From: Arenicola marina
Taxonomy: Eukaryota; Annelida; Polychaeta; Arenicolidae
Direction of reading: 5' to 3'
Assembly (NCBI GenBank): GCA_964019135.1
Contig: OZ025248.1
Span: 70,376,119 to 70,440,118, forward strand
Length of the DNA stretch: 64,000 bases
The position numbers and the translations under genes were made by a program. Shown here in pieces: positions 1 through 64,000 of the stretch (position 1 is its first letter; the number at the start of each line of letters is the position of its first letter). Below the pieces are notes generated by a model. It was not told the origin of the DNA and ran no database searches. It saw only the letters and a program-made list of their open reading frames with translations.

Positions 1-235
1 AACCAACCAACCAATCAATTCTAGATCACTCTAGATAATATCTTTCCAATGCCAGATCCCGAAATGTCCACTTATTCTTATTCTAGATGCCTGAATGTCC
101 ACTCTTTCTAATTCTATGTGTCTAAATATCAACTCTTTCTAATTCTAGATCCCGAAATGTAAACTTTTTCTAATTGTAGATCCCCAAATGTCAACTCTTT
201 TTAGTCTCAATTGTAGAGCCCTAAATGTAAAATCG
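1..235. repeat. Degenerate ~32-bp minisatellite
   Basis: Diverged units of about 30-34 bp carry the phrases CTAGATCCCGAAATGTCCAC and TCTTTCTAATTCTAGA. Unit starts can be placed near 60, 93, 122, 154, 184 and 222. The first 50 bases hold a related CCAA/TCTAGA-rich start. No coding potential is visible. Confidence 0.7.
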
Positions 236-459
236 TTACAATTCTATAGCCCATTAGATTGCTTCTGTTGCCGGATGTGTACATGTGAAACATCGATCGT
301 TATATTAATGGCTAGCCTTGAGAAATACGTGAGCTATCCGTGGACATCGAAAATAATTATGCAAAAAGAAAGATAACCTAGAGCCCAATGTCAAACAATA
401 TTGTTTAATTTTGATAACAGCAATTTCTTCCCAACATAACACATAACTCTTGATAAATA

Positions 460-560
460 AGTGTGATAATATAACACTGTGATAATATAACACTGTGATA
501 ATATAACACTGATAATATAACACAGTGAAAATATAACACTGTGATAATATAACACTGATG
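460..560. repeat. AT-rich 16-bp tandem repeat
   Basis: About six copies of a unit reading GTGATAATATAACACT. The short open frames on the minus strand here only translate this repeat and are not genes. Confidence 0.85.
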
Positions 561-1460
561 AACAAACTTTGGTTCGTTTATACCTTTCTTGCAATTACTT
601 TAAAATCACACTGGATAAAAACACAAATTAAAATATAAATAATATAAATATTTTGTTTGTTGTAAAACCATTTACTTATTACCAATCAATGCCAATATAC
701 ATGCGCCAGTAGCATAACATAAGGCAGATAAAAAAGAAAATATTCTATTTAAAAATAGCAAATATAATTTACAGCAATTTGCATGCGTGATTAAGCCGTG
801 TATGTCTATATATTTGTACCGTGTTTATTATCTATTAAAATATGCATACTACTCACAATTAGCTAAGTAGAAATACACAGTCACCTGTTATACACTCAGA
901 TATCACTGCATAGAGGTGATCCTTAGCAAATTGTGGGTAGTATATATAGATATTATATGATGAAACAAACAACCGATTCTCGCACCTATATCCACAGCCA
1001 ATTAGAGTTTGATCCGGTGTTAAATTTCTTCCTAATAGGTCAGATACAGCCTTCCAGATGTGTTGATTATATTCCTACCAATACGAAATATGACACATAG
1101 TATGTTCATAGTTACATTGTGAACACCGCTCAATATAAATACATTAAGCTCGTTAGGCCAATTTAGATCAGCCTATGCTAAGTTACGCTTACCTCTTCCT
1201 TTATCGGCCGACATCGATAGCGACCGCACGTCCTGCGAGTCTGACTCCAAATGGAGGGAGCCTCTTATACGGGACAAACGACGCTCTCGTGGACTTCGAT
1301 ATACCAGCAAAGGGGCATTCGGTTCAACAAGTGAACACAACCCCGGACACCCGCTACATGTCCAATCTACTCCAGCACAAGTGCAACCGCTGATGAAAGT
1401 GCTCAAGTACAAGTGTGAGTATTTTTTCAGAAGGAAAAAAAATGCGCGATTGATAAATCA
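561..1460. other. Intergenic, nothing recognised
   Basis: Moderately AT-rich sequence to about 1150, then a more GC-balanced stretch (1170-1410) open on both strands for 70-80 codons. Neither translation matches a family I recognise and neither shows splice context, so no gene is called. Confidence 0.5.
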
Positions 1461-2115
1461 CCAGCAGCCTACTCTAAAGTCACCGCTCCTCTGCCTCCCA
1501 CACCCTACTCCAAGGGCACTCCTCCCATACTCCAGCAGCCTACTCTAAGGTCACCGCTCCTCTGCCTCCCACACCCTACTCCAAGCGCACCCCTCCCATA
1601 CTCCAGCAGCCTACTCTAAGGTCATCCTTCCTCTGCCTCCCACACCCTACTCCAAGGGCACCCCTCCCATACTCCAGCAGCGTACTCTAAGGTCACCCCT
1701 CCTCTGCCTCCCACACCCTACTCCAAGCGCACCCCTCCCATACTCCAGCAGCCTACTCTAAGGTCATCCCTCCTCTGCCTCCCACACCCTACTCCAAGGG
1801 CACCCCTCCCATACTCCAGCAGCGTACTCTAAGGTCACCCCTCCTCTGCCTCCCACACCCTACTCCAAGCGCACCCCTCCCATACTCCAGCAGCCTACTC
1901 TAAGGTCACCGCTCCTCTGCCTCCCACACCCTACTCCAAGCGCACCCCTCCCATACTCCAGCAGCCTACTCTAAGGTCACCCCTCCTCTGCCTCCCACAC
2001 CCTACTCCAAGGGCACCCCTCCCATACTCCAGCAGCCTACTCTAAGGTCACCCCTCCTCTGCCTCCCACACCCTACTCCAAGGGCACCCCTCCCATACTC
2101 CAGCAGCCTAATCCA
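1461..2115. repeat. 71-bp minisatellite, about nine copies
   Basis: A 71-bp unit starting CCAGCAGCCTACTCTAAGGT begins at 1461, 1532, 1603 and so on to 2100, where a partial tenth copy ends the array. Units are nearly identical, differing mainly at CAGCCTA/CAGCGTA, AAGGGC/AAGCGC and CACCGC/CACCCC. The plus strand is strongly pyrimidine-rich. 71 is not a multiple of 3 and no frame is conserved across units, so it is not coding. Confidence 0.95.
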
Positions 2116-3300
2116 AAGAGAAACCTCCCTCTCCCGTAACCGACCGCATGGCTTTAGACTAGATTATTCACCCGGATTCTCCTTGTCGAAGGGTTCTTCA
2201 CCAATAGAATGTGTTATATAGGTATTATCTACCGTGTTTTAATACTTCAATGACCCATTCTCGACCTATATCTTGAAAGTAAAACCCAACGAATTTGCAT
2301 GGAGCGGCTATTGTGTAATGGCTAGCCGGCTTTTCAATTACCACCCACCCTCCCCCGTTTCGCTCTCCCTCAACCGCTAAAAATAATGCGACCTTGAGAC
2401 ATAAATCGTTGGTCCTGATTAAAATAGTGCGAGCTTGAGACATAAATCGTCACCGTCCCTCAAAGCGATACTTGTCAACCCCTAATTTAGTTTTAATCTT
2501 CCAAAGTTCAATGTCCCTCGGCACGTGTCCCATATAGTGAACATCACGCACATTTAAAAATTAAAGCAGCACTTTGTAGTTGGTGCTTCTCTTATAAAAT
2601 GTTTAAATGCCTTTTAGATGTATCGCAACAAAAAAACGCATTCAAACACATTATTGTCATGAGTTGACGGATTGTCTACACTTCGAGTGAATTAAACTTA
2701 AACAGGTAACAGTTAGCCACCTTTATATCACGACATTGAGACATGCAACTATAAATAATTTATTAAATTAAATTAATTAATTATATACATTTGCTCATTT
2801 GTGGTGGCTTTATGTTGACCGTAATGCCTGAATTATAGCTTCTCGTGTCGGATTACCTAGCAAATCGGTACTAACGAATACCGACATGTCTATGATATGC
2901 TCACAAAACTGACATATGGCAGTCTGCCACAAGGACGTGTACCGTAAAAAACAGAAATGTACTGATCCAGTTTATTGGATCTCGTACAATAAGATACGAA
3001 ATATCTTAAAGGCCGGTAAATATAGTAATTATATTATGTTTATTTCAACATGCAATGACCCATATAGACGTATTCCTGCGTGTAAATGTTTCATTAACAG
3101 CTTGCAGTTATTCTCTTCTGTATAATATATTTAAAATTACATCTACTGCAATTTTTGAGAATTGAGAATGAATCTTTGATTTGGTGATGGATCTCCCTGT
3201 AAGCAACAAATTAAAGTTCGAGCGGAGAAGAATCGAATTTGATATTCATGTTTTGTTGGCATGTAACGTTAAACATGCCTGGCTGGCACTCACTCAATTA
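2116..3300. other. Intergenic, nothing recognised
   Basis: Low-complexity AT-rich sequence around 2560-2800 (runs of TTAAATTAA) and otherwise unremarkable DNA. Open frames of up to about 70 codons have no recognisable motifs. Confidence 0.5.
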
Positions 3301-3302
3301 TT

Positions 3303-3541
3303 GAGCAAGGGCGGACCCCCCCCCCCCCATTTTTGAGGAAGAATGCTGTTTTCAACGCAAAATTTAGGACATCTGAGGCATGGACCGCTCCCCCCCTTTC
3401 TTTGAGGGAGAAGAACAGCATGGACCCCCCTCCCCGGTGGTAAAAAAACTGGCGTAATTTTGCTCAGACACCCCCTCCCCCCCACCTTGTTCGCAAGTTT
3501 CAATGGACCGCCCTTTTTCACATTCCTGGATCCGGCCCTGT
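3303..3541. mobile_element. GC-rich MITE-like element (GGCGGATCC family)
   Basis: The right end reads CTGGATCCGGCCCTG and the left end CAAGGGCGGACCCCCC, approximately inverted. TTGAG lies just outside both ends (possible target duplication). Inside are several C-runs. Related termini recur near 6590, 31020-31104 and 54366-54427. CAG...CTG termini resemble those of hAT-type nonautonomous elements, but the duplication length is unsettled, so the superfamily is a guess. Confidence 0.5.
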
Positions 3542-3545
3542 TGAG

Positions 3546-5220
3546 GCACTATAACCGTAAATCGCCGCCTCTGGAAGGAAATTGCGCGTTGTGTAATATA
3601 CAGTGAGTACCACTGGGCGCGATACCGGTTAATTCCGGTTTTGCTTCCTGGTCCACGCCTTACATTGATTAAGCGCTAAACGTCGAGTAGCTTGTCGGAT
3701 GCACTTATCCGATAGTGATACATTAGACAATGCATAAGATAAGACGATACACAGAAAAGCAGTAACGCTGGAGCAGCTAGCACACACCCTCCACCCACTC
3801 GAATACGTACTGGGGTTTGTTGTTTGGTAATCCGGGTTTATCCCTAAGGTAAACCGAACACGTCCGTCTGTCTCGGAATTGCTTATTCACGAATTACGAG
3901 AATAACCCCGGTCAACGGTTGTTCCTCTATGTTAGGGCCCCTGAGGCGGGGGGGGGGGGTAGTCATACCATATGTCGATTTTACGAATATGGCTCTCATG
4001 TTATGTCGTACGGTTGTTTCAGCATAGCTCACGTATTCCACACGCTTGCCATTTTCTACATTCACTCATCTCGTGGGCAGAAACATGCGCGATGGACCGG
4101 AACAACAAGATTGGAGTAGAGTCCACATTTAAAATGGACAACCAAATAGCATTAATGTGCGGTGATTAGGGGTGGGACTCCCCCCCCCCATATCCCCTCC
4201 ATCCCGCGCTGTAACTATTACCGTAAAATGGCTTGTTCGAACAATTTCTGAAAAAAACATCGTTCCTCATTAACCTCTGCTCTAAGTAACCTCTAATCTC
4301 AAGGTTGATCTCAATGGTGCTGGGGTCATGACGCGTTTTCGAGTGTTGTTTAGGTTGAATTTTGCATTTCTGACGTAGAAGTTTAAAAAATGTAGCCATT
4401 GCATCGTCGTACGATTACAATGGAGGAGTTGATAAATAAATTACAAATATGTCAAAATAACACGTGGTCAACGAACTCAATTGTTCGACAGAAACATGGA
4501 CTCCAAATGGAATCAAAATATAATAAATTCGGCACAGTACGGCACAGTAAATGCCAAAAGTGGTGTATTTTATGCCATGCAAATATATCTTCGATTAGAA
4601 TCACTCTCAATTGTCGTGTATGAAGGATAGTTCTGATGGTTCAATTTGACGTTGTGCAGAGGAACTATAGCGTAAGCCGAACGCCCTCTGCCGGGAGATC
4701 GGTAGGACATGTCGGTTTGTTCGGTCCGTGTTGGTTCCGCTCTCCCGACAGATGGAGCTTCTATAACCAATCTCAAGGGCAGCGACACGGGGCATAATAA
4801 CGATAAACCGAACTCCGCCCGCATCCGTTTGATTTGACGTCAAGACGTGTCCAAGTGCAAGAAACTACTAAGACGGAACATTGTGAAGAAACGAAAACAC
4901 ACTCCACCGTAAAAAATGCATTGGCCAACCGGATCAGTCGCGTGCAACGGTAAACAAAGTCGACTCGTGGTTAAATCAAAAGCCACTCTACTTTGATACT
5001 TAATTTATAAGTGATCATGCGGCAAACGCGACTCATCATGGTGTCCTAGAGCTGTCGACTTTCACGCTATTTTGGCGGACGCAACTCGTGCCAATAGTGG
5101 TTAAAGCGTCCTGAATAACCAAGCAACCAATCAATCGTGCTCTATCTCCAGATGTGGATTTTAATTTTATTTGGATTGATCGGCAGACAAGATGTTGGAA
5201 GGGTTGGACATTGATAGAAT
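3546..5220. other. Intergenic, nothing firm
   Basis: Unique-looking sequence with two G/C homopolymers (near 3950 and 4183). Open frames of 60-84 codons overlap on both strands without recognisable motifs. Confidence 0.5.
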
Positions 5221-5224
5221 GGTT

Positions 5225-5720
5225 CAAGTAGGACGCGTTAAACTTTGCAGGTCATATTGGAGGGGAATAATAGCTTTCTCGTGATCCATGATTGCACTTA
5301 AAATTATTATCGTGATCGGGAGCTGAGGAGACTTTTTGTGATTTGCAATTTTCGTGATTCGTGATCGCAGTAATTCGCATGATCGTGATGTTCGCAAAAC
5401 TGCAAATCCGTGATATGCCATTCGAAACAAATGCTTCACTTGTGACCGGGGATTTGCCCTACCGTTTTTATCGTGATTTTGATATGCGACAATTTGCCGT
5501 GATTCTTGGCATTTAGTTCTTTTCTGCTGCTGCCATGAAATTAACATGGCACCACACGCTGATGCCGGGCGATGGCCGCGAACCCCTCTACAATGAAATC
5601 TGCTGGTTCCCTCACACTTTTGTGGGCTTTTTCCAGACGTGCATACCAGGGAACCAGCGTCAACTTCCTCCTGGCTCGCTGGCGTGGTCGGCTGTGTAGG
5701 CTGCTTTGGTGATAAGCCTA
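5225..5720. other. CGTGATC/CGTGATT-rich block, 169-codon minus-strand frame of unknown meaning
   Basis: The words CGTGATC, CGTGATT and GTGATTTGC recur irregularly between 5278 and 5500, suggesting a decayed short repeat. A 169-codon frame is open on the minus strand (5224-5733). Its translation has no domain I recognise, and much of its length follows from the repeated word. It may be a fragment of a mobile element; I would not call it a gene. Confidence 0.4.
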
Positions 5721-5733
5721 CTGATAGGGTCAT

Positions 5734-5998
5734 GGCAGTGGCAGTGGCACTATGGCAGTATCAAGTGGCAGTGGCAGTGGCACTATGGCAGTATTAAGTG
5801 GCAGGGGCAGTGGCACTATGGCAGTATTAAGTGGCAGTGGCAGTGGCCCTATGTCAGTATTAAGTGGCAGTGGCAGTGGCACTATGGCAGTATTAAGTGG
5901 CAGTGGCAGTGACACTATGGCAGTATTAAGTGACAGTGGCAGTGGCACTATGGCAGTATTAAGTGGTAGTGGCAGTATTATGTGGTAGTGGCAGTATT
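5734..5998. repeat. 33-bp minisatellite (GGCAGT/CACTATGGCAGTATTA)
   Basis: Eight or so units of 33 bp, beginning at 5734, 5767, 5800 and so on. Because 33 is a multiple of 3, long frames stay open on both strands, including a Ser-Gly-Ser-rich plus-strand translation. These are by-products of the repeat. Confidence 0.92.
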
Positions 5999-6582
5999 AA
6001 GTGTTAGGTCGGTGTGCAATAACTGTCAAACACCTTGCGATATTGACTTCCAGTGTCGAGGGGGCGGGGGGGGGGAGGGTACCTTTTCCGATATCCGATT
6101 TCCGATTTCCGATTCGCATCCACGAATTCTCGTGATTCACGGTTGGCAGTTGGCAATTTTGAGCGATCGTTATCCGTAACATTTCTGGTTCAACGCGACG
6201 ACCCTTTCCCTATTTACCGCGATCTGTAGCAGTCTGTGAATACCTCGATATTCGCGATATCACCATTAAGATGCTTTTTCTCGCGCCCAGTCTTGAGCAG
6301 TCCTAATCTTGGAAATTCGAGATAACTCTCCCTTAGTCTTGTGGACTCGCGATTCAGAGGGGATACCCCCCTCCCCCCTCCACCCCCACCAGTTTCGCAT
6401 AATGAGGCGAAGGCGAAGGGCCCAACTTAGGTCTTAGTGCGTTGCTGGTCGATATCATTCAAAGGTCAAGATCACAGGACTTGATTTACCCATTAAAAGA
6501 TAGGACGAACACTGGGAAAATCGCTATTACTCGCTGATACTTTTCTTTTCATAACCTCTAATAACCCCTAATAATGTATGTG

Positions 6583-6945
6583 GCAGGAGCGGATCCAGCA
6601 GACAATCATATGGGGGTCACATGCGGGCGCAGATCCAGGTATTGGAAAGTGGGAGCACTTTGGGTTCGAAATTCTTACGGTCGGGTTGGGGGTGGGGGGG
6701 GGGGGGCGTCCACGGGACCAAATAGGGCGTCCACATTATAAAATAATATCTTAGATGTCCACATCTTAACTGCCATTGAAAGAGATCATCCAATACCCAG
6801 ACCCCCAATATCCCCACTCAGATATCTTTATAATGCATTTGCGGGAAGCAACAGCCATAACCTATGGCCCTTGTGAACCTAACTATATACCAAGGAGCAT
6901 AGAACCCATGTGACCCCCCCCCCCTTGGATCAGCGCCCGTGTGTC
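6583..6945. mobile_element. GC-rich MITE-like cluster, probably nested
   Basis: Contains GGAGCGGATCCAG at about 6588, GGGCGCAGATCCAGG at about 6625, a run of about 13 G near 6699 and a C-run followed by TTGGATCAGCGCCCG near 6909. These match the termini of the GGCGGATCC family at 3303-3541. More than one copy seems to be present and exact ends are uncertain. Confidence 0.4.
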
Positions 6946-7154
6946 TTGTATGCCGCATTTACATATTGCGAATAGCCCGAGTATTATATAATTTTCTGCC
7001 AAAAAATCCCAAAATTTAACATTGAACCCAATGAGAACATTTTGTTGAGAATAGCACCTCCTAGTCTCGCAATTAAGGAAACAATCCCGACAAATTCCAC
7101 CTTGCGTAGAATAACATTGGTATTAGGGCGTAGATGGTGTATATTGACTAAGGT

Positions 7155-7210
7155 CACGTATCTAAGGTAAAGGTCACGGCAAGGTCAAGGTCACGGCAAG
7201 GCCAGGGTCG
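7155..7210 (+). promoter_or_regulatory. AGGTCA half-site cluster
   Basis: The words AAGGTCACGG, TCAAGGTCA and AAGGTCACGG follow each other between about 7155 and 7205. TCAAGGTCA is the extended half-site bound by monomeric nuclear receptors (FTZ-F1/ERR type). There is no gene next to it, and such words also occur inside repeats, so function is only possible. Confidence 0.2.
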
Positions 7211-7849
7211 CAAAAAACAGTTTTTCGTCGTCCGTTAATATTTGCTCTAGAGAACTACTTCTGTTTTATTGTTTCAGATTTATAGTTGTCGGTCAATCAT
7301 TGGCTGTGACCAGTGACTACATGAAGTAAGGTGCCCATGCAAAGTGTACAAAAGAGTCGTTTGACAGTCAACAAATTATTAAATTTTACCGTCTCCATGC
7401 CAAGCCTCGATACGCTGAATAACGGATGGTATCTATTAACCAGGGAACGCACGGTCCGTTTTGTTACATCCGCGTCTGTCATCCGACGTCTGTCCTTTTG
7501 CAAACGCACGTGTTCGTCTTCTTATCCGTCGTCCGGCCCACTTTCCTATGTGGAAGCTGCCGTTCTAGGTCAGTTCAAGCTAGTAAGCGTATGGAATCGG
7601 GCCGAGTCAAACTACAGAACGTCATGTCATTATACACAATCACGGCATATACTGATCCTGGCTCAATTTTGGCCAAAGAATTACAATCGCAGCAAGAACG
7701 ACTTGGGGGACATAAAGCTAATCTAATAATTTAATTTAAACATGAAATCCTATGCCCAAAAACAAGTTCTATATGCTTTTCTATACTCATTTTATATATT
7801 GTATGTAACGAAGGGACGCCAAAACTAAGTCCACTGTGTCAATTACGAA

Positions 7850-8880
7850 CAAAGGAGTTTTCAGAGATAGTTCAGCCCTAGGTCCCGCAACGATCTCAGC
7901 CCTTGCTTGTTTTTCCGATTTTTGACATTTTTTCTAAATTAGACATAATCTGTATACGGAATAGGAAAGCAAAACGGTTCACCGTGTGTATGCCCTAGGT
8001 CTTTTGTACTCGTCAACATCTCCCACCATGGTGAAGGAAAGTTAAATCGCCCAACCCGAAGTATGTCATATTGAAAGAAGTTCGATTATCTCCAGAGAGT
8101 CCCATGTTAAATGTTTTCGACTATATATCGTCATAGGGTTATGTCGCCATGTTTACAGTTGATGGCGCATTTCAGCACTATCCATCCAAAACTACAGGCA
8201 TACAGTGATGGCTAGCATAGGACGCCCTTGGAAGCCCATGCTAGAATTCAAAATCCGTATCTTTCACCATTGGCCAAAAGTGATCGGTGTACCCCTTTTT
8301 GCAGCGCCCTGGTCCCCAGACTGAGCCAACTCTGTTAATTTTGAGCAGAAGCATTTTCAGATATTGCTCAGTCCTAATAGTTCAGTCCTACTACGTCCCG
8401 TAAAGATCTCAGCTCTAGCTTGTGTTTCCGATTTTTGGCGAATTTTCCGATTTAGCCAGAATCTGTATACTTTATCATTGGGCTAACGCTCTGTTGCCAT
8501 GGAAACGGAATTGGAAAGCAAAAAGGAACACGCGTTCGCAGTGTGCGTGCCCTAGGCCTTTGTACTCCCCCAACATCTGCCAACGTCAACATCTCTTACC
8601 ATGGTGAAGGAAAGTGAAATCGCTCAACCGGAAGTACGCCATATTGAATGAATTTCTATTTTCCCCATAGGGTGCCATGTTAAACGTTTTCGACTATATA
8701 TCGAAAAGCTATAGGGTTATGTCGCTAGATTTACAGTTGATGGCTCATCTCAGTACTATCCATCCACAGCTGCAAGCATGGAATGGTGGATTGCATATAG
8801 GACGCCCCTGTGAGCCCCTGGTGCACCAGAAATCCCCATCTTTCCCCATTAGCCAAATTTCTATAAACTCCTGTGACGTC
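7850..8880. repeat. Diverged tandem duplication, about 0.5 kb per unit
   Basis: Unit 1 (about 7850-8280) and unit 2 (about 8350-8870) share long phrases in the same order: AGATCTCAGC, TTTCCGATTTTTGRC, GCCCTAGG, CACCATGGTGAAGGAAAGT, GTTTTCGACTATATATCG, GGGTTATGTCG and CTATCCATCCA. The offset is about 570 bp at the CGACTATATATCG phrase, because unit 2 carries extra sequence. No reading frame is preserved between units. Confidence 0.8.
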
Positions 8881-9690
8881 ATTTCCGAGTCGAATTTTAC
8901 AGGCAATTGATCATTTCTGCTGGATACCATCTTACAATAAGTAAATTATTTTCGTACGGTTTGAAGAAGGCGCTTCTGAATTATGCGACAAAATGTGATT
9001 GTAATGATAAAGGATTGACGTTTTTAACATGGGAAGTCCCATAAAGAGTATTCCACCAGCTCTGGAACCGGAAGTTATGTTACAGACAAACATAAGACCC
9101 CTTTTCCACAAGACGGCACCACTCGCGATTTTCTGCCATTTTTTTCATGTCCCGGAACTGACGTCATGTATCCGCAAAATCTCAGATTTCATAAAACTCG
9201 TAATTTTTATGAAGAACTAGAGACATAGAACGATATCTTCAAATTAAATGGATAACACCACACACAAACTGTTCAGGGTCATAGTTTGCGTTTTTCGCAG
9301 ACATAAAACGTCATTTTACTCGCAAATAAGTAGGACGCGTCAAAAGTGAAAATATACAAAAGTTGCGCTGTATTTAGTACCACCCTCAGAAACTTATCCG
9401 AAGTCTCTAACCACAATATTAATGGAGACAGGTGCGTTTAACGTATTTCTTTCAAAAATGACCGTAACCTTGACATTTGACCTACATAAGCCATCTACAA
9501 ACTTGATCTCTTTATAGCACATATATCTCAACCGGTGAACTATGACATCCTTACATGTCACCGTGCGCCCAGAAACCTCTGAACAAACATACAAACAAAT
9601 TTACAAACCAGACATAGCAATATACTGATAGTTTTCAACTTCTGTCAGTAATAAACCAGGCAATATCCCATGCTTAAGCTACTTGTGGTT
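8881..9690. other. Intergenic, nothing recognised
   Basis: No coding, RNA or repeat structure that I can support. Confidence 0.5.
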
Positions 9691-9699
9691 AATACGACC

Positions 9700-9802
9700 C
9701 CAGGGGGCCGTATTCATAAACCCCATACTTAGCACTACGCAAATCTGATTAGATAATTTAAGGAGATCATTTGTAGCCCGATTATGGGGTTCATAATGTA
9801 GC
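9700..9802. mobile_element. Short inverted-repeat element (~100 bp)
   Basis: The left end has CCGTATTCATAAACCCCATA and the right end TATGGGGTTCATAATGTAG, inverted with a few mismatches. The size and structure suggest a short hairpin MITE or the ends of a solo element. Confidence 0.4.
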
Positions 9803-10440
9803 AAAATTCACTCAAGAGGTGAACTTGCTGAAGTAGGAAAGTGCTAACGTTTAATTTAACTTACCCTGTTCGGGATGTGAACACCACGAGCGCCCATGCG
9901 CCTCCGTTGATCATAATCAGTACTGTGTCCGTCAGCACACGCGGCGTTTCTATGTAACGGTATATTATACATAGCATAACCATGTGCCAATGGACACAGA
10001 ACCGATTGTGATCGACGGAGTTGCATGAGCGCTCGTAAACACCACCCAAACGACATAAGGAGAGAGTTCGATTTGATGAGACTTCATGCACGGCGTACGC
10101 CGAACACCAGGAATTCCAAAACGAACGCGAAGATTGTGCAACTGGAAACGCGGTCACGTGACCAATTTATCCGCGCTGAGTAATCTCCACGCATGCCTGG
10201 TGCACAAGGAATTCCAAAATGGCCGACAGATAAGAAGGATTGTTGAAGTGAGAAGAAAATACGAGATTTCTGACTTAATGGACGTCTGATACTTCCTGAT
10301 TGGTCTGTATAATCGTTAAGGAGAAATGTTAAGGGTACTGAAATGTCGTGTAAGCATAACTTTTATTTCTATTTTCGTGCGATATGGGATTAGTTCGTAT
10401 TTTTGACTTGCACTGACACCACCAGGCCACAGTAAATCAG
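9803..10440. other. Intergenic, nothing recognised
   Basis: Overlapping minus-strand open frames of 66 and 98 codons near 9856-10157 have no recognisable motif. Confidence 0.45.
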
Positions 10441-11085
10441 TCGAGGGGGGAGTCCGGAGGGGGGGGGATGTAGGGGGCCCCACAACGTATACGTCGACCC
10501 CCCGCCCCCGGGCCCCGGCCTCCCCACTTCACTGATTTACTGGGCATGTGCACCAGGCAGGCCTCTGCACTGACTGTAGTCCTGATACATGACCCTGATA
10601 CGCCCTGGTACCCGACGCCGGAGTATGAGAGCCATGTACCAGGGCTACAGTGTTGCATGGCCTGGTAACTATACCGGTATCCGGAAACAGGCCAATTAAG
10701 CAAGTGATACGGCTGCCCATTTTTTGAAGACATTGTTTTAATTAACAGTCTGTGCAAAGCCCGGGAGGGGGTACTTAATACTTTACTGTCGGCGGGTGTT
10801 TTCGCAGTAAATCCGCAGCCCCCTCCCCCCCCCCCCACTTATTCACCGCCAAAATCCGCTTGGTCGGAGCGTTTTACAGTCAAGATCCGCTCGGAAGGGG
10901 TATTTTTTTGATGCAACCCGTTTCTGCCCCAACCCCCCCGCCCCCCGGTGACAAGTCTTCAAATATCCGCTCTACATGGGTATTTTTTTCGTCATTAATG
11001 TTCGCTCCCTCAGGCATCAAGGCACCCACGGAACCCCCCACCAGACTCCTATGACAGTGCCCCCCCCCCCCCCCCCACCAAGGGA
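10441..11085. repeat. G/C-homopolymer-rich repeat block with GATCCGCTC...GGGTATTTTTT units
   Basis: Three diverged units carry (A)ATCCGCT...GTATTTTTTT near 10853, 10880 and 10966. The same phrase occurs at 50711-50733, where LINE-3 inserted. C-runs reach about 16 bases near 11058. Short proline-rich open frames here come from the C-runs. Confidence 0.5.
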
Positions 11086-11166
11086 CCTAAAGCGGTAGAC
11101 GCGAGTGTTCTATTCCACCACGTAAGCTTACTGGGGGTTAACCCTGGTGAAATATTGTACTTGCGT

Positions 11167-11478
11167 GTATGTTATTAATTTGTTATTCGCAATACAGTAT
11201 TTTACACATTCATTGTCGAACCGTATGTGGCAGGTAGCCGTACTACATTATTTTATACATTTCTAGCCGAAATGTTTTTGGCAGGTAGCCATGGATGCAA
11301 GGTTTAGTTTATTTTACCAAGCAATGCAATGAGTATCCATGTTATTAATTTGTTATTCGTACTACAGTATTTCACACATTCATGGTCGAACCGTATGTGG
11401 CACGTAGCCGTACTGCATTATTTTATACATTTCTAGTCAAAACGCTTTTGTCAGGTAGCCATGGATGCAAGGGTTTTT
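11167..11478. repeat. 170-bp tandem duplication (two copies)
   Basis: The phrases GTTATTAATTTGTTATTCG, GTCGAACCGTATGTGGCA and GGTAGCCATGGATGCAAGG recur with a 170-bp offset (11171 to 11341). The copies have diverged by scattered substitutions. Confidence 0.9.
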
Positions 11479-11643
11479 TTTATTGACTTCATGCTGCTCA
11501 TATAATGTCATTAAGTGTGCCTCATGCAACATTAGTGAACTCTTGCAAACATATCAGACAATAAAAAGACACATTAATTATTTGTTTTATTTCTATTGTG
11601 ATGTATCTAATTGTGGGTTTATTTCATTGTCAGCACCGCGATC

Positions 11644-12000
11644 TCAGCGAAGTTTCCAAAGTTCTTGAACCAGTTCGTTTCTTCTTCTGACCCCGTCATT
11701 GTCATTGTTAAATAATGGGGGGTATTTGTTTGGATCAAGTGGATCAGCCAGCTCTAACACGAAGTCAACACCCTCGTCCGAAAGTAAGCATATGTTATGC
11801 ATTACACATGCTGCCATTATAAAATCTGCCATGTTGAGACAATGTAAATTCTGCAATCTCCTGAAATAACAAATGCGAGGAATTTGGTCTCGCTTTATGT
11901 AACCAAGACGAACAAGTAATGGTAGCAAATCAAAGTCATCACACGAATCGTCGTGGAGAAACTCACTGGCAACAAAGAGATGGTTCATCTCGTCTGCCAT
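11644..12000 (-). pseudogene. Harbinger/HARBI1-like transposase, internally deleted (118 codons)
   Basis: The frame opens with ATG and ends after ELWKLR. The C-terminal part (from about residue 46) has the signature of the end of a PIF/Harbinger DDE nuclease (DDE_Tnp_4): a YFRRLQNL segment followed by ADFIMAACVMHNICL. The first 43 residues resemble the acidic N-terminus of HARBI1-like proteins. The usual 350-400 residue length and the central region carrying the three catalytic acidic residues are missing, so the two ends appear joined by a deletion that kept the frame open. Terminal repeats were not resolved, nor was a Myb-like partner gene seen. I infer a nonautonomous relic. The C-terminal assignment is fairly firm; the N-terminal one is from general resemblance. 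Confidence 0.65.
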
Positions 12001-14090
12001 GTTGAAATGTAGGAATTCCGATACTCAGCGTTCGGTTTATAACTCGGGCAAATTCATTTGCGCATGTGCCAATATTGTTCGGCGGCGCACGAAGAACAAC
12101 CCGTAATGGAACTCACTCTATGACGCAAACAATGCAAAATTATGGGACATAATTTGGTTTGGTGAGCGGCAGTATTATTATGCGATCGTTGATGTTGCTT
12201 CCCCGCTATTCTCTGCCACGTTAACTAACTCGCTTCAGTATCCCATTATAGGGCTATAAAGTCTCGTTCGCCATGTCTTTTGCCTTTCATTTTTTGGGGA
12301 CAAACAAACGAAGCACGTGTTCGGAATGAGTTTAGAATCTCTGCGCACACTGGTATCCTGACTCTCTGTGACGTAGGCGTGATGTTTATGTTACGCAAGG
12401 ACAGAAACAGGGAAACAGACAATTTGCGCAAGAGCCAGGCGCCGAGGGATGAGTCCAATGCGGAAGGCCTAGCGATATGATTAAGAATAAATAAGAAATA
12501 TAGCTGCACAAAAAAGGATAGACGACATTTTTTTCATTCATTTGTGCCATCACAATGACGAATATATGTCACGATGGGAAAAAACGGCTGAGAAACGTTT
12601 TTTTGCATTTCCTACGAAAACGAGGCATTATGACGTCACATGGATTCTCCCCGATGACAACGTTGGCGCAACGCTTGAAACAGAAACTGAATGAAAAAAT
12701 GAAAAACTGTCGTTTCGTGATCCAAAATTGGTACGAAAACATCCAACTGGTCTTATTTTACCTTTACCATGTAGTTTAATGACACATCCGTATGTCGTTA
12801 TTCCATGCACTGAACATTTTGACAGCTGAATGGTTAAGTCGATTCCTTGCTCTCGCAATTTTTGTTAACGCGGAGGCACGTGTGACGTTTGCTGTGACCT
12901 GTTGTTTGGAGAATTCTCGGAAGCCCGGTGCAGGGTTAAATTTAGAACCCTATGTTTAGCTTTCGTGTGTCTAGAAGACGGATTTTTCCTGGTATATTCC
13001 GAAAGTTCTGCGCTTGATCGCCTCTAAATATTTTAACGTATACCTCCCTTAGCCATGTTTAGTGAAATGAGATTCATAGGCTTTAGACTAAACCTGGCTT
13101 ATAGCGCATATACATCAACATGGAGCCCGTGTGTGTGATTGTCCTCAAAACTGAAGTCTCGCGGCCTGATCGCGAGAACTGTATAGCCCTATTGTGTGAC
13201 AAACTGATTGTGAAAATGCCATAAGAAGGTCAACGGATTTGTTTGGGGCATAACGCTCTAATAAATATAGTCTTTCGCTGTTTCTTCCAACGTTCATCAA
13301 TATGTGCTATCCAAGTGATCAACTGATCCATTCCAACCGGCTGCGATCAGCCCTTTGGTGCCTGGTCGTTACGGTAATAAACGCCCCTTTTGAATACACA
13401 CGCGGTGGTATTAAACCTTTCAAAAGCTGTATCAAGCGTTCCGATTATCCTTGCCGGGATCGTATGGGTCAAATCGGAAGAATCAAATCGGGATGGGAGA
13501 ACGACTTGTCCTGTTACACCGGCAGTTGGTTAGCTACGTCGTGAATTGATTATCCTGCTGCAATACCTCTTGAGTTCGTCACTATATAGTGTTTGTAAGC
13601 CCCATTCGCAAAAAGTAAATAAAGAACAAAATGTTTTATAATACAATAAATCAGATATGACTCCTTGACCTGATGTTTAGGATATATTATTCCGTAGCGT
13701 GGCCGTGGCCAACCATAGGTTGAGAGGGTTAACGTAGCCTCCAATAGGTTCTGTCGCAATAGGGCGTGCAAGTGAATCTCGTTCTATATGTGCGATACCT
13801 TACGAGATCAGATTTCGGTGACAACGACGTTATATGAGACCTTGAATTTTCACTGCGCAGCTCACTCGCTCCCTGCTTGACGAATCAAAACGCTCTCATT
13901 CTAGTCACGATTTGGGATGTGGAACCAGGCAAAGCGTGCGTCCATTCTAGACCTATATGCAACTTAAATAAGAATCTGTTAACTATCTAATGACAATATA
14001 TTGGTGGAAGACACCTTGAACTTGTATTTTTCCGTATCAATAACTGCGGTCAGTAAACTTGGCGCACTACAGCCCGCTGAATACCCAATA
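12001..14090. other. Intergenic, nothing firm
   Basis: Mixed sequence with several short open frames (60-87 codons), none recognisable. A stretch near 13855-13955 shares the words CTCCCTGC and GTGGAACCAGGCAA, in opposite orientation, with 16300-16400, hinting at a dispersed repeat. Confidence 0.4.
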
Positions 14091-14099
14091 TTTGCGTTG

Positions 14100-15900
14100 G
14101 TCTGACAGCGTTGCCGACAGCCGAATTACAGATAACAAGCGGAATAAACCATAATTGGCGGAAATGGTGAAACTGCTATTGTTTTCGACAGATCGATTCA
14201 TCTTGTTCAAAGTATTAATTGATTAACATATATCCAATATTTGTTAGCATCATACTACTGAAACATATGGATGATGTTATGAGCAGATACGATTGAGCCA
14301 CTTGAGCTCTTTAGTACCTAATTGTTATTTTACCACAACTGATTTTATTGCATTTTTGTCCAAATCAAGACATCAATCATGAAGGCTTTGACAAATTATA
14401 ACTAAGCTTTATTTAAATAAAGCTTTGAATAGGAATAACATTATAAAATGTAAAAAAATACAATTTAAATATTGTGCCATTATATGAATCCTCAATCATG
14501 CACTTTGTATTTAGCAAATATTTGATGTCAAATAATGTGTTAAATATGTATCTACATTTTTGTCTGAATGTATATGTTAAATATGTATCTACATTTTTGT
14601 CTGAATGTATATGTTACATATATTACACATAGATATAGATCTAAGCATATGGAAAGTGATATGTACCTTACATATGTTTTATCTATGATTAATTCTTTTT
14701 CATTTTGTCAAATCTTAGTTTTTTTATTATATTAAAAAGGAGTTGTTTGCAAGTCAACAATCAAGTGAACATATCAATATAACATTGCAAAATATGTAAA
14801 TTTGAATTAGACAAGAGTACAAAGTACGTAGGTTAACAGATTGCATAAAACTAGAACATTTAAATAAAATTGATGAATTTGAAAATGTCATGAACAATAT
14901 TTGTCAACCAGGACTGACTTAATGTAGAACAAAGTTGATGATTATTATATCCTATTAAACCATATAGTATCCTATTTTATTTTAAAAGTCATGAATTTTT
15001 TATTTTCTTCATTTAAATTGATGGAACACAATCTAATACAACATAGCGACTGAGAGGTCATAACTGTAGTTAACTGCAGGAGAATTAAGAGATGAAAATG
15101 TAATATATATATTGATTTGTGGTTCTCTTGTTTCTTTATTATATTATATGTCGTAGCTTTACCTGGTTTTTGTATCTGCTAGATATGAAATACCTGCATG
15201 TTTTATTTTATACCATATGTTGTCAACCCAAACTGATATGATAGAAGCAAATCCAGTACAAGAGACTAATAAAAAATTGGATTTATCATTTTTATAATTT
15301 TTATCCAATGTATGAGCAAAGAAAGTAATGAATCATGAAGATCATACACCGTATTAATATTGATTCTGCATGTTTACATTGCAGATTCTTGATGAAAGTC
15401 TCCATGAATTTAAAGATGCCACAATTTTCAAATCATTTGTGTTTCCTTGTGTGTTTATGTCAAAAATAGCAAATGAAAGTGTAATTTAATTAGTCAAATT
15501 AAAAGGAAATGTTACAATTAAAGATTTATGCATAACTAAAGCTATCAGTAAGCTGAACATAGACACAACAGCTATACAAATTATTTTTTTTTGATCAACA
15601 CAAGTCTCCACTTATAAAAACCTAAACACTTTTTGTTTTATAAATTAAGGGTTAATTCCAGCATTCTCATAAAGAGGAAGCTTAAATTCTCTATTTTTGC
15701 TGGCATGTGGGAAAGGACCCATTGAACTGAGGTATGACTGAAGCCAACTGTATACATGTATATACTTCTTGGATAGCAAGTTTGCCGCACCAGTTTAACT
15801 TAGAAATGCTACACAATTTGATCCTAAGCATTATAAGCTGATAAGCACATGTCAGCTTGCTCACTCCGTGGAAATGGAAAAGTGACAGTACTGGTCTAGT
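14100..15900. other. AT-rich island with no gene
   Basis: About 1.8 kb, clearly poorer in G+C than its flanks, with no open frame of note and none of the G/C homopolymers common elsewhere. It holds a 36-bp direct repeat (GTTAAATATGTATCTACATT at about 14540 and 14576). Confidence 0.55.
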
Positions 15901-16893
15901 TTGTGATTCGCATGAAATTGTTTGTCAAAATACCTATAAAAACTATGAATGTAAAAGAAATGAAGCAATTTAGAAAGATAATGTTAATACACAAATTTTA
16001 CAACGTTGTTCTTTTAAAATTAGCCTATTTGAATAATAGTTGCATTCAAGATGGAAAAACTGTAATTTTTACGGCAAAGGCTGTCCATACTTGTCATCCC
16101 ATCACTCCAGATCAGTGTAAACATTGGGCAATCATCTAGCTGTTGTGCGCCTAGTTTACTAAACGTAGCCAATATGAAGGAAAATTACATGTTTAAAGTG
16201 TCATCTACCAACATATCGACACGAAAAAGTTAACCGTTCTTCATTTAAGACGCACGAAGGACGAATTGCGACCCGCCCCTTGCTCACCGCGCCGGACGCG
16301 CAGCTTGCCTGGTTCCACGTCTTATGTCGTAAACTAGTATGACAGACCTCTGCGCGCGGTATCCATTAATACGCAGGGAGCAAGTCAGGCTGCACACTGA
16401 ACAAAAAGAACGTGTTCGTTTGTTTCTCACCAACCTGCCAGGCCGGAAATAGAATCCGCGAGAACTGACATGCCCTATTCTTTCTGGAACATCCAAAGAT
16501 ATATTGCACGCGATAAAGCCTTATTCAGCGTAAACGCTGGCGATCACGCAAGCTCAAAGAAGGACAATGCGTGAAGCGTTGCGTAGCTGCAATGGTTTCC
16601 ATTGGATGCAATTGAAACAATACCGTCGGGACGTCACAACAAGCGCGCGCTCCTTGTTTTAGTTTGTTTGATAACTGACGTTTTACAGTGAATGAAAGTA
16701 CATCGTGTGTCATATGTCTTAGGATACTACAAAAAGAAATGAATGCCAAAGAATAGAGAGTAAGTTGACTTAATTAGGTCGTTGTGTTGTTTTTCACTGC
16801 GTGGGACCGCTAGCGCAGTGGCGCCACCACGCGAACGCGAATTCAATAAAGCTCAACTCATGTAATGTCGTTAATTTTTGTTTTCATACTTAG
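15901..16893. other. Upstream region of gene copy 1
   Basis: A 78-codon plus-strand frame (15903-16139) is unrecognised. Homology to the second gene copy begins near 16846, where AAAGCTCAACTC also occurs at about 49822, so the duplication starts only about 60 bp before the start codon and upstream sequences differ. Confidence 0.5.
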
Positions 16894-16906
16894 AACCGCT
16901 ACATTC

Positions 16907-16918
16907 AAAATGGCGGTC
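16907..16918 (+). promoter_or_regulatory. YY1-like motif over the start codon (copy 1)
   Basis: AAAATGGCGGTC spans the ATG and resembles the YY1 consensus AANATGGCGNC. The motif is identical in copy 2 at 49883-49894. YY1 sites overlapping start codons are known in animals; function here is inference. Confidence 0.3.
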
Positions 16919-17024
16919 AATGCCCACTTCCTGCTTTATGTTGTGATGTTATGCGGCATCATCGCCGGTCACGTGACCCAGGGAGCTGACTTAGTCAGAC
17001 GCTTCAGACGATCGACAAGTCTAA
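16910..17024 (+). pseudogene. Copy 1 exon 1: signal peptide
   Basis: Starts MAVNAHFLLYVVMLCGII, a hydrophobic signal peptide, followed by ADLVRRFRRST with a dibasic RFRR motif. The donor GTAAGT is at 17025, leaving phase 1. A pyrimidine-rich stretch ending TTAG at 16893 could be the acceptor of a 5'-UTR intron. Confidence 0.85.
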
Positions 17025-17359
17025 GTAAGTTAAGACAAGAAATAGGTCCTTCTATCACATTGAGTTCAGACGACGATAAAGTCTCACTTGGGCTTCCGTG
17101 TAGTGATTACAGTAATTTTATTCAGCCCACGATTATACCTATGCAATGTATTCCAAGAGAATATTATTTAATTATTATTATACTTTTTCTTAATTTGAAT
17201 TTACTCCACATTTGAACTACAGTTCAGTTGAGATTGATGCTTGGTGTTTGTCTAACTTTTGGAAGTTGAAGCATTTGTATTTGAATAATATCATCAAAAT
17301 ATAACATGCATAACTGCATCAAAGTACAAAATACAAAATCCTATTTCTCCCATCGGCAG

Positions 17360-17589
17360 GTTGCGCGGCGGACGAGACACATATATACGGCCCCAAGGTG
17401 ACGGCGCAGGCAGTGATTGCGGGACTGTCATTGGCCAGACCCCGGATCTCTTTGACCTGACGTACCGACAGCAGTGCCAACGTTGGGTGGTAGGCGAGGT
17501 CCCATACATGCTGGTCCACTCGTATGTGTCGTACTGTGTGGCGAATGACGACGGTACAGTCACTCACCAAGACGAAATCTGCTGCCCAG
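17360..17589 (+). pseudogene. Copy 1 EMI-like cysteine-rich exon
   Basis: The acceptor GGCAG ends at 17359 and the donor GTACAT is at 17590. The open frame ends ...HQDEICCPG, and upstream has CQRW and SYC; the Cys-Trp-Cys-CCPG spacing resembles the end of an EMI domain. Exon 1 ends in phase 1, and that frame gives a Cys-containing start (CAADETHIYGPK) but stops at TGA. The CCPG frame needs phase 2. A single-base indel inside the exon would reconcile them. The domain name is tentative; no counterpart exists in copy 2. Confidence 0.45.
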
Positions 17590-17919
17590 GTACATCAGTA
17601 TTTTGTGGCAATATAGACTTGCTTGGCGGTTTAAAGGACATAGGCTTTCTGAAGAGGAATATATTATAATTAATTGTTGAAATTACGCAGTTTCTGATTA
17701 ACTGTTATCCCTGTGCATTGTGTGGCAAAAGAAAAAGTAACACCTAAAGCAAAAACGAGAAATTAGCTTCTTTTGTCATAAGTAGTCAATGGTGACATAT
17801 GTCTGTCCATTTTATTTTCAATCACCGGTCTTAATGGAACGGGTGCATTTGTATAATTTTGCAGTTACACACTTTGGTCCCAGCTTGTCACCATTTCCTT
17901 TGTGTTTTACCGCTTTCAG

Positions 17920-18020
17920 GCGTTGTAACGGGCCTGCGGTGCTTCTCATGCAGCAGTGGTTCAGATAATTACGAATGTAACTTCGAGACCGGAAGTGTCG
18001 TGGACTGTGCTGTCGACGAG
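17920..18020 (+). pseudogene. Copy 1 Ly6-like domain, first exon
   Basis: The acceptor TTTCAG precedes 17920 and the donor GTAAAC is at 18021. Entering in phase 1 it reads ...VVTGLRCFSCSSGSDNYEC... and ends in phase 0 after AVDE. LRCFSC followed by spaced cysteines is typical of the start of a Ly6/uPAR three-finger fold. The phase agrees with the CCPG frame of the preceding exon. Confidence 0.6.
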
Positions 18021-18448
18021 GTAAACGGCATAAAAGATCATAATTCAAACGTCCGTATATGGTGCAAAGATGCCTGCATAGCGAATAATGACTGTTAATG
18101 CTTCGTGAAATTTAAATACATCGATGAAAATCCGTTTTTCATCTTGAACAAAAACATGCATGTACCATGAATAAACAATCGTTAGCTGGGGCTGTTGCAG
18201 CGTAAGGTGACTCTTTGCCTTGATAGCGTCGTGTCTCTAGCTCGCCAGGGGAATCTATATGATGTGGTTAAATATGCCCTGTGGCTCTCTGTCCTTCGCC
18301 AAGTATTGTTCTTTTTCGATATGAGAACGGCGCTGAGTGAAGATGGAATAGGTCACACGCATGCTTTATTACCAACCGTCTCCAACGCGTCGCATACGTT
18401 TCCTTGGCCGGGGGAGAAGGAATGGCGTCTTAATCCTGTAAAACATCC

Positions 18449-18596
18449 TTTAAATCGCCAGACTACCTAGACTACCGTAGAACCGCCGTCGCGTATTCAT
18501 GCGTATTCATGCGGTATGCAGTCGCAGGCCTCGGAAGGCACTTAGAAGAGGGCTAGCAAAGTTTTATGTATTACAATGCAACGCCGGTTCAAATGA
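18449..18596. mobile_element. Short inverted-repeat element, copy A
   Basis: Begins TTTAAATCGCC and ends GCCGGTTCAAA, roughly inverted, about 146 bp. Its interior shares CTACCGTAGA-like words with copy B at 18864-18983. Probably a small MITE. Confidence 0.35.
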
Positions 18597-18652
18597 TATC
18601 TACAATTTGTCTTCATACTTTGACACTTTTAGTTTGACGTTTCACACTTCAG

Positions 18653-18850
18653 GTGTGTCAGACGACGTACGCCTTCCACAACAACTACCCGGACACGACG
18701 CGGCTTGTGTCCAAGTCCTGTCAGCCAAGCACGTCGTGCGAGGCGGCCTCAGCGTACAACAACAACACCTGCGCCGTCTTGTTCCTACTGCTGCCAGGAG
18801 GGCTTCTGCAACTACCAGACCACGGAGCCCTTTGTCTGCACGAATCACCT
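18653..18850 (+). pseudogene. Copy 1 Ly6-like domain, second exon, frameshifted
   Basis: The acceptor CACTTCAG ends at 18652. In phase 0 it reads VCQTTYAFHNNYPDTTRL..., with further Cys at CQPSTSCEA and NNTCA. It then needs a one-base shift near 18785 to continue into YCCQEGFCNY, the CC....CN ending that defines Ly6 domains. No good donor follows; a short hairpin element lies directly downstream. Confidence 0.6.
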
Positions 18851-18863
18851 TTAACTATATATC

Positions 18864-18983
18864 ATTTAAACCGCCAAACCGTAGACTACCACAGAGCTGC
18901 CGTTCAGGACGCACTGGAGGTTCTATGGTACTCCCGGGTCCTACAAATCCCTACGCAATAAAACGCAACGGCGGTTTTAAATA
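18864..18983. mobile_element. Short inverted-repeat element, copy B
   Basis: Begins ATTTAAACCGCC and ends GGCGGTTTTAAAT, inverted termini of about 12 bp on a 120-bp unit. It lies just after the broken Ly6 exon of copy 1 and may have replaced that exon's 3' end. Confidence 0.4.
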
Positions 18984-19326
18984 ATATAACTACAATATCA
19001 CTTACATGACGCTCGCATATAGTAACACAAAGACCCTTTTCTTAAAGTTGAAATGCTTCTCAACACTACATTTAAGTTTATATTTAAGCTTCTGTCTTTC
19101 TGGTGTGGAATTTGTCATTAGATGAGAAGTTTGTTTTGGATTGATAGAGTTTTGTGCACGTAGACTTTTAAAATATAATCATCAACATTGCCATAACTTG
19201 TCCTGCTTGGTGTTTGGCTCCCTGTTGTTAAGCGGGCTGACGACCAAGGGTCCTAGCTGGCAACTTAACTTTTGTGGTATGTCTCGCTCAACCCAATTCA
19301 TCAGCCCATAATTGTGCCCTTGGTAG

Positions 19327-19496
19327 GGGTCGCTGATATGCCGTGCGTGGAGGCTGACAAGTGTTACAATGGCGGCACGTGCACTGGCGTCAGCGCTAGC
19401 GAGTTCTCGTGCACGTGTCTGCCTGAGTACAGCGGCGACTGCTGCCAAATCTCGCTCTGTGAGAACGGTGGCGTGTTGGTGGCGAGCAACACGTAA
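19327..19496 (+). pseudogene. Copy 1 EGF-like exon (a)
   Basis: After GTAG the frame reads DMPCVEADKCYNGGTCTG...EFSCTCLPEYSGDCC, six spaced cysteines of an EGF domain. A second EGF begins (SLCENGG) before the frame ends in TAA at 19494. The true donor is unclear. Confidence 0.6.
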
Positions 19497-19564
19497 CCAT
19501 GCACAGATAGAATTTTATACTTTAGCTGCATTCATTTCCCATTGGTGCTCCTGTTTTTTTACAG

Positions 19565-19673
19565 AGGTTTGCGAGAATAACCGTTTACGTTAGATGGAAG
19601 CTAAAACCCGAAGAGGAGGCTGGCTACAAATGTCATTGCCGTCCTGGCTGGGGAGGAGTTAATTGCACTGAAG
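19565..19673 (+). pseudogene. Copy 1 EGF-like exon (b), frameshifted
   Basis: Acceptor TTTTTTACAG; donor after CACTGAAG at 19673. The start reads EVCENN in one frame; the end reads EAGYKCHCRPGWGGVNC in another, so an indel near 19585 separates the halves of one EGF domain. Confidence 0.55.
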
Positions 19674-19870
19674 GTTGGTGCTGCATGAGGGGAGAGGGGG
19701 GGGGGGCACTACTCGGTTTCAGGTTTTCCGAAACGGGGAGTCTGACTTACGAGCTCAAATGGGCCATATTGACCCATTTTTTATTTGGTTAATATGCCCA
19801 AAAAATATGGCTGAATCGCATATTCGTGTCAGGCAGTAGTCTTCGGCATGTTTTGTTTTTAATCGTTTAG

Positions 19871-19991
19871 TGATCGGCGAATGCGCTGAGGGTACCATCT
19901 TCAGTCAAAATGGCGGCATCTGCATGGACTACCGCACGTATGGCTTTCGGTGCATATGTCCTCCGGGCTTCATTCTTCTACTGTGAACGAG
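19871..19991 (+). pseudogene. Copy 1 EGF-like exon (c), frameshifted
   Basis: Acceptor GTTTAG; reads IGECAEG...NGGICMDYRTYGFRC followed by CPPGF. The frame needed for the last cysteine (YCER before donor GTAAGC at 19992) is shifted by one base from the rest. Confidence 0.55.
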
Positions 19992-20038
19992 GTAAGCTCG
20001 GCCAGCCTTGTTTTATCGCCCTTCTGCTAAACACGGCC

Positions 20039-20140
20039 GCATACTGTGACTGTGCAATTCAGTGGGCTGGTGTGTGTGTAGAGAATCAATGTCCAGACGC
20101 GGGGGGGTTGGGGGGGGGCGGGGGGGGGCGTACTTCATAC
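20039..20140 (+). pseudogene. Copy 1 EGF remnant cut by a poly-G tract
   Basis: Encodes CAIQWAGVCVENQC-like sequence, the first half of an EGF domain, then runs into several G-runs. The same remnant with the same G-run is in copy 2 (50106-50215), so this damage predates the duplication. Confidence 0.45.
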
Positions 20141-20366
20141 ATTGCTGGATTTGGAAGTGTTCCACGGTACAGCTGGCCTTTTATTACCTCCAAAATTTGG
20201 CCTCATTACACTCTGAATACACACCACTTTCAGCCTGCTACAGTCTTGTTTTGGCATTTTCCACTGTGTAAAGATATTTCGTTGTCCTGGTGACGAAGAC
20301 AAGCGCGCGGTTTCTGTTTATATCACGTGTGACGCCATTGATGTAAACTGTCTTGCAAAACAATAC

Positions 20367-20594
20367 CTTTAACGGTCGCTTCGTGGGGCTGGTGACCAAC
20401 TTTAGCTTGATCGTAGAGTTTGACGGTCACTGGACCGCCTTCATCAAGGTTCCGACGGTCTACGGCAACAAGACGGAGGGCGTCGGTAACCCAGACAACG
20501 ATTAAGTGACTCGGGAAGGGGTTGACGTGTCAGGTGATCCGATGAGGTACTCACTGATCGGGAACAGTTGGATGCACCACCGCACTGACCCTGC
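20367..20594 (+). pseudogene. Copy 1 vWD second half, broken
   Basis: Aligns with copy 2 exon 4 from the FNGRFV segment on, but the 5' part of the exon with its splice acceptor is deleted. A 15-bp in-frame deletion removes the Cys-Gly-Asn-Asn-Asp motif typical of vWD domains, and TAC has become TAA at 20503. The preceding vWD exon and an EGF exon are also missing. Confidence 0.8.
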
Positions 20595-20624
20595 GTGAGT
20601 TGTGTGGCGTATGGTTGGTGATTC

Positions 20625-20760
20625 ATTATTCTCCATGTGATAGACGCCAGATATGGTTGTGACTCATTATTCTCCGTGTCATAGACGCCAGATATGGTTG
20701 GCCATTTATTATTCTCCGTATGATTGACGTCAGCTATTGTTGGTGATTAATTACTCCCCA
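20625..20760. repeat. Intronic repeat after vWD exon, copy 1 (three units)
   Basis: Units containing GATTCATTATTCTCC...GTGATAGACGCCAGATATGG, about 45 bp each, directly downstream of the donor. Copy 2 has an expanded version. Confidence 0.8.
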
Positions 20761-20891
20761 TGTGAATAAAAACAAACCAAAACAAAATAACCAAAATGTT
20801 ACTAAGTTACGCTTTACCAGTATGGTTGGTTATGCATCATTAAATGACTTCACATCATGATATATATCTTTGTGAATGTCGTATCTCACAG

Positions 20892-21187
20892 ATGTAGTAA
20901 CGACCTGGATGCGCCAGATATCCCAGAGTGTGAGGAACCCTTGAAGTCGCTCATCGCCGGGGCCAGCTACTGCGGCCCGATGGTGGACCTGCTGGGTTCC
21001 TTCTCGCTGTGCCTGGCCGACCCCGCCATGGACAACTCCCAGTACGTCAACTGCCAATACGACGTCTGTGCCAACCAAGGCAACAGCGTTGCCATGGACG
21101 ACGCCAGATGCGGGTCGGTGGAAGCCATGGCGTTTAGATGCGCCGCTCTTGGACACGTGACCGATTGGCGTTCTGCCTTCAATTGCC
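20892..21187 (+). pseudogene. Copy 1 C8 domain exon (intact)
   Basis: Open 296-nt exon between TCACAG and GTAGGT, the same length and phases (2 in, 1 out) as copy 2. The conserved Cys pattern of the C8 domain is complete (CSNDL, ECEEPL, YCGPM, LCLAD, NCQYDVC, RCGSV, RCAAL, FNC). It differs from copy 2 at about eight residues. Confidence 0.8.
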
Positions 21188-21299
21188 GTAGGTTTAACTT
21201 TTGTTTCCCTTTCAGCCTACTCTTATTGAAATATAATACATCTTAGGTCGTTTTATGTGTATATAAAGGCTAAATAGGGCAAAAAACCTTCAGGGACTG

Positions 21300-21395
21300 A
21301 AATAGAGTGGAATAAAACTTGCCACGGATGCGTTACCACGGTTTAAACCCACGATCTGCAATTCGACCTGCTTACAGACTGAGATTGAGGGGTTT
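21300..21395 (-). mobile_element. tRNA-like SINE fragment in copy 1 intron
   Basis: On the minus strand it contains TCAGTCTGTAAG, then an anticodon-region phrase related to GCAGATCAATAG, then GTGGGTTTAAACC, a degenerate B-box. Copy 2 has the same fragment near 55970-56050, so insertion predates the duplication. Confidence 0.4.
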
Positions 21396-21667
21396 TACTC
21401 TTATTAACCAATGAGACGAAATTTAAGCGGGTTTGAGCAAACATATTTCCGAAAATAGGAATGTGTCAAAATTGAAGTGAATATTTTTATTGCATTAATA
21501 ACACTACCGCCACGAGCCTGAGAGGCTAAAGCAGGAATGTACATTTCGAGCGTAAGTGACAATATTATTATGAATACGTTCCGTTGCTGCACGAATAATT
21601 TCGCTTTCTTTCCACCCCAATCAAGTTGCTATAATCAACCAATACATAGTTTGAACGCACTATTTAG

Positions 21668-21870
21668 CCCTCCACTGCCCCTTGGGGACGATTTACCAGT
21701 ACGAGGCGCCAGCCTGTCCGGCCACGTGTCAGAACCCGGATGGTCCTGAGCAGTGCCACCTGCCGGACACGGATAGCTGTGTGTGTCCTGGGACATCGGT
21801 CCTCTCGCACGGAAGCTGTATAAACGCCACGCTGTGCGGCTGCTACGATCAGGACGAAAACCATTACGAA
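21668..21870 (+). pseudogene. Copy 1 TIL domain exon (intact)
   Basis: 203 nt, acceptor TATTTAG and donor GTAAGA. Encodes CPLGTIYQYEAPACPATC...CVCPGTSVL...CINATLCGCYD, a trypsin-inhibitor-like Cys-rich domain as always follows C8 in vWD proteins. Confidence 0.8.
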
Positions 21871-22432
21871 GTAAGAATTAGATTCAAGATTTATCGGATA
21901 GATCAGAATACCAAGTACAAAACAATACCAAGTTTTATCGTTTAGATGTATCCAATCTGTGGCCTGATCACCCATATTTTTAACAGCAAGTTCTGCGTCG
22001 TCAAGAAGACTAAACAAGGCTGACTCGGCCCCACCGTAAGTATATATCTAAGTACATATCTCTCACGCGCATCCATTAGGTATGCCGATGTGCCTCGTTC
22101 ATAACAGCACGGGACATTCGGGGGAAGATTGCGCCTGATTAAAAAGTGACTGTCTAGGCTTGTTCCTTTGCCCCTAAATGAACCAGAAAGGACGGGTGTG
22201 AAGATATCATTGACATTCGGCGTAGTCCTTTCTGCAGGTTTGAAAGAAATTGAGTATACCGGGCGGTATACCGGTCCCGGCCCAAAGACATACACCCTAT
22301 GACGACAAATGGCATCAACGTAACACAAATAACGTTTTGATATTGTATAGAAAAAATGTCTACCGTCCATATTGACAAGAACTACATTGACATTGAACAA
22401 ATATGTATTTTTACAAATGTGTTATATTCCAG

Positions 22433-22589
22433 ATCGGAGACGTGTGGCTGATGGCGGACTGCCTAACGAAGTACTCGTGTGAGGTGTGTGATAGCTGCAC
22501 AAGACCCACCGGTCACATCGTGCAGACCAATCACAACTGCGAGCTCACCGAGTCCTGTGTGACGTCACAAGGGGCAGTCTCGTGCGTCG
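22433..22589 (+). pseudogene. Copy 1 VWC-like Cys-rich exon (intact)
   Basis: 157 nt between TTCCAG and GTAAGT. Reads IGDVWLMADCLTKYSCEVC...CELTESCVTSQGAVSC. The Cys spacing fits the short segment that follows TIL in many vWD/zonadhesin proteins. Confidence 0.75.
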
Positions 22590-23756
22590 GTAAGTGTTAA
22601 TTGATGAAACGTATTCATACACACGCCATCTTGAAAAAAGCATGACTGGCGCAATAAGTTTATATTTTGGTGCCAGCTTGAATTTTTCTACTGAGATATA
22701 TACCTTATTTCCAGGTTATTGCCAATGCATTTATAAACTTAATGAGCTTGTGTCTAAAGGTCGCCCATAGACGTAAATGTCTAATGTCTTAATTGCATCC
22801 AGATGAGACATTTTTCGTCTACATAGATGACAATATAATTCGTATGTTTAATTGTCAGTAGAAAATGTTGTCATGCGATGGCACAACCTTGACGTCTCGC
22901 AAAGATGAAAAACATACACAGAATGCGTTCCACATGCAGTGGAATAATGTAAACTAACTAAGTTGCAAAGTCTTTGGCAATGATAGACATGATAAACGGG
23001 CAAGTCACAGGGCCGATTACATTTCTGCGTGACGTCGCGAGAAATGCTAAAACTCGAGATGCTAAAACGGTACCAGGTCCAGTAACTATGAAAACACCCG
23101 TTGGCCACTAAGACAAATAAATTAAATAATTATATAAAGTGCATGCATCTCATTGGTCCAAAGAGACCTCCAAAACATGCATCCCAATATATTGCAATAA
23201 AAAGAGAAACTCCGTTAATTTCTTCGGGGGAACTGTGAGAAAGATTTCTTGTTATCCCATTAGACAGCGATCATTAGACGGTTCGCTTCCGTAAAAGTAG
23301 CTTCCCGCTTGATGAGCTGGTGTTCTGAATGCATGAGACGGGCAGTTACACTCAGTTACAACATACCACGGGGGAAATACCACACCATATATTATAAATT
23401 GAATACCTCCCATACATAACGGTTACCTGGTTTCTCCGAAATACAACATCATGTTCGATGCACTGGTGGTCAAATTTGTTGTTCCTATGGTTATAATTTG
23501 CAATCGATTTTCATAAAGTAAAGAACCTTTGGCGAAGTCGCGTGTCCGGTAATAATATAAAATACACGTGCTCATCATAATGGACACTGACGAAAGGCTT
23601 GCAATATCAATCAAACTTGGCAAACAGTATATAATACTACGTTAAGGCCTCCAGTGGATTCTAGAAATTGTATACTCCTTGCATGGTAATTAGTTAGTGA
23701 AAGTGTGTGAGGTCACCATATATCGCCACCACACTAATAACAATGAACATTTTCAG

Positions 23757-23864
23757 ATTACTGCGCCCGAGATCCGTGTGGCATGGGCGGTACCTGTGTC
23801 AGGCACAACGACAGCTTCACATGTGTTTGCCAGGCCGGCTACAGCGGGAGCCAGTGCCAGACAG
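23757..23864 (+). pseudogene. Copy 1 EGF exon with a GC donor
   Basis: Reads YCARDPCGMGGTCVRHND...CQAGYSGSQC. The position of the copy 2 donor GTCAAA is GCCAAG here, so splicing would need a GC-AG intron or fail. Confidence 0.75.
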
Positions 23865-24034
23865 GCCAAGGACTGACACTGCTGCAACAGTTATTAAAAG
23901 ACCAAATGAATTAAATTATAGCAGTTAATGAAAAAGTATATCAATCCATTTGTGTCGTTATGCAAGAAAGATTAAGACTCCACAGAGATTTTTTAAGGAA
24001 CATGTTCGCTTTCTTTTCCGTTTTCGGCATTCAG

Positions 24035-24145
24035 ACATCGATGACTGCCCTGGGAGTCCTTGTGAGAATGGAGTGTGCCAGGACTTGGTAAACGGCTTCT
24101 CGCGTTCCTGTTCAGCCGGATATACTGGAGACACATGTTCAACGG
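24035..24145 (+). pseudogene. Copy 1 calcium-binding-type EGF exon
   Basis: Acceptor ATTCAG, donor GTCAGT, phase 1 to phase 1. Reads DIDDCPGSPCENGVCQDL...CSAGYTGDTC; DIDDC is the calcium-binding EGF start. No equivalent in copy 2. Confidence 0.75.
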
Positions 24146-24855
24146 GTCAGTACGATACATGTCATCTCTGTATACATTAAGTAAGCAGTATATATGCATA
24201 AATGAATAACGTGCAGTTCGATAAATAGGACTATATGTAATCGACTAATGTAGTTGTACAAAACGTTAAACGTAAAGCGTATCCCTGCGTTTGGCTCTAG
24301 CATTGTTCTGCGAGATGCAATATAAGGTGATTGCACAGCGTCATTAATGTACATGCATAGTTCTACAAGTGACTCTTATGTACGTACTCGGCCGAATTTT
24401 AACGAACGTTTTGTGTCGTTTGCGTCACGCTTCATCATCTAGATTAGGCTTCCACAATTTAAAGGGATGTGATCTTTATTCAGGATTTAGTTCTTTGTTT
24501 CTCGGTGCAGTGATATTGTGGTAATCTCAACTCAATATTTTGTAAGGGGATTTTATTGATAAGATTTCTACTCTATGGTTCCACTAGCTCAACGTAATTA
24601 GCTAAATATATTTTTTAGTTACCGTTATATGTTATAGTATGTATGCATAACATATATCGTATAGTAGAGAGGCTATATGTGCTATGAATCAATGCTAACA
24701 AGCAAAATAAAGTATTTAATACAAATTAAAACTGTCACTGAATGCCGATGTCCGAATGGGGGCGGAGGGCGGCGGTGTTCTTATTTAATTTACAATTGAT
24801 TAAAGTAATGGCTTAATATATGGTGACAACAAATGTGTATTTTTTTCTGCCTTAG

Positions 24856-24969
24856 TCATCGATAACTGTGCCACCAATCCTTGGGCTAACGAAGGAATAT
24901 GCATGGATCACATATATGACTTTTCCTGCGCATGCCTAGCTGGTGTCACAGGAGACACCTGTTCGACGG
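24856..24969 (+). pseudogene. Copy 1 EGF exon
   Basis: Acceptor CCTTAG, donor GTCAGT, phase 1 to phase 1. Reads VIDNCATNPWANEGICMDH...CLAGVTGDTC. Also missing from copy 2. Confidence 0.7.
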
Positions 24970-25409
24970 GTCAGTGTGGTTCATCCTCCCATATCCACGT
25001 GTTTTCTTTACTCATTATGATGTAAAGACGTGGCTTTGTCCTCGATAATAAGAAAGCCGCACGTTTCAGAATGCTTAGAATTAATCCAAATCAAACGATT
25101 TGCCGCGTACTATGGTACCACGCTGTAGCACTGTGATGGCATATGGATTTTGCATTTGCATTAGAGTTGACGGTAACCTGGTTTCCTTATTAACGTGAAG
25201 AAAGTTTGCCTACCGTTAAAGACTATATACCAGGGGACCTGGTGACAATATCCCGCAGCGGAAGGGAGCATGTGGCAAATCATTTACGTCTCCAGGTATC
25301 ATGATGCGACAATGATCTACCATCGACATGCTGCTCAACGAACGAGTAACCAATGACAGGAAATAATGGCTCTTAATTCTGGTTTAATGCAAGTTCTCGT
25401 TCTTTTCAG

Positions 25410-25481
25410 ACATTGTCGATAATGGTGCCACGTGTGTAGACAGGCAGAACAGATTGGTTTGCCAATGCACCTGCTCTATGG
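25410..25481 (+). pseudogene. Copy 1 partial EGF exon
   Basis: 72 nt, TTTTCAG acceptor and GTACGC donor. Reads DIVDNGATCVDRQNRLVCQC, keeping the Cys that copy 2 has changed to Phe. Confidence 0.65.
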
Positions 25482-25828
25482 GTACGCAGAAAGTGGCTGT
25501 GGCCCTCCATTCCCCAACAGCTAATACTGACCGAATGTTTTACAAGATAACATGCATACACCGACTTTTCGTTTGAAGATGTCAGTGCAATTTGTATGTT
25601 ATCACGTGTAGGTCATATAATACCACTGACCAATACTGCTAAATTGTCTAAGGACTGTCCTACCCAAAGTTCATAAACCATAAAACACATTTCCATCAAG
25701 GAGCTCCCACCTTTACTCTTCACTACCTTATGACATGGAATCTTAAATAAACAAAAGAGAACGTAGTGATGGTACACACCAACAAGTAAATACGAATATT
25801 CATTTACACGCCATTGGTGTTCTCTCAG

Positions 25829-26009
25829 CGCCGTGCAACCAGGACGCACTGATTCATTTCCCATTCGACGACGACTTTAATGACGTCAGCTGTGACAATG
25901 CCGTATCTGACGTCATCAACGCCCCTTCAATCGGTTGGGACGCCAAGAAAACCAAGTCGGCTTACTTCGATAACGATGCCTATCTCACCGTCAGTTTCCT
26001 CACCAACTG
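25829..26009 (+). pseudogene. Copy 1 LamG-like exon 1
   Basis: 181 nt, open; reads CNQDALIHFPFDDDFNDVSC...AKKTKSAYFDNDAYLTVS. The HF.FD..F.D start and FDN...LTV strand are typical of LamG/pentraxin-like jelly-roll (LamG_3) domains. Confidence 0.75.
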
Positions 26010-26175
26010 GTCAGCCGGCCTGTCAGCAATTAAATTTAAACATAAATTGTGTATCAATCTCCAAGGTCCATATTTATATATAATTTACTTGTTGCATGAT
26101 AAAACGTAATCACCGAAAAACTGTTTCATAATGTGTAGATAATATAATTTTTGCTTCGTTTTTTTTCTATCCTAG

Positions 26176-26331
26176 GTTCAACACGAAACAGGTCAGTGAG
26201 TGGACAGTGAGCATGAGGTTCAAGGTGCCCGGACCCATTCAGGGTCTCGAGGGTCTGATCAACAACGGTAACTGTAACAACGTAACAACGCCTAGCTCCG
26301 GCCGGCAACGTGCTGAAGGGCAGCATCGACA
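26176..26331 (+). pseudogene. Copy 1 LamG-like exon 2, broken
   Basis: Reads FNTKQVSEWTVSMRFKV, then LINNGNCNN, then a 14-bp deletion relative to copy 2 shifts the frame, and the 3' end of the exon with its donor is missing. Confidence 0.75.
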
Positions 26332-26553
26332 CCGTCAGCTAGTCGTGGATGTCATGGTGACCGGTCAATGAGACGAATAGAGGAGGGGGTGGAACGCTGG
26401 CAGTAGTCGTGGGAACCACGGTGGGTTTCATGGTGACCGTATCACATCAGACCATATTAAAGAATAAGACAACAGATATATTTGCAACCGGCAATTGACA
26501 TTAAGTACCATGTCGCTCTCCCAACTGACCAGGTAATGGCCTGGATGTTGTAG

Positions 26554-26653
26554 ATGATCCAGGGTGATTGGCACCATGTGGCCATGGTCTGCGACGGCTT
26601 AGAGGTCGTGATGTACGTCGACGGCGCATGGGCGGGGCAGATATCCGCTTCCG
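26554..26653 (+). pseudogene. Copy 1 LamG-like exon 3
   Basis: 100 nt, open: GDWHHVAMVCDGLEVVMYVDG, the WHHVA...YVDG hallmark of LamG domains. Donor GTAAGA. Confidence 0.75.
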
Positions 26654-27469
26654 GTAAGAATGGCTAAACACCAAGAGACGTAGCAAAGTCGACACATCGG
26701 TAGTGTATATATGCATAAATGTATGTATCTGATATATTATCACAGATAATAAATTCGAAAAAAATCTTCTTGCCATAGATCACATGTTGCGGTCGGCATG
26801 CCTTTTACAATCATGATTATCCTAGTGCCGAAACAAGCAACATGTATTTTTCAAACGGGGTTGGAGAGGGAGGGGGGGGGGTTAATGGACCGTTGGTTGC
26901 ACGCACGACGTTGTCGAGTGAGCTCTGTCGTATCAGTCATAGGCTGATATACATTTAAGTCTAAGTATATATATAGTATTGAATATTTGTTGATGATTTT
27001 ATATATTATTCAAGATTTCATTTTGAAACAAATCCTTACCTCTCTTAATACATTAATTTGATCATCTCATTTATTGCTTTATCATATCGGTTTAGATATA
27101 CTTCACATCTTGCTGCAGTCAAATCCTAATGTCGTTGTGAGCATCTTTAAAATTCTTTGTGTCAGGTAGATCCATGCAATACTCTAGTACACACATCATG
27201 CATACTTTTTGTTGTGCTCTTGTCTGAGAACTCCAATCAGCAGGTAACCATCAAAATCATATCTGTAAATTCAAATTACCGTGTTCCTTCACAGTGGAAA
27301 GCTAAGTTTTCAAATGAAAAACAAAATGATTTCAGAATTATACACATTAATCAGGTCTAAAAAATAGATAATAAGAACATCCATTAGAAATATTAGAATA
27401 TTCGGCTTCCACGGCTATCTTGTGGCACACTCGCATTTATAAACATCTCAAATGTGTTACTCATCTTGC

Positions 27470-28070
27470 AATCAATTCTCGCCTTCTTCCTGCAAGTTTT
27501 TCATTCCGCTTTTTCAGATCGTTCGTTATCTCACCCATGCCGTGCCAATTTGTATTAACGATTATTCGACATGTTTTAAACATGTGTCTTGGGATGAAGA
27601 AAAGTTGGAAAATATTCGCAGCGCGCAGCCCTTTCAATAACAAGCTACTCGGGTAGGCCCGAATTGCGTATCAGCGCCACCTGGTGAGTGCGTCTCTAAG
27701 ATGGAGTTTGGTTATGAGACCGGAGTAATAGGCACAGATATTTGGAGCATGCGCGCTCCTACTTTCCGCTCATGTGCGGATCAAGATAAACCGAACGCAA
27801 AATCCGCGGTTCGCGTTAATCTTACATTGCTAAACTGCACGAATCATGAAGATTGCCAAAGAATACCATAAAATAAATCAACGAATACGTTTTGTGTTTA
27901 TTATTTTATTCTAGTTGTTACACTTTTTGCAGGTCGAAATACTACTTTTGATATATTTACGTATTGTGGGTCCTGGACGCCATATTAGAAATCCTCGGGA
28001 ACCTCCTCTGGTGGGGGGGGGAGGCGGTGGGGGGATAATGTCCGAGAGTAAACTATACCACGTGACCGTG
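27470..28070. mobile_element. ~600-bp sequence present only in copy 1 intron
   Basis: Flanking intron sequence aligns with copy 2 around 61085, but this block is absent there. It contains a G-run (about 28010-28030) and no recognised gene. Insertion in copy 1 or deletion in copy 2 are both possible; no clear target duplication was seen. Confidence 0.45.
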
Positions 28071-28262
28071 CTATCGGAACACAATCTCTGCGTCCGGTTA
28101 TGCATTCCGCGGAGTCCGACTACTCCTCTAGCATACACCAAGCTCACCCAGGTTCCTCATTTAACAAAAACTTGACATTGTCATAGTACTTGCCATTCTG
28201 TTATTTTGTCTTATCGCTCTGGAGTTCTAACTGGGAGTTTCTCTCCTCTCCCATCCTCACAG

Positions 28263-28351
28263 GCGCCATGGAGACTACGAACTGTCCATTGAGCATAGCG
28301 CACGCAGGGACCAGCCCGACAGCCGGTCATTTCAACGGATACCTTGACGAG
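28263..28351 (+). pseudogene. Copy 1 LamG-like exon 4
   Basis: 89 nt after CCTCACAG; reads AMETTNCPLSIAH...FNGYLDE, the F-G-LDE end of LamG domains. Donor GTACGT. Confidence 0.75.
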
Positions 28352-29564
28352 GTACGTGGCGAATGAGACCTCAATCATTAAGCTTGTGTTATATTAACAT
28401 AGTTATAGTTCATAACGGGTGACTCAGTGGCATCTAATAGAAAAACCGTTAGTGCTGACTGCTTCTTGGCCTTCTGTATATGCTGTAATTGTAATGGTAG
28501 TGCTCTTTATATTAATATCTTGGTTTATAGCCAAGTCCGTGTAATGTATTGAACAACTTTGAAATCATTGTAATTGTTGTATAATGCTTTAACTTAATGC
28601 ATCAAATGTTGTCTTTAAGTGCCATAACAGTAACCTACTCGATGTGTCATACCTGAGATGGTGTATGATATCATCATACTTACATAAAGATCGTGTTTTC
28701 TCGGATAATACCGGTATTTAATAATACCTTTGTGGTCCTGATTATTTCCAGGGTTGGGGCGAGAAACATGGCGATACTTGGTTCAACATTGTCTCAGTAT
28801 GTCGCCCTTTAGGAAAAAAAATTTTCCTTTTGAGTTTTCGACGACACTCAAGTACACATACGCATACCAAAGCTTGCTCAAGTTCTCATGAGAAAGAAAA
28901 AGTTTGTAAAGCATGCCCATATAGGACTACTTAATTTGCCCATGGGTGGTGGACCATTAGCTTAACGCCATGAGCGCACAGAGACAACGTTACAATTTTA
29001 TAGACTTCAACTCTTGTCCCTTGTGGGGCTTTAAATCCAAAGATGCAAAGTATTTTTTTTACTGTGTCGCCGCTCTCTATGCCAGATTAATAGGCAAGAT
29101 AAGTCCCATGCTTCTGGTGTCAAGCACCCCCCACCCCCCGCCCGATCAGCAATATTACCTTGATGTCAAAACGCGAAATACTGCATTTGGATAACATATG
29201 CTTTTACACGGTTGCGATGAATCGGCCATCACAAAATACCAATAATTGTTTAAAGGTGTCCATCGGTATATCGGTGACACTAAGCTGCTTGATGTCGTCT
29301 AAATATCTCAATTAATGATCACCTACCATAATTCTCAGAGGTAAACATTTGCATATACTATACGTGGTTGCAAACCTCTTGAAATACATAAAGATGATAT
29401 TAAAACAAAATCAGTATCAATTCATAATAAAAGACAGGACAACAATTACTGAAATCTGAGGTAGCAACTTTATGTGCATTTATCAAATTGTCATATTTTC
29501 TATCGAATGGTGACCGAATTTAGCTCAATTAGCCCAAAATAAATGTATTGGTTAATTCTTACAG

Positions 29565-29627
29565 ATAAAGGTGTTCGCCAAGGCCTTGACCACGGCCCAC
29601 GCGCTCAACCTGTACCACAATCCATAA
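29565..29627 (+). pseudogene. Copy 1 last exon with stop codon
   Basis: 63 nt after CTTACAG: IKVFAKALTTAHALNLY...stop TAA at 29625. Same length and stop position as copy 2. Confidence 0.75.
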
Positions 29628-31010
29628 CGGCCGGGCGCCTACCCAACATGGACACTGACCAGACTCACCCGTGGATGTCTCGGAGTCAATGACTTATTAT
29701 TCATCACACTTTATAATTCTTCACTTTTAATTCTAGACAAATGTATTCTGTTTTTCTAGATTGTTCACGTTTATTGGCCATTGTAATGTCTGAAACACGC
29801 AGCATTTAAGTATATTTATCTTCGGAGGTTCGTTGTTTGTCACCGGTGAACAAAAACGGGGCACTAGGAATGTTGGTTGCATGAGTTCAGGTTGGTTACT
29901 CACATATTCGAGTAATTGGGATACCTGCTGTTAATCCCCGCCCCTAACCACCGCTCGATCTTCTTGCCAAAGGAGCTCGCGGGGAAACCACCGTGAGTGT
30001 TCGGTTAGCGTAAGGACTTCCTATTATTTAATCACACTGCATGTACGTAAATGCAGTAAATGTGTCTTTTGTTTACCTTCGTTACGAAAAAAACACAGTG
30101 TCGCTATATATGGTGATATTTTCTTTCAATTGGCAGAATGACGATATTAGACGGGCACACATTCAAAGATGCAACCTTTTCCAATGTGGCTTTTAAACAG
30201 TTGGTGCCACGCCAAAACAACTTTATTTTTATAATAAACTTTGGAGTATATGTGTATCTTATCGAGGGATGATATTTTCGAAAGACGCTGACAAAGTCTG
30301 AGCATATCTCACGTCTCCGGGGCACAATTTCATTTTTAGCCTGCGTGCGGATTGCATCGCATCACAACAAGTGACGCCAACGGGAAAACAAACCCACGTG
30401 TTCTGCTCCGCTTGCATGCTGCTGCTTTGCAATCGGCTTAATTGTTTTGGCTTACTTTTGTTGTGTGAAATAAACCAAAATAGTGTCTTGTTGGATCTCA
30501 TGGGTATTATCCATCTGCAACACTCAGTCTGTACATATTTCCAAGCGCGGAAACAAATAGTCACGAATACTATGGATTTGAGCCGTCAAAGTGTTAACAA
30601 CAGTGTCAGCTCTGTTCGCGGCCCATTTTCGGGACTGACTGTGACTCGAACGCACTCGTGTCTCTGGAACGCACAAGAGGTTCAGAATATGCAGGCTTTT
30701 TGATTAACACTCAGACTGAGAAGGGAGATGAAGCCTGATGCTATCCCTACCATTTTTTCTGTAACGAACCTTCAAAGAAAAGGTTCACACGACCACTAGC
30801 TGACAATTAATAATTAGCAACACAGTCCCTGACACTGTGCCCATCTGGTGACCAGGCCCCGGCCCAGGGGCTGCCGCGGTAGTAAAGGGGAGGGTTGGAG
30901 GGGTGGAGGGGCGTGGAGGGGTGGAGGGGAGTTACATGTATATATCATGCAGTACATGTAGGCATACATTCATGACCATGCACAAAGCAACAGTCTTGAC
31001 GCAATATAGG
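29628..31010. other. 3' flank of copy 1, then intergenic
   Basis: To about 30140 this aligns with the flank of copy 2 (62758 to the window end). Beyond that, nothing recognised; open frames of 71-110 codons near 30259-30703 on both strands are unsupported. A GGAGGGGTGG run lies near 30890. Confidence 0.5.
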
Positions 31011-31013
31011 GCA

Positions 31014-31104
31014 GAGGAGCCGGGGGGCATCCGGGGCACGTCCAACATCCACCCCCCCCCCCCCCCTCCCCCCCCCTCTTGGCAAATTCCTAGATCCGCC
31101 CCTG
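31014..31104. mobile_element. GC-rich MITE-like element (GGCGGATCC family)
   Basis: Starts near GCAGAGGAGCCGGGGGGC, includes long C-runs and ends CCTAGATCCGCCCCTG, the family's right terminus. A second C-run of about 17 lies at about 31190-31210. Confidence 0.45.
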
Positions 31105-31619
31105 AAGCCTCACGATAAAGTTAAACCATCTTTGTATGGGCGCGTCATATTAGGTCATTGCATAGGACCTTGTCCGTATTAGTTGACCCCCCTCCCCCCC
31201 CCCCCCCCCAATCGTAACATGCGCCTGTTCGCAGTTCGCTATTTTGTGCGCGATACAAATAAACCGTGCAGTTTTATGTTGAAATGTTTGTTTTGCAGAC
31301 TTAAAGATATATGAAAACATATGCGTCATAAATTTTGAGATACTTTTAGTCTTAATTCTAAAATGTAAAAAATCTCAGATGGCACATGTAAGCATATTGC
31401 TTTAAGCTATGATAAGCTGTTGAAAATTATGCAACTATTAGTCAGTACTCGACTTTTACACGCTACGCAGCGCAGAGCGAGCTGGAGAAACACGCGCATG
31501 CCAGAATTTCCCCTGGAGCGGTCTATTGCTCGTCAGAATATTTGGCTTCCGCATCGATTATGAATGCGTGCATTTGTAAAATCAGCAAAGCCTTAGAACA
31601 TAGAAATGAGAATAAAGCT

Positions 31620-31770
31620 CTTGCAATACACGAATGAAAAGTGCATGAAAGCTAAAAGTACACGAATGGAAAGTACATGAATGGTTACATGAAAGCAAAG
31701 TACATGGATGCAAAGTACATGAATGCAAAGTACACGAATGCAATGTACATGAATGGAAAGTACATGGATG
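31620..31770. repeat. 15-bp tandem repeat (AAAGTACATGAATGC)
   Basis: About ten imperfect copies of AAAGTACATGAATGC/G. The minus-strand Cys/His-rich frame across it is a by-product. Confidence 0.85.
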
Positions 31771-31799
31771 AAATGCTAAATATAGCATAATGAATTGTC

Positions 31800-33035
31800 G
31801 CCTCGATTATCCGCCATACATAGTATGACGCATGGTGGCGCACCGCACGCTGAGCTATCATAATTTAATGTAGCCATCTAGCGGAGCAAAACGAATGTTG
31901 AGAAAGAATACATATGGGCGGGCGATATAAAATGATATGCAGATTAAAATATGTATAATACAATTAAATATATTGGGACAAATATGACCAGTCAGAAGAT
32001 GCCATGGTATTATTAACGTAAGTGTGCGTTTTTTTTAAAAGAACCGCAAAACAGTGCATTTTTTATTTCAATGATGAACGGAAAAACTGCATTATTTTAA
32101 TAATGAACGGAAAAACTGCATTATCTTGATAATGAACAGTTATTGGTAATATTGACTCGTTTCACTGCGCTACGTGTCACGGTGTAATAAGCCGAGTTGA
32201 ACTGAGCTGAGGCGAGCTAGCTGATGTTGTCAGAACTTGCCAATTTCAAGACAAACAATGGAATGCATAAGTAAGTGTTAAGCTCTAAGGAGGCGGTGGG
32301 GGTGGGGGGGTTGGATCAGAAAGCTAAAAATTCGACTGTTATCGATGGTATAGATTTATCATACCGTCCATCAATGAGGAACCGTCTGACATCGTCATGT
32401 CATGTCATGGCCACAGAAGGTGCCACATATGTGTTTAATGGTTCAGAATAAATATTGCAAAAGACAAGACATATATGGATGATTTATTTTAAAGCAGATG
32501 TGTTATATCCCCCATATCGCGTTTTAGGGGGCGAGGTTTTCAGGAAAGTTAAAAGTAATGACTAGACCCGCTCGCGTATTAGTTTGGCAGTGCAATTGAT
32601 AAAATAGTCAATTTCCTGTGTCCCAACATGGAAAATGAATCAAATCATGAGCAAATGTAATGCCTTGTTATAACAATGTTATAAGTACGATGAAGTACTC
32701 GCTGTCGTGCACGGGAACAGGGCACATTATAAGATTTACGGTTTCCCCTGCATGTGGTTCCAATGGGTGGTCTAACATTCTCTCATCATGTCTGAGTACT
32801 CCGGCGCCATGACTTGAAACACGTGACTCCGTGGCACTGGCAGCATCATACATTCGAACGGGCGTCGCTGGAGCGGGAGAATCGATTCTCTCGGCCAACA
32901 CTTTCGGCCATCAAGGCAGATGTGACTTCTGTTATCCACGAAGTGAAACATGTCGACGAACGGCCATTGGATGACGTCACGGAGGCTAATAATCGAGGTA
33001 CTGTAGGGGTATATTAGCTTCGTGGATGGGTGGGA
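31800..33035. other. Intergenic, nothing firm
   Basis: Two AATGAACGGAAAAACTGCAT repeats near 32070-32125 and a G-run near 32300. Open frames near 32668-33017 are unrecognised. Confidence 0.45.
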
Positions 33036-33456
33036 TTATGCATCGGGGTTGAAGCGATAAAACTTCGGAGAGTGTTGGTATCCAAGCCTGTAGGAGCCAA
33101 GTAAGGAGCCGAAGTACAGGAAGTACGTCACGCCCAGGTTATCCAGAATACCTGCGAAGACGGACAGCGTGTCGAGGGACAAAGCCACTGAACTGGCATT
33201 CATGACCGGCTAAAACGCGGAGAACCTCCTCGTAAATATCAAGTCGCGTCTCACCCAGCGTGGATTCCATATGAATCGAGTGCACCTGGGTTTGACGAGG
33301 AGAGTCTCGCCCTGCGATGATGCGAAGTTGTTGCGATACAAGATTTGGCGCATAATGAGGATAAAGGACGAGAGGGCGCAGGCGACCAATACAATCCGTA
33401 AAATAGCGAACGAGTGGAGCGGGCAACATATACATGGTCTGTCAACGAACTACTCA
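33036..33456 (-). pseudogene. LicD / fukutin-related-like gene fragment
   Basis: Reading the minus strand in one frame gives a hydrophobic segment (ILRIVLVACALSSFILIM, about 33345-33420) as expected for a type II Golgi membrane anchor, then an in-frame TAG at 33210-33212. It continues as MNASSVALSLDTLSVF and NLGVTYFLYFGSLLGSYR (about 33087-33200). The YFLYFGSLLGSYR segment closely resembles the YxLYGGTLLGxxR motif that opens the LicD/FKRP phosphotransferase domain. The frame ends in TAA at 33036 before the HH..PWDDD motif expected next. The TAG could be read as an intron acceptor instead, but the tract before it is weak. I infer a truncated gene copy or one exon of a broken gene; the family call rests on one motif. 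Confidence 0.42.
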
Positions 33457-33736
33457 GATGTTTGTTTTTCGTTTATTTCTAATTTCCTTCCTGATTGTCT
33501 ACGGGTAGCCCTATATTCACCCTAAGCGATATAACGTATGCATCCCTTTTTTATTATTACAACTACGTTATTTGTTTTGGGGATGTTTTTTTCTTCGAAC
33601 AAAGGATTGTTCTACCTTAAACTTATGAATGTAAATCGTTTCGCCACGTAGAGTAAACATCACTCTTGGCTTGTAGGCAGTACTGGACAACCGCACAAAT
33701 AAGCATGTAGCGACCGTGTAACGTATGGAGCCTTAT

Positions 33737-33955
33737 ATTGTCAGGTTTCTAATATCGTCATTTTCTAATATCGTCAGGTTTCTAATATCGTCATATTCTA
33801 ATATCGTCAGGTTTCTAATATCGTCATATTCTAATATCGTCAGGTTTCTAATATCGTCATATTCTAATATCGTCAGGTTTCTAATATCATCATATTCTAA
33901 TATCGTCAGGTTTCTAATAGCGTCATATTCTAATTTCGTCATATTCTAATGTTGC
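33737..33955. repeat. 33-bp minisatellite (TCTAATATCGTC)
   Basis: Alternating 17- and 16-bp half-units (AGGTTTCTAATATCGTC and ATATTCTAATATCGTC), about 6.5 full units. Being a multiple of 3 it is open on both strands; the translations are artefacts. Confidence 0.93.
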
Positions 33956-34199
33956 CGGGTAGGCAATGTTTTTTTTTGGTGTTTTGCGAAATAATAATTA
34001 TATTTGAGCGTGACTCCCATGAACCTTTGCGCGGTGATTCGCGGACTCTCTCCCATCGCGCTTTCCCGCGCCACTTGCTCCAGAGGAACTGAAGGGAAAG
34101 GTCGCGTCCCCCCGCCCCCCCCCCTCCCTCCCTCCACCCCCGACCCCGTCTGCGTCAACCAAGCGCATGCATATGGTAACTCACGTACGCTCTACACGG

Positions 34200-34292
34200 C
34201 TAATGACGTAATCATATCTTTCACGCTATTTCCGTTCATGTGCGTCTTTTTTGTTCTACCGGAAATAGCGTGAAAGGTGATTACCTCATTAG
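34200..34292. repeat. Long inverted repeat / hairpin
   Basis: The left arm starts CTAATGACGTAATCA and ends CACGCTATTTCCG (34200-34234). The right arm starts CGGAAATAGCGTG and ends TGATTACCTCATTAG (34260-34292). Arms of about 33 bp pair with a few mismatches around a 25-base loop. Likely a small MITE. Confidence 0.7.
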
Positions 34293-35040
34293 GCTTGTGG
34301 AATGTACTTGCCTCTTCGGTTCCCATAGAACCAGATTTTCATCACGGACCCCGCCGTCTGTGTCATCGTTTCAAGATTTATTGTGACATAGACTTTTCGT
34401 GTTCCATGCTTTATGACTTAAAATAAAACTGCCGAAAGGGGCGGTAAATCTAAGCAGTTGGTAATCATTCCATACCGATGCCACATTTACAAACAGATCG
34501 AGCCACGATCTAGCAAGTTACGCTTTCATGAGCATACCGTGGCCTGCGTCATATGTTCGCGTGGCGAGTTCATGTCGTCATAGAGCTAGAAACTTTGTAT
34601 TACATTGTTGCGCTTATATTGTCTCACAGCAGGATATAGGTCGGGCTGTACTCGTAGTTCACCTCAGTCTTCAGACCGATGCGATAAACATCATGCCACA
34701 TAGATGTAGATGTTTTATTGATCTCGAAACAGATGGGCAAAACATTGATAACATTTATTTGATAGCTGAAAGAAGAGTTTTACGATGGATATAACCACCT
34801 CGAGGTCACTTTTGCCATGATTATACTTCCATACCAGCATGTATTTGAAAAGTTAAATATTTGTCAACCGTGTGTAATGCTTCACCCGTCGCCTTGAAAT
34901 AAAGCGTTGGTTGGACATAGCGTTAGACCACACATATTAATTTAAATGAGGTAAGTTTGCCAGAATCTGACCCATTCGTGGGTAAAAACAGTTCGATTTA
35001 GAAATTGAAACGTATAAACTAAGCTTATAGATCAACCACG
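34293..35040. other. Intergenic, nothing recognised
   Basis: Open frame 34528-34794 (88 codons) has no recognisable motif. Confidence 0.45.
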
Positions 35041-35069
35041 TTTACGTTTAGCATTTTGTCGAGATATGT

Positions 35070-35236
35070 TGTGACGTCACTGATCGGTATTAAAGTCGGT
35101 ATTAAATCGCTTAATACCGATCACAGCTAATACCGTCTTTATTTGCGTTTGCGAAACGGTATTACGAGTCGGTATTACCTATTACAAAATTTGCCGGTAT
35201 TAAAGTTAATACTGGTATTACCTAATACCATCTTTG
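35070..35236. repeat. Cluster of GGTATTA / TAATACC words
   Basis: At least nine copies of GGTATTA or its reverse complement in about 160 bp, in both orientations, including TGATCGGTATTAA facing TTAATACCGATCA. Suggests the subterminal repeats of a DNA transposon or a regulatory array. Confidence 0.5.
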
Positions 35237-35398
35237 TGAAACCCACCACAGGTTTCTCTGCCAGCCAGCCAACCAGAAAGCACACTTGAATATTATAAGG
35301 ACTCTGGTATCAAGTGGACAAACTGGTGTGAACTGAGCTACCCTGTAAAGACACTAAAACCTCAAGAGAAAAAACGTAAATTTTGCAGCACTCCTAGC

Positions 35399-36382
35399 AT
35401 GGCGACCAGTGCCAACAGGCAGAACCGTTCGGCCAGCCGCAGCGATCAGCCAGGCGCCCGGCGTGGCTTACAGTACAAGGGCCCGTGAGGGGGGGGGGGA
35501 GTAGCCATGTCGCGTGTCAACTTTAAGAAAAGATCCATGTCGCGTGTCGATTTTAAGAAAAGGTCCATGTCGCGTGTCGATTTTAAATAAAGTTCCATGT
35601 CGCGTGTCGCTAAGCCTTATGTCGCATGTCGATTCTAAGACAACACAAATGTCGCACTGTCGATTTAAAAAATCGCCGTGTCGAAATAGCCCCTCCGGGG
35701 CCCTAGTACAACGATGTAGCCAGCGGGCGCGGGGGCGGCCAGTGTACACTGGAAGACAAAATGGACCAAGTGCTGCAGGGCCTGGCTTTGTTGACCAACA
35801 CGACAACAACACGAGGAGTTGCGTGCGGACCTCAGCCGAGTCCACGAGTCGGTGGTCCTAGTGACATCCAGGGTTGACCAGGTGGAGTCTAGGGTGGAGC
35901 TCCTGGAATATGTCAGCCTTGACCTAGAAGCCAGATCGAGAAGACAGAAGGTCATTGTTGACGGGCTTGAGGAGCGCGAGGGGGAAGATGCCGATACTTC
36001 GATCACTAACTTCCTGATTAACGATCTCGAGATCAGCGACAGGATTCCCGTGCAGCGAGTCCATCGCCTGGGGCGTGGCCGGCGGCTACGTCCTCTCATC
36101 GCTGCGCTGTCTGACGAACCACACATCGACATGATCTTCCAGGCAGCAAAAGCCAAACTGCAAGGACGGGATATCCGTGTCAGCCGTGACTACCCGCACG
36201 AAATCCGGGCTGCGAGACAGGAGCTTGGACGGAAGCTGCGGGAGCTCCGAGATGCAGGGCACGACGCCTATATCGCCTTCCCAGCAGGACTGGTCGTTAA
36301 CGGGGAGACGGCGGAGGATAGGTTCCCCAGGTGGCATCAGCGGAGAGCCAGAATTTCAGCGAACGCCAGCGGAGATGCCTAG
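35399..36382 (+). pseudogene. LINE-1 ORF1 (coiled coil + RRM/CTD), interrupted
   Basis: ATG at 35399 opens MATSANRQNRSASR and stops at 35488 where a repeat-rich insertion (to about 35700) follows. ORF1 resumes, and after a one-base shift near 35810 runs to 36382. This part has a heptad-like coiled coil (LRADLSRVHESVVLVTSRVD), the RRQKVIVDGLEE start of an L1-type RRM, VHRLGRGRR, and a CTD with SRDYPHEIRAARQELGR. ORF1p chaperones element RNA. Confidence 0.75.
35486..35700. repeat. 30-bp minisatellite / poly-G insertion inside LINE-1 ORF1
   Basis: Three clean and several degenerate units of CATGTCGCGTGTCGATTTTA, preceded by a run of about 11 G. GGGCCC occurs at both edges (35480 and 35698 region), hinting at an insertion with a short target duplication. 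Confidence 0.6.
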
Positions 36383-36389
36383 GACAAGA

Positions 36390-37235
36390 GGCTCTCGTGT
36401 ATATCTGTCTGCTCATGGAATGCACAAGGAATAATAAGCATGGGGGTATCTAAGTTGGATTTGACAGACGTCTGGGAAATGTTGTTGAAACATGACATCA
36501 TTTGTATTTGTGAGAGCTGGTTAAACTCTACTTTGAATTATGATTTAACCGGGTATGAGAACATTGCGTTTCACCGTCGGAGACGAAGAAGAGCCAAGAG
36601 AGACTCTGGGGGGGCTTCTTGTGTACTTTAAGACGGAGTTAAGTAGAGGTATTGAGTTTGTTAAAAACTATGACGATGATTTGGTTTGGCTTAAACTAAA
36701 CGGTTCATTTTTCGGTCGGCAGAGGGATATTATGTTGTGTTTATGCTATGTGGTGCCCGATGGTTCATCCAGGAAGGAAGTGTCTGATTTTGATGCGCTC
36801 AGCCAGGTAACTGACAATATTGCCCTCTTTGAATCCACACTGGGGGAAATGGATTATATGTTAATTTGTGACTTTAACTCCATGACAGGTGTGGTTCACG
36901 ATTATGTGGACGATGATAACGATATATATGTACCAGTGCCGGATGTATATAAAACAGACGAAACGTTTTAAACTAGATGTTCTAGAGACAAGCCGGTAAC
37001 GCCAAATGGCACGAAGTTATTAGATTTGTGTAAAGCTTGTCATCTTCGCATTGTTAATGGAAGAATCGGTGAAGATAAAGGGGTTGGTCAGTACACTTTT
37101 CACTCTAGCCGAGGCAGCAGTGTCGTGGATTATATTATATGTTCACCACGCCTGTTTAAAAATTTGGTTAACTTTAAAGAGTGTGATATTAAGTGTCAGA
37201 TCATAACGCGCTGTCATGTGTGTTAAATGCCAGAT
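36390..37235 (+). pseudogene. LINE-1 APE endonuclease domain, broken
   Basis: Motifs in order over at least three frames: CSWNAQGI (about 36405), IICICESWL (about 36500), LICDFNSM (GDFN changed to CDFN), DLCKACHLRIVNGR, SSVVDYIICS and VSDHNAL (about 37190). The catalytic SDH is present but the domain cannot be read in one piece. Confidence 0.75.
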
Positions 37236-37489
37236 TTGTTGCTAAGAACCCTGTGAATACATGTAGCCCTAAATTTGTTTGGAAACAGGAGAAGAGAGAT
37301 GTATACGTGGCGTCGCTAAATGATAAATTGGCCACCATTGAAGAAATTGTATCAGACATTGGTTCCTGTAACAGCGCAGAAATGATTGAGGCTAAGATAT
37401 GCAATTTCACCGACCTTATTAACGATGTTGCTAAACCTGTTTTCCTCACGGGAACCAAAAGCGCGACAAGCAACATGCGAAAGCTTAGA

Positions 37490-38760
37490 CCAGCATGCTA
37501 CAGCGCGACTGTTGAACAAAAGCGAAACAGCTTCATGAGGTGTCTGAATTTATATAGAAAGCGCGGATCTGATCCGGATAGATGTGATATGATAGCAGCT
37601 AGACAGGCTTTTAAGGAAGCAGTCAGATCACATAAGTGGGAACGAGAGAAGAAAGATACACAGGCCCTACTTCAAGCACGGTATAAGAACGCCAAACTAT
37701 TGGAAGTTATTAAAAGGAGCGAAATCGCGGCGTAAGAGTACCATTTCTTCGCACGTCTTTTATGAATATTTTAAGGGTTTAAATACCCCGGACTATGTTG
37801 TGGATGACGTTGACGATGAGTCCGTAGCAAGCCTTGTGGATGGCGATGTTGACGAAATATATTTAGAGCTGAGTTTGTGTATGAAGATATCCGTAACGCG
37901 GTCTCACAATTAAAACTCAACAAGACTCCGGGATGTGACATGATTATCAACGAGTTTATTATACACGGAATTGATATACTTGTCATCCCCATAACGAAAC
38001 TTTTTAACCATCTCTTGATGAAAGGTTGCTTCTCTAGTGTTTGGTCGGAAGGTTTAATTATACCGCTATATAAGGAGGGCGATATCGACATGGCTAGCAA
38101 CTACAGAGGTATCACACTATTGAGCTCACTGGGCAAGCTGTTCACAATTAGTTATTAATAATCGTCTGGATAACTGGGCTGATGAATACGGTATCCTGTT
38201 GGAAGCGCAAGCAGGTTTCCGTAAGACATATAGTACTGTCGATCAGACATTTATACTTCAAAGTCTTGGGTCTCATGCTTTAGAACAGGGGCGTCGTCTA
38301 TATTGCGCTTTTATCGACTTCAGAAGAGCCGTTGGGGGAGTAAATAGGAAGTGGTTTAAGTTAATCAAAAATGGATTAAGGGGACATCTTTTGAAGGTTA
38401 TACAGAATATGTACAAACAGGTCAAGTGCAAAGTTTTACTTTGTGATGGCACGACCTCCGAAAGCTTCGACTCTGCTATTGGAGCTCGGCAAGGCGAGAC
38501 ACTATATCTCCCTTCTTGTTTTCAATGTATATAAATGACATGGAATAATATATAAGGAGACAAGGGGTAGAAGGAATCTCCATGGGACAAAAAAAGTTAT
38601 TTTTATTGCTCTACGCTGATAATGCTGTCTTAGTCTGCGAATCTGCGGAAGCGTTACAGAAGTCATTAGATGCCTTAACACGATATTGTGACGAGTGGAA
38701 ATTAGTAGTTAACAGTGGCAAAAGCAAAGTGATGAATTTTCACAAAGGATGAAGTCTACG
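37490..38760 (+). pseudogene. LINE-1 reverse transcriptase, broken
   Basis: Fragments in order: NKTPGCDMIINEF, IIPLYKEGD, NYRGITLLSSLGKLF, AQAGFRKTYSTVDQTF, CAFIDFRRAV (motif A), GARQGE (motif B) and LLYADNAVLV (motif C, 38612-38623). Motif C should be YADD; the second Asp is Asn here. Frame breaks near 37735, 38155 and 38530. Confidence 0.8.
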
Positions 38761-38775
38761 TAAAAGTCTCAGATT

Positions 38776-39552
38776 TTGTCACAATGGGAAAGAAATCGAC
38801 ATAGTGTTAACACTTTCTGTTATTTAGGCATTGTATTGTCCTCTTCTGGCAAATTTTACCAAACGCAGAAAAGTTTAGCTGATCAAGCTACGAAGCCTTT
38901 ATTCCAGATGAAGAAATATGTCTGTAAATTTCACTCTCTCCGTCCTACCCACCGTATGGAGTTATTTGACAAATTGATAAGACCAATATTGAAATACGGT
39001 GCAGAAGTTTGGGGTTTCCATACTGGCCAGGCAATCGAACGAATCCATACTAAATACTTGAAAAAATCTTCGAAGGTTAAAACCAGTACCCCAAACCATA
39101 TAGCTAGGAGTGAACTCGGCCGATTAGACATGAAAACTCAGAGGTTGATAAAAATAATCAGTTACTGGGTAAAGGTTATATATTTGAATGATTCACGGTA
39201 TGTTAAGCGATTGTATAAGGTGCTGTTGGAAAATTTAGAGTTAGGACGACGTAACTGGGCGTTGATGGTACGTGATTCGCTAATGTCGCTGGTGATGGGG
39301 AATGTCTGGCTCTGGCAGTCCGTTGGAGATATCCAGGCGTTCATGTACCTCTTTAAACAGCGGGCGAAGGATTGTAATTTTCAAACGGTACCAGCCAAGC
39401 TATCGGAAACCTCTCGTGGTACGCAATATTTACAATATAGTGTTTTGCCCATGCTTCCCTCATACTTTGCTAATGTGGAAAAGAACAGATTTATGTATTC
39501 TTTAATTAAGCTCCGAATCTTTAGCCACCGCCTCCGCATTGAAACTGGGTGA
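38776..39552 (+). pseudogene. LINE-1 RT C-terminal region (258 codons open)
   Basis: Continues the RT with FCYLGIVLSSSGKF, the strand following motif D/E, then SLADQATKPLFQMKK and LIRPILKYGAEVWGF, the usual thumb/C-terminal region of jockey-like LINEs. Open to the TGA at 39552, followed by the 3' UTR. Confidence 0.75.
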
Positions 39553-40049
39553 TGGCACAAGCCAAAGCCACTGCCCGTGGAACAGAACAGATTGTCTGAA
39601 TATGTTTATCTGGCCAGCAAGATGAGAGAACCTGAATAACGTTACAGTGTACTAATGTATGAACCCGCCACATGTCATAATGTGTATTGCATTTTTTTAA
39701 CACGAGGGCCTCAGGCTCATTGTTGCTTTGAAATAAACTAAACTAAAAACATTATGCACCCGAGACTCGAGGACTCTTGACAGTTATTATTTGTCGCGCG
39801 TCGCTGGAGATGACCGGACTGATGTCGTGTATGTTTCTGGTTTTTGTCATTGTGGTCATAGAGAGAGCGTTTTGCGGTTAGAAAATTAACACCAGCGGTC
39901 ATGGCAGTTAATTGAAGCATATGAATGTTAATTAGGCGAGCAGTTTTGCTCTGGAATGACACATTGTAACAAAAAAGGGGTCATTTGGGCAGCACATTTA
40001 CATGTAGGCCTACTTAACTATATGTGGTGCCCCCCACTACAATAGCGGG

Positions 40050-40310
40050 ACCCTGTCATAACGGGGACACTATCATAACGAGGGCACTATCATAACGGGC
40101 TCACTATCATAGCGGGGACACCATCATAGCGGGGACACTACCATAGCGAGGACACTATCATAGCTTGGACACTATCATAGCTTGGACACTATCATAGCTT
40201 GGACGCTATCATTGCAGGGACACTATCATAGCTTGAACGCCATCATAGCGGGGACCCTATCATAGCGGGGGGCGATATCACAGTGGGGCATACTACCATA
40301 GCGGGATTCT
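40050..40310. repeat. 17-bp minisatellite (ACTATCATAGCGGGGAC)
   Basis: About fifteen imperfect units of ACTATCATAGCGGGGAC with GCTTGGAC variants, just before the LINE-2 insertion site. Confidence 0.9.
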
Positions 40311-40371
40311 CTCATAGATCATTTGATGATCCATTTGCCTTACTTTTGGTAAACACCGGGCGCCTTAAAGG

Positions 40372-40384
40372 GGGTGTCCAACCT
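40372..40384. repeat. LINE-2 target-site duplication, left
   Basis: GGGTGTCCAACCT, identical to 45553-45565 across the element. The last T may belong to the poly(A)-derived T-run. Confidence 0.9.
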
Positions 40385-40385
40385 T

Positions 40386-40421
40386 TTTTTTTTTTCTTTT
40401 TTTTTTTTATTTTTTTTTTAT
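40386..40421 (-). other. LINE-2 poly(A) tail
   Basis: Plus-strand T-runs broken by single C or A bases, i.e. an A-rich 3' tail on the minus strand, directly abutting the left target duplication. Confidence 0.9.
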
Positions 40422-40506
40422 TTAACCCAATGAAACATTACAATGGTGTATACGGCATACATAATAGTGACAAAAGCACGTTAAGCAAGTTTACACATCC
40501 ATTTCA

Positions 40507-43500
40507 TCATTTAAGTAGCATTTTTCTTAAGTTGCCCCATTTGCTCATAAATTGATCACTCGTCGGCTCTAATTTTCTCTTTTCTATCTCGTTTTCTATC
40601 ACATATACTGCTTTTAACCTGTTCATAAACATTTCAACTGACGGTAGGCTGCTTTTACATTTAGAGATAAAAATACAATGTTTGGCGATAAGGTAGATAT
40701 GATTTATAAGCCCATTGTGCTCTTCGTAACTTCCTAGGAGAACATTTATCTTATTTAAAAACGGACTCATGTCGATGTATAAACTTAAGCGATTTTGTAG
40801 ACTTTGCCAAAACGCTTGTACCATATGGCAGTCCCAAAACAAATGTTCGACAGTCTCTATTTGTTCTTTACAAAAGGTGCAAAGGTCACATGGCACAATG
40901 TTACATAACTTTAAGAATTTATTTGTAGGTAGTACACGCTGCAGTAGTTTATATTGAAAGCTTCTAATGCGACTGTCAAGAGTAGTTCGAAAGGCTATTT
41001 GATATATATTTTTCCATTCCAACTTATCCAAACTTTTGGCTAGTGATTCCTCCCATTTGCGTTGTCTTTGCTGAACCGACTTTGCAACGCTTATGACTTT
41101 CCAGTAGACAAAATTGCAACAATGTGAGGTCTCGAGAATTTCTACAAGAAGTTCGTCCGTTTTGCGGGAAGGTATTTGCAGTATACCAAGCCCGACCTCG
41201 CGCCATCGTTCACACACTTGATATCTAAGTGAGAGGAAATCGAGCACATTCATAGATACATTATACTTTGATACAAATGCCTCAAACGTTAACGGAGCCC
41301 CATTTTCACCCAGTAGATCCATCACCAAAACGCAATCTTTTCTAACCAGTGGCTTTTTATAAGTAAGTACATTCTTATTTGTAACATAACTTGAATTCCA
41401 GAAAGTATATTTGAACCACATATCCGTGGGGTCTACGGCGGTTCGGTATTTTTGCCACACTAACAACACGTTTCTCCAAAATACATTATTTATACCTCTA
41501 GCCAGTGTGGTCACTGACTTTGGATCTAAACTCCATAGCAGAATATCATTCTCCATACCCAACAGATACTTGGCTAAACGCTGCCAATTTCCTTCAGAGG
41601 ATTCAAGTCTTTTAATCCATGTCACCTGTAGCGCTTCGCTCAGTGTCTTGACGTCTGTAAGTTGTATACCCCCATTTTCATATCTTTGCACCAGTTGTGA
41701 GTGGGATACCTTAGCTCTTTTTCCATCCCAAATGAAATCGTTTATTGACTTTTGAATCTTGTCAAGAAAGGTAGTCTTGGCCGGAATCACTGACAGTACA
41801 TGAATTAATTTAGGCACAACCAGGCTTTTAACCACTGCAGCTTTTCCCATGATAGAAAGTCTCTTTGATTTATAGAATGTTAGTATTCTGGTTATAGCGT
41901 GAAGTTTTTCGTCGATGTTATTTTCCAGCAGGTTTGTCGTTTCCGCCCCGAATTGAATTCCCAATAGTTTAAATTCCTTTACCCATTTTATAGGGTATTC
42001 TGGGCATAAACAATTATCTGAGTTTCGCATGCTACCCAACCACACCGCCTGCGTTTTGTCTAGATTTATTCTGAGTCCTGAACACAGATAGAATAACCTA
42101 AACGTTTTTAGAGCAGCAGCCAGTGACTTTTCGTCCTGTTTCATTAACAGAAAGGTGTCATCTGCATATTGACCAAGGAGAACAGAGATTGACCCAATTT
42201 CTATACCATGTATATCGGGGTTTTGTCGTATCGTTTCCGCTAGTGGCTCTACTGCAAGGATAAACAAATATGGCGAAAGGGGGTCACCTTGGCGACAACC
42301 GCGGCCCAGTTTGAAGAAGGGAGAAAAATGTCCATTATTTATAACGCAACTTTCTGCTTCACAATATAAGGTTTTGAAATATTCCACAAATCGATCTCCG
42401 ATGTTATACGCCTTCATAGTCTTTATGATATAGCTCCATTCTACGGTATCAAAAGCTTTTTCGAAATCTATTAATAGTAGTAGTCCTGGCTTGTTATTCT
42501 TATTCAGGTAGTCAATAACGTCATAGATCAGTCTAGTGTGCTCTCCGATGAAACGACCCTTAAGAAACCCTTTTTGATCCGTATGGATAATATCTGCGAG
42601 CACCTTTTTTAACCGATTTGCCAGAACTCCGGATAACACCTTATAGTCGGCGTTTATTAAGGAAATAGGCCTCCAGTTCTTCAACAACTCTCTTGGTTTT
42701 CCCGGCTTAGGTAAACAGGTGATAATACCTTGACGCTGAGTTACTGAGAGTTTTCCATGCGTAATGCCGTGTTGCAGGCTTCTTAACAAAAAGTGGCCTA
42801 TATCTTGCCAAAAAAAATTGTAAAATTCAGCAGGGAAGCCGTCTGACCCTGGCGACTTTTCATTCTTCATATTTCTTAACACCTGTTTAACTTCGTTAAC
42901 AGTTATAGTACTGTCACAGTATTCTTGACTCTCGTCACTTAGCGGCTTGACAACATCTCTTGCTAAGAAGGCACCAATCGATTCGCCACTTTTGTTTACT
43001 GACGTGTATAAGTTTCTATAGAATAATGTTTGTTCTCTCAAAATAGCCGGTCCACCTGTAATTTCTTCACCGTTTGACACGATTTTCGTTATTAGTTTAC
43101 TCACATAATTTCGTTTTTCTAACCCGCAGAAAAATTTACTGGGCTTCTCACCCTCTTCATAGATTTGCACTTTGGCTCTCACCATTGCACCTTTTGTTTT
43201 TTCACCTCTAAGTACATTCAGCAGGTCTCTTTTTTCCTGTAGCTTCTCTCTATCAGTTAACACATTTGCACTGTCTACCTCTTTTTCAAGTTCTTGTATT
43301 TCCTTCTCTAAGTCTATCTCCACTTTCTGTGCTTGTCGTTTTTTGTATGACGCAAAAGATATACTTTTCCCTCTTATCTCCGTCTTCAGTACATCAAAGA
43401 ATAGTGCATCGTTGACCACAAATTTCGCCTCCGGGTCATTTATATCTTCTCCCTCGAGTATGTAACGCTCAATGTTTTCTTTTATAACCTTCTTCATACA

Positions 43501-43596
43501 GTTCACATATTCTTTATCTCGCAGAAGTGACACATTGAGCTTCCAGAAACCCTTACCTCGCGGCTCATTGAATTCTTGCAGTGCAAACGTTATCAA
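40507..43596 (-). CDS. LINE-2 ORF2 reverse transcriptase part (1029 codons, intact)
   Basis: Copies the element RNA into DNA at a nicked target. RT motifs in order: NEKSPGSDGFPAEFYNFFW, GIITCLPKPGKP, NWRPISLINADYKVLSG, QKGFLKGRFIGEHTRL, LLLIDFEKAFDTVEWSYI (motif A), GRGCRQGDPLSPYLF (motif B) and GQYADDTFLLM (motif C, YADD at residues 477-480, 42157-42168). The C-terminus has a zinc-finger-like CDLCTFCKEQIETVEHLFWDC (zf-RVT type). The frame starts at a TTG that is not a true start: the coding sequence is the continuation of the endonuclease frame across a small deletion at about 43596. Style and layout fit the Tx1/L1 group. The RT itself shows no damage. Confidence 0.93.
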   Translation of the reverse strand: MITFALQEFNEPRGKGFWKLNVSLLRDKEYVNCMKKVIKENIERYILEGEDINDPEAKFVVNDALFFDVLKTEIRGKSISFASYKKRQAQKVEIDLEKEIQELEKEVDSANVLTDREKLQEKRDLLNVLRGEKTKGAMVRAKVQIYEEGEKPSKFFCGLEKRNYVSKLITKIVSNGEEITGGPAILREQTLFYRNLYTSVNKSGESIGAFLARDVVKPLSDESQEYCDSTITVNEVKQVLRNMKNEKSPGSDGFPAEFYNFFWQDIGHFLLRSLQHGITHGKLSVTQRQGIITCLPKPGKPRELLKNWRPISLINADYKVLSGVLANRLKKVLADIIHTDQKGFLKGRFIGEHTRLIYDVIDYLNKNNKPGLLLLIDFEKAFDTVEWSYIIKTMKAYNIGDRFVEYFKTLYCEAESCVINNGHFSPFFKLGRGCRQGDPLSPYLFILAVEPLAETIRQNPDIHGIEIGSISVLLGQYADDTFLLMKQDEKSLAAALKTFRLFYLCSGLRINLDKTQAVWLGSMRNSDNCLCPEYPIKWVKEFKLLGIQFGAETTNLLENNIDEKLHAITRILTFYKSKRLSIMGKAAVVKSLVVPKLIHVLSVIPAKTTFLDKIQKSINDFIWDGKRAKVSHSQLVQRYENGGIQLTDVKTLSEALQVTWIKRLESSEGNWQRLAKYLLGMENDILLWSLDPKSVTTLARGINNVFWRNVLLVWQKYRTAVDPTDMWFKYTFWNSSYVTNKNVLTYKKPLVRKDCVLVMDLLGENGAPLTFEAFVSKYNVSMNVLDFLSLRYQVCERWREVGLGILQIPSRKTDELLVEILETSHCCNFVYWKVISVAKSVQQRQRKWEESLAKSLDKLEWKNIYQIAFRTTLDSRIRSFQYKLLQRVLPTNKFLKLCNIVPCDLCTFCKEQIETVEHLFWDCHMVQAFWQSLQNRLSLYIDMSPFLNKINVLLGSYEEHNGLINHIYLIAKHCIFISKCKSSLPSVEMFMNRLKAVYVIENEIEKRKLEPTSDQFMSKWGNLRKMLLK

Positions 43597-44273
43597 CGAA
43601 TTCGTATATCAGCACAAGCCATTTCGGCAAATAGGTCTTCTGAAACCAGAAAGAAGTCTAATCTTGCACTTTTGTGTGGTTTACTGTCACTTCTCCATGT
43701 GTAGCGCTTAACATCCTGGTTGTTTACCCTCCACGGGTCAATCAGGTTAAACTCATCGCATAATGATTTGACCGTTCGTGTTGCTTTTAGATTATTCTGT
43801 CTAACGTATCCTCGGGTGTCGCGTTCGAAATCTTGGACTAAATTCCAATCCCCACATATAAGCAGTGATTCATTTTGCAAGTTACGGACTATATCTGCGA
43901 TATTTTCGAAAAACTTTGGTTTATCTGTGTTTGGACCATACAGTGTTATAAATGTTATTGATCTATCCCGCAAGGCCAAGTTAATAGCCGTATAATTACC
44001 CTCGGGGTCTCTTACAGTTTCTGTAATACTATATTCAAAGTTGTCATTAAAGAGTATAGCAGTACCCCTTGCATTGCTCTTATATGGGCTAACTATCACC
44101 TGTCCTTTCCATTCTGCTTCAAATTTATGAAGTTGTTGTTCACTGCAGTGGATATCTTGTAAACTGTAGATGTTAAAACTTTTTTCTCTAAGCCACCTGA
44201 ACACATCAGCCCTTTTTTCTTTATCAGCCAGCCCCCGTACATTCATACTACCAAATGTTATATCACCAAACAT
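43593..44273 (-). pseudogene. LINE-2 ORF2 endonuclease part (226 codons), lacks final SDH motif
   Basis: Starts MFGDITFGSMNVRG. APE-type motifs follow: SLQDIHC, LYGPNTDKP, LICGDWNLV, KRYTWRS and ARLDFFLVS. After ACADIRIR the frame meets TGA, and the RT frame resumes as ITFALQEFN one base out of register. Related elements have a short PGYRSDHS-like segment exactly here, so a small deletion has removed the catalytic His motif and shifted the frame. It is one ORF2 split by a mutation, not two genes. Confidence 0.85.
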
Positions 44274-44806
44274 AGGGTTACGAATGGGAAACGCTCCGTT
44301 GCTTTTGAGCTGAAAGGTTCAAATTCCATGTGATATAGACATTTTACACGTGCTTTCTCTTCATCATAACACTGTTTCAATGATTCATGTATACCAGTAC
44401 TGACATAACATATCTTTGCCCACCCCAGTATACAGACCTCCCCCCTAAAGCACAAGCGACTAATGATTGACATTTCCCCACAGCTATTGGCACACGGTAA
44501 CACATTGGCTCCTAATTTAGTTTGTCTTAATTTGACAGGATTACTCCCTTACCATAGAATTCCTCTATAAAGCACTAGCAAGTAACTTTATACCAATGTA
44601 CGTAACGTTTCTTAAATTGCACATTTTCCCTTACTCATTACACAGCATTATAGGAAAAACAACCATGATTTGAGACGATAGGCACGACCGTTAATGCTCG
44701 TGTACCTTGTTTCGTTGTCACATGTCTAAAAAACTGTCCCTGAAATACACAACCAATTAATTGAAATTGATCATGCCGTCGGCCTTCAAGCCTTTGTTAG
44801 TCACTT
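44274..44806 (-). other. LINE-2 spacer between ORF1 and ORF2
   Basis: About 530 bp with no conserved frame; an 81-codon frame at 44258-44503 is unrecognised. The length is large for an inter-ORF spacer. Confidence 0.5.
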
Positions 44807-45562
44807 TTACACATTAACAGCGGCTGCTGCTTCTAAAGCTGAGTCGAGTGCTTGCTCAATCATCTGGAAACGGAGGTGGCCGAGATGAGCATCCCCGCGA
44901 AGCCGACTTATGAAGACCGCGATGTTTTTCTTGTTTCGACGTTGCAGCAGATACCGGATATGTCTTGAAACTCCATATTCGCCGTCGTCTTCTCCCCCCT
45001 CGTCGATCTCTCCCACGGCGCTTTGTCGTGCGATTCTGTACGTTGCCGAGTTATGAGTCGCTGAAGCCTTGTTGGGGTTGAACAGCAGGCAACGGTAGGC
45101 GTCCCGCGCTTGTGACAGACTCGTCACATCCGTGACGGTGGCTTGAAAAGAGCTGCCCTTCTGAGTTACGACGCTTCCGTGGATGAGGGTGGGTGAACTT
45201 TGTTCGATTTCATCCTTTTCGCCGGCGGACAACTCAAGCAAATTCCTAGTCGTCGGAGTCGGAATTTTTGCTTTTTGTTTATCACCGTTGACAAACAGTT
45301 CGTCGTTCGTCATCTTAATGCGCAGCTTTTGAGATCCCGCCTTAGCTTTTAATTGATCGGCCCGTTCACTAAGCGCTCTGCGTGCCTCTTGCACTTCGGT
45401 GGGGTAATGGGGTGTTAATTTCAGCAGCCTTGGTCCTCTTGGTAGTGTACGCCCGAGTTCAATTACTTTATCGGCAGCCTTCTGGGACAAGAATCTGACG
45501 ACAATCGGTCGGGGCCTCGTGACTTTTGCTGGGTTGTACACTCCGAGCCTTAGGGTGTCCAA
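44807..45562 (-). CDS. LINE-2 ORF1: RRM/CTD followed by IMPACT/YigZ-like domain, 5'-truncated
   Basis: Frame of 251 codons ending TAA. The first three or four codons derive from the target duplication (TTG start, no ATG); element sequence starts at the RLG of the usual HRLG motif. Residues 17-95 match the end of an L1-type RRM (RPRPIVVRFLSQKAADKVIE) and the CTD (TPHYPTEVQEARRALSERAD, MTNDELFVNGD). Residues about 133-242 then look like an IMPACT/UPF0029 (YigZ) domain: SSFQATVTDVTSLSQARDAY, ASATHNSATYRI, EGGEDDGEYGV and NIAVFISRLRGDAHLGHLRF. These align with the family's F.A...v.s..eA, A.Hn..aYR, DDGE and V.VsR..GG..LG..R signatures. The domain lies wholly between the target duplications and in the same frame. 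IMPACT proteins regulate GCN1/GCN2 signalling and YigZ may bind RNA; the role here is unknown. Confidence 0.75.
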   Translation of the reverse strand: MDTLRLGVYNPAKVTRPRPIVVRFLSQKAADKVIELGRTLPRGPRLLKLTPHYPTEVQEARRALSERADQLKAKAGSQKLRIKMTNDELFVNGDKQKAKIPTPTTRNLLELSAGEKDEIEQSSPTLIHGSVVTQKGSSFQATVTDVTSLSQARDAYRCLLFNPNKASATHNSATYRIARQSAVGEIDEGGEDDGEYGVSRHIRYLLQRRNKKNIAVFISRLRGDAHLGHLRFQMIEQALDSALEAAAAVNV

Positions 45563-45565
45563 CCT
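45553..45565. repeat. LINE-2 target-site duplication, right
   Basis: GGGTGTCCAACCT, exact match to 40372-40384. Confidence 0.9.
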
Positions 45566-46055
45566 AATTTAATCACGATCTGCACCGAAAGTTTACATCT
45601 TAAAATCAAATTGGCGAGTGTTAACGCTTCGTTTCGGCGGACTGGTAAACAGAACAAAATTAAGGAAACCCGCCCCCAGCAATGTCAATCAGAGCGTCAT
45701 TTTGCCCGGGAGCAGTGACGCATATTGTGACTATATTGTGACTTATAACCCGCGGAACGAGAGAGATCAGGGCCGCGATTTACAGATGAACAGGGGCAGT
45801 TCCAAGCCGTGCAGTAGCGCAAGATCTTAGTCTTTCATGGAAAAGTACCGTCCTAACAAATTGATAAACGTCTTGCGACGATCGACTCCGCAACAATGCC
45901 ATGATTGGAGTTTATTGGCTATTTATATTAACACGCGCTCTTGTTTTGCTCACAAAATAGGCGCAATTTCCGGTTGGAATAAATTAGAGTATCGCCTCCT
46001 GATTGGTCAATCACAGACATGCCTCCAAAAAGGACTGCCGCCTGGGTAGGCTGCT
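45566..46055. other. Intergenic, nothing recognised
   Basis: Open frames of 70 codons on the plus strand have no recognisable motif. Confidence 0.5.
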
Positions 46056-46180
46056 AAATTGTGCCTGGCGGTCACTTCTAAATTTAGTGTGAGCTACAGA
46101 TAGAACAAAAACTTCTGTAATTTGGGGGATATACAATTGGGTACAGCAGCGTTAGACGCCAGGCTGGCGGTTCCCTTTAA
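46056..46180. repeat. Left arm of 2.1-kb inverted repeat
   Basis: Contains GCAGCGTTAGACGCCAGGCT and GGCGGTTCCCTTTAA. Inverted match to 48012-48152, with scattered differences and one indel. Confidence 0.75.
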
Positions 46181-46249
46181 CTCTCGTTATGAAGGCACGC
46201 GATGAGAGGTTTAAATTACCATAATTACTATAGCATTTTTACAGAAAAA

Positions 46250-46470
46250 TATATAGAAGAATGATTTTCTATAGAACGTTTGTACATAATTCTATAGAAC
46301 AATGATTTTTTATAGAACGTAAACAGATATTTCTATAGAACAGATTATTTCTATAGAAGGTGTAGCTAGGGATACTTCTATATAGCAATTGGTTTCTATC
46401 GAAAGTAATATAGAGATAATATTTCGACAGAGCCATTTTTTTCCTATTGTAGCCGGTTATCATCAGGTAC
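46250..46470. repeat. TTCTATAGAAC palindromic repeats
   Basis: The palindrome TTCTATAGAA and near-variants occur about eight times, spaced 20-40 bp. More copies lie at 48945-49050. Confidence 0.8.
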
Positions 46471-46599
46471 GTTTGCAGGTTTGTAGAAGTATTCTTTATG
46501 TGAAAGGACACATGAAGGTATTCCTCTCTATCTAGATTTATTACGCGAATCATGGCATTAAGTTTATCAGACATCATTACACCCAGTAGACAAATATCT

Positions 46600-47170
46600 T
46601 ACAGAATTTCACTAATAACAATTCTAAAGGTATCTATCGAATTTTCTATGGAAATTCTAAACTTTTTCCTATATAGTTTTCATTTTCTATGGAGTTTCCA
46701 TTGTCTCCATTGAGTTTGAATAGTTTCCGTACCAGTCTTACAACTTGCAACGGCACACACAACAACGAGCTCTGGATTTAACACACATACGTTTTCTGCG
46801 TCAAGCAAACAAGTGGTTTGAAGACTTCTGGAATATATTCTGTAGGAATACTTCTGGAAGCGATATATGAAGTGATACCGACGGCACGACACTATTTAAG
46901 GTGATAATTGAAGATTTAAACTTTGCATTTAAGGAACGTTGGAAGCCTTGCCGGCATATTGACTTTCGCATTTTTGGTCTGCTGCGAAGTGAGAATAGCG
47001 GCGGAGCCAATCCTTTGAACAATAACATTAGCGCGATGAGATGTGAAGGTCTGCCCAACGGGCCGTGCCCGTTCAGCCGAGACGGAGCTGATGTTGGGCT
47101 CACCCAGGGCGACCTTGATCTCTGTACAAGCACTGCCGCGACGTGCGCTTTCTTTGGGAACTCGATGAAA
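46600..47170. other. No recognised gene
   Basis: Starts with further TTTCTATGGA words (46620-46700). A 110-codon minus frame and a 92-codon plus frame near 46801-47179 are unrecognised, though the sequence is more GC-balanced than its flanks and may belong to a mobile element that includes the SINE downstream. Confidence 0.4.
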
Positions 47171-47362
47171 ATTCTATGAAATGTTGGTTGTTTAGGCCCC
47201 TATTGTGCACATAAATGCTAAATCGGCCCAAGGAACCTTCGGGACGATGAAGAATGAAAGAATGAAACATGCCCCAGCTTATGTGCCCGAGCCCGGATTC
47301 GAATCCAGAACCTATTGATCTGCGGTCGCGTGCGCTAATCACTACAATACGGAGGCCCCCGA
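47170..47362 (-). mobile_element. tRNA-derived SINE
   Basis: The minus strand begins with GGGGGCCTCCGTATTGTAGTG, has an A-box-like TAGTGATTAGCGCA, GCAGATCAATAGG in the anticodon region and a B-box-like GGATTCGAATCC (47295-47306). The ends do not pair as an acceptor stem, so it is a SINE head rather than a working tRNA. The tail runs to about 47170, rich in CATTCTTTCATTCTTCATCG. Confidence 0.6.
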
Positions 47363-47364
47363 AA

Positions 47365-47520
47365 GCTCTATAAAAACTCTATGGAAATTTTATGGAAATT
47401 CTATGGAAATTCTATGATGGAAATTTTATGATGAACATTCTATGGAAATTCTATAAAAACTCTATGATGGAAATTCTATGGAAATTCTATGAAAACGATA
47501 ATACATTTCATGGGTTCTTA
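47365..47520. repeat. TTCTATGGAAA tandem repeat
   Basis: About ten copies of ATTCTATGGAA or ATTCTATGATGGAA with variable spacing. The array continues after the second SINE piece (47668-47715). Confidence 0.85.
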
Positions 47521-47668
47521 CATAGAAGATGGACCTCTTTATCCTGCGAGCACACACAGACATGACTACATCGGAGCGCGAAGCACCGATCTATGTGCCC
47601 TTATCTCTCAGATGACCAGAGCGCTTAATGCGAGCGCTCTAACCCAATGAGCTATCGGGCCGGCCGAA
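47521..47668 (-). mobile_element. Second tRNA-derived SINE piece
   Basis: The minus strand starts GGCCGGCCCGATAGCTCATTG, a clear tRNA D-arm/A-box (TAGCTCATTGGGTTAGAGCG), then GCGCTCTGGTCATCTGAGAG (a plausible anticodon arm) and AAGGGC in place of a B-box. The 5' two-thirds are tRNA-like, the rest unrelated, as in truncated SINEs. Confidence 0.55.
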
Positions 47669-48011
47669 ATTCTATGGAAATTCTATGGAAATTCTATGAA
47701 AATCTGTGGAAACGCTAAAGGAAAACGTTTAGAATTAAAAAGATAAATCGATAGAAAACTTCAGAATTTTCCTACCTGATATATGTAAAATGAAACTAAA
47801 TAAAAAGTGATATAAGGCCTCTTGCATATCACTTACTGTTTGCAAACATATTAACGCAGTACGCGTGATGTGTCCTTTGAGTGTGTAACACAATCGTTCT
47901 CCTGTTTTGCTCAGCCAAAATATATAATTACTAACAGCTCATAAAATTCCTTAAATATTCTTAACATAGCGACAAGGAAATACTAGAATAATATCTCGTA
48001 AAAACGTATAT

Positions 48012-48336
48012 TTAAAGGAAACCGCCAGCCTGGCCTCTAACGCTGCTTTATCGATTGATATAATACCTAAGTGTCTATCCTCCAAATTACAGAAATTTTC
48101 ATTCTGTCTGTAGCTCACAATAAAGTTTAGAAGTGATCGCCAGCCACGATTTTGCCGCTTAACCAGATCTATCAATATGTTTTGCTGCCATTATCGATTG
48201 ATATAATACCTAAGTGTCTACCCTCCAAATTACAGAAATTTTCATTCTGTCTGTAGCTCACAATAAAATTTAGAAGTGATCGCCAGCCACGATTTTGCCG
48301 CTTAACCAGATCTATCAATATGTTTTGCTGCTATTT
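48012..48336. repeat. Right arm of inverted repeat plus a 143-bp tandem duplicate
   Basis: 48012-48152 is the inverted match of 46056-46180. From 48051 a 143-bp unit (TCGATTGATATAATACCTAA...) is repeated once at 48194-48336 with very few differences, so the duplication is recent. Confidence 0.85.
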
Positions 48337-48344
48337 TCCGTAAC

Positions 48345-49880
48345 ACACTAAGATTATGGTCTACTGCAAGGCTTGGAAATGCCGCAATTCGTAAATCGCG
48401 GCCCTGATCTCTCGTTTTACGCGCTTCCCCTGAAGGGTACCTCCACTTTTCTCGAATTCCCTCCGCGAGATAACTCTAAGTTCCAACGTAAGGCGGTGCT
48501 ACATAAAGGGTCACAATATGCGTCACTTGCTCCAGCTAAATGGCGCGCTACTCAACATTGATGGGGGGGCGGGTGGCATTTGTAACCTGGCAACTCTAGG
48601 GGAATGTGCGGTAGACCAATGCATCAAAAATATTGGTTACAACTGTTCAGCATATCACGTAACAGATTACCACGAAAATGTTATCATATGTTACTAGAAC
48701 TGACTGATGACTGATGTTAAATACTAGGTAGGTGACATGTCTACCTTTATTATATGTCAAAACGATGAAACATGGCTTCGCTCAACCTTGATCCCTGCCA
48801 TTAGATAAACGCGATATGACATTTACAGGATGAAGAAAAGAAATGTTCTTTTTTATATACATAAAACCTGCCCGAGGTGCAGGTGCCAGTCCCTGGGGAT
48901 AGGGGGGGGGGGGAGCATGACGAAATATTATTTCTGTATCCCCGCACCTTCTATAGAAATTATTTTTTCTGTTGAATTTATTATATAGATATATATCTAT
49001 TTACGTTATATAGAAAATAAATGTTTTTTCTATAGAACTTCTATAGAGTTTTATAAAATGGTTTGCAACGGGCGAAACCATGACGTGTTAATCTGCCGCC
49101 ACCCTGCTAAAAAAATGAACTAAGGACAGTCCCTAAGAGGGTAAATTGTCATTTTCAATCCATCCATATGCAGCCGCCGGTTACACGGGCACACTGTTAG
49201 GAACCGGCGTGTTGTCAACAGCGCTTGCTGTAAATCATTTATATGACAATGTTAAGCCGTAAAGCCTCCCGGACTTGTCATTTCAGCGGCCTTGTGGTAA
49301 CCAAATTTGACAGAGTGCCTGTATGACGGTGACAGCCAGATACGAGGTTACCATTGTATAAAACCAGCATTGGCGCCTGGCAGTGGCGCATATGTTTTTG
49401 GTGTTGTGGCGGAGGCGCTAGGTGACGTTGGACGCACCGAGAAGACCTGCTGCTTGAAGTTGTGCTTCTAACTAAGGCGACTGAAGGACATTTCTCAACT
49501 GGACGGCATATGTAAGAGGTAACGTTGAATAAGATGACTCCAGTTGATTTAAGGGGGACCGTTTTGTGGGAATTGTCATAATATTTATATACGTTATATG
49601 TGGAATTTAAGATAGTTTCACTCAAAATGAATCACACTCAACTAATCTTATCTGCGTGTTTTTTCTTATAATTCTTTTTCTTATATTTCTTTCAAAATAT
49701 GTGTGTGCTCGAAAAAACTTTAGGATGAAATAAATGTAAATTGAATGTAAATAACGCATTTTTCGTACAACGGATATAATAATGCATAAATATGTGTGAA
49801 ATATTGTATGACAAATCAACAAAGCTCAACTCTCTTCCGTATTTCGTAAATCTTCGTTTTCATATTTAGAATCGCCACAT
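48345..49880. other. Intergenic with scattered repeats
   Basis: Contains a G-run of about 12 near 48902, AT-rich TATAGAA-type palindromes (48945-49050) and short unrecognised open frames. Homology to gene copy 1 resumes at about 49818. Confidence 0.5.
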
Positions 49881-49882
49881 TC

Positions 49883-49894
49883 AAAATGGCGGTC
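49883..49894 (+). promoter_or_regulatory. YY1-like motif over the start codon (copy 2)
   Basis: AAAATGGCGGTC, identical to copy 1, although little upstream sequence is shared. Confidence 0.3.
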
Positions 49895-50000
49895 AGTGCC
49901 CACTTCCTGCTTTGTGCTGTGATGTTATGCGGCATCATCGCCGGTCACGTGACTCAGGGAGCTGACTTAGTCACACGCCTCAGACGATCGACAGATTCAG
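49886..50000 (+). CDS. Copy 2 exon 1: signal peptide and RLRR site
   Basis: MAVSAHFLLCAVMLCGIIAG is a signal peptide; ADLVTRLRRSTDS follows with a furin-type RLRR. Donor GTAAGT at 50001, phase 1. A TTTAG acceptor-like site at 49866-49870 may mark a 5'-UTR intron. Confidence 0.87.
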
Positions 50001-53000
50001 GTAAGTCAAGATACGAAATAGGTCATTCTTTCTATCGCATCGAGTTTTCAGTTTGTCACCTTAATAATTTAACTAGTGAAGGACTTTTCAAACAACCATT
50101 TACAGTCGATGACTGTGCAAGTCAGTGGGCTGGTATGTGTGTAGAGAACAGAATAGGGGGGGGGGGGGCGTACTTTATACATTGCTGGATTTGGAAGTGT
50201 TCCGCGGTAAAGCTGGCCGGTTATTAGCCCCATGTGACGTTGTTGGGAAACAACGCCACATGTCCGGACCATCAAATCCTGTATGGCATTTTTCAAACAC
50301 GCGTGGCGAGAAGCGGTGCTGATGGCGAGAACTTTTTGGGGTATGGCAATAGTTTCTAAAAGTATGCATCTTACAACTTATCTTGTTATTTTGGTTGAAG
50401 TCTCCATGATTACGACGATATCCTCTGTTGATTTTCCGAAGCAGCAGACAACTAAGTTCTGTCCGCCAGCTTGCCCACCCAGTGGAGAAACGGCATGTCG
50501 TTAAAACCACACAATTCGCTTGGTGGCGTTTCATACACCCAGCCATTGACACGCAGTAAGCGAAACGCCACCTGGCGAACAACTGTCTCATATGGGACTA
50601 GCCAGTTATCACCTATAAAATCCACGCGGAAGGGATATGAGGTTACTCATATCCCTTTGAGTTTGGAAGGGGTATCTTTTTTTACCCGTTCAATGTTGCA
50701 ATTCACTGCAGATCCGCTCGGGGTATTTTTTTTTTTTTTTTTTTTTATTTGCATCAATCCAGAGTACATAGGTTCACGAATCGCCTTAGGTGATGAATAC
50801 AAGAATACAATCACAGCACTCTTTGGTGCCCAGGGGAACAACTTAACTAAGATGAGTAACAATTGATTTTGGAAATATGCAAAATCTGTCAAATATATAA
50901 CAAACATTTGATATCTATCACAATGCATGATACAAATGCTCTATTGCATTTTCACAATAATTCTGCTTTAGTTTTTCTATAATATATTCTGTCTGAACAC
51001 GATTTTTTAATTCTATCAACAATTCATAGAGATATAGTCTTCTTCCATTTAGCTTTGAACGGTAAATGTACCATTTTGCACATAATATAACATAATTCAA
51101 AGAGTACATCAACACATCGTTATCAAATGGTATGCCAAAGAGAACGTCGATTTTTGAGAAAGGCAAATATACATCAAGGCTTGTCTTTACCCAATTTCTG
51201 ACACTATCCCAGAAAAACTCAACAACCTTGCATGAATAAAATAGGTGTTCAATACTTTGTTCCTGGGTACATGATCACAAGATGGGCTATCGATGATTTT
51301 CCATGTAAATAGATTTTTATTGCATGGAAGTATTCTATGTATTAACGAAAGTTGAAAGGATTGGAGTTTTGTACTTCTCATTACTTTAGATGGAGGTAGG
51401 AAAAATTTGCTAAAATCTATTTCATTTAAGAATGGGAAAAGTTCAATCCATCGATCGATAGCTGTGGGGTATTTCTTTATCTTATTCACAAACATCTAGT
51501 AAACAGTTTGGCTTGTTAAATTTTGTTGACTACCCTTGCTGCACTCTGTTATGACGCTTCTCTTAAGATTGAAATATTCTTTAACTAAGAGGTGTCCAGA
51601 CTGACGTAACACTGTTTTCCACTTTTTGGGTATGGCATGAATCAAACTATTGTATTTCATTATGTCGATAGGTAATCCAAATTTAAGTGACAATTCATTA
51701 GTTAGGATAATGTTGCCATCTTCGTTGAGAATATCTGCATTATTGTTTATGCCATGTGTTGCCCAGTGTCTGTATTGGTTACTGACTGGTTTATTATTTA
51801 TAGTGATAAATTTATTGTTCCAGAGTTTTTCTTTAAGCATTTCATCGTCAGTAGGTTCGATGGAGTAAAAATCATACCATGCATGTAACATTTGATTATA
51901 AAACTCTGTTTGCTTCGGAATTATATTTACGCTTAGCTTACTTTGAAGATCTTCTTCTGATATACGCATTAAAGTCAGCGCTATCTGTTTCCATTTAGGA
52001 TTTTCGTTATTTAATATGCGTTTAACCCATGACACTTTTTGGCTCAACAGCATGATCTCAAAGCTTGGCATTTTTAGTCCTCCATCCTTAGTACTGGAAA
52101 TCAATGTCGATGTCTTAACTTTTGAGTTTTTATTACTCCATACAAACTTATTTATGGCTCTGTCTACTTTTTGGATGAAGCATTTTGGCACATAGAGGAC
52201 AGATGTTGCATATAAAAGTTGAGGCATTGCCAGGCTTTTCGTTACAGTGATGTTTCCTTTTAATGATAGGTCACGAGCAGACCAGATGTTTAGCAAAGTT
52301 TTAAATTTTTTATAACGGTCTTCCAAGTTTACTTGAGACATTTCATGAAGGTCTCTACAGAAGTATATTCCAAGAGTTTTAAAACTATTCTCTGCTATTT
52401 CAAATGTCTTCAAAGATGTGTTAGGCCTATGATTTGTATTGCCCAGATAAAATATTACAGTTTTAGATTTGTTTAATTTGAGACCAGAATAGGTTGCAAA
52501 GAGTTCAAGTATTATCAGACTTTCAGACAGAGACTTATAATCCTTTAAAAATAATGTGGTATCATCGGCTAGCTGAGATAGTTTAGATTCTTGTCCATTA
52601 ATGTTAATACCTCGAATACTCTTGCTGTTTCTAATCTTTGTTGCTAAGGTTTCTGCCACTAAAATAAATAACAAAGCACTTATTGGACAGCCCTGTCGAA
52701 TTCCTCTCGTTAGACGAAAAAACTCGGCAATATTACCATTATTCATGCAGCAAGCTGTTATATCTCTATAAATCAATGAAATCCACTGCCTATCTACTAG
52801 ACCAAAATTCATTACATGAAGAACTAGTTGAATATATGACCACTTCACCGTGTCAAAGGCTTTTTCGAAGTCTAAAAGAGCTATCATGCCAGATTTCTGG
52901 TTAAGATTTGTATACTCTATTATGTCTGCAATCGTTCTAATATTGGTCTCTATATAACGCCCTTTAATATAACCACTTTGGTCGAAGTCAATTAAGTTTG

Positions 53001-56000
53001 GTATAACAGTCTGCAGCCGGTTTGCCAGAGTTTTTGTAAGTATTTTATAATCGGTGTTCAGTAGACTCAAGGGCCTCCATGAAGTAAGATGGCGTAAGTC
53101 CTTATTTGCTTTTGGTATTAGTGTTAAGATACCTCCTCTCTGTTCTATGCTAAGCTTAGTGTTAGTGAAAGCATGCATGAAGCTTTCAAAAATGATATAT
53201 TTAATATCGGCCCAAAAGAACTTATAGAAGGTTTTGTTGTTAGCCATTTGCTTACGGGCCGCTGATACTTCATCCAAGGTTATTTCTTCATCACACAAGT
53301 TCCTATCTTTTTCACTAATTTTTGCTTGAGATTCTTCAATAAACCCGGCTGTTTTGTCACATTCATTCTCGTCTGTTTGTTCGGTGTACAAGTGTTCATA
53401 GAAACACCCCGCTCGGGGTATTCTTTTTGCCCGCCAAACACGCCCCATGGACGCACATAATGAGAGTTCCCCCCCTCCCCTCCCCTGAGGGAGTCAATGT
53501 CGGATAAAAAGTGAATCCAAACTCTGCATAAAGGGGACTTTGAAGGAACCATTTTTAACCAATGTTCAGCACGATGTAGGCATTTGGAATTGTAAGGTCA
53601 GTTGACAGCAAGTATATTAATCATATTGCGAACAACACAGGGGCTGGTGTATGCCGCTATGAATATGTACCACTTTCAGCCTGCTACAGCCTGCCCTGTC
53701 AGAGCAGGGGCTGGTGTATCTTCATTACACTCTGAATACACTTTCAGCCTGCTACAGTCAGCCCTGCATGAACAATGGCATGTGTCTGCCGAAGAATGAC
53801 GACGACTACGTCTGCCGCTGTAGCTATGGCTTCGAGGGGCCTAATTGCGTATACAGTAAGGAGACCCAGTAACCATAATAGAAACCGCATAATCTGAATA
53901 ATTTTTGATGTCTGACGAGAAACCCAAAGCATTAAATCCAGGAATGTAACAGCATTGGTTTTAATTGTTACCGATTCCTTTCCCGGAAAGACACAGCGCT
54001 ATTTATTAACTCCTTTGTCCTTCGTGGTCAATGACCTGGTTTTATGTGTCTTTTGTCAGAGATGTCGATGTGCACGATATCCGGAGATCCACATATCATG
54101 ACATTCGACAAATCTCGGATCGCTTACCAGGGTTTGTGCAAATACACGGTGGCCGCCTCCAATGCCACCACGTTCCAGAGTATAATGGCGTTCGCTGTGA
54201 CGGCGGTCAATGAACGCCGAGGTAATAACGACAACGTCTCGTACCCAAAGTACTACGAGATCTCGGTGTATGATTACCTCATCAGACTGGACAAGAACCA
54301 GACTGTCTATGTGAGTGAGCACGCGAAGTATAGGAACTGCATATGTAGAGAAGTAAGGAGTAACGTTAGGGGCGGATTTAGGCATTTGAAACTAACCCCC
54401 CCTCCCTCCCTCTTGGATCCGCCTCTGATCGTAATATCTTCAAACATCAAGGATTGAGGAAGTGCAAGGCGGTCACGTGACCCCAATAGGTACTGCATCT
54501 TCACCCCCGTAATTAAAAAAGATATTGACAAATTCATTACACTATTATTGCTCAAATGTTCTTGATTCTTGTTTTGGCATTTTCGCCCGCGTACACATAT
54601 TTCGTTGTCCTGGTGACGAAGACACGCGCGAGAGTTTCTGTTTATATCACGCCTGACGCCATTGATGTAAACTGTCTTGAAAAAGAATACCTGACTCTGA
54701 TTAAGATGTGATCCTAAAGCTGTTTTCCTTGAATGACCTCCAGGTGGATGGCGAGCTTGTGCAACCACAAGTCACGTATCCCGGCTTCAGTATCATCTTT
54801 AACGGTCGCTTCGTGCGGCTGGAGACCAACTTTAGCTTGATCGTGGAGTTTGACGGTGACTGGACCGCCTTCATCAAGGTGCCGCCGGTCTACGGCAACA
54901 AGACGGAGGGCGTCTGTGGGAACAATGACGGTAACCCAGACAACGATTACGTGACTCGGGAAGGGGTTGACGTGTCAAGTGATCCGATGAGGTACTCACT
55001 GATCGGGAACAGTTGGATGCACAACCGCACTGACCCTACGTGAGTTGTGTGGCATATGGTTGGTGATTCATTATTCTCCATGTGATAGACGCCAGATATG
55101 CCATGTAGTTGGTGATTCATTATTCTCCATGTGATAGACGCCAGATATGCCATGTAGTTGGTGATTCATTATTCTCCATGTGATAGTCGCCAGATATGCT
55201 AGGTAGTTGGTGATTCATTATTCTCCATGTGATAGTCGCCAGATATGCCATGTAGTTGGTGATTCATTATTCTCCATTTGATAGACGCCAAATATGGTTG
55301 TGATTCATTATTCTCCGTGTGATAGACGCCAGATATGATTGGTGATTCATTATTCTCCGTATGATTGACGTCAGCTATTATTGGTGATCCATTACTCCGC
55401 ATGTGAATAAAAACATACCAAAACAAAATAACCAAAATTTTAGTAAGTTACGCTTACATACCAGTATGGTTGGTTATGCATCATTAAATGACTTCACAAC
55501 ATGATATATATCTTTGTGAATGCCGTATCTCGCAGATGTAGTAACGACCTGGATGCGCCAGATATCCCAGAGTGTGAGGAACCCCTGAAGTCGCTCATCG
55601 CCGGGGCCAGCTACTGCGGCCCGATGGTGGACCTGCTGGGTTCCTTCTCGCTGTGCCTGGCCGACCCCGCCATGGACAACTTGCAGTACGTAAACTGCCA
55701 ATACGACGTCTGTGCCAACCAGGGCGACATCGTTGCCATGGACGACGCCAGATGCGGGTCGGTGGCAGCCATGGCGTTTAGATGCGCCGCTCTGGGGTTC
55801 TTGGCCGATTGGCGTTCTGCCTTCAATTGCTGTAGGTTTAACTTTTGTTTTCCTTTCAGCCTACTCTTATTGAAGTAAACTACATCTTAGGTCGTTTTAT
55901 GTGTACATAAAGGCTAAATATGGCAAAAAATCTTCAGAGACTATGAAATAGAGTGAAATAAAACTTGCCGCGGATGCAGGCACCAAGGTTTAACCCACGA

Positions 56001-59000
56001 TCTATTGATCTGCATTTCGGCCTACTTACAGACTGAGATTGAGGGGTTTTACTCTTATTAACCACTGAGACGTAATTCAAGCGGCATTGCGAGCGTAAAT
56101 GACAATATTATTATTAATACGATCCGAGTTCCGTTTCTGCACCAATAATTTAGCTTTCTTCCCACCATCATCACGTTGTCAAAAGCAACCAATACATAGT
56201 TTCAATGCACTATTTAGCCCTCCACTGCCCCTCGGGGACGATCTACCAGTACGATGCACCAGCCTGTCCGGCCACGTGTCAGAATCCGGATGGCCCTGAG
56301 CAGTGCCACCTGCCGGACACGGAGAGCTGTGTGTGTCCTGGGACATCGGTCCTCTCGCACGGAAGCTGTATAAACGCCACGCTGTGCGGCTGCTACGACC
56401 AGGACGGAAACCACTACGAGGTAAGAATTAGATTCAAGATTTATGGGATAGAGTACCAAGTAAAAGACAATACCAATTTTTATCGTTTTGATGTATCCAA
56501 TCTGTGATCTGATCACTCATTTTTTTGAACAGCAAGTTTTGCGACTAAACGACTAAACAAGGCTGACTCGGCCCCACCGTGAGTATATATCTAAGTACAT
56601 ATCTCTCGCGCGCATCCATTAGGCATGCCGATGTGCCCAGTTATAATAGCACGGGACATTCGGGAGAAGAATGAATCTGATTAAAAGGTGACTGTCTAGG
56701 CTGGTTCCTTTGCCCCTGAACGAACCAGAAAGGACCAGTGTGAAGATTTTATTGACATTCAGCGTAGCTCTTTCTGCAGGTATGAAAGAGATTGAGTATG
56801 CCGGGCGGCATGCCGGTCCCGGACCAAAGAAATACACCCTATGACGACCAATGGCATTAACGTAACGCAAATAACGTTTTCTTATTGTATAGGAAAAATG
56901 TCTACCGTCCATATTGACAAGAATATTGAATAAATATGTATTTTTACAAATGTGTTATATTCCAGATCGGAGACGTGTGGCTGGCGGCGGAGTGCCTAAC
57001 GAAGTACTCGTGTGAGGTGTGTTACAACTGCACAAGACCCACCGGTCACATCGTGCAGACCAATCACAGCTGCGAGCTCACCGAGACCTGTGTGACGTCA
57101 CAAGGAGCAGTCTCGTGCGTCGGTAAGTGTTAATTGATGAAACGTATTCATACATGCGCCGTCTTCGCAAAAAATATGACTGGCGGAATGAGTTTATATT
57201 TTGGTGCCTTCTTGAACTTTTCTACGGAGATAGGCCTATATACCTTATTTCCAGGTTACTGCCAATGCATTTATCAACTTAATAAGCTTGTGTCTAAATG
57301 TCGTTCATAGACGTAAATGACTAATGTCTTAATTGCATCCAGATGAGACATTTTTCGTCTGCATAGATGACAGCATAGTTCGAATATTTAATTGTCCACA
57401 GAAAATGTTGTCATGCGATGGCACAAAGTTGACGTCTCGTGAAGATGAAAAAAATACCCAGAATTCGTTGCACATGCAGTGGAATAATGTGAACTAACTG
57501 ATTTGCAAAGTCTTTGGCAATGATAGACATAATAAATGGGTGAGTCACACGGCCGATTTCAGTTCTGCGTGACGTCGCGAGGAATCGTGACTCGAGATGC
57601 TAAAACGGTACCAGGTCCAGTAACTATAAACACACGGGGTTGGCCAGTAAAGCATTAAATAAAGTGCATGCATCTCATGGGTCCAAAGAGACCTCCAAGA
57701 CATGACTCTCAATATATTGTGCAATAAAAAGAGAAGACCCGTTAATTTATTCCTGGGAACTGTGAAAAAGATTTTCGGTTATGCCACATGACAGCGATCA
57801 TTGGACGGTTCGCTTCCGTAAATGTAGCTTCCCGCTTGATGAGCTGGTGCTCTGAACGCATGAGACGGGCAGTTGCACTTAGTTACAACATAGCACAGGG
57901 GGACCACACACCTCCCATACCTAACGGTTACCTGGTTTATCCGAAATACCACATCGAGTTCGATGCATTGGTGGTCAAATTTGTTGTTCCTGTGGTTATC
58001 ATTTGCATTCGATTTTCATAAAGTAAAGAACCTTTGGCAAAGTCGCTTGTCCGGCAATAATATGAAAGGCACGTGCTCATAATGGACACTGGCGAAAGGC
58101 TTACAATATCAATCAAACTGTCATCCAACATTTCTATGAATTTTTTGTCAACAGTATTTGTTGACTATTGGCAAACGGTAGATAATACTATGTTAAGGCC
58201 TCTAGTTGATTCTAGTGGATTGAATACTACTTGCCTGGTAATTATGAAGTGAAAATGTGTGAGGTCACCATATATCACCACCACACTAATAATAATGAAC
58301 ATTTTCAGATTACTGCGCCGGAGATCCGTGTGGCATTGGCGGTACCTGTGTCAGGCACAACGACAGCTTCACATGTGTTTGCCAGGCCGGCTACAGCGGG
58401 ACCCAGTGCCAGCCAGGTCAAAGACTGACACTGCTGGAACAGTTATTAAAAGACAGTTATTAAAAGAAATGAATTAAATTATAGCAGTTAATGAAAAAGT
58501 ATATCATTCCATTTATGTCGTTATGCAAAACAAAAATTAAGAATCCACAGAGATTTTTTAGGAACATGTTATTTATTCGTATCTTCTCTTTCTTTTCCGT
58601 ATATTTTTTAATTACCGTTATATATTATAACATAACGTATCCACGTGTTTTCTTTACTCATTAAGATGTAAGGACGTGGATTTGTCTTCGATAATAAGCA
58701 AACCGCACATTTGAGAATACTTGGAATTAATCCAAATCAAACGATTTCCGCGCACTACAGTATCATATTGTAGCATAGTGACGGCATATGGACTTTGCAT
58801 TTACATTAGAGTTAACATGTTTGGGTTTTCTCCGGAAAAAACGGTAACCTAGTTTCCTTATTAACGTGAAGAAAGTTTGGCCCTGGTGACAATATCCTGC
58901 GGCGGAAGGGCACAGCATGTGGCAAAGCATTTAAGTCTCCAACTATCATGATGCGACAATGATCTACCATCAACATGCTGCTCAATGAACGAATAACCAT

Positions 59001-62000
59001 TGCGAAGCACTAATGGCTTCTAATTCTGGTTTAATGCAAGTTCCCTTTCTTTTCAGACATTGTCTATAATGATACCACGTTTGTAGACTGGCAGAACAGA
59101 TTGGTTTGTCAATGCACCTGCTCTATGGGTACGTCGGAAGTCGCCGTGGGCCTCAAAAAATTTCACAACAACTAATACTGACCGACTGCTTTTACAACAT
59201 AACATGCATACACCCACTTTTCGTTTGAAGATGTCAGTGCAGTTTGTATTTCATTACGTGTAGGTCATATAATACATCCATGGTATCCGTCTGACCTATC
59301 TTCACTACCTTGTGAGATAGAATCTCAAATAAAAACAAAAGAGAACGTAGTCAGCAAGTGAATACGAACATTGATTTACACGCCATTGGTTTTCTCTCAG
59401 CCCCGTGTGACCAGGACGCACTGCTTCATTTCTCATTCGACGTCGACTTTAATGACGTCAGTTGTGACAAAGTCGTATCGAACGTCATCGGCGACCCTGC
59501 AATCAATTGGGACGCCAAGAATAACAATTCGGCTTACTTCGATAACGGTGCCCATCTCACCGTCAGTTACCTCACCAACTGGTCAGTCGGCCTGTCAGCC
59601 ATTAAATGTAAACATAAAGTTTGTATCAATTTTTAAGGTCCATCTTTATATATAATTTACTTGTTGTATGATAAAACGTCACCGATTTTTTTTTTGCATA
59701 ATGTGTAGTTAATATAATTTTCTCTTCGTTTTTTTCAATCCTAGGTTCAACATGAAACAGGTCAATGAGTGGACAGTGAGCATATGGTTCAAGCTGCTCA
59801 CTCTATCCGCACAGGGCCTCCAGGGTCTGATCAACAACGGTAACTGCAACAACGAAACAACGCCTGGCTTCGCCCTCTACCTGGAGGCCGGCAACCTGCT
59901 GAAGGGCAGCATCGACACCGTCAGCGGACCGCCAATCGCCATCTCTGCAGCCCCGGTGGGTGTCATGGTGACTGGTCCATGAGGGGGGTAGAGGAGGGGG
60001 TGGAGCGCTAACAGTAGTCGTGGGAACCACGGTGGGTTTCATGGTGACCGTACCACATCAAACCATATTAAAGATTATGACAACATATATATCTGCAACC
60101 GACATTAAGTACCGTGTCGCTCGCCCAACTGACCAGGTAATGGCCTGGATGTTGTAGATGACCCCGGGTGTTTGGCACCATGCGGCCATGGCCTACGACG
60201 GCTTAGAGCTCGTGATGTACGTCGACGGCGAATTGGCGGGGAAGATACCAGCTTCCGGTAAGAATGGCTAAACACCTGGAGACGTAGCAAAGTCGACACA
60301 TCGGTAGTGTCTACATGCATAAATATATATATAGTATATCTGATATACTACCACAGACAATAAATTCGAAATAAATAAAGTCCGCCATAGATCATCTGCT
60401 GCGGTCGGCATGCCTTTTACACACGACTCATGATTATCCTAGTGCCGAAACAAGCAACATGTATCTTTTTAATTGGGGTTGGAGGGGGGGGGGGTAATGG
60501 GCCGGTGGTTAGCACGCACGACGTTGTCGAGTAAGCTCTGTCAGGTCAGTTGTAGTCTAATAAACATTGAATTCGAAGTTTAAGTCTAATATACATTTAA
60601 AAAACATTAAACCATTGAATATATAATGACGTTTTTATATATTAATCAAGATTTAATATTGAAACAAATACTTACCTGTGTTAATACATTGATTTGATCT
60701 ACTCATCTATTGCTTTATCATGTCATGTCAAATTTGTGTCATCTTACTGTCGATGTGAGCATCCTTAAAAAAATTGTGGCAGGTAGATCCATGCAATACT
60801 CTAGTGCACACATCATGCACACCTTTTGTGGTGTTCTTGTCTGACTGCTCCAATCTGCAGGTAACGATCAAAATCATACCTGTAAATTCAGATTACCGTG
60901 TTCCTTCACAGTGGAAGCTAAGTTATCAAATGAAAAAAAAAGATTTCAGAATTATACACATCAATTAGGGGTCTAAAAAATAGATAATAAGAACATCAAT
61001 TAGAAATATTAGAAGAATCGGCTTCCACGGTTTTTTGTGGCACCCTCGTATGTATAAACATCTCAAATTTGCTACTCACCTTGCTTGTATCGGAACACAA
61101 TCTTTGCATCCTGTTGTGCATTCCGCGGAGGCCGACTACACCACTCGCATATCCTAACTCACCCTAACTAAAGGTTCCCCATTTAACAAAAACTTGACAT
61201 TGCCGAAGTACTTGCCTTCCTGTGATTTTGTGGTATCGCTTTGGCGTGCTAACTGGGAGTTTCTCCCCCCTCGCATCCTCACAGGTGCCATGGAGACTAC
61301 GAACTGTCCATTGAGCATAGCGCACGCAGGGACCAGCCCGACAGCCGGTAATTTCGACGGATTCCTTGATGAGGTACGTGGCGAATGAGACCTAAATCAT
61401 TAAGCTTATGCTATATTAACATAGTTATAGTTCATAACGTGTGTCTCATGGGCATCTAATAGAAGAACCGTCAGTGCCGACTGTTTCTTGGCCTCCTTAA
61501 TAATCTGCCATTTTAATGGCAATGCTCTTCTATTAATATATTGGTTTATAGAACCATTATAATTGTTGTATGATGCTTGAACTTAATACATCAAATGCTT
61601 TCTTCAAGTGCAATAACAGTAGCTTACTCGGATAAGTCTTTAGCAATACCTTTGTTTGTGGTCCTGATTATTTTCAATGTTGGGGCGAGAAACATGGCGA
61701 TATTTGGTTCAACTTTGTTTCAGTATGTCGCCCTTTAGGAAACAAAACTTTCCTTGTCTCCGAGTTCTCGATGACACTCAAGTACACATACGCATACCAA
61801 AGATGGTTCATTTAATCAATGTCACTATTTGAATTATTTCTCATGTCCTTGATAATAGATAACCTTCGTCTCGGATATCAGTGTAACGCACTTACTGAGA
61901 CTGTCAGTTTCATAATGGGGAACAATCCTGTAAAATCCATGTTGAATATAATACAAGTGTTTATCTAACGCTGGCGCAAGCTTCTGATAAATCAATTGTA

Positions 62001-62757
62001 ACTCGTTTAATGTCACTGAGCCTCAAGCCATTATATGATTTCAATAGTTGAATGTTGATTATATAAACTAATCTTATAGTACTGCATATTCACACAGAAA
62101 GAAAATGTTTGTAAAGAAGCCCTATATAGGACTATTCAATGTGCCCATGGGCGGTGGCCCATTAGCTTAACGCCTTGAGCGCACACAGAAAACGTTACAA
62201 TTTTATACTTCAACCCTAGTCTCATGTGTGGCATTAAATCCGAAGATGCAAAGCATTTCTTTTTACTGTGTCGCTGCTCTCCGTTCCAGACTAATAGGCG
62301 AGCTAAGTCCCATCCTCCTGGTGTCAAGCCCCCCCCCCCCCACCCCCGCCCGATCAGCAGTACTACCCCGATGTCAAAACGCGAAATACTGAATTTGAAT
62401 AACATATCGTATTACACGGTTGCGATGTATCGGCCATCACACAACACCAACAATTGTTTACAGGTACAAATATAAAAAATGGTATTGCACCTCACACATG
62501 AACCACAGCCTCATACCATTGGCATGTGGTATATAGATTCGGTATAAATTCTTGATATAAGACAGGACAACAATTACTGAAATCTGAGGTAGCAACTTTA
62601 TGTGCATTTATCAAATTGTTATATATTTTCTATCGAATGGTGACCGAATTTAGCTCAATTAGCCCAATATGAATGTATTCGTTAATTGTTGCAGATAAAG
62701 GTGTTCTCCAAGGCCTTGACCAGGGCCCGCCTTCTCAACCTGTTCGACAAGCCATAA
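49886..62757 (+). CDS. Copy 2: secreted EGF / vWD-C8-TIL / EGF / LamG-like protein, 14 exons, 749 aa
   Basis: Joining 14 exons with matching phases gives 2250 nt, one open frame ending in TAA. Order: signal peptide with an RLRR dibasic site; EGF; vWD over two exons, with GDPH near its start and a complete Cys-Gly-Asn-Asn-Asp motif; C8; TIL; a VWC-like Cys-rich segment; EGF; a degenerate half EGF; then a LamG-like jelly roll over five exons. vWD-C8-TIL units build disulphide-linked extracellular polymers in mucins, zonadhesin and SCO-spondin, and LamG domains bind carbohydrate or protein ligands. I infer an extracellular matrix or mucosal adhesive protein; the real function is unknown. Intron 1 holds LINE-3 and an EGF remnant. 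Relative to copy 1 it lacks the EMI-like, Ly6 and five EGF exons. Upstream 5'-UTR exons are possible, and no AATAAA lies close to the stop. Confidence 0.82.
50106..50215 (+). pseudogene. EGF exon remnant in intron 1
   Basis: After the acceptor TTTACAG it reads VDDCASQWAGMCVEN, the first part of a calcium-binding-type EGF, then hits a G-run. Phase would fit exon 1, but the domain is incomplete; including it would add a poly-Gly and lead to a stop unless spliced at GTAAAG near 50207. Confidence 0.45.
50714..50727. repeat. LINE-3 target-site duplication, left
   Basis: CCGCTCGGGGTATT, identical to 53409-53422. Confidence 0.92.
50918..51495 (-). pseudogene. LINE-3 ORF2 C-terminal remnants
   Basis: Two open pieces (51495-51187 and 51166-50918) continue the RT protein: MFVNKIKKYPTAIDRWIELF with SLIHRILPCNKNLFTWKI, and after a frame break SLNYVILCAKWYIYRSKLNG, the usual end of Tx1/L1 ORF2. 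Confidence 0.7.
51496..53408 (-). pseudogene. LINE-3 reverse transcriptase (5'-truncated, long open part)
   Basis: The element starts near GCFYEHLYTEQ; about five preceding residues of the open frame come from host sequence. Motifs: ILTLIPKANKDL, SWRPLSLLNTDYKILTK, QSGYIKGRYIETNIR, MIALLDFEKAFDTVKWSYI (A), TRGIRQGCPISALLF (B) and SQLADDTTLFL (C, near 52560). In the fingers region QMANNKTFYKFFW lacks the roughly ten residues (SPGxDGLPxE type) normally between NNK and FYKFFW, an in-frame deletion. A stop ends the frame at 51496. Confidence 0.88.
53409..53422. repeat. LINE-3 target-site duplication, right
   Basis: CCGCTCGGGGTATT, exact match to 50714-50727. Confidence 0.92.
53748..53855 (+). 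CDS. Copy 2 exon 2: EGF domain
   Basis: Acceptor CTTTCAG, donor GTAAGG, phase 1 to 1. Reads CYSQPCMNNGMCLPKN then DYVCRCSYGFEGPNC, six cysteines in EGF spacing. In copy 1 only the acceptor and first bases survive (20235). Confidence 0.85.
54060..54310 (+). CDS. Copy 2 exon 3: vWD domain, first half
   Basis: Acceptor GTCAG, donor GTGAGT. Reads CTISGDPHIMTFDKSRIAYQ then CKYTVAASNATTF, the typical start of a vWD (D) domain. GDPH (54083-54094) is the Asp-Pro motif that cleaves spontaneously in MUC2 and MUC5AC. Missing in copy 1. Confidence 0.9.
54364..54427. mobile_element. Small GGCGGATCC-family element in vWD intron
   Basis: GGGGCGGATTTAGG at the left and TTGGATCCGCCTCTG at the right, 64 bp, with a C-run between. 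A minimal member of the family at 3303-3541. Confidence 0.55.
54744..55039 (+). CDS. Copy 2 exon 4: vWD domain, second half
   Basis: Acceptor CTCCAG, donor GTGAGT, phase 0 to 2. Reads VDGELVQPQVTYPGFSIIF then GVCGNNDGNPDNDY, the CGNxxG motif of vWD, and SLIGNSWMHN at its end. Intact, unlike copy 1. Confidence 0.9.
55062..55390. repeat. 49-bp intronic minisatellite, copy 2 (about seven units)
   Basis: Units at 55062, 55111, 55160, 55209 and 55258 are exactly 49 bp apart (GGTGATTCATTATTCTCCAT...), then shorter diverged units follow. Copy 1 has about three. Confidence 0.9.
55536..55831 (+). CDS. Copy 2 exon 5: C8 domain
   Basis: Acceptor CTCGCAG, donor GTAGGT, phase 2 to 1. The C8 cysteine set is complete (CSNDL, ECEEPL, YCGPM, LCLAD, NCQYDVC, RCGSV, RCAAL, FNC). 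C8 follows vWD in mucin/zonadhesin-type assemblies. Confidence 0.9.
55960..56055 (-). mobile_element. tRNA-like SINE fragment in copy 2 intron
   Basis: Minus strand has TCAGTCTGTAAGTAGG, GCAGATCAATAGATC and GTGGGTTAAACC. GCAGATCAATAG is shared with the SINE at 47170-47362. Confidence 0.45.
56218..56420 (+). CDS. Copy 2 exon 6: TIL domain
   Basis: Acceptor TATTTAG, donor GTAAGA, phase 1 to 0. CPSGTIYQYDAPACPATC ... ESCVCPGTSVL ... CINATLCGCYD matches a trypsin-inhibitor-like domain following C8. Confidence 0.9.
56966..57122 (+). CDS. Copy 2 exon 7: VWC-like Cys-rich segment
   Basis: Acceptor TTCCAG, donor GTAAGT, phase 0 to 1. IGDVWLAAECLTKYSCEVC, CELTETCVTSQGAVSC. Confidence 0.85.
58309..58416 (+). 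CDS. Copy 2 exon 8: EGF domain
   Basis: Acceptor TTTTCAG, donor GTCAAA, phase 1 to 1. YCAGDPCGIGGTCVRHND ... CQAGYSGTQC. Confidence 0.85.
59057..59128 (+). CDS. Copy 2 exon 9: degenerate half EGF
   Basis: Acceptor TTTTCAG, donor GTACGT, phase 1 to 1. DIVYNDTTFVDWQNRLVCQC has Phe where copy 1 has Cys, so one disulphide is lost. Confidence 0.65.
59401..59581 (+). CDS. Copy 2 exon 10: LamG-like, part 1
   Basis: Acceptor TCTCTCAG, donor GTCAGT, phase 1 to 2. CDQDALLHFSFDVDFNDVSC ... SAYFDNGAHLTVSYL, opening strands of a LamG_3-type jelly roll. Confidence 0.85.
59745..59955 (+). CDS. Copy 2 exon 11: LamG-like, part 2
   Basis: Acceptor ATCCTAG, donor GTGGGT, phase 2 to 0. FNMKQVNEWTVSIWFKL, LINNGNCNNETTPGFALYLE. 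Intact, unlike copy 1. Confidence 0.82.
60158..60257 (+). CDS. Copy 2 exon 12: LamG-like, part 3
   Basis: Acceptor GTTGTAG, donor GTAAGA, phase 0 to 1. GVWHHAAMAYDGLELVMYVD is the WHH...DG...YVDG core of LamG. Confidence 0.83.
61285..61373 (+). CDS. Copy 2 exon 13: LamG-like, part 4
   Basis: Acceptor CCTCACAG, donor GTACGT, phase 1 to 0. AMETTNCPLSIAHAGTSP ... FDGFLDE. Confidence 0.83.
61806..62095. mobile_element. ~290-bp sequence present only in copy 2 last intron
   Basis: The flanks align with copy 1 near 28870-28890, where only about 20 unrelated bases occur. The insert has a 60-codon minus-strand frame with no recognised motif. Confidence 0.4.
62695..62757 (+). CDS. Copy 2 exon 14: C-terminus and stop
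   Basis: Acceptor TTGCAG. IKVFSKALTRARLLNLF ... TAA at 62755-62757. The KAL....LLNLF pattern closes LamG_3 domains. Confidence 0.83.
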   Translation: MKVFSKALTRARLLNLFDKP

Positions 62758-64000
62758 CGCCCGGGCGCCTACCCAACACGGACACTGACCGGACTCACCC
62801 GTGGATTTCTCGGAGTGAATGATTTATTATTCAGCACACTTAATAAGCCTTTACTTGCAGACAAATGCATTTTTTTAAAGATTGTTCACGTTTATTGGCT
62901 GTTGCAATGTCTGAAACACGCCGCATTTAAGTATATCTATCTCCGAAGGTTCGTTGCTTGTCACCTGTGCCTGAAAGGTACAACTTCGAATGAGTTTACT
63001 ACCTCCAACATTTCTGGCTATTTCCTATGTTTCACCCTACTGTCTGTTACCACCGATTGCTAGCCCGCCACAGCACCATTTTTCTCCCGAAATCAAGGCG
63101 CGACTATTGCAATCAAAGATGGCGATCGACAAGAACATTGCATCACTCGCTAACTGGCTATGTTTTGTCCATTAACGGAATATCACGCAGCTAAGTAGGC
63201 CACATTGGCATAATGGGCACCTTTGGGCAATCTCTTTTCATTTTGATGTATTTCCTCTTTTTACACCGTATTTATACATGCGAATTTTCAATTTTGGTGG
63301 GGGGTTTATACACTGGCTATAAAAGGAAAAACACGTATACCGAACAAAGACGGGACACTAGGAATGTTGGTTGCATAAGTTCAGGCTGGTTACTCACGTA
63401 TTTGAGTAATTGAGATACCTGCTTTAAATCCCCTCTTCTTGTCAAAGGAGCTCGGGGCAACCACTGTGTGTGTTCGGTTATCGTAAGGACTTCCTACTAT
63501 TTAATTGCACATTTTTTTTAATCTATTTAATTTGCAGCGTAATTAAAGCAATTCTAACAGTTGTTTCCTGCTAATGCAACAATATCCGCACGGTAGACGG
63601 AAACGAATGATTAACATTCACATCTAACAAAACTGAAACACTAGCTTTAAAATGTAATGGTAAACCTGGAAGAAAAGGTATTTAATGCGTGCCAACTGAC
63701 CAAACTTTGGAAGCTATTCGAACTACGTCACAGATTTGTGTGTAATTCACCGGTTTACTACACATCTAGAGCAGGCCCCAGGCTATACATTTAATTGATA
63801 ACTGATAAGTGGCAAGAATAAATAATCAGGCCTTAATATGTAACAATGTTGTATCCTGATACAATTTTGGCAACAATAGCTTTAAAATAAAAAATCGAGA
63901 ACTAAACATACGTGTCTTTTTGTTGCCTTTGTTAAAATGATTAAAAACTGCACAGTGTCATTTTGGTGATCTTTTTTTTCAATTGGCCGAATGACGATAA
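62758..64000. other. 3' flank of copy 2
   Basis: Aligns with 29628-30140 except for a block of about 400 bp (63505-63915) absent after copy 1. AATAAA words at about 63814 and 63885 lie inside that block; no close polyadenylation signal was seen. Homology is still running at the window end. Confidence 0.55.

Follow-up and report, generated by a model that had tools for sequence, protein, structure and literature searches.

Here, we describe, in the genome of the annelid Arenicola marina, a LINE whose ORF1 is of a new architecture, in that the RRM and CTD of an L1-type ORF1 are followed in the same frame by a UPF0029/IMPACT domain. Our analysis directly supports the fusion itself, its presence in many copies, the joint descent of the domain with the RRM/CTD part, the low level of replacement change between families and a conflict between the ORF1 and reverse transcriptase (RT) trees. 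It is likely, in our assessment, that this ORF1 is an L1-type packaging protein with a diverged IMPACT domain at its C-terminus, and that it constitutes an inherited, constrained cassette of several LINE lineages that has been exchanged between L1 and non-L1 elements. Both the constraint between families and the sharing of the ORF1 with non-L1-like ORF2s go beyond what an earlier note on this DNA had expected.

The element lies in a 64,000-nucleotide stretch of contig OZ025248.1 (assembly GCA_964019135.1), referred to below as the window, and comprises the following features:

40372..40384, no strand: 3' target-site duplication, next to the poly(A) end, a perfect copy of GGGTGTCCAACCT
40385..45552, minus: L1-clade LINE insertion, 5'-truncated, 5168 bp, flanked on both sides by perfect 13-bp target duplications
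40385..40423, minus: poly(A) tail of the element, seen as poly-T on the plus strand from 40384 to 40423
40507..43608, minus: ORF2 of the L1 clade, RT part with a zinc finger at the C-terminus (RVT_1 2.7e-38, zf-RVT 3.6e-8)
43593..44270, minus: endonuclease part of ORF2, taken from the first Met (PF03372 5.1e-10)
44807..45550, minus: 3' part of ORF1, starting with RLG of HRLG and ending at the stop, without the N-terminus found in longer copies
44834..45160, minus: UPF0029/IMPACT domain (PF01205); in the translation of 45565-44807 (252 aa), it spans residues 136-244
45209..45550 (approximate limits), minus: last part of the RRM, followed by the CTD, in an L1-type (type II) ORF1, placed by Smith-Waterman comparison and a profile of 20 relatives
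45553..45565, no strand: 5' target-site duplication, reading GGGTGTCCAACCT on the plus strand

The duplicated 13-mer occurs exactly twice within the window, both strands counted, and its two positions set the limits of the element proper at 45552-40385. The perfect target duplications that had been reported around the fusion are thus borne out, with no third occurrence in the window, whereas the interval first given for the fusion, 44807..45562, is mostly element but takes in about 10 bases of the target site at its start. With a target duplication and a poly(A) tail, the window LINE has the marks of a target-primed insertion. Its ORF2 combines an APE-type endonuclease with an RT nearest to that of LINE-1, which places it in the L1 clade; in the PDB search, the RT part is closest to human LINE-1 ORF2p (1.8e-85), the best R2 match being 7.9e-25. 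The endonuclease and RT parts of this copy sit in two different frames, and 536 nt separate ORF1 from ORF2. A longer copy, L021, is 99.3% identical to the window LINE over 5179 aligned columns. Just beyond the 3' side of the insertion lies a 17-bp minisatellite (40042-40305, unit ATAGCGGGGACACTATC, 15.5 copies).

The ORF1 frame is open over 253 aa from stop to stop (45568-44807, minus strand). The ORF1 part begins at the RLG of HRLG, where longer copies show AHRLG, so that the window copy is devoid of the ORF1 N-terminus. The Pfam profile PF01205 (UPF0029) matches the translation over its whole length (1-107 of 107) with an E-value of 6.9e-13 and a score of 49 bits (gathering score 27); this check, which the earlier note had recommended, bears out its IMPACT domain, and the architecture read there, an L1-type RRM/CTD and this domain in one frame, is confirmed. 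A sequence search of the PDB with the window ORF1 gave a single match at E<=1, to 6bqi ('Protein IMPACT homolog', 2.7e-7), and nothing matched in NCBIfam. The structure predicted from the single window sequence is a low-confidence model (pLDDT 38, pTM 0.21). The target duplications and the copies found across the genome agree that the domain travels with the element and is not neighbouring host sequence, as had been claimed, and they rule out adjacency to a host gene as the source of the fusion. The GC content of ORF1 (44807-45550) is 0.50 in the CTD part and 0.55 in the IMPACT part, and that of the endonuclease, RT and inter-ORF sequence (40507-44318) is 0.39-0.40; the GC-richer ORF1 is in keeping with a possible foreign origin of this gene within this L1 lineage.

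Taken alone, the RRM/CTD half of the window ORF1 has no convincing match in Pfam or the PDB, and BLASTP of the window ORF1 against the ORF1 of a third LINE in the window (35795-36382, plus strand) gave an E-value of 0.36. By Smith-Waterman comparison, the score of the RRM/CTD half against that ORF1 was matched in 1 of 5000 shuffles, and the IMPACT half gave no alignment to it, 991 of 1000 shuffles being equally good. The profile built from 20 ORF1s matched LINE-1 ORF1p in the PDB (2ykp, 2yko and 2ldy, 9.4e-6 to 4.7e-5, columns 135-271, with 2ykp at 9.4e-6) and, in a separate half (columns 321-437), IMPACT at 9.7e-11. The RRM and CTD that characterize a type II ORF1 are therefore found through the 20-ORF1 profile, whereas the Pfam scans of single sequences are silent. 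The third LINE as a whole (35795-39552, plus strand) consists of an ORF1 of the RRM-CTD type and broken pieces of an ORF2. Its ORF1 stops after the CTD, with no match to PF01205, so that type II ORF1s without the domain are also present in this genome and the domain is not universal.

Elsewhere in the window, there is a second LINE (50975-53493, minus strand; RVT_1 2.8e-37), apparently 5'-truncated and with no ORF1 seen, which shares 32% identity with the ORF2 of the element described here. It appears to interrupt one copy of a duplicated region (~20047-30146 and 50110-64000, in blocks mostly 80-92% identical), which contains exons for a C8 domain (20848-21243) and for a von Willebrand D domain (54035-54454). 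A C-rich 71-bp tandem repeat occupies positions 1461-2110 (9.2 copies, 96% matches). Within the window, Rfam yielded nothing at gathering scores and ARAGORN no tRNA.

The genome search for further copies that had been proposed in the earlier note covered the 867-Mb assembly (762 contigs), and the best-scoring 150 of 907 candidates were scored. All 150 rows, which include the window copy and two places counted twice (two rows each), match ORF1, at identities to the window ORF1 that range from 100% down to 36%; an internal stop is absent from 130 of them and present in 20. Two of the 150 rows end before the IMPACT part, both being continued by an adjacent row, and copies devoid of the domain would be under-represented in this set because the best-scoring candidates were chosen. 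Seven rows in 27.34-27.97 Mb of contig C9, four starting from query residue 74 (open frame of 220 aa) and three from residue 28 (252 aa), look as if they were truncated copies multiplied through local duplication. Outside this genome, in collections that appear to be poor in animal genomes, no relative emerged from 2619 (E<=1e-3) or 4419 (E<=10) candidates, nor, for the IMPACT part alone, from 116 candidates (E<=10); viral contigs held no relative of ORF1 or ORF2.

Twenty loci of ~7 kb, plus four more, were retrieved. The ORF1 length from stop to stop is 427-476 aa in 19 of the 20, the frame of L038 extending upstream to 732 aa, and the order is a basic N-terminus, a putative coiled coil, the RRM (with an MRNN-like motif), HRLG, the CTD and the IMPACT domain. 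The stretch ahead of the RRM is presumed to be a coiled coil from its position and the order in LINE-1. The alignment begins at the first Met of each ORF1, and hence L022 and L034 are shortened in it. PF01205 matches 19 of the 20 ORF1s at E<=0.01, with no match in L032; in L031, in which the C-terminus is changed, the score of 26.9 bits falls slightly under the gathering score. Four residues (G378, D381, G383 and G386) do not vary among the 20 rows, in which the C-terminal last residues differ in length, and the DDG motif is present in 19. The loop motif R-[FYW]-[FYW]-G-G is a signature of UPF0029, and none of the 20 ORF1s contains it. Thus, with DDG kept and the loop motif missing, part of the usual UPF0029 surface is altered. 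Direct repeats of ~13-16 bp are found at the ends of L021 and L023, and of eight other copies, six (L027-L031 and L036) have duplications that are partial or offset, the remaining two, L026 and L033, lacking a clean one. Another element, with an open frame of 610 aa (L040:5374-7203), seems to interrupt the L040 copy; the end of this frame looks like a putative YqaJ-type nuclease. An ATGGC(C/G) motif lies at the 5' ends of copies whose ORF2s are unrelated (L021:839, L023:839, L030:836 and L033:806), and the start of L021, GTAAGCAAGATGGCCGAGTAGG, resembles the YY1-type start of human L1; the 5' module may have been exchanged along with ORF1.

Of 40 loci, 27 were left after removal of identical C-termini, and the selection analysis used 22 ORF1s of >=300 aa, with L012 excluded, from which 10 between-family and 7 close pairs were formed; these pairs share rows and are not independent. 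In the 10 between-family pairs, pN of the IMPACT part is 0.191-0.449 at pS 0.603-0.842, similar to the values for the RRM and CTD, and pN of the N-terminal third is higher in all 10. A neutral simulation started from one copy (500 runs, pS 0.55-0.87) gave a minimum pN of 0.338, a median of 0.609 and a printed 1% value of 0.401; the IMPACT part lies below the neutral minimum in 7 of the 10 pairs and below 0.401 in 9. One pair, L036-L023 (dN/dS 0.31), does not fall below the neutral range, its pN being 0.449. The 7 close pairs give no selection signal in dN/dS, there being too few changes. Thus, the IMPACT domain appears, from these substitution patterns, to be constrained between families and kept by selection. 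The check proposed in the earlier note, whether RRM, CTD and IMPACT stay in one frame and evolve under purifying selection, thus shows low replacement change between families and no signal in close copies.

The ORF2s that follow this ORF1 are not all of one kind. In L021-L029, they are L1-clade ORF2s with 53-99% identity to that of the window copy, and in L030-L040, tblastn identity to the window ORF2 is 22-28%, with no hit for L033, L037 and L040. The ORF2s of L039 and L036 reach only ~1e-15 to 1e-16 with LINE-1 ORF2p, near their own R2 scores. In the L033 lineage, a PHD-like finger lies ahead of the endonuclease (PF00628 8.9e-5, slightly under the cut-off). Motifs such as GDIHNNPGPG in L036 would be the basis on which the non-L1 ORF2s could be given names such as CR1 or L2.

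That such an ORF1 and the ORF2 behind it form one element was assessed from 11 pairs of copies, 8 within one subfamily and 3 between subfamilies. In 7 of the 8 within-subfamily pairs, a single element of ~5.5-6.2 kb spans ORF1 and ORF2 at 96-99.8% identity, in one or two blocks; the pairs with an internal break are L030/L031, L032/L042 and L036/L043. The L040/L044 pair has just 2.3 kb in common, because L040 is interrupted, and the pairs L034/L035, L037/L039 and L038/L039, at 64-67%, are too distant to show the unity of the element. Hence, paired copies support ORF1 and ORF2 as one unit for L032, L033, L021, L026, L028 and L030, and there is no within-subfamily pair that proves it for L034, L035, L037, L038 and L039.

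Trees of the RRM+CTD and of the IMPACT part, built from 21 ORF1s of >=300 aa with L012 and L008 excluded, are concordant in their main groups, with L036, on a long branch, taking a different position in each; L036 excepted, this concordance indicates that the domain moves with ORF1. The ORF1 and RT trees, by contrast, conflict. They were compared for 16 elements, L035 and L040 being left out of the RT tree, as no RT core was recognized in them by pattern; another RT tree was likewise without these two and without the window LINE at 51-53.5 kb, which also gave no RT core. The groups to be tested were named post hoc, once the trees had been seen, and the L1 branch in the RT tree is very long. 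The elements L032, L033 and L041, all three paired units, form a clade in the RT tree (92/99, not starred) that is rejected by ORF1 (p-AU 4.3e-10), whereas L033, L041 and L037 form a clade in the ORF1 tree (100/99) that is rejected by RT (p-AU 1.9e-58). The L1-clade copies together with L030-L032 are an ORF1 clade (100/99) rejected by RT (p-AU 4.8e-4), and L034, L037, L038, L039 and L044 an RT clade (98/99) rejected by ORF1 (p-AU 3.2e-4). In the ORF1 tree, the last five form a clade with L033 and L041, and this group is not rejected by RT (p-AU 0.076). Overall, with 5 groups on 2 trees, 5 were already clades and 4 of the 5 tested were rejected. Given the presence of the same ORF1 before non-L1-like ORF2s and the conflict between the ORF1 and RT trees, the ORF1 cassette has probably been swapped between L1-clade and non-L1 LINE lineages. 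Such an exchange could have come about by insertion of a truncated ORF2 downstream of a foreign ORF1, as has been proposed (PMC4120745), or, alternatively, by template switching.

What the domain might do for these elements is a separate matter. L1 RNA is coated by trimers of L1 ORF1p, and the fold of UPF0029 is related to those of domain 2 of ribosomal protein S5 and domain IV of EF-G, both of which contact RNA. We propose that the L1-type ORF1, with its basic N-terminus, probable coiled coil, RRM and CTD, would package RNA and that the IMPACT domain would extend it as a further RNA-contacting, perhaps ribosome-contacting, module of the LINE ribonucleoprotein (RNP); devoid of the GCN1-binding half that cellular IMPACT has, this module could help ORF1p to keep hold of its own RNA. 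This role is our best guess, and a tentative one, to which we would give somewhat less than an even chance; its ribosomal part is weakened by a published passage that does not assign ribosome binding to the ancient domain. Binding of the element's own RNA had also been suggested in the earlier note, and we regard this guess as plausible. A different role put forward there is that the domain dampens the GCN1/GCN2 stress response as cellular IMPACT does, so that translation would continue during the synthesis of LINE RNA and cDNA. The sequence kinship to IMPACT speaks for this, but competition for GCN1 belongs, in the passages available from two studies, to the N-terminal RWD domain (PMC5054600, PMC4503747), whereas Pfam scans of the LINE ORF1s found no RWD family and the L1 RRM/CTD stands in its place. 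That guess is therefore not supported, and we regard interference with GCN1/GCN2 as quite unlikely. Because the ancient domain occurs in the LINE proteins unaccompanied by the RWD that competes for GCN1, RNA contact within the RNP is favoured over it, with the binding of some other host partner ranked between the two. Such a partner (a CDK, actin or a nuclear factor) might serve localisation or the escape from a restriction factor. Yih1 residues 133-258 apparently bind Cdc28 at least as well as the whole protein, according to part of one report (PMC4503747), and the absence of the loop motif from all 20 ORF1s would permit a change of partner; however, our analysis yielded no evidence of one, and we consider this role possible but on the unlikely side.

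Two further explanations would deprive the domain of any role or history in these elements. If it were a functionless, neutral C-terminal tail, the loss of the PF01205 match in L032, the varying length of the last residues and the silence of the close copies as to selection would all be expected, but replacement change under the neutral level in most between-family pairs and the four residues invariant in 20 rows argue to the contrary and make such a tail very unlikely. The fusion could also be a one-off chimera, formed when L1 RNA was template-switched onto a host IMPACT mRNA during this insertion, with which the GC content of 0.50 and 0.55 in ORF1 versus 0.39-0.40 in ORF2 of the window copy would agree. 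The earlier note had itself named a one-off capture in this copy as the outcome that would speak against its claim. This origin is refuted by the genome-wide ORF1 search, in which all 150 scored rows (the best of 907) carry the match, down to 36% identity, and near-identical longer copies hold the same fusion, so that we give it virtually no chance. Returning to the RNA-contacting module, a bolder version of this reading combines it with the exchange of ORF1: the coiled coil-RRM-CTD-IMPACT ORF1 would be a portable cassette moved between LINE superfamilies, in which the RNP would gain, through the IMPACT domain, a handle on host ribosomes or on translation stress control. We find this version unlikely, but were it true, such a handle on the host would favour both the translation and the packaging of LINE RNA.

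The LINE described here can be compared with several known systems. To human LINE-1, it is similar in its nearest ORF2p, the poly(A) tail and the short target duplication, and its ORF1 has the RRM and CTD of human and mouse LINE-1 ORF1p (type II; 2ykp, 2yko, 2ldy) in the same order; it differs from LINE-1 in the ~110-residue UPF0029/IMPACT domain added after the CTD and, in the window copy, in the 536-nt gap between the ORFs. With IMPACT/Yih1 and YigZ, it shares the whole-domain profile match (6bqi at 2.7e-7 and, for the profile, 9.7e-11) and, in 19 of 20 ORF1s, the DDG motif, whereas the fusion to ORF1, the loop motif missing throughout and, in comparison with IMPACT/Yih1 as a GCN2 inhibitor, the lack of any RWD family in Pfam scans set it apart. 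The available text of one study describes this 'ancient' domain as conserved in all kingdoms, with its function and partners elusive (PMC4503747). These LINEs isolate the ancient domain from RWD and keep it, constrained, in many families, with retrotransposition as a countable outcome.

In the literature searched, most subscription journals and repeat databases being outside its scope, we found no description of a LINE ORF1 with an IMPACT/UPF0029 domain; a paper on domain coevolution mentions PF01205 alongside reverse transcriptase in the part available (PMC6822775). Accessory domains of other kinds are described in excerpts on LINEs with an esterase (PMC3905857) and on TRAS elements with a viral-type helicase (PMC5563155), which resemble the present case, as far as these excerpts go, in that an extra domain is kept by lineages, and differ from it in the domain and its position. 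A further parallel is found in the survey of the Jockey superfamily by Metcalfe and Casane (2014; PMC4120745), which, in the sections available, distinguishes modular ORF1s of types I-V, reports type II ORF1s in several clades and PHD fingers in some, and proposes ORF1 shuffling. The modular, reticulate ORF1s of that superfamily, the type II architecture, the PHD finger and the proposed shuffling all recur here. However, the main text of the survey contains neither 'impact' nor 'UPF0029', and the exchange indicated by our trees joins an L1-clade ORF2 and non-L1 ORF2s, adding evidence of ORF1 exchange across the deep split between the L1 clade and other LINEs.
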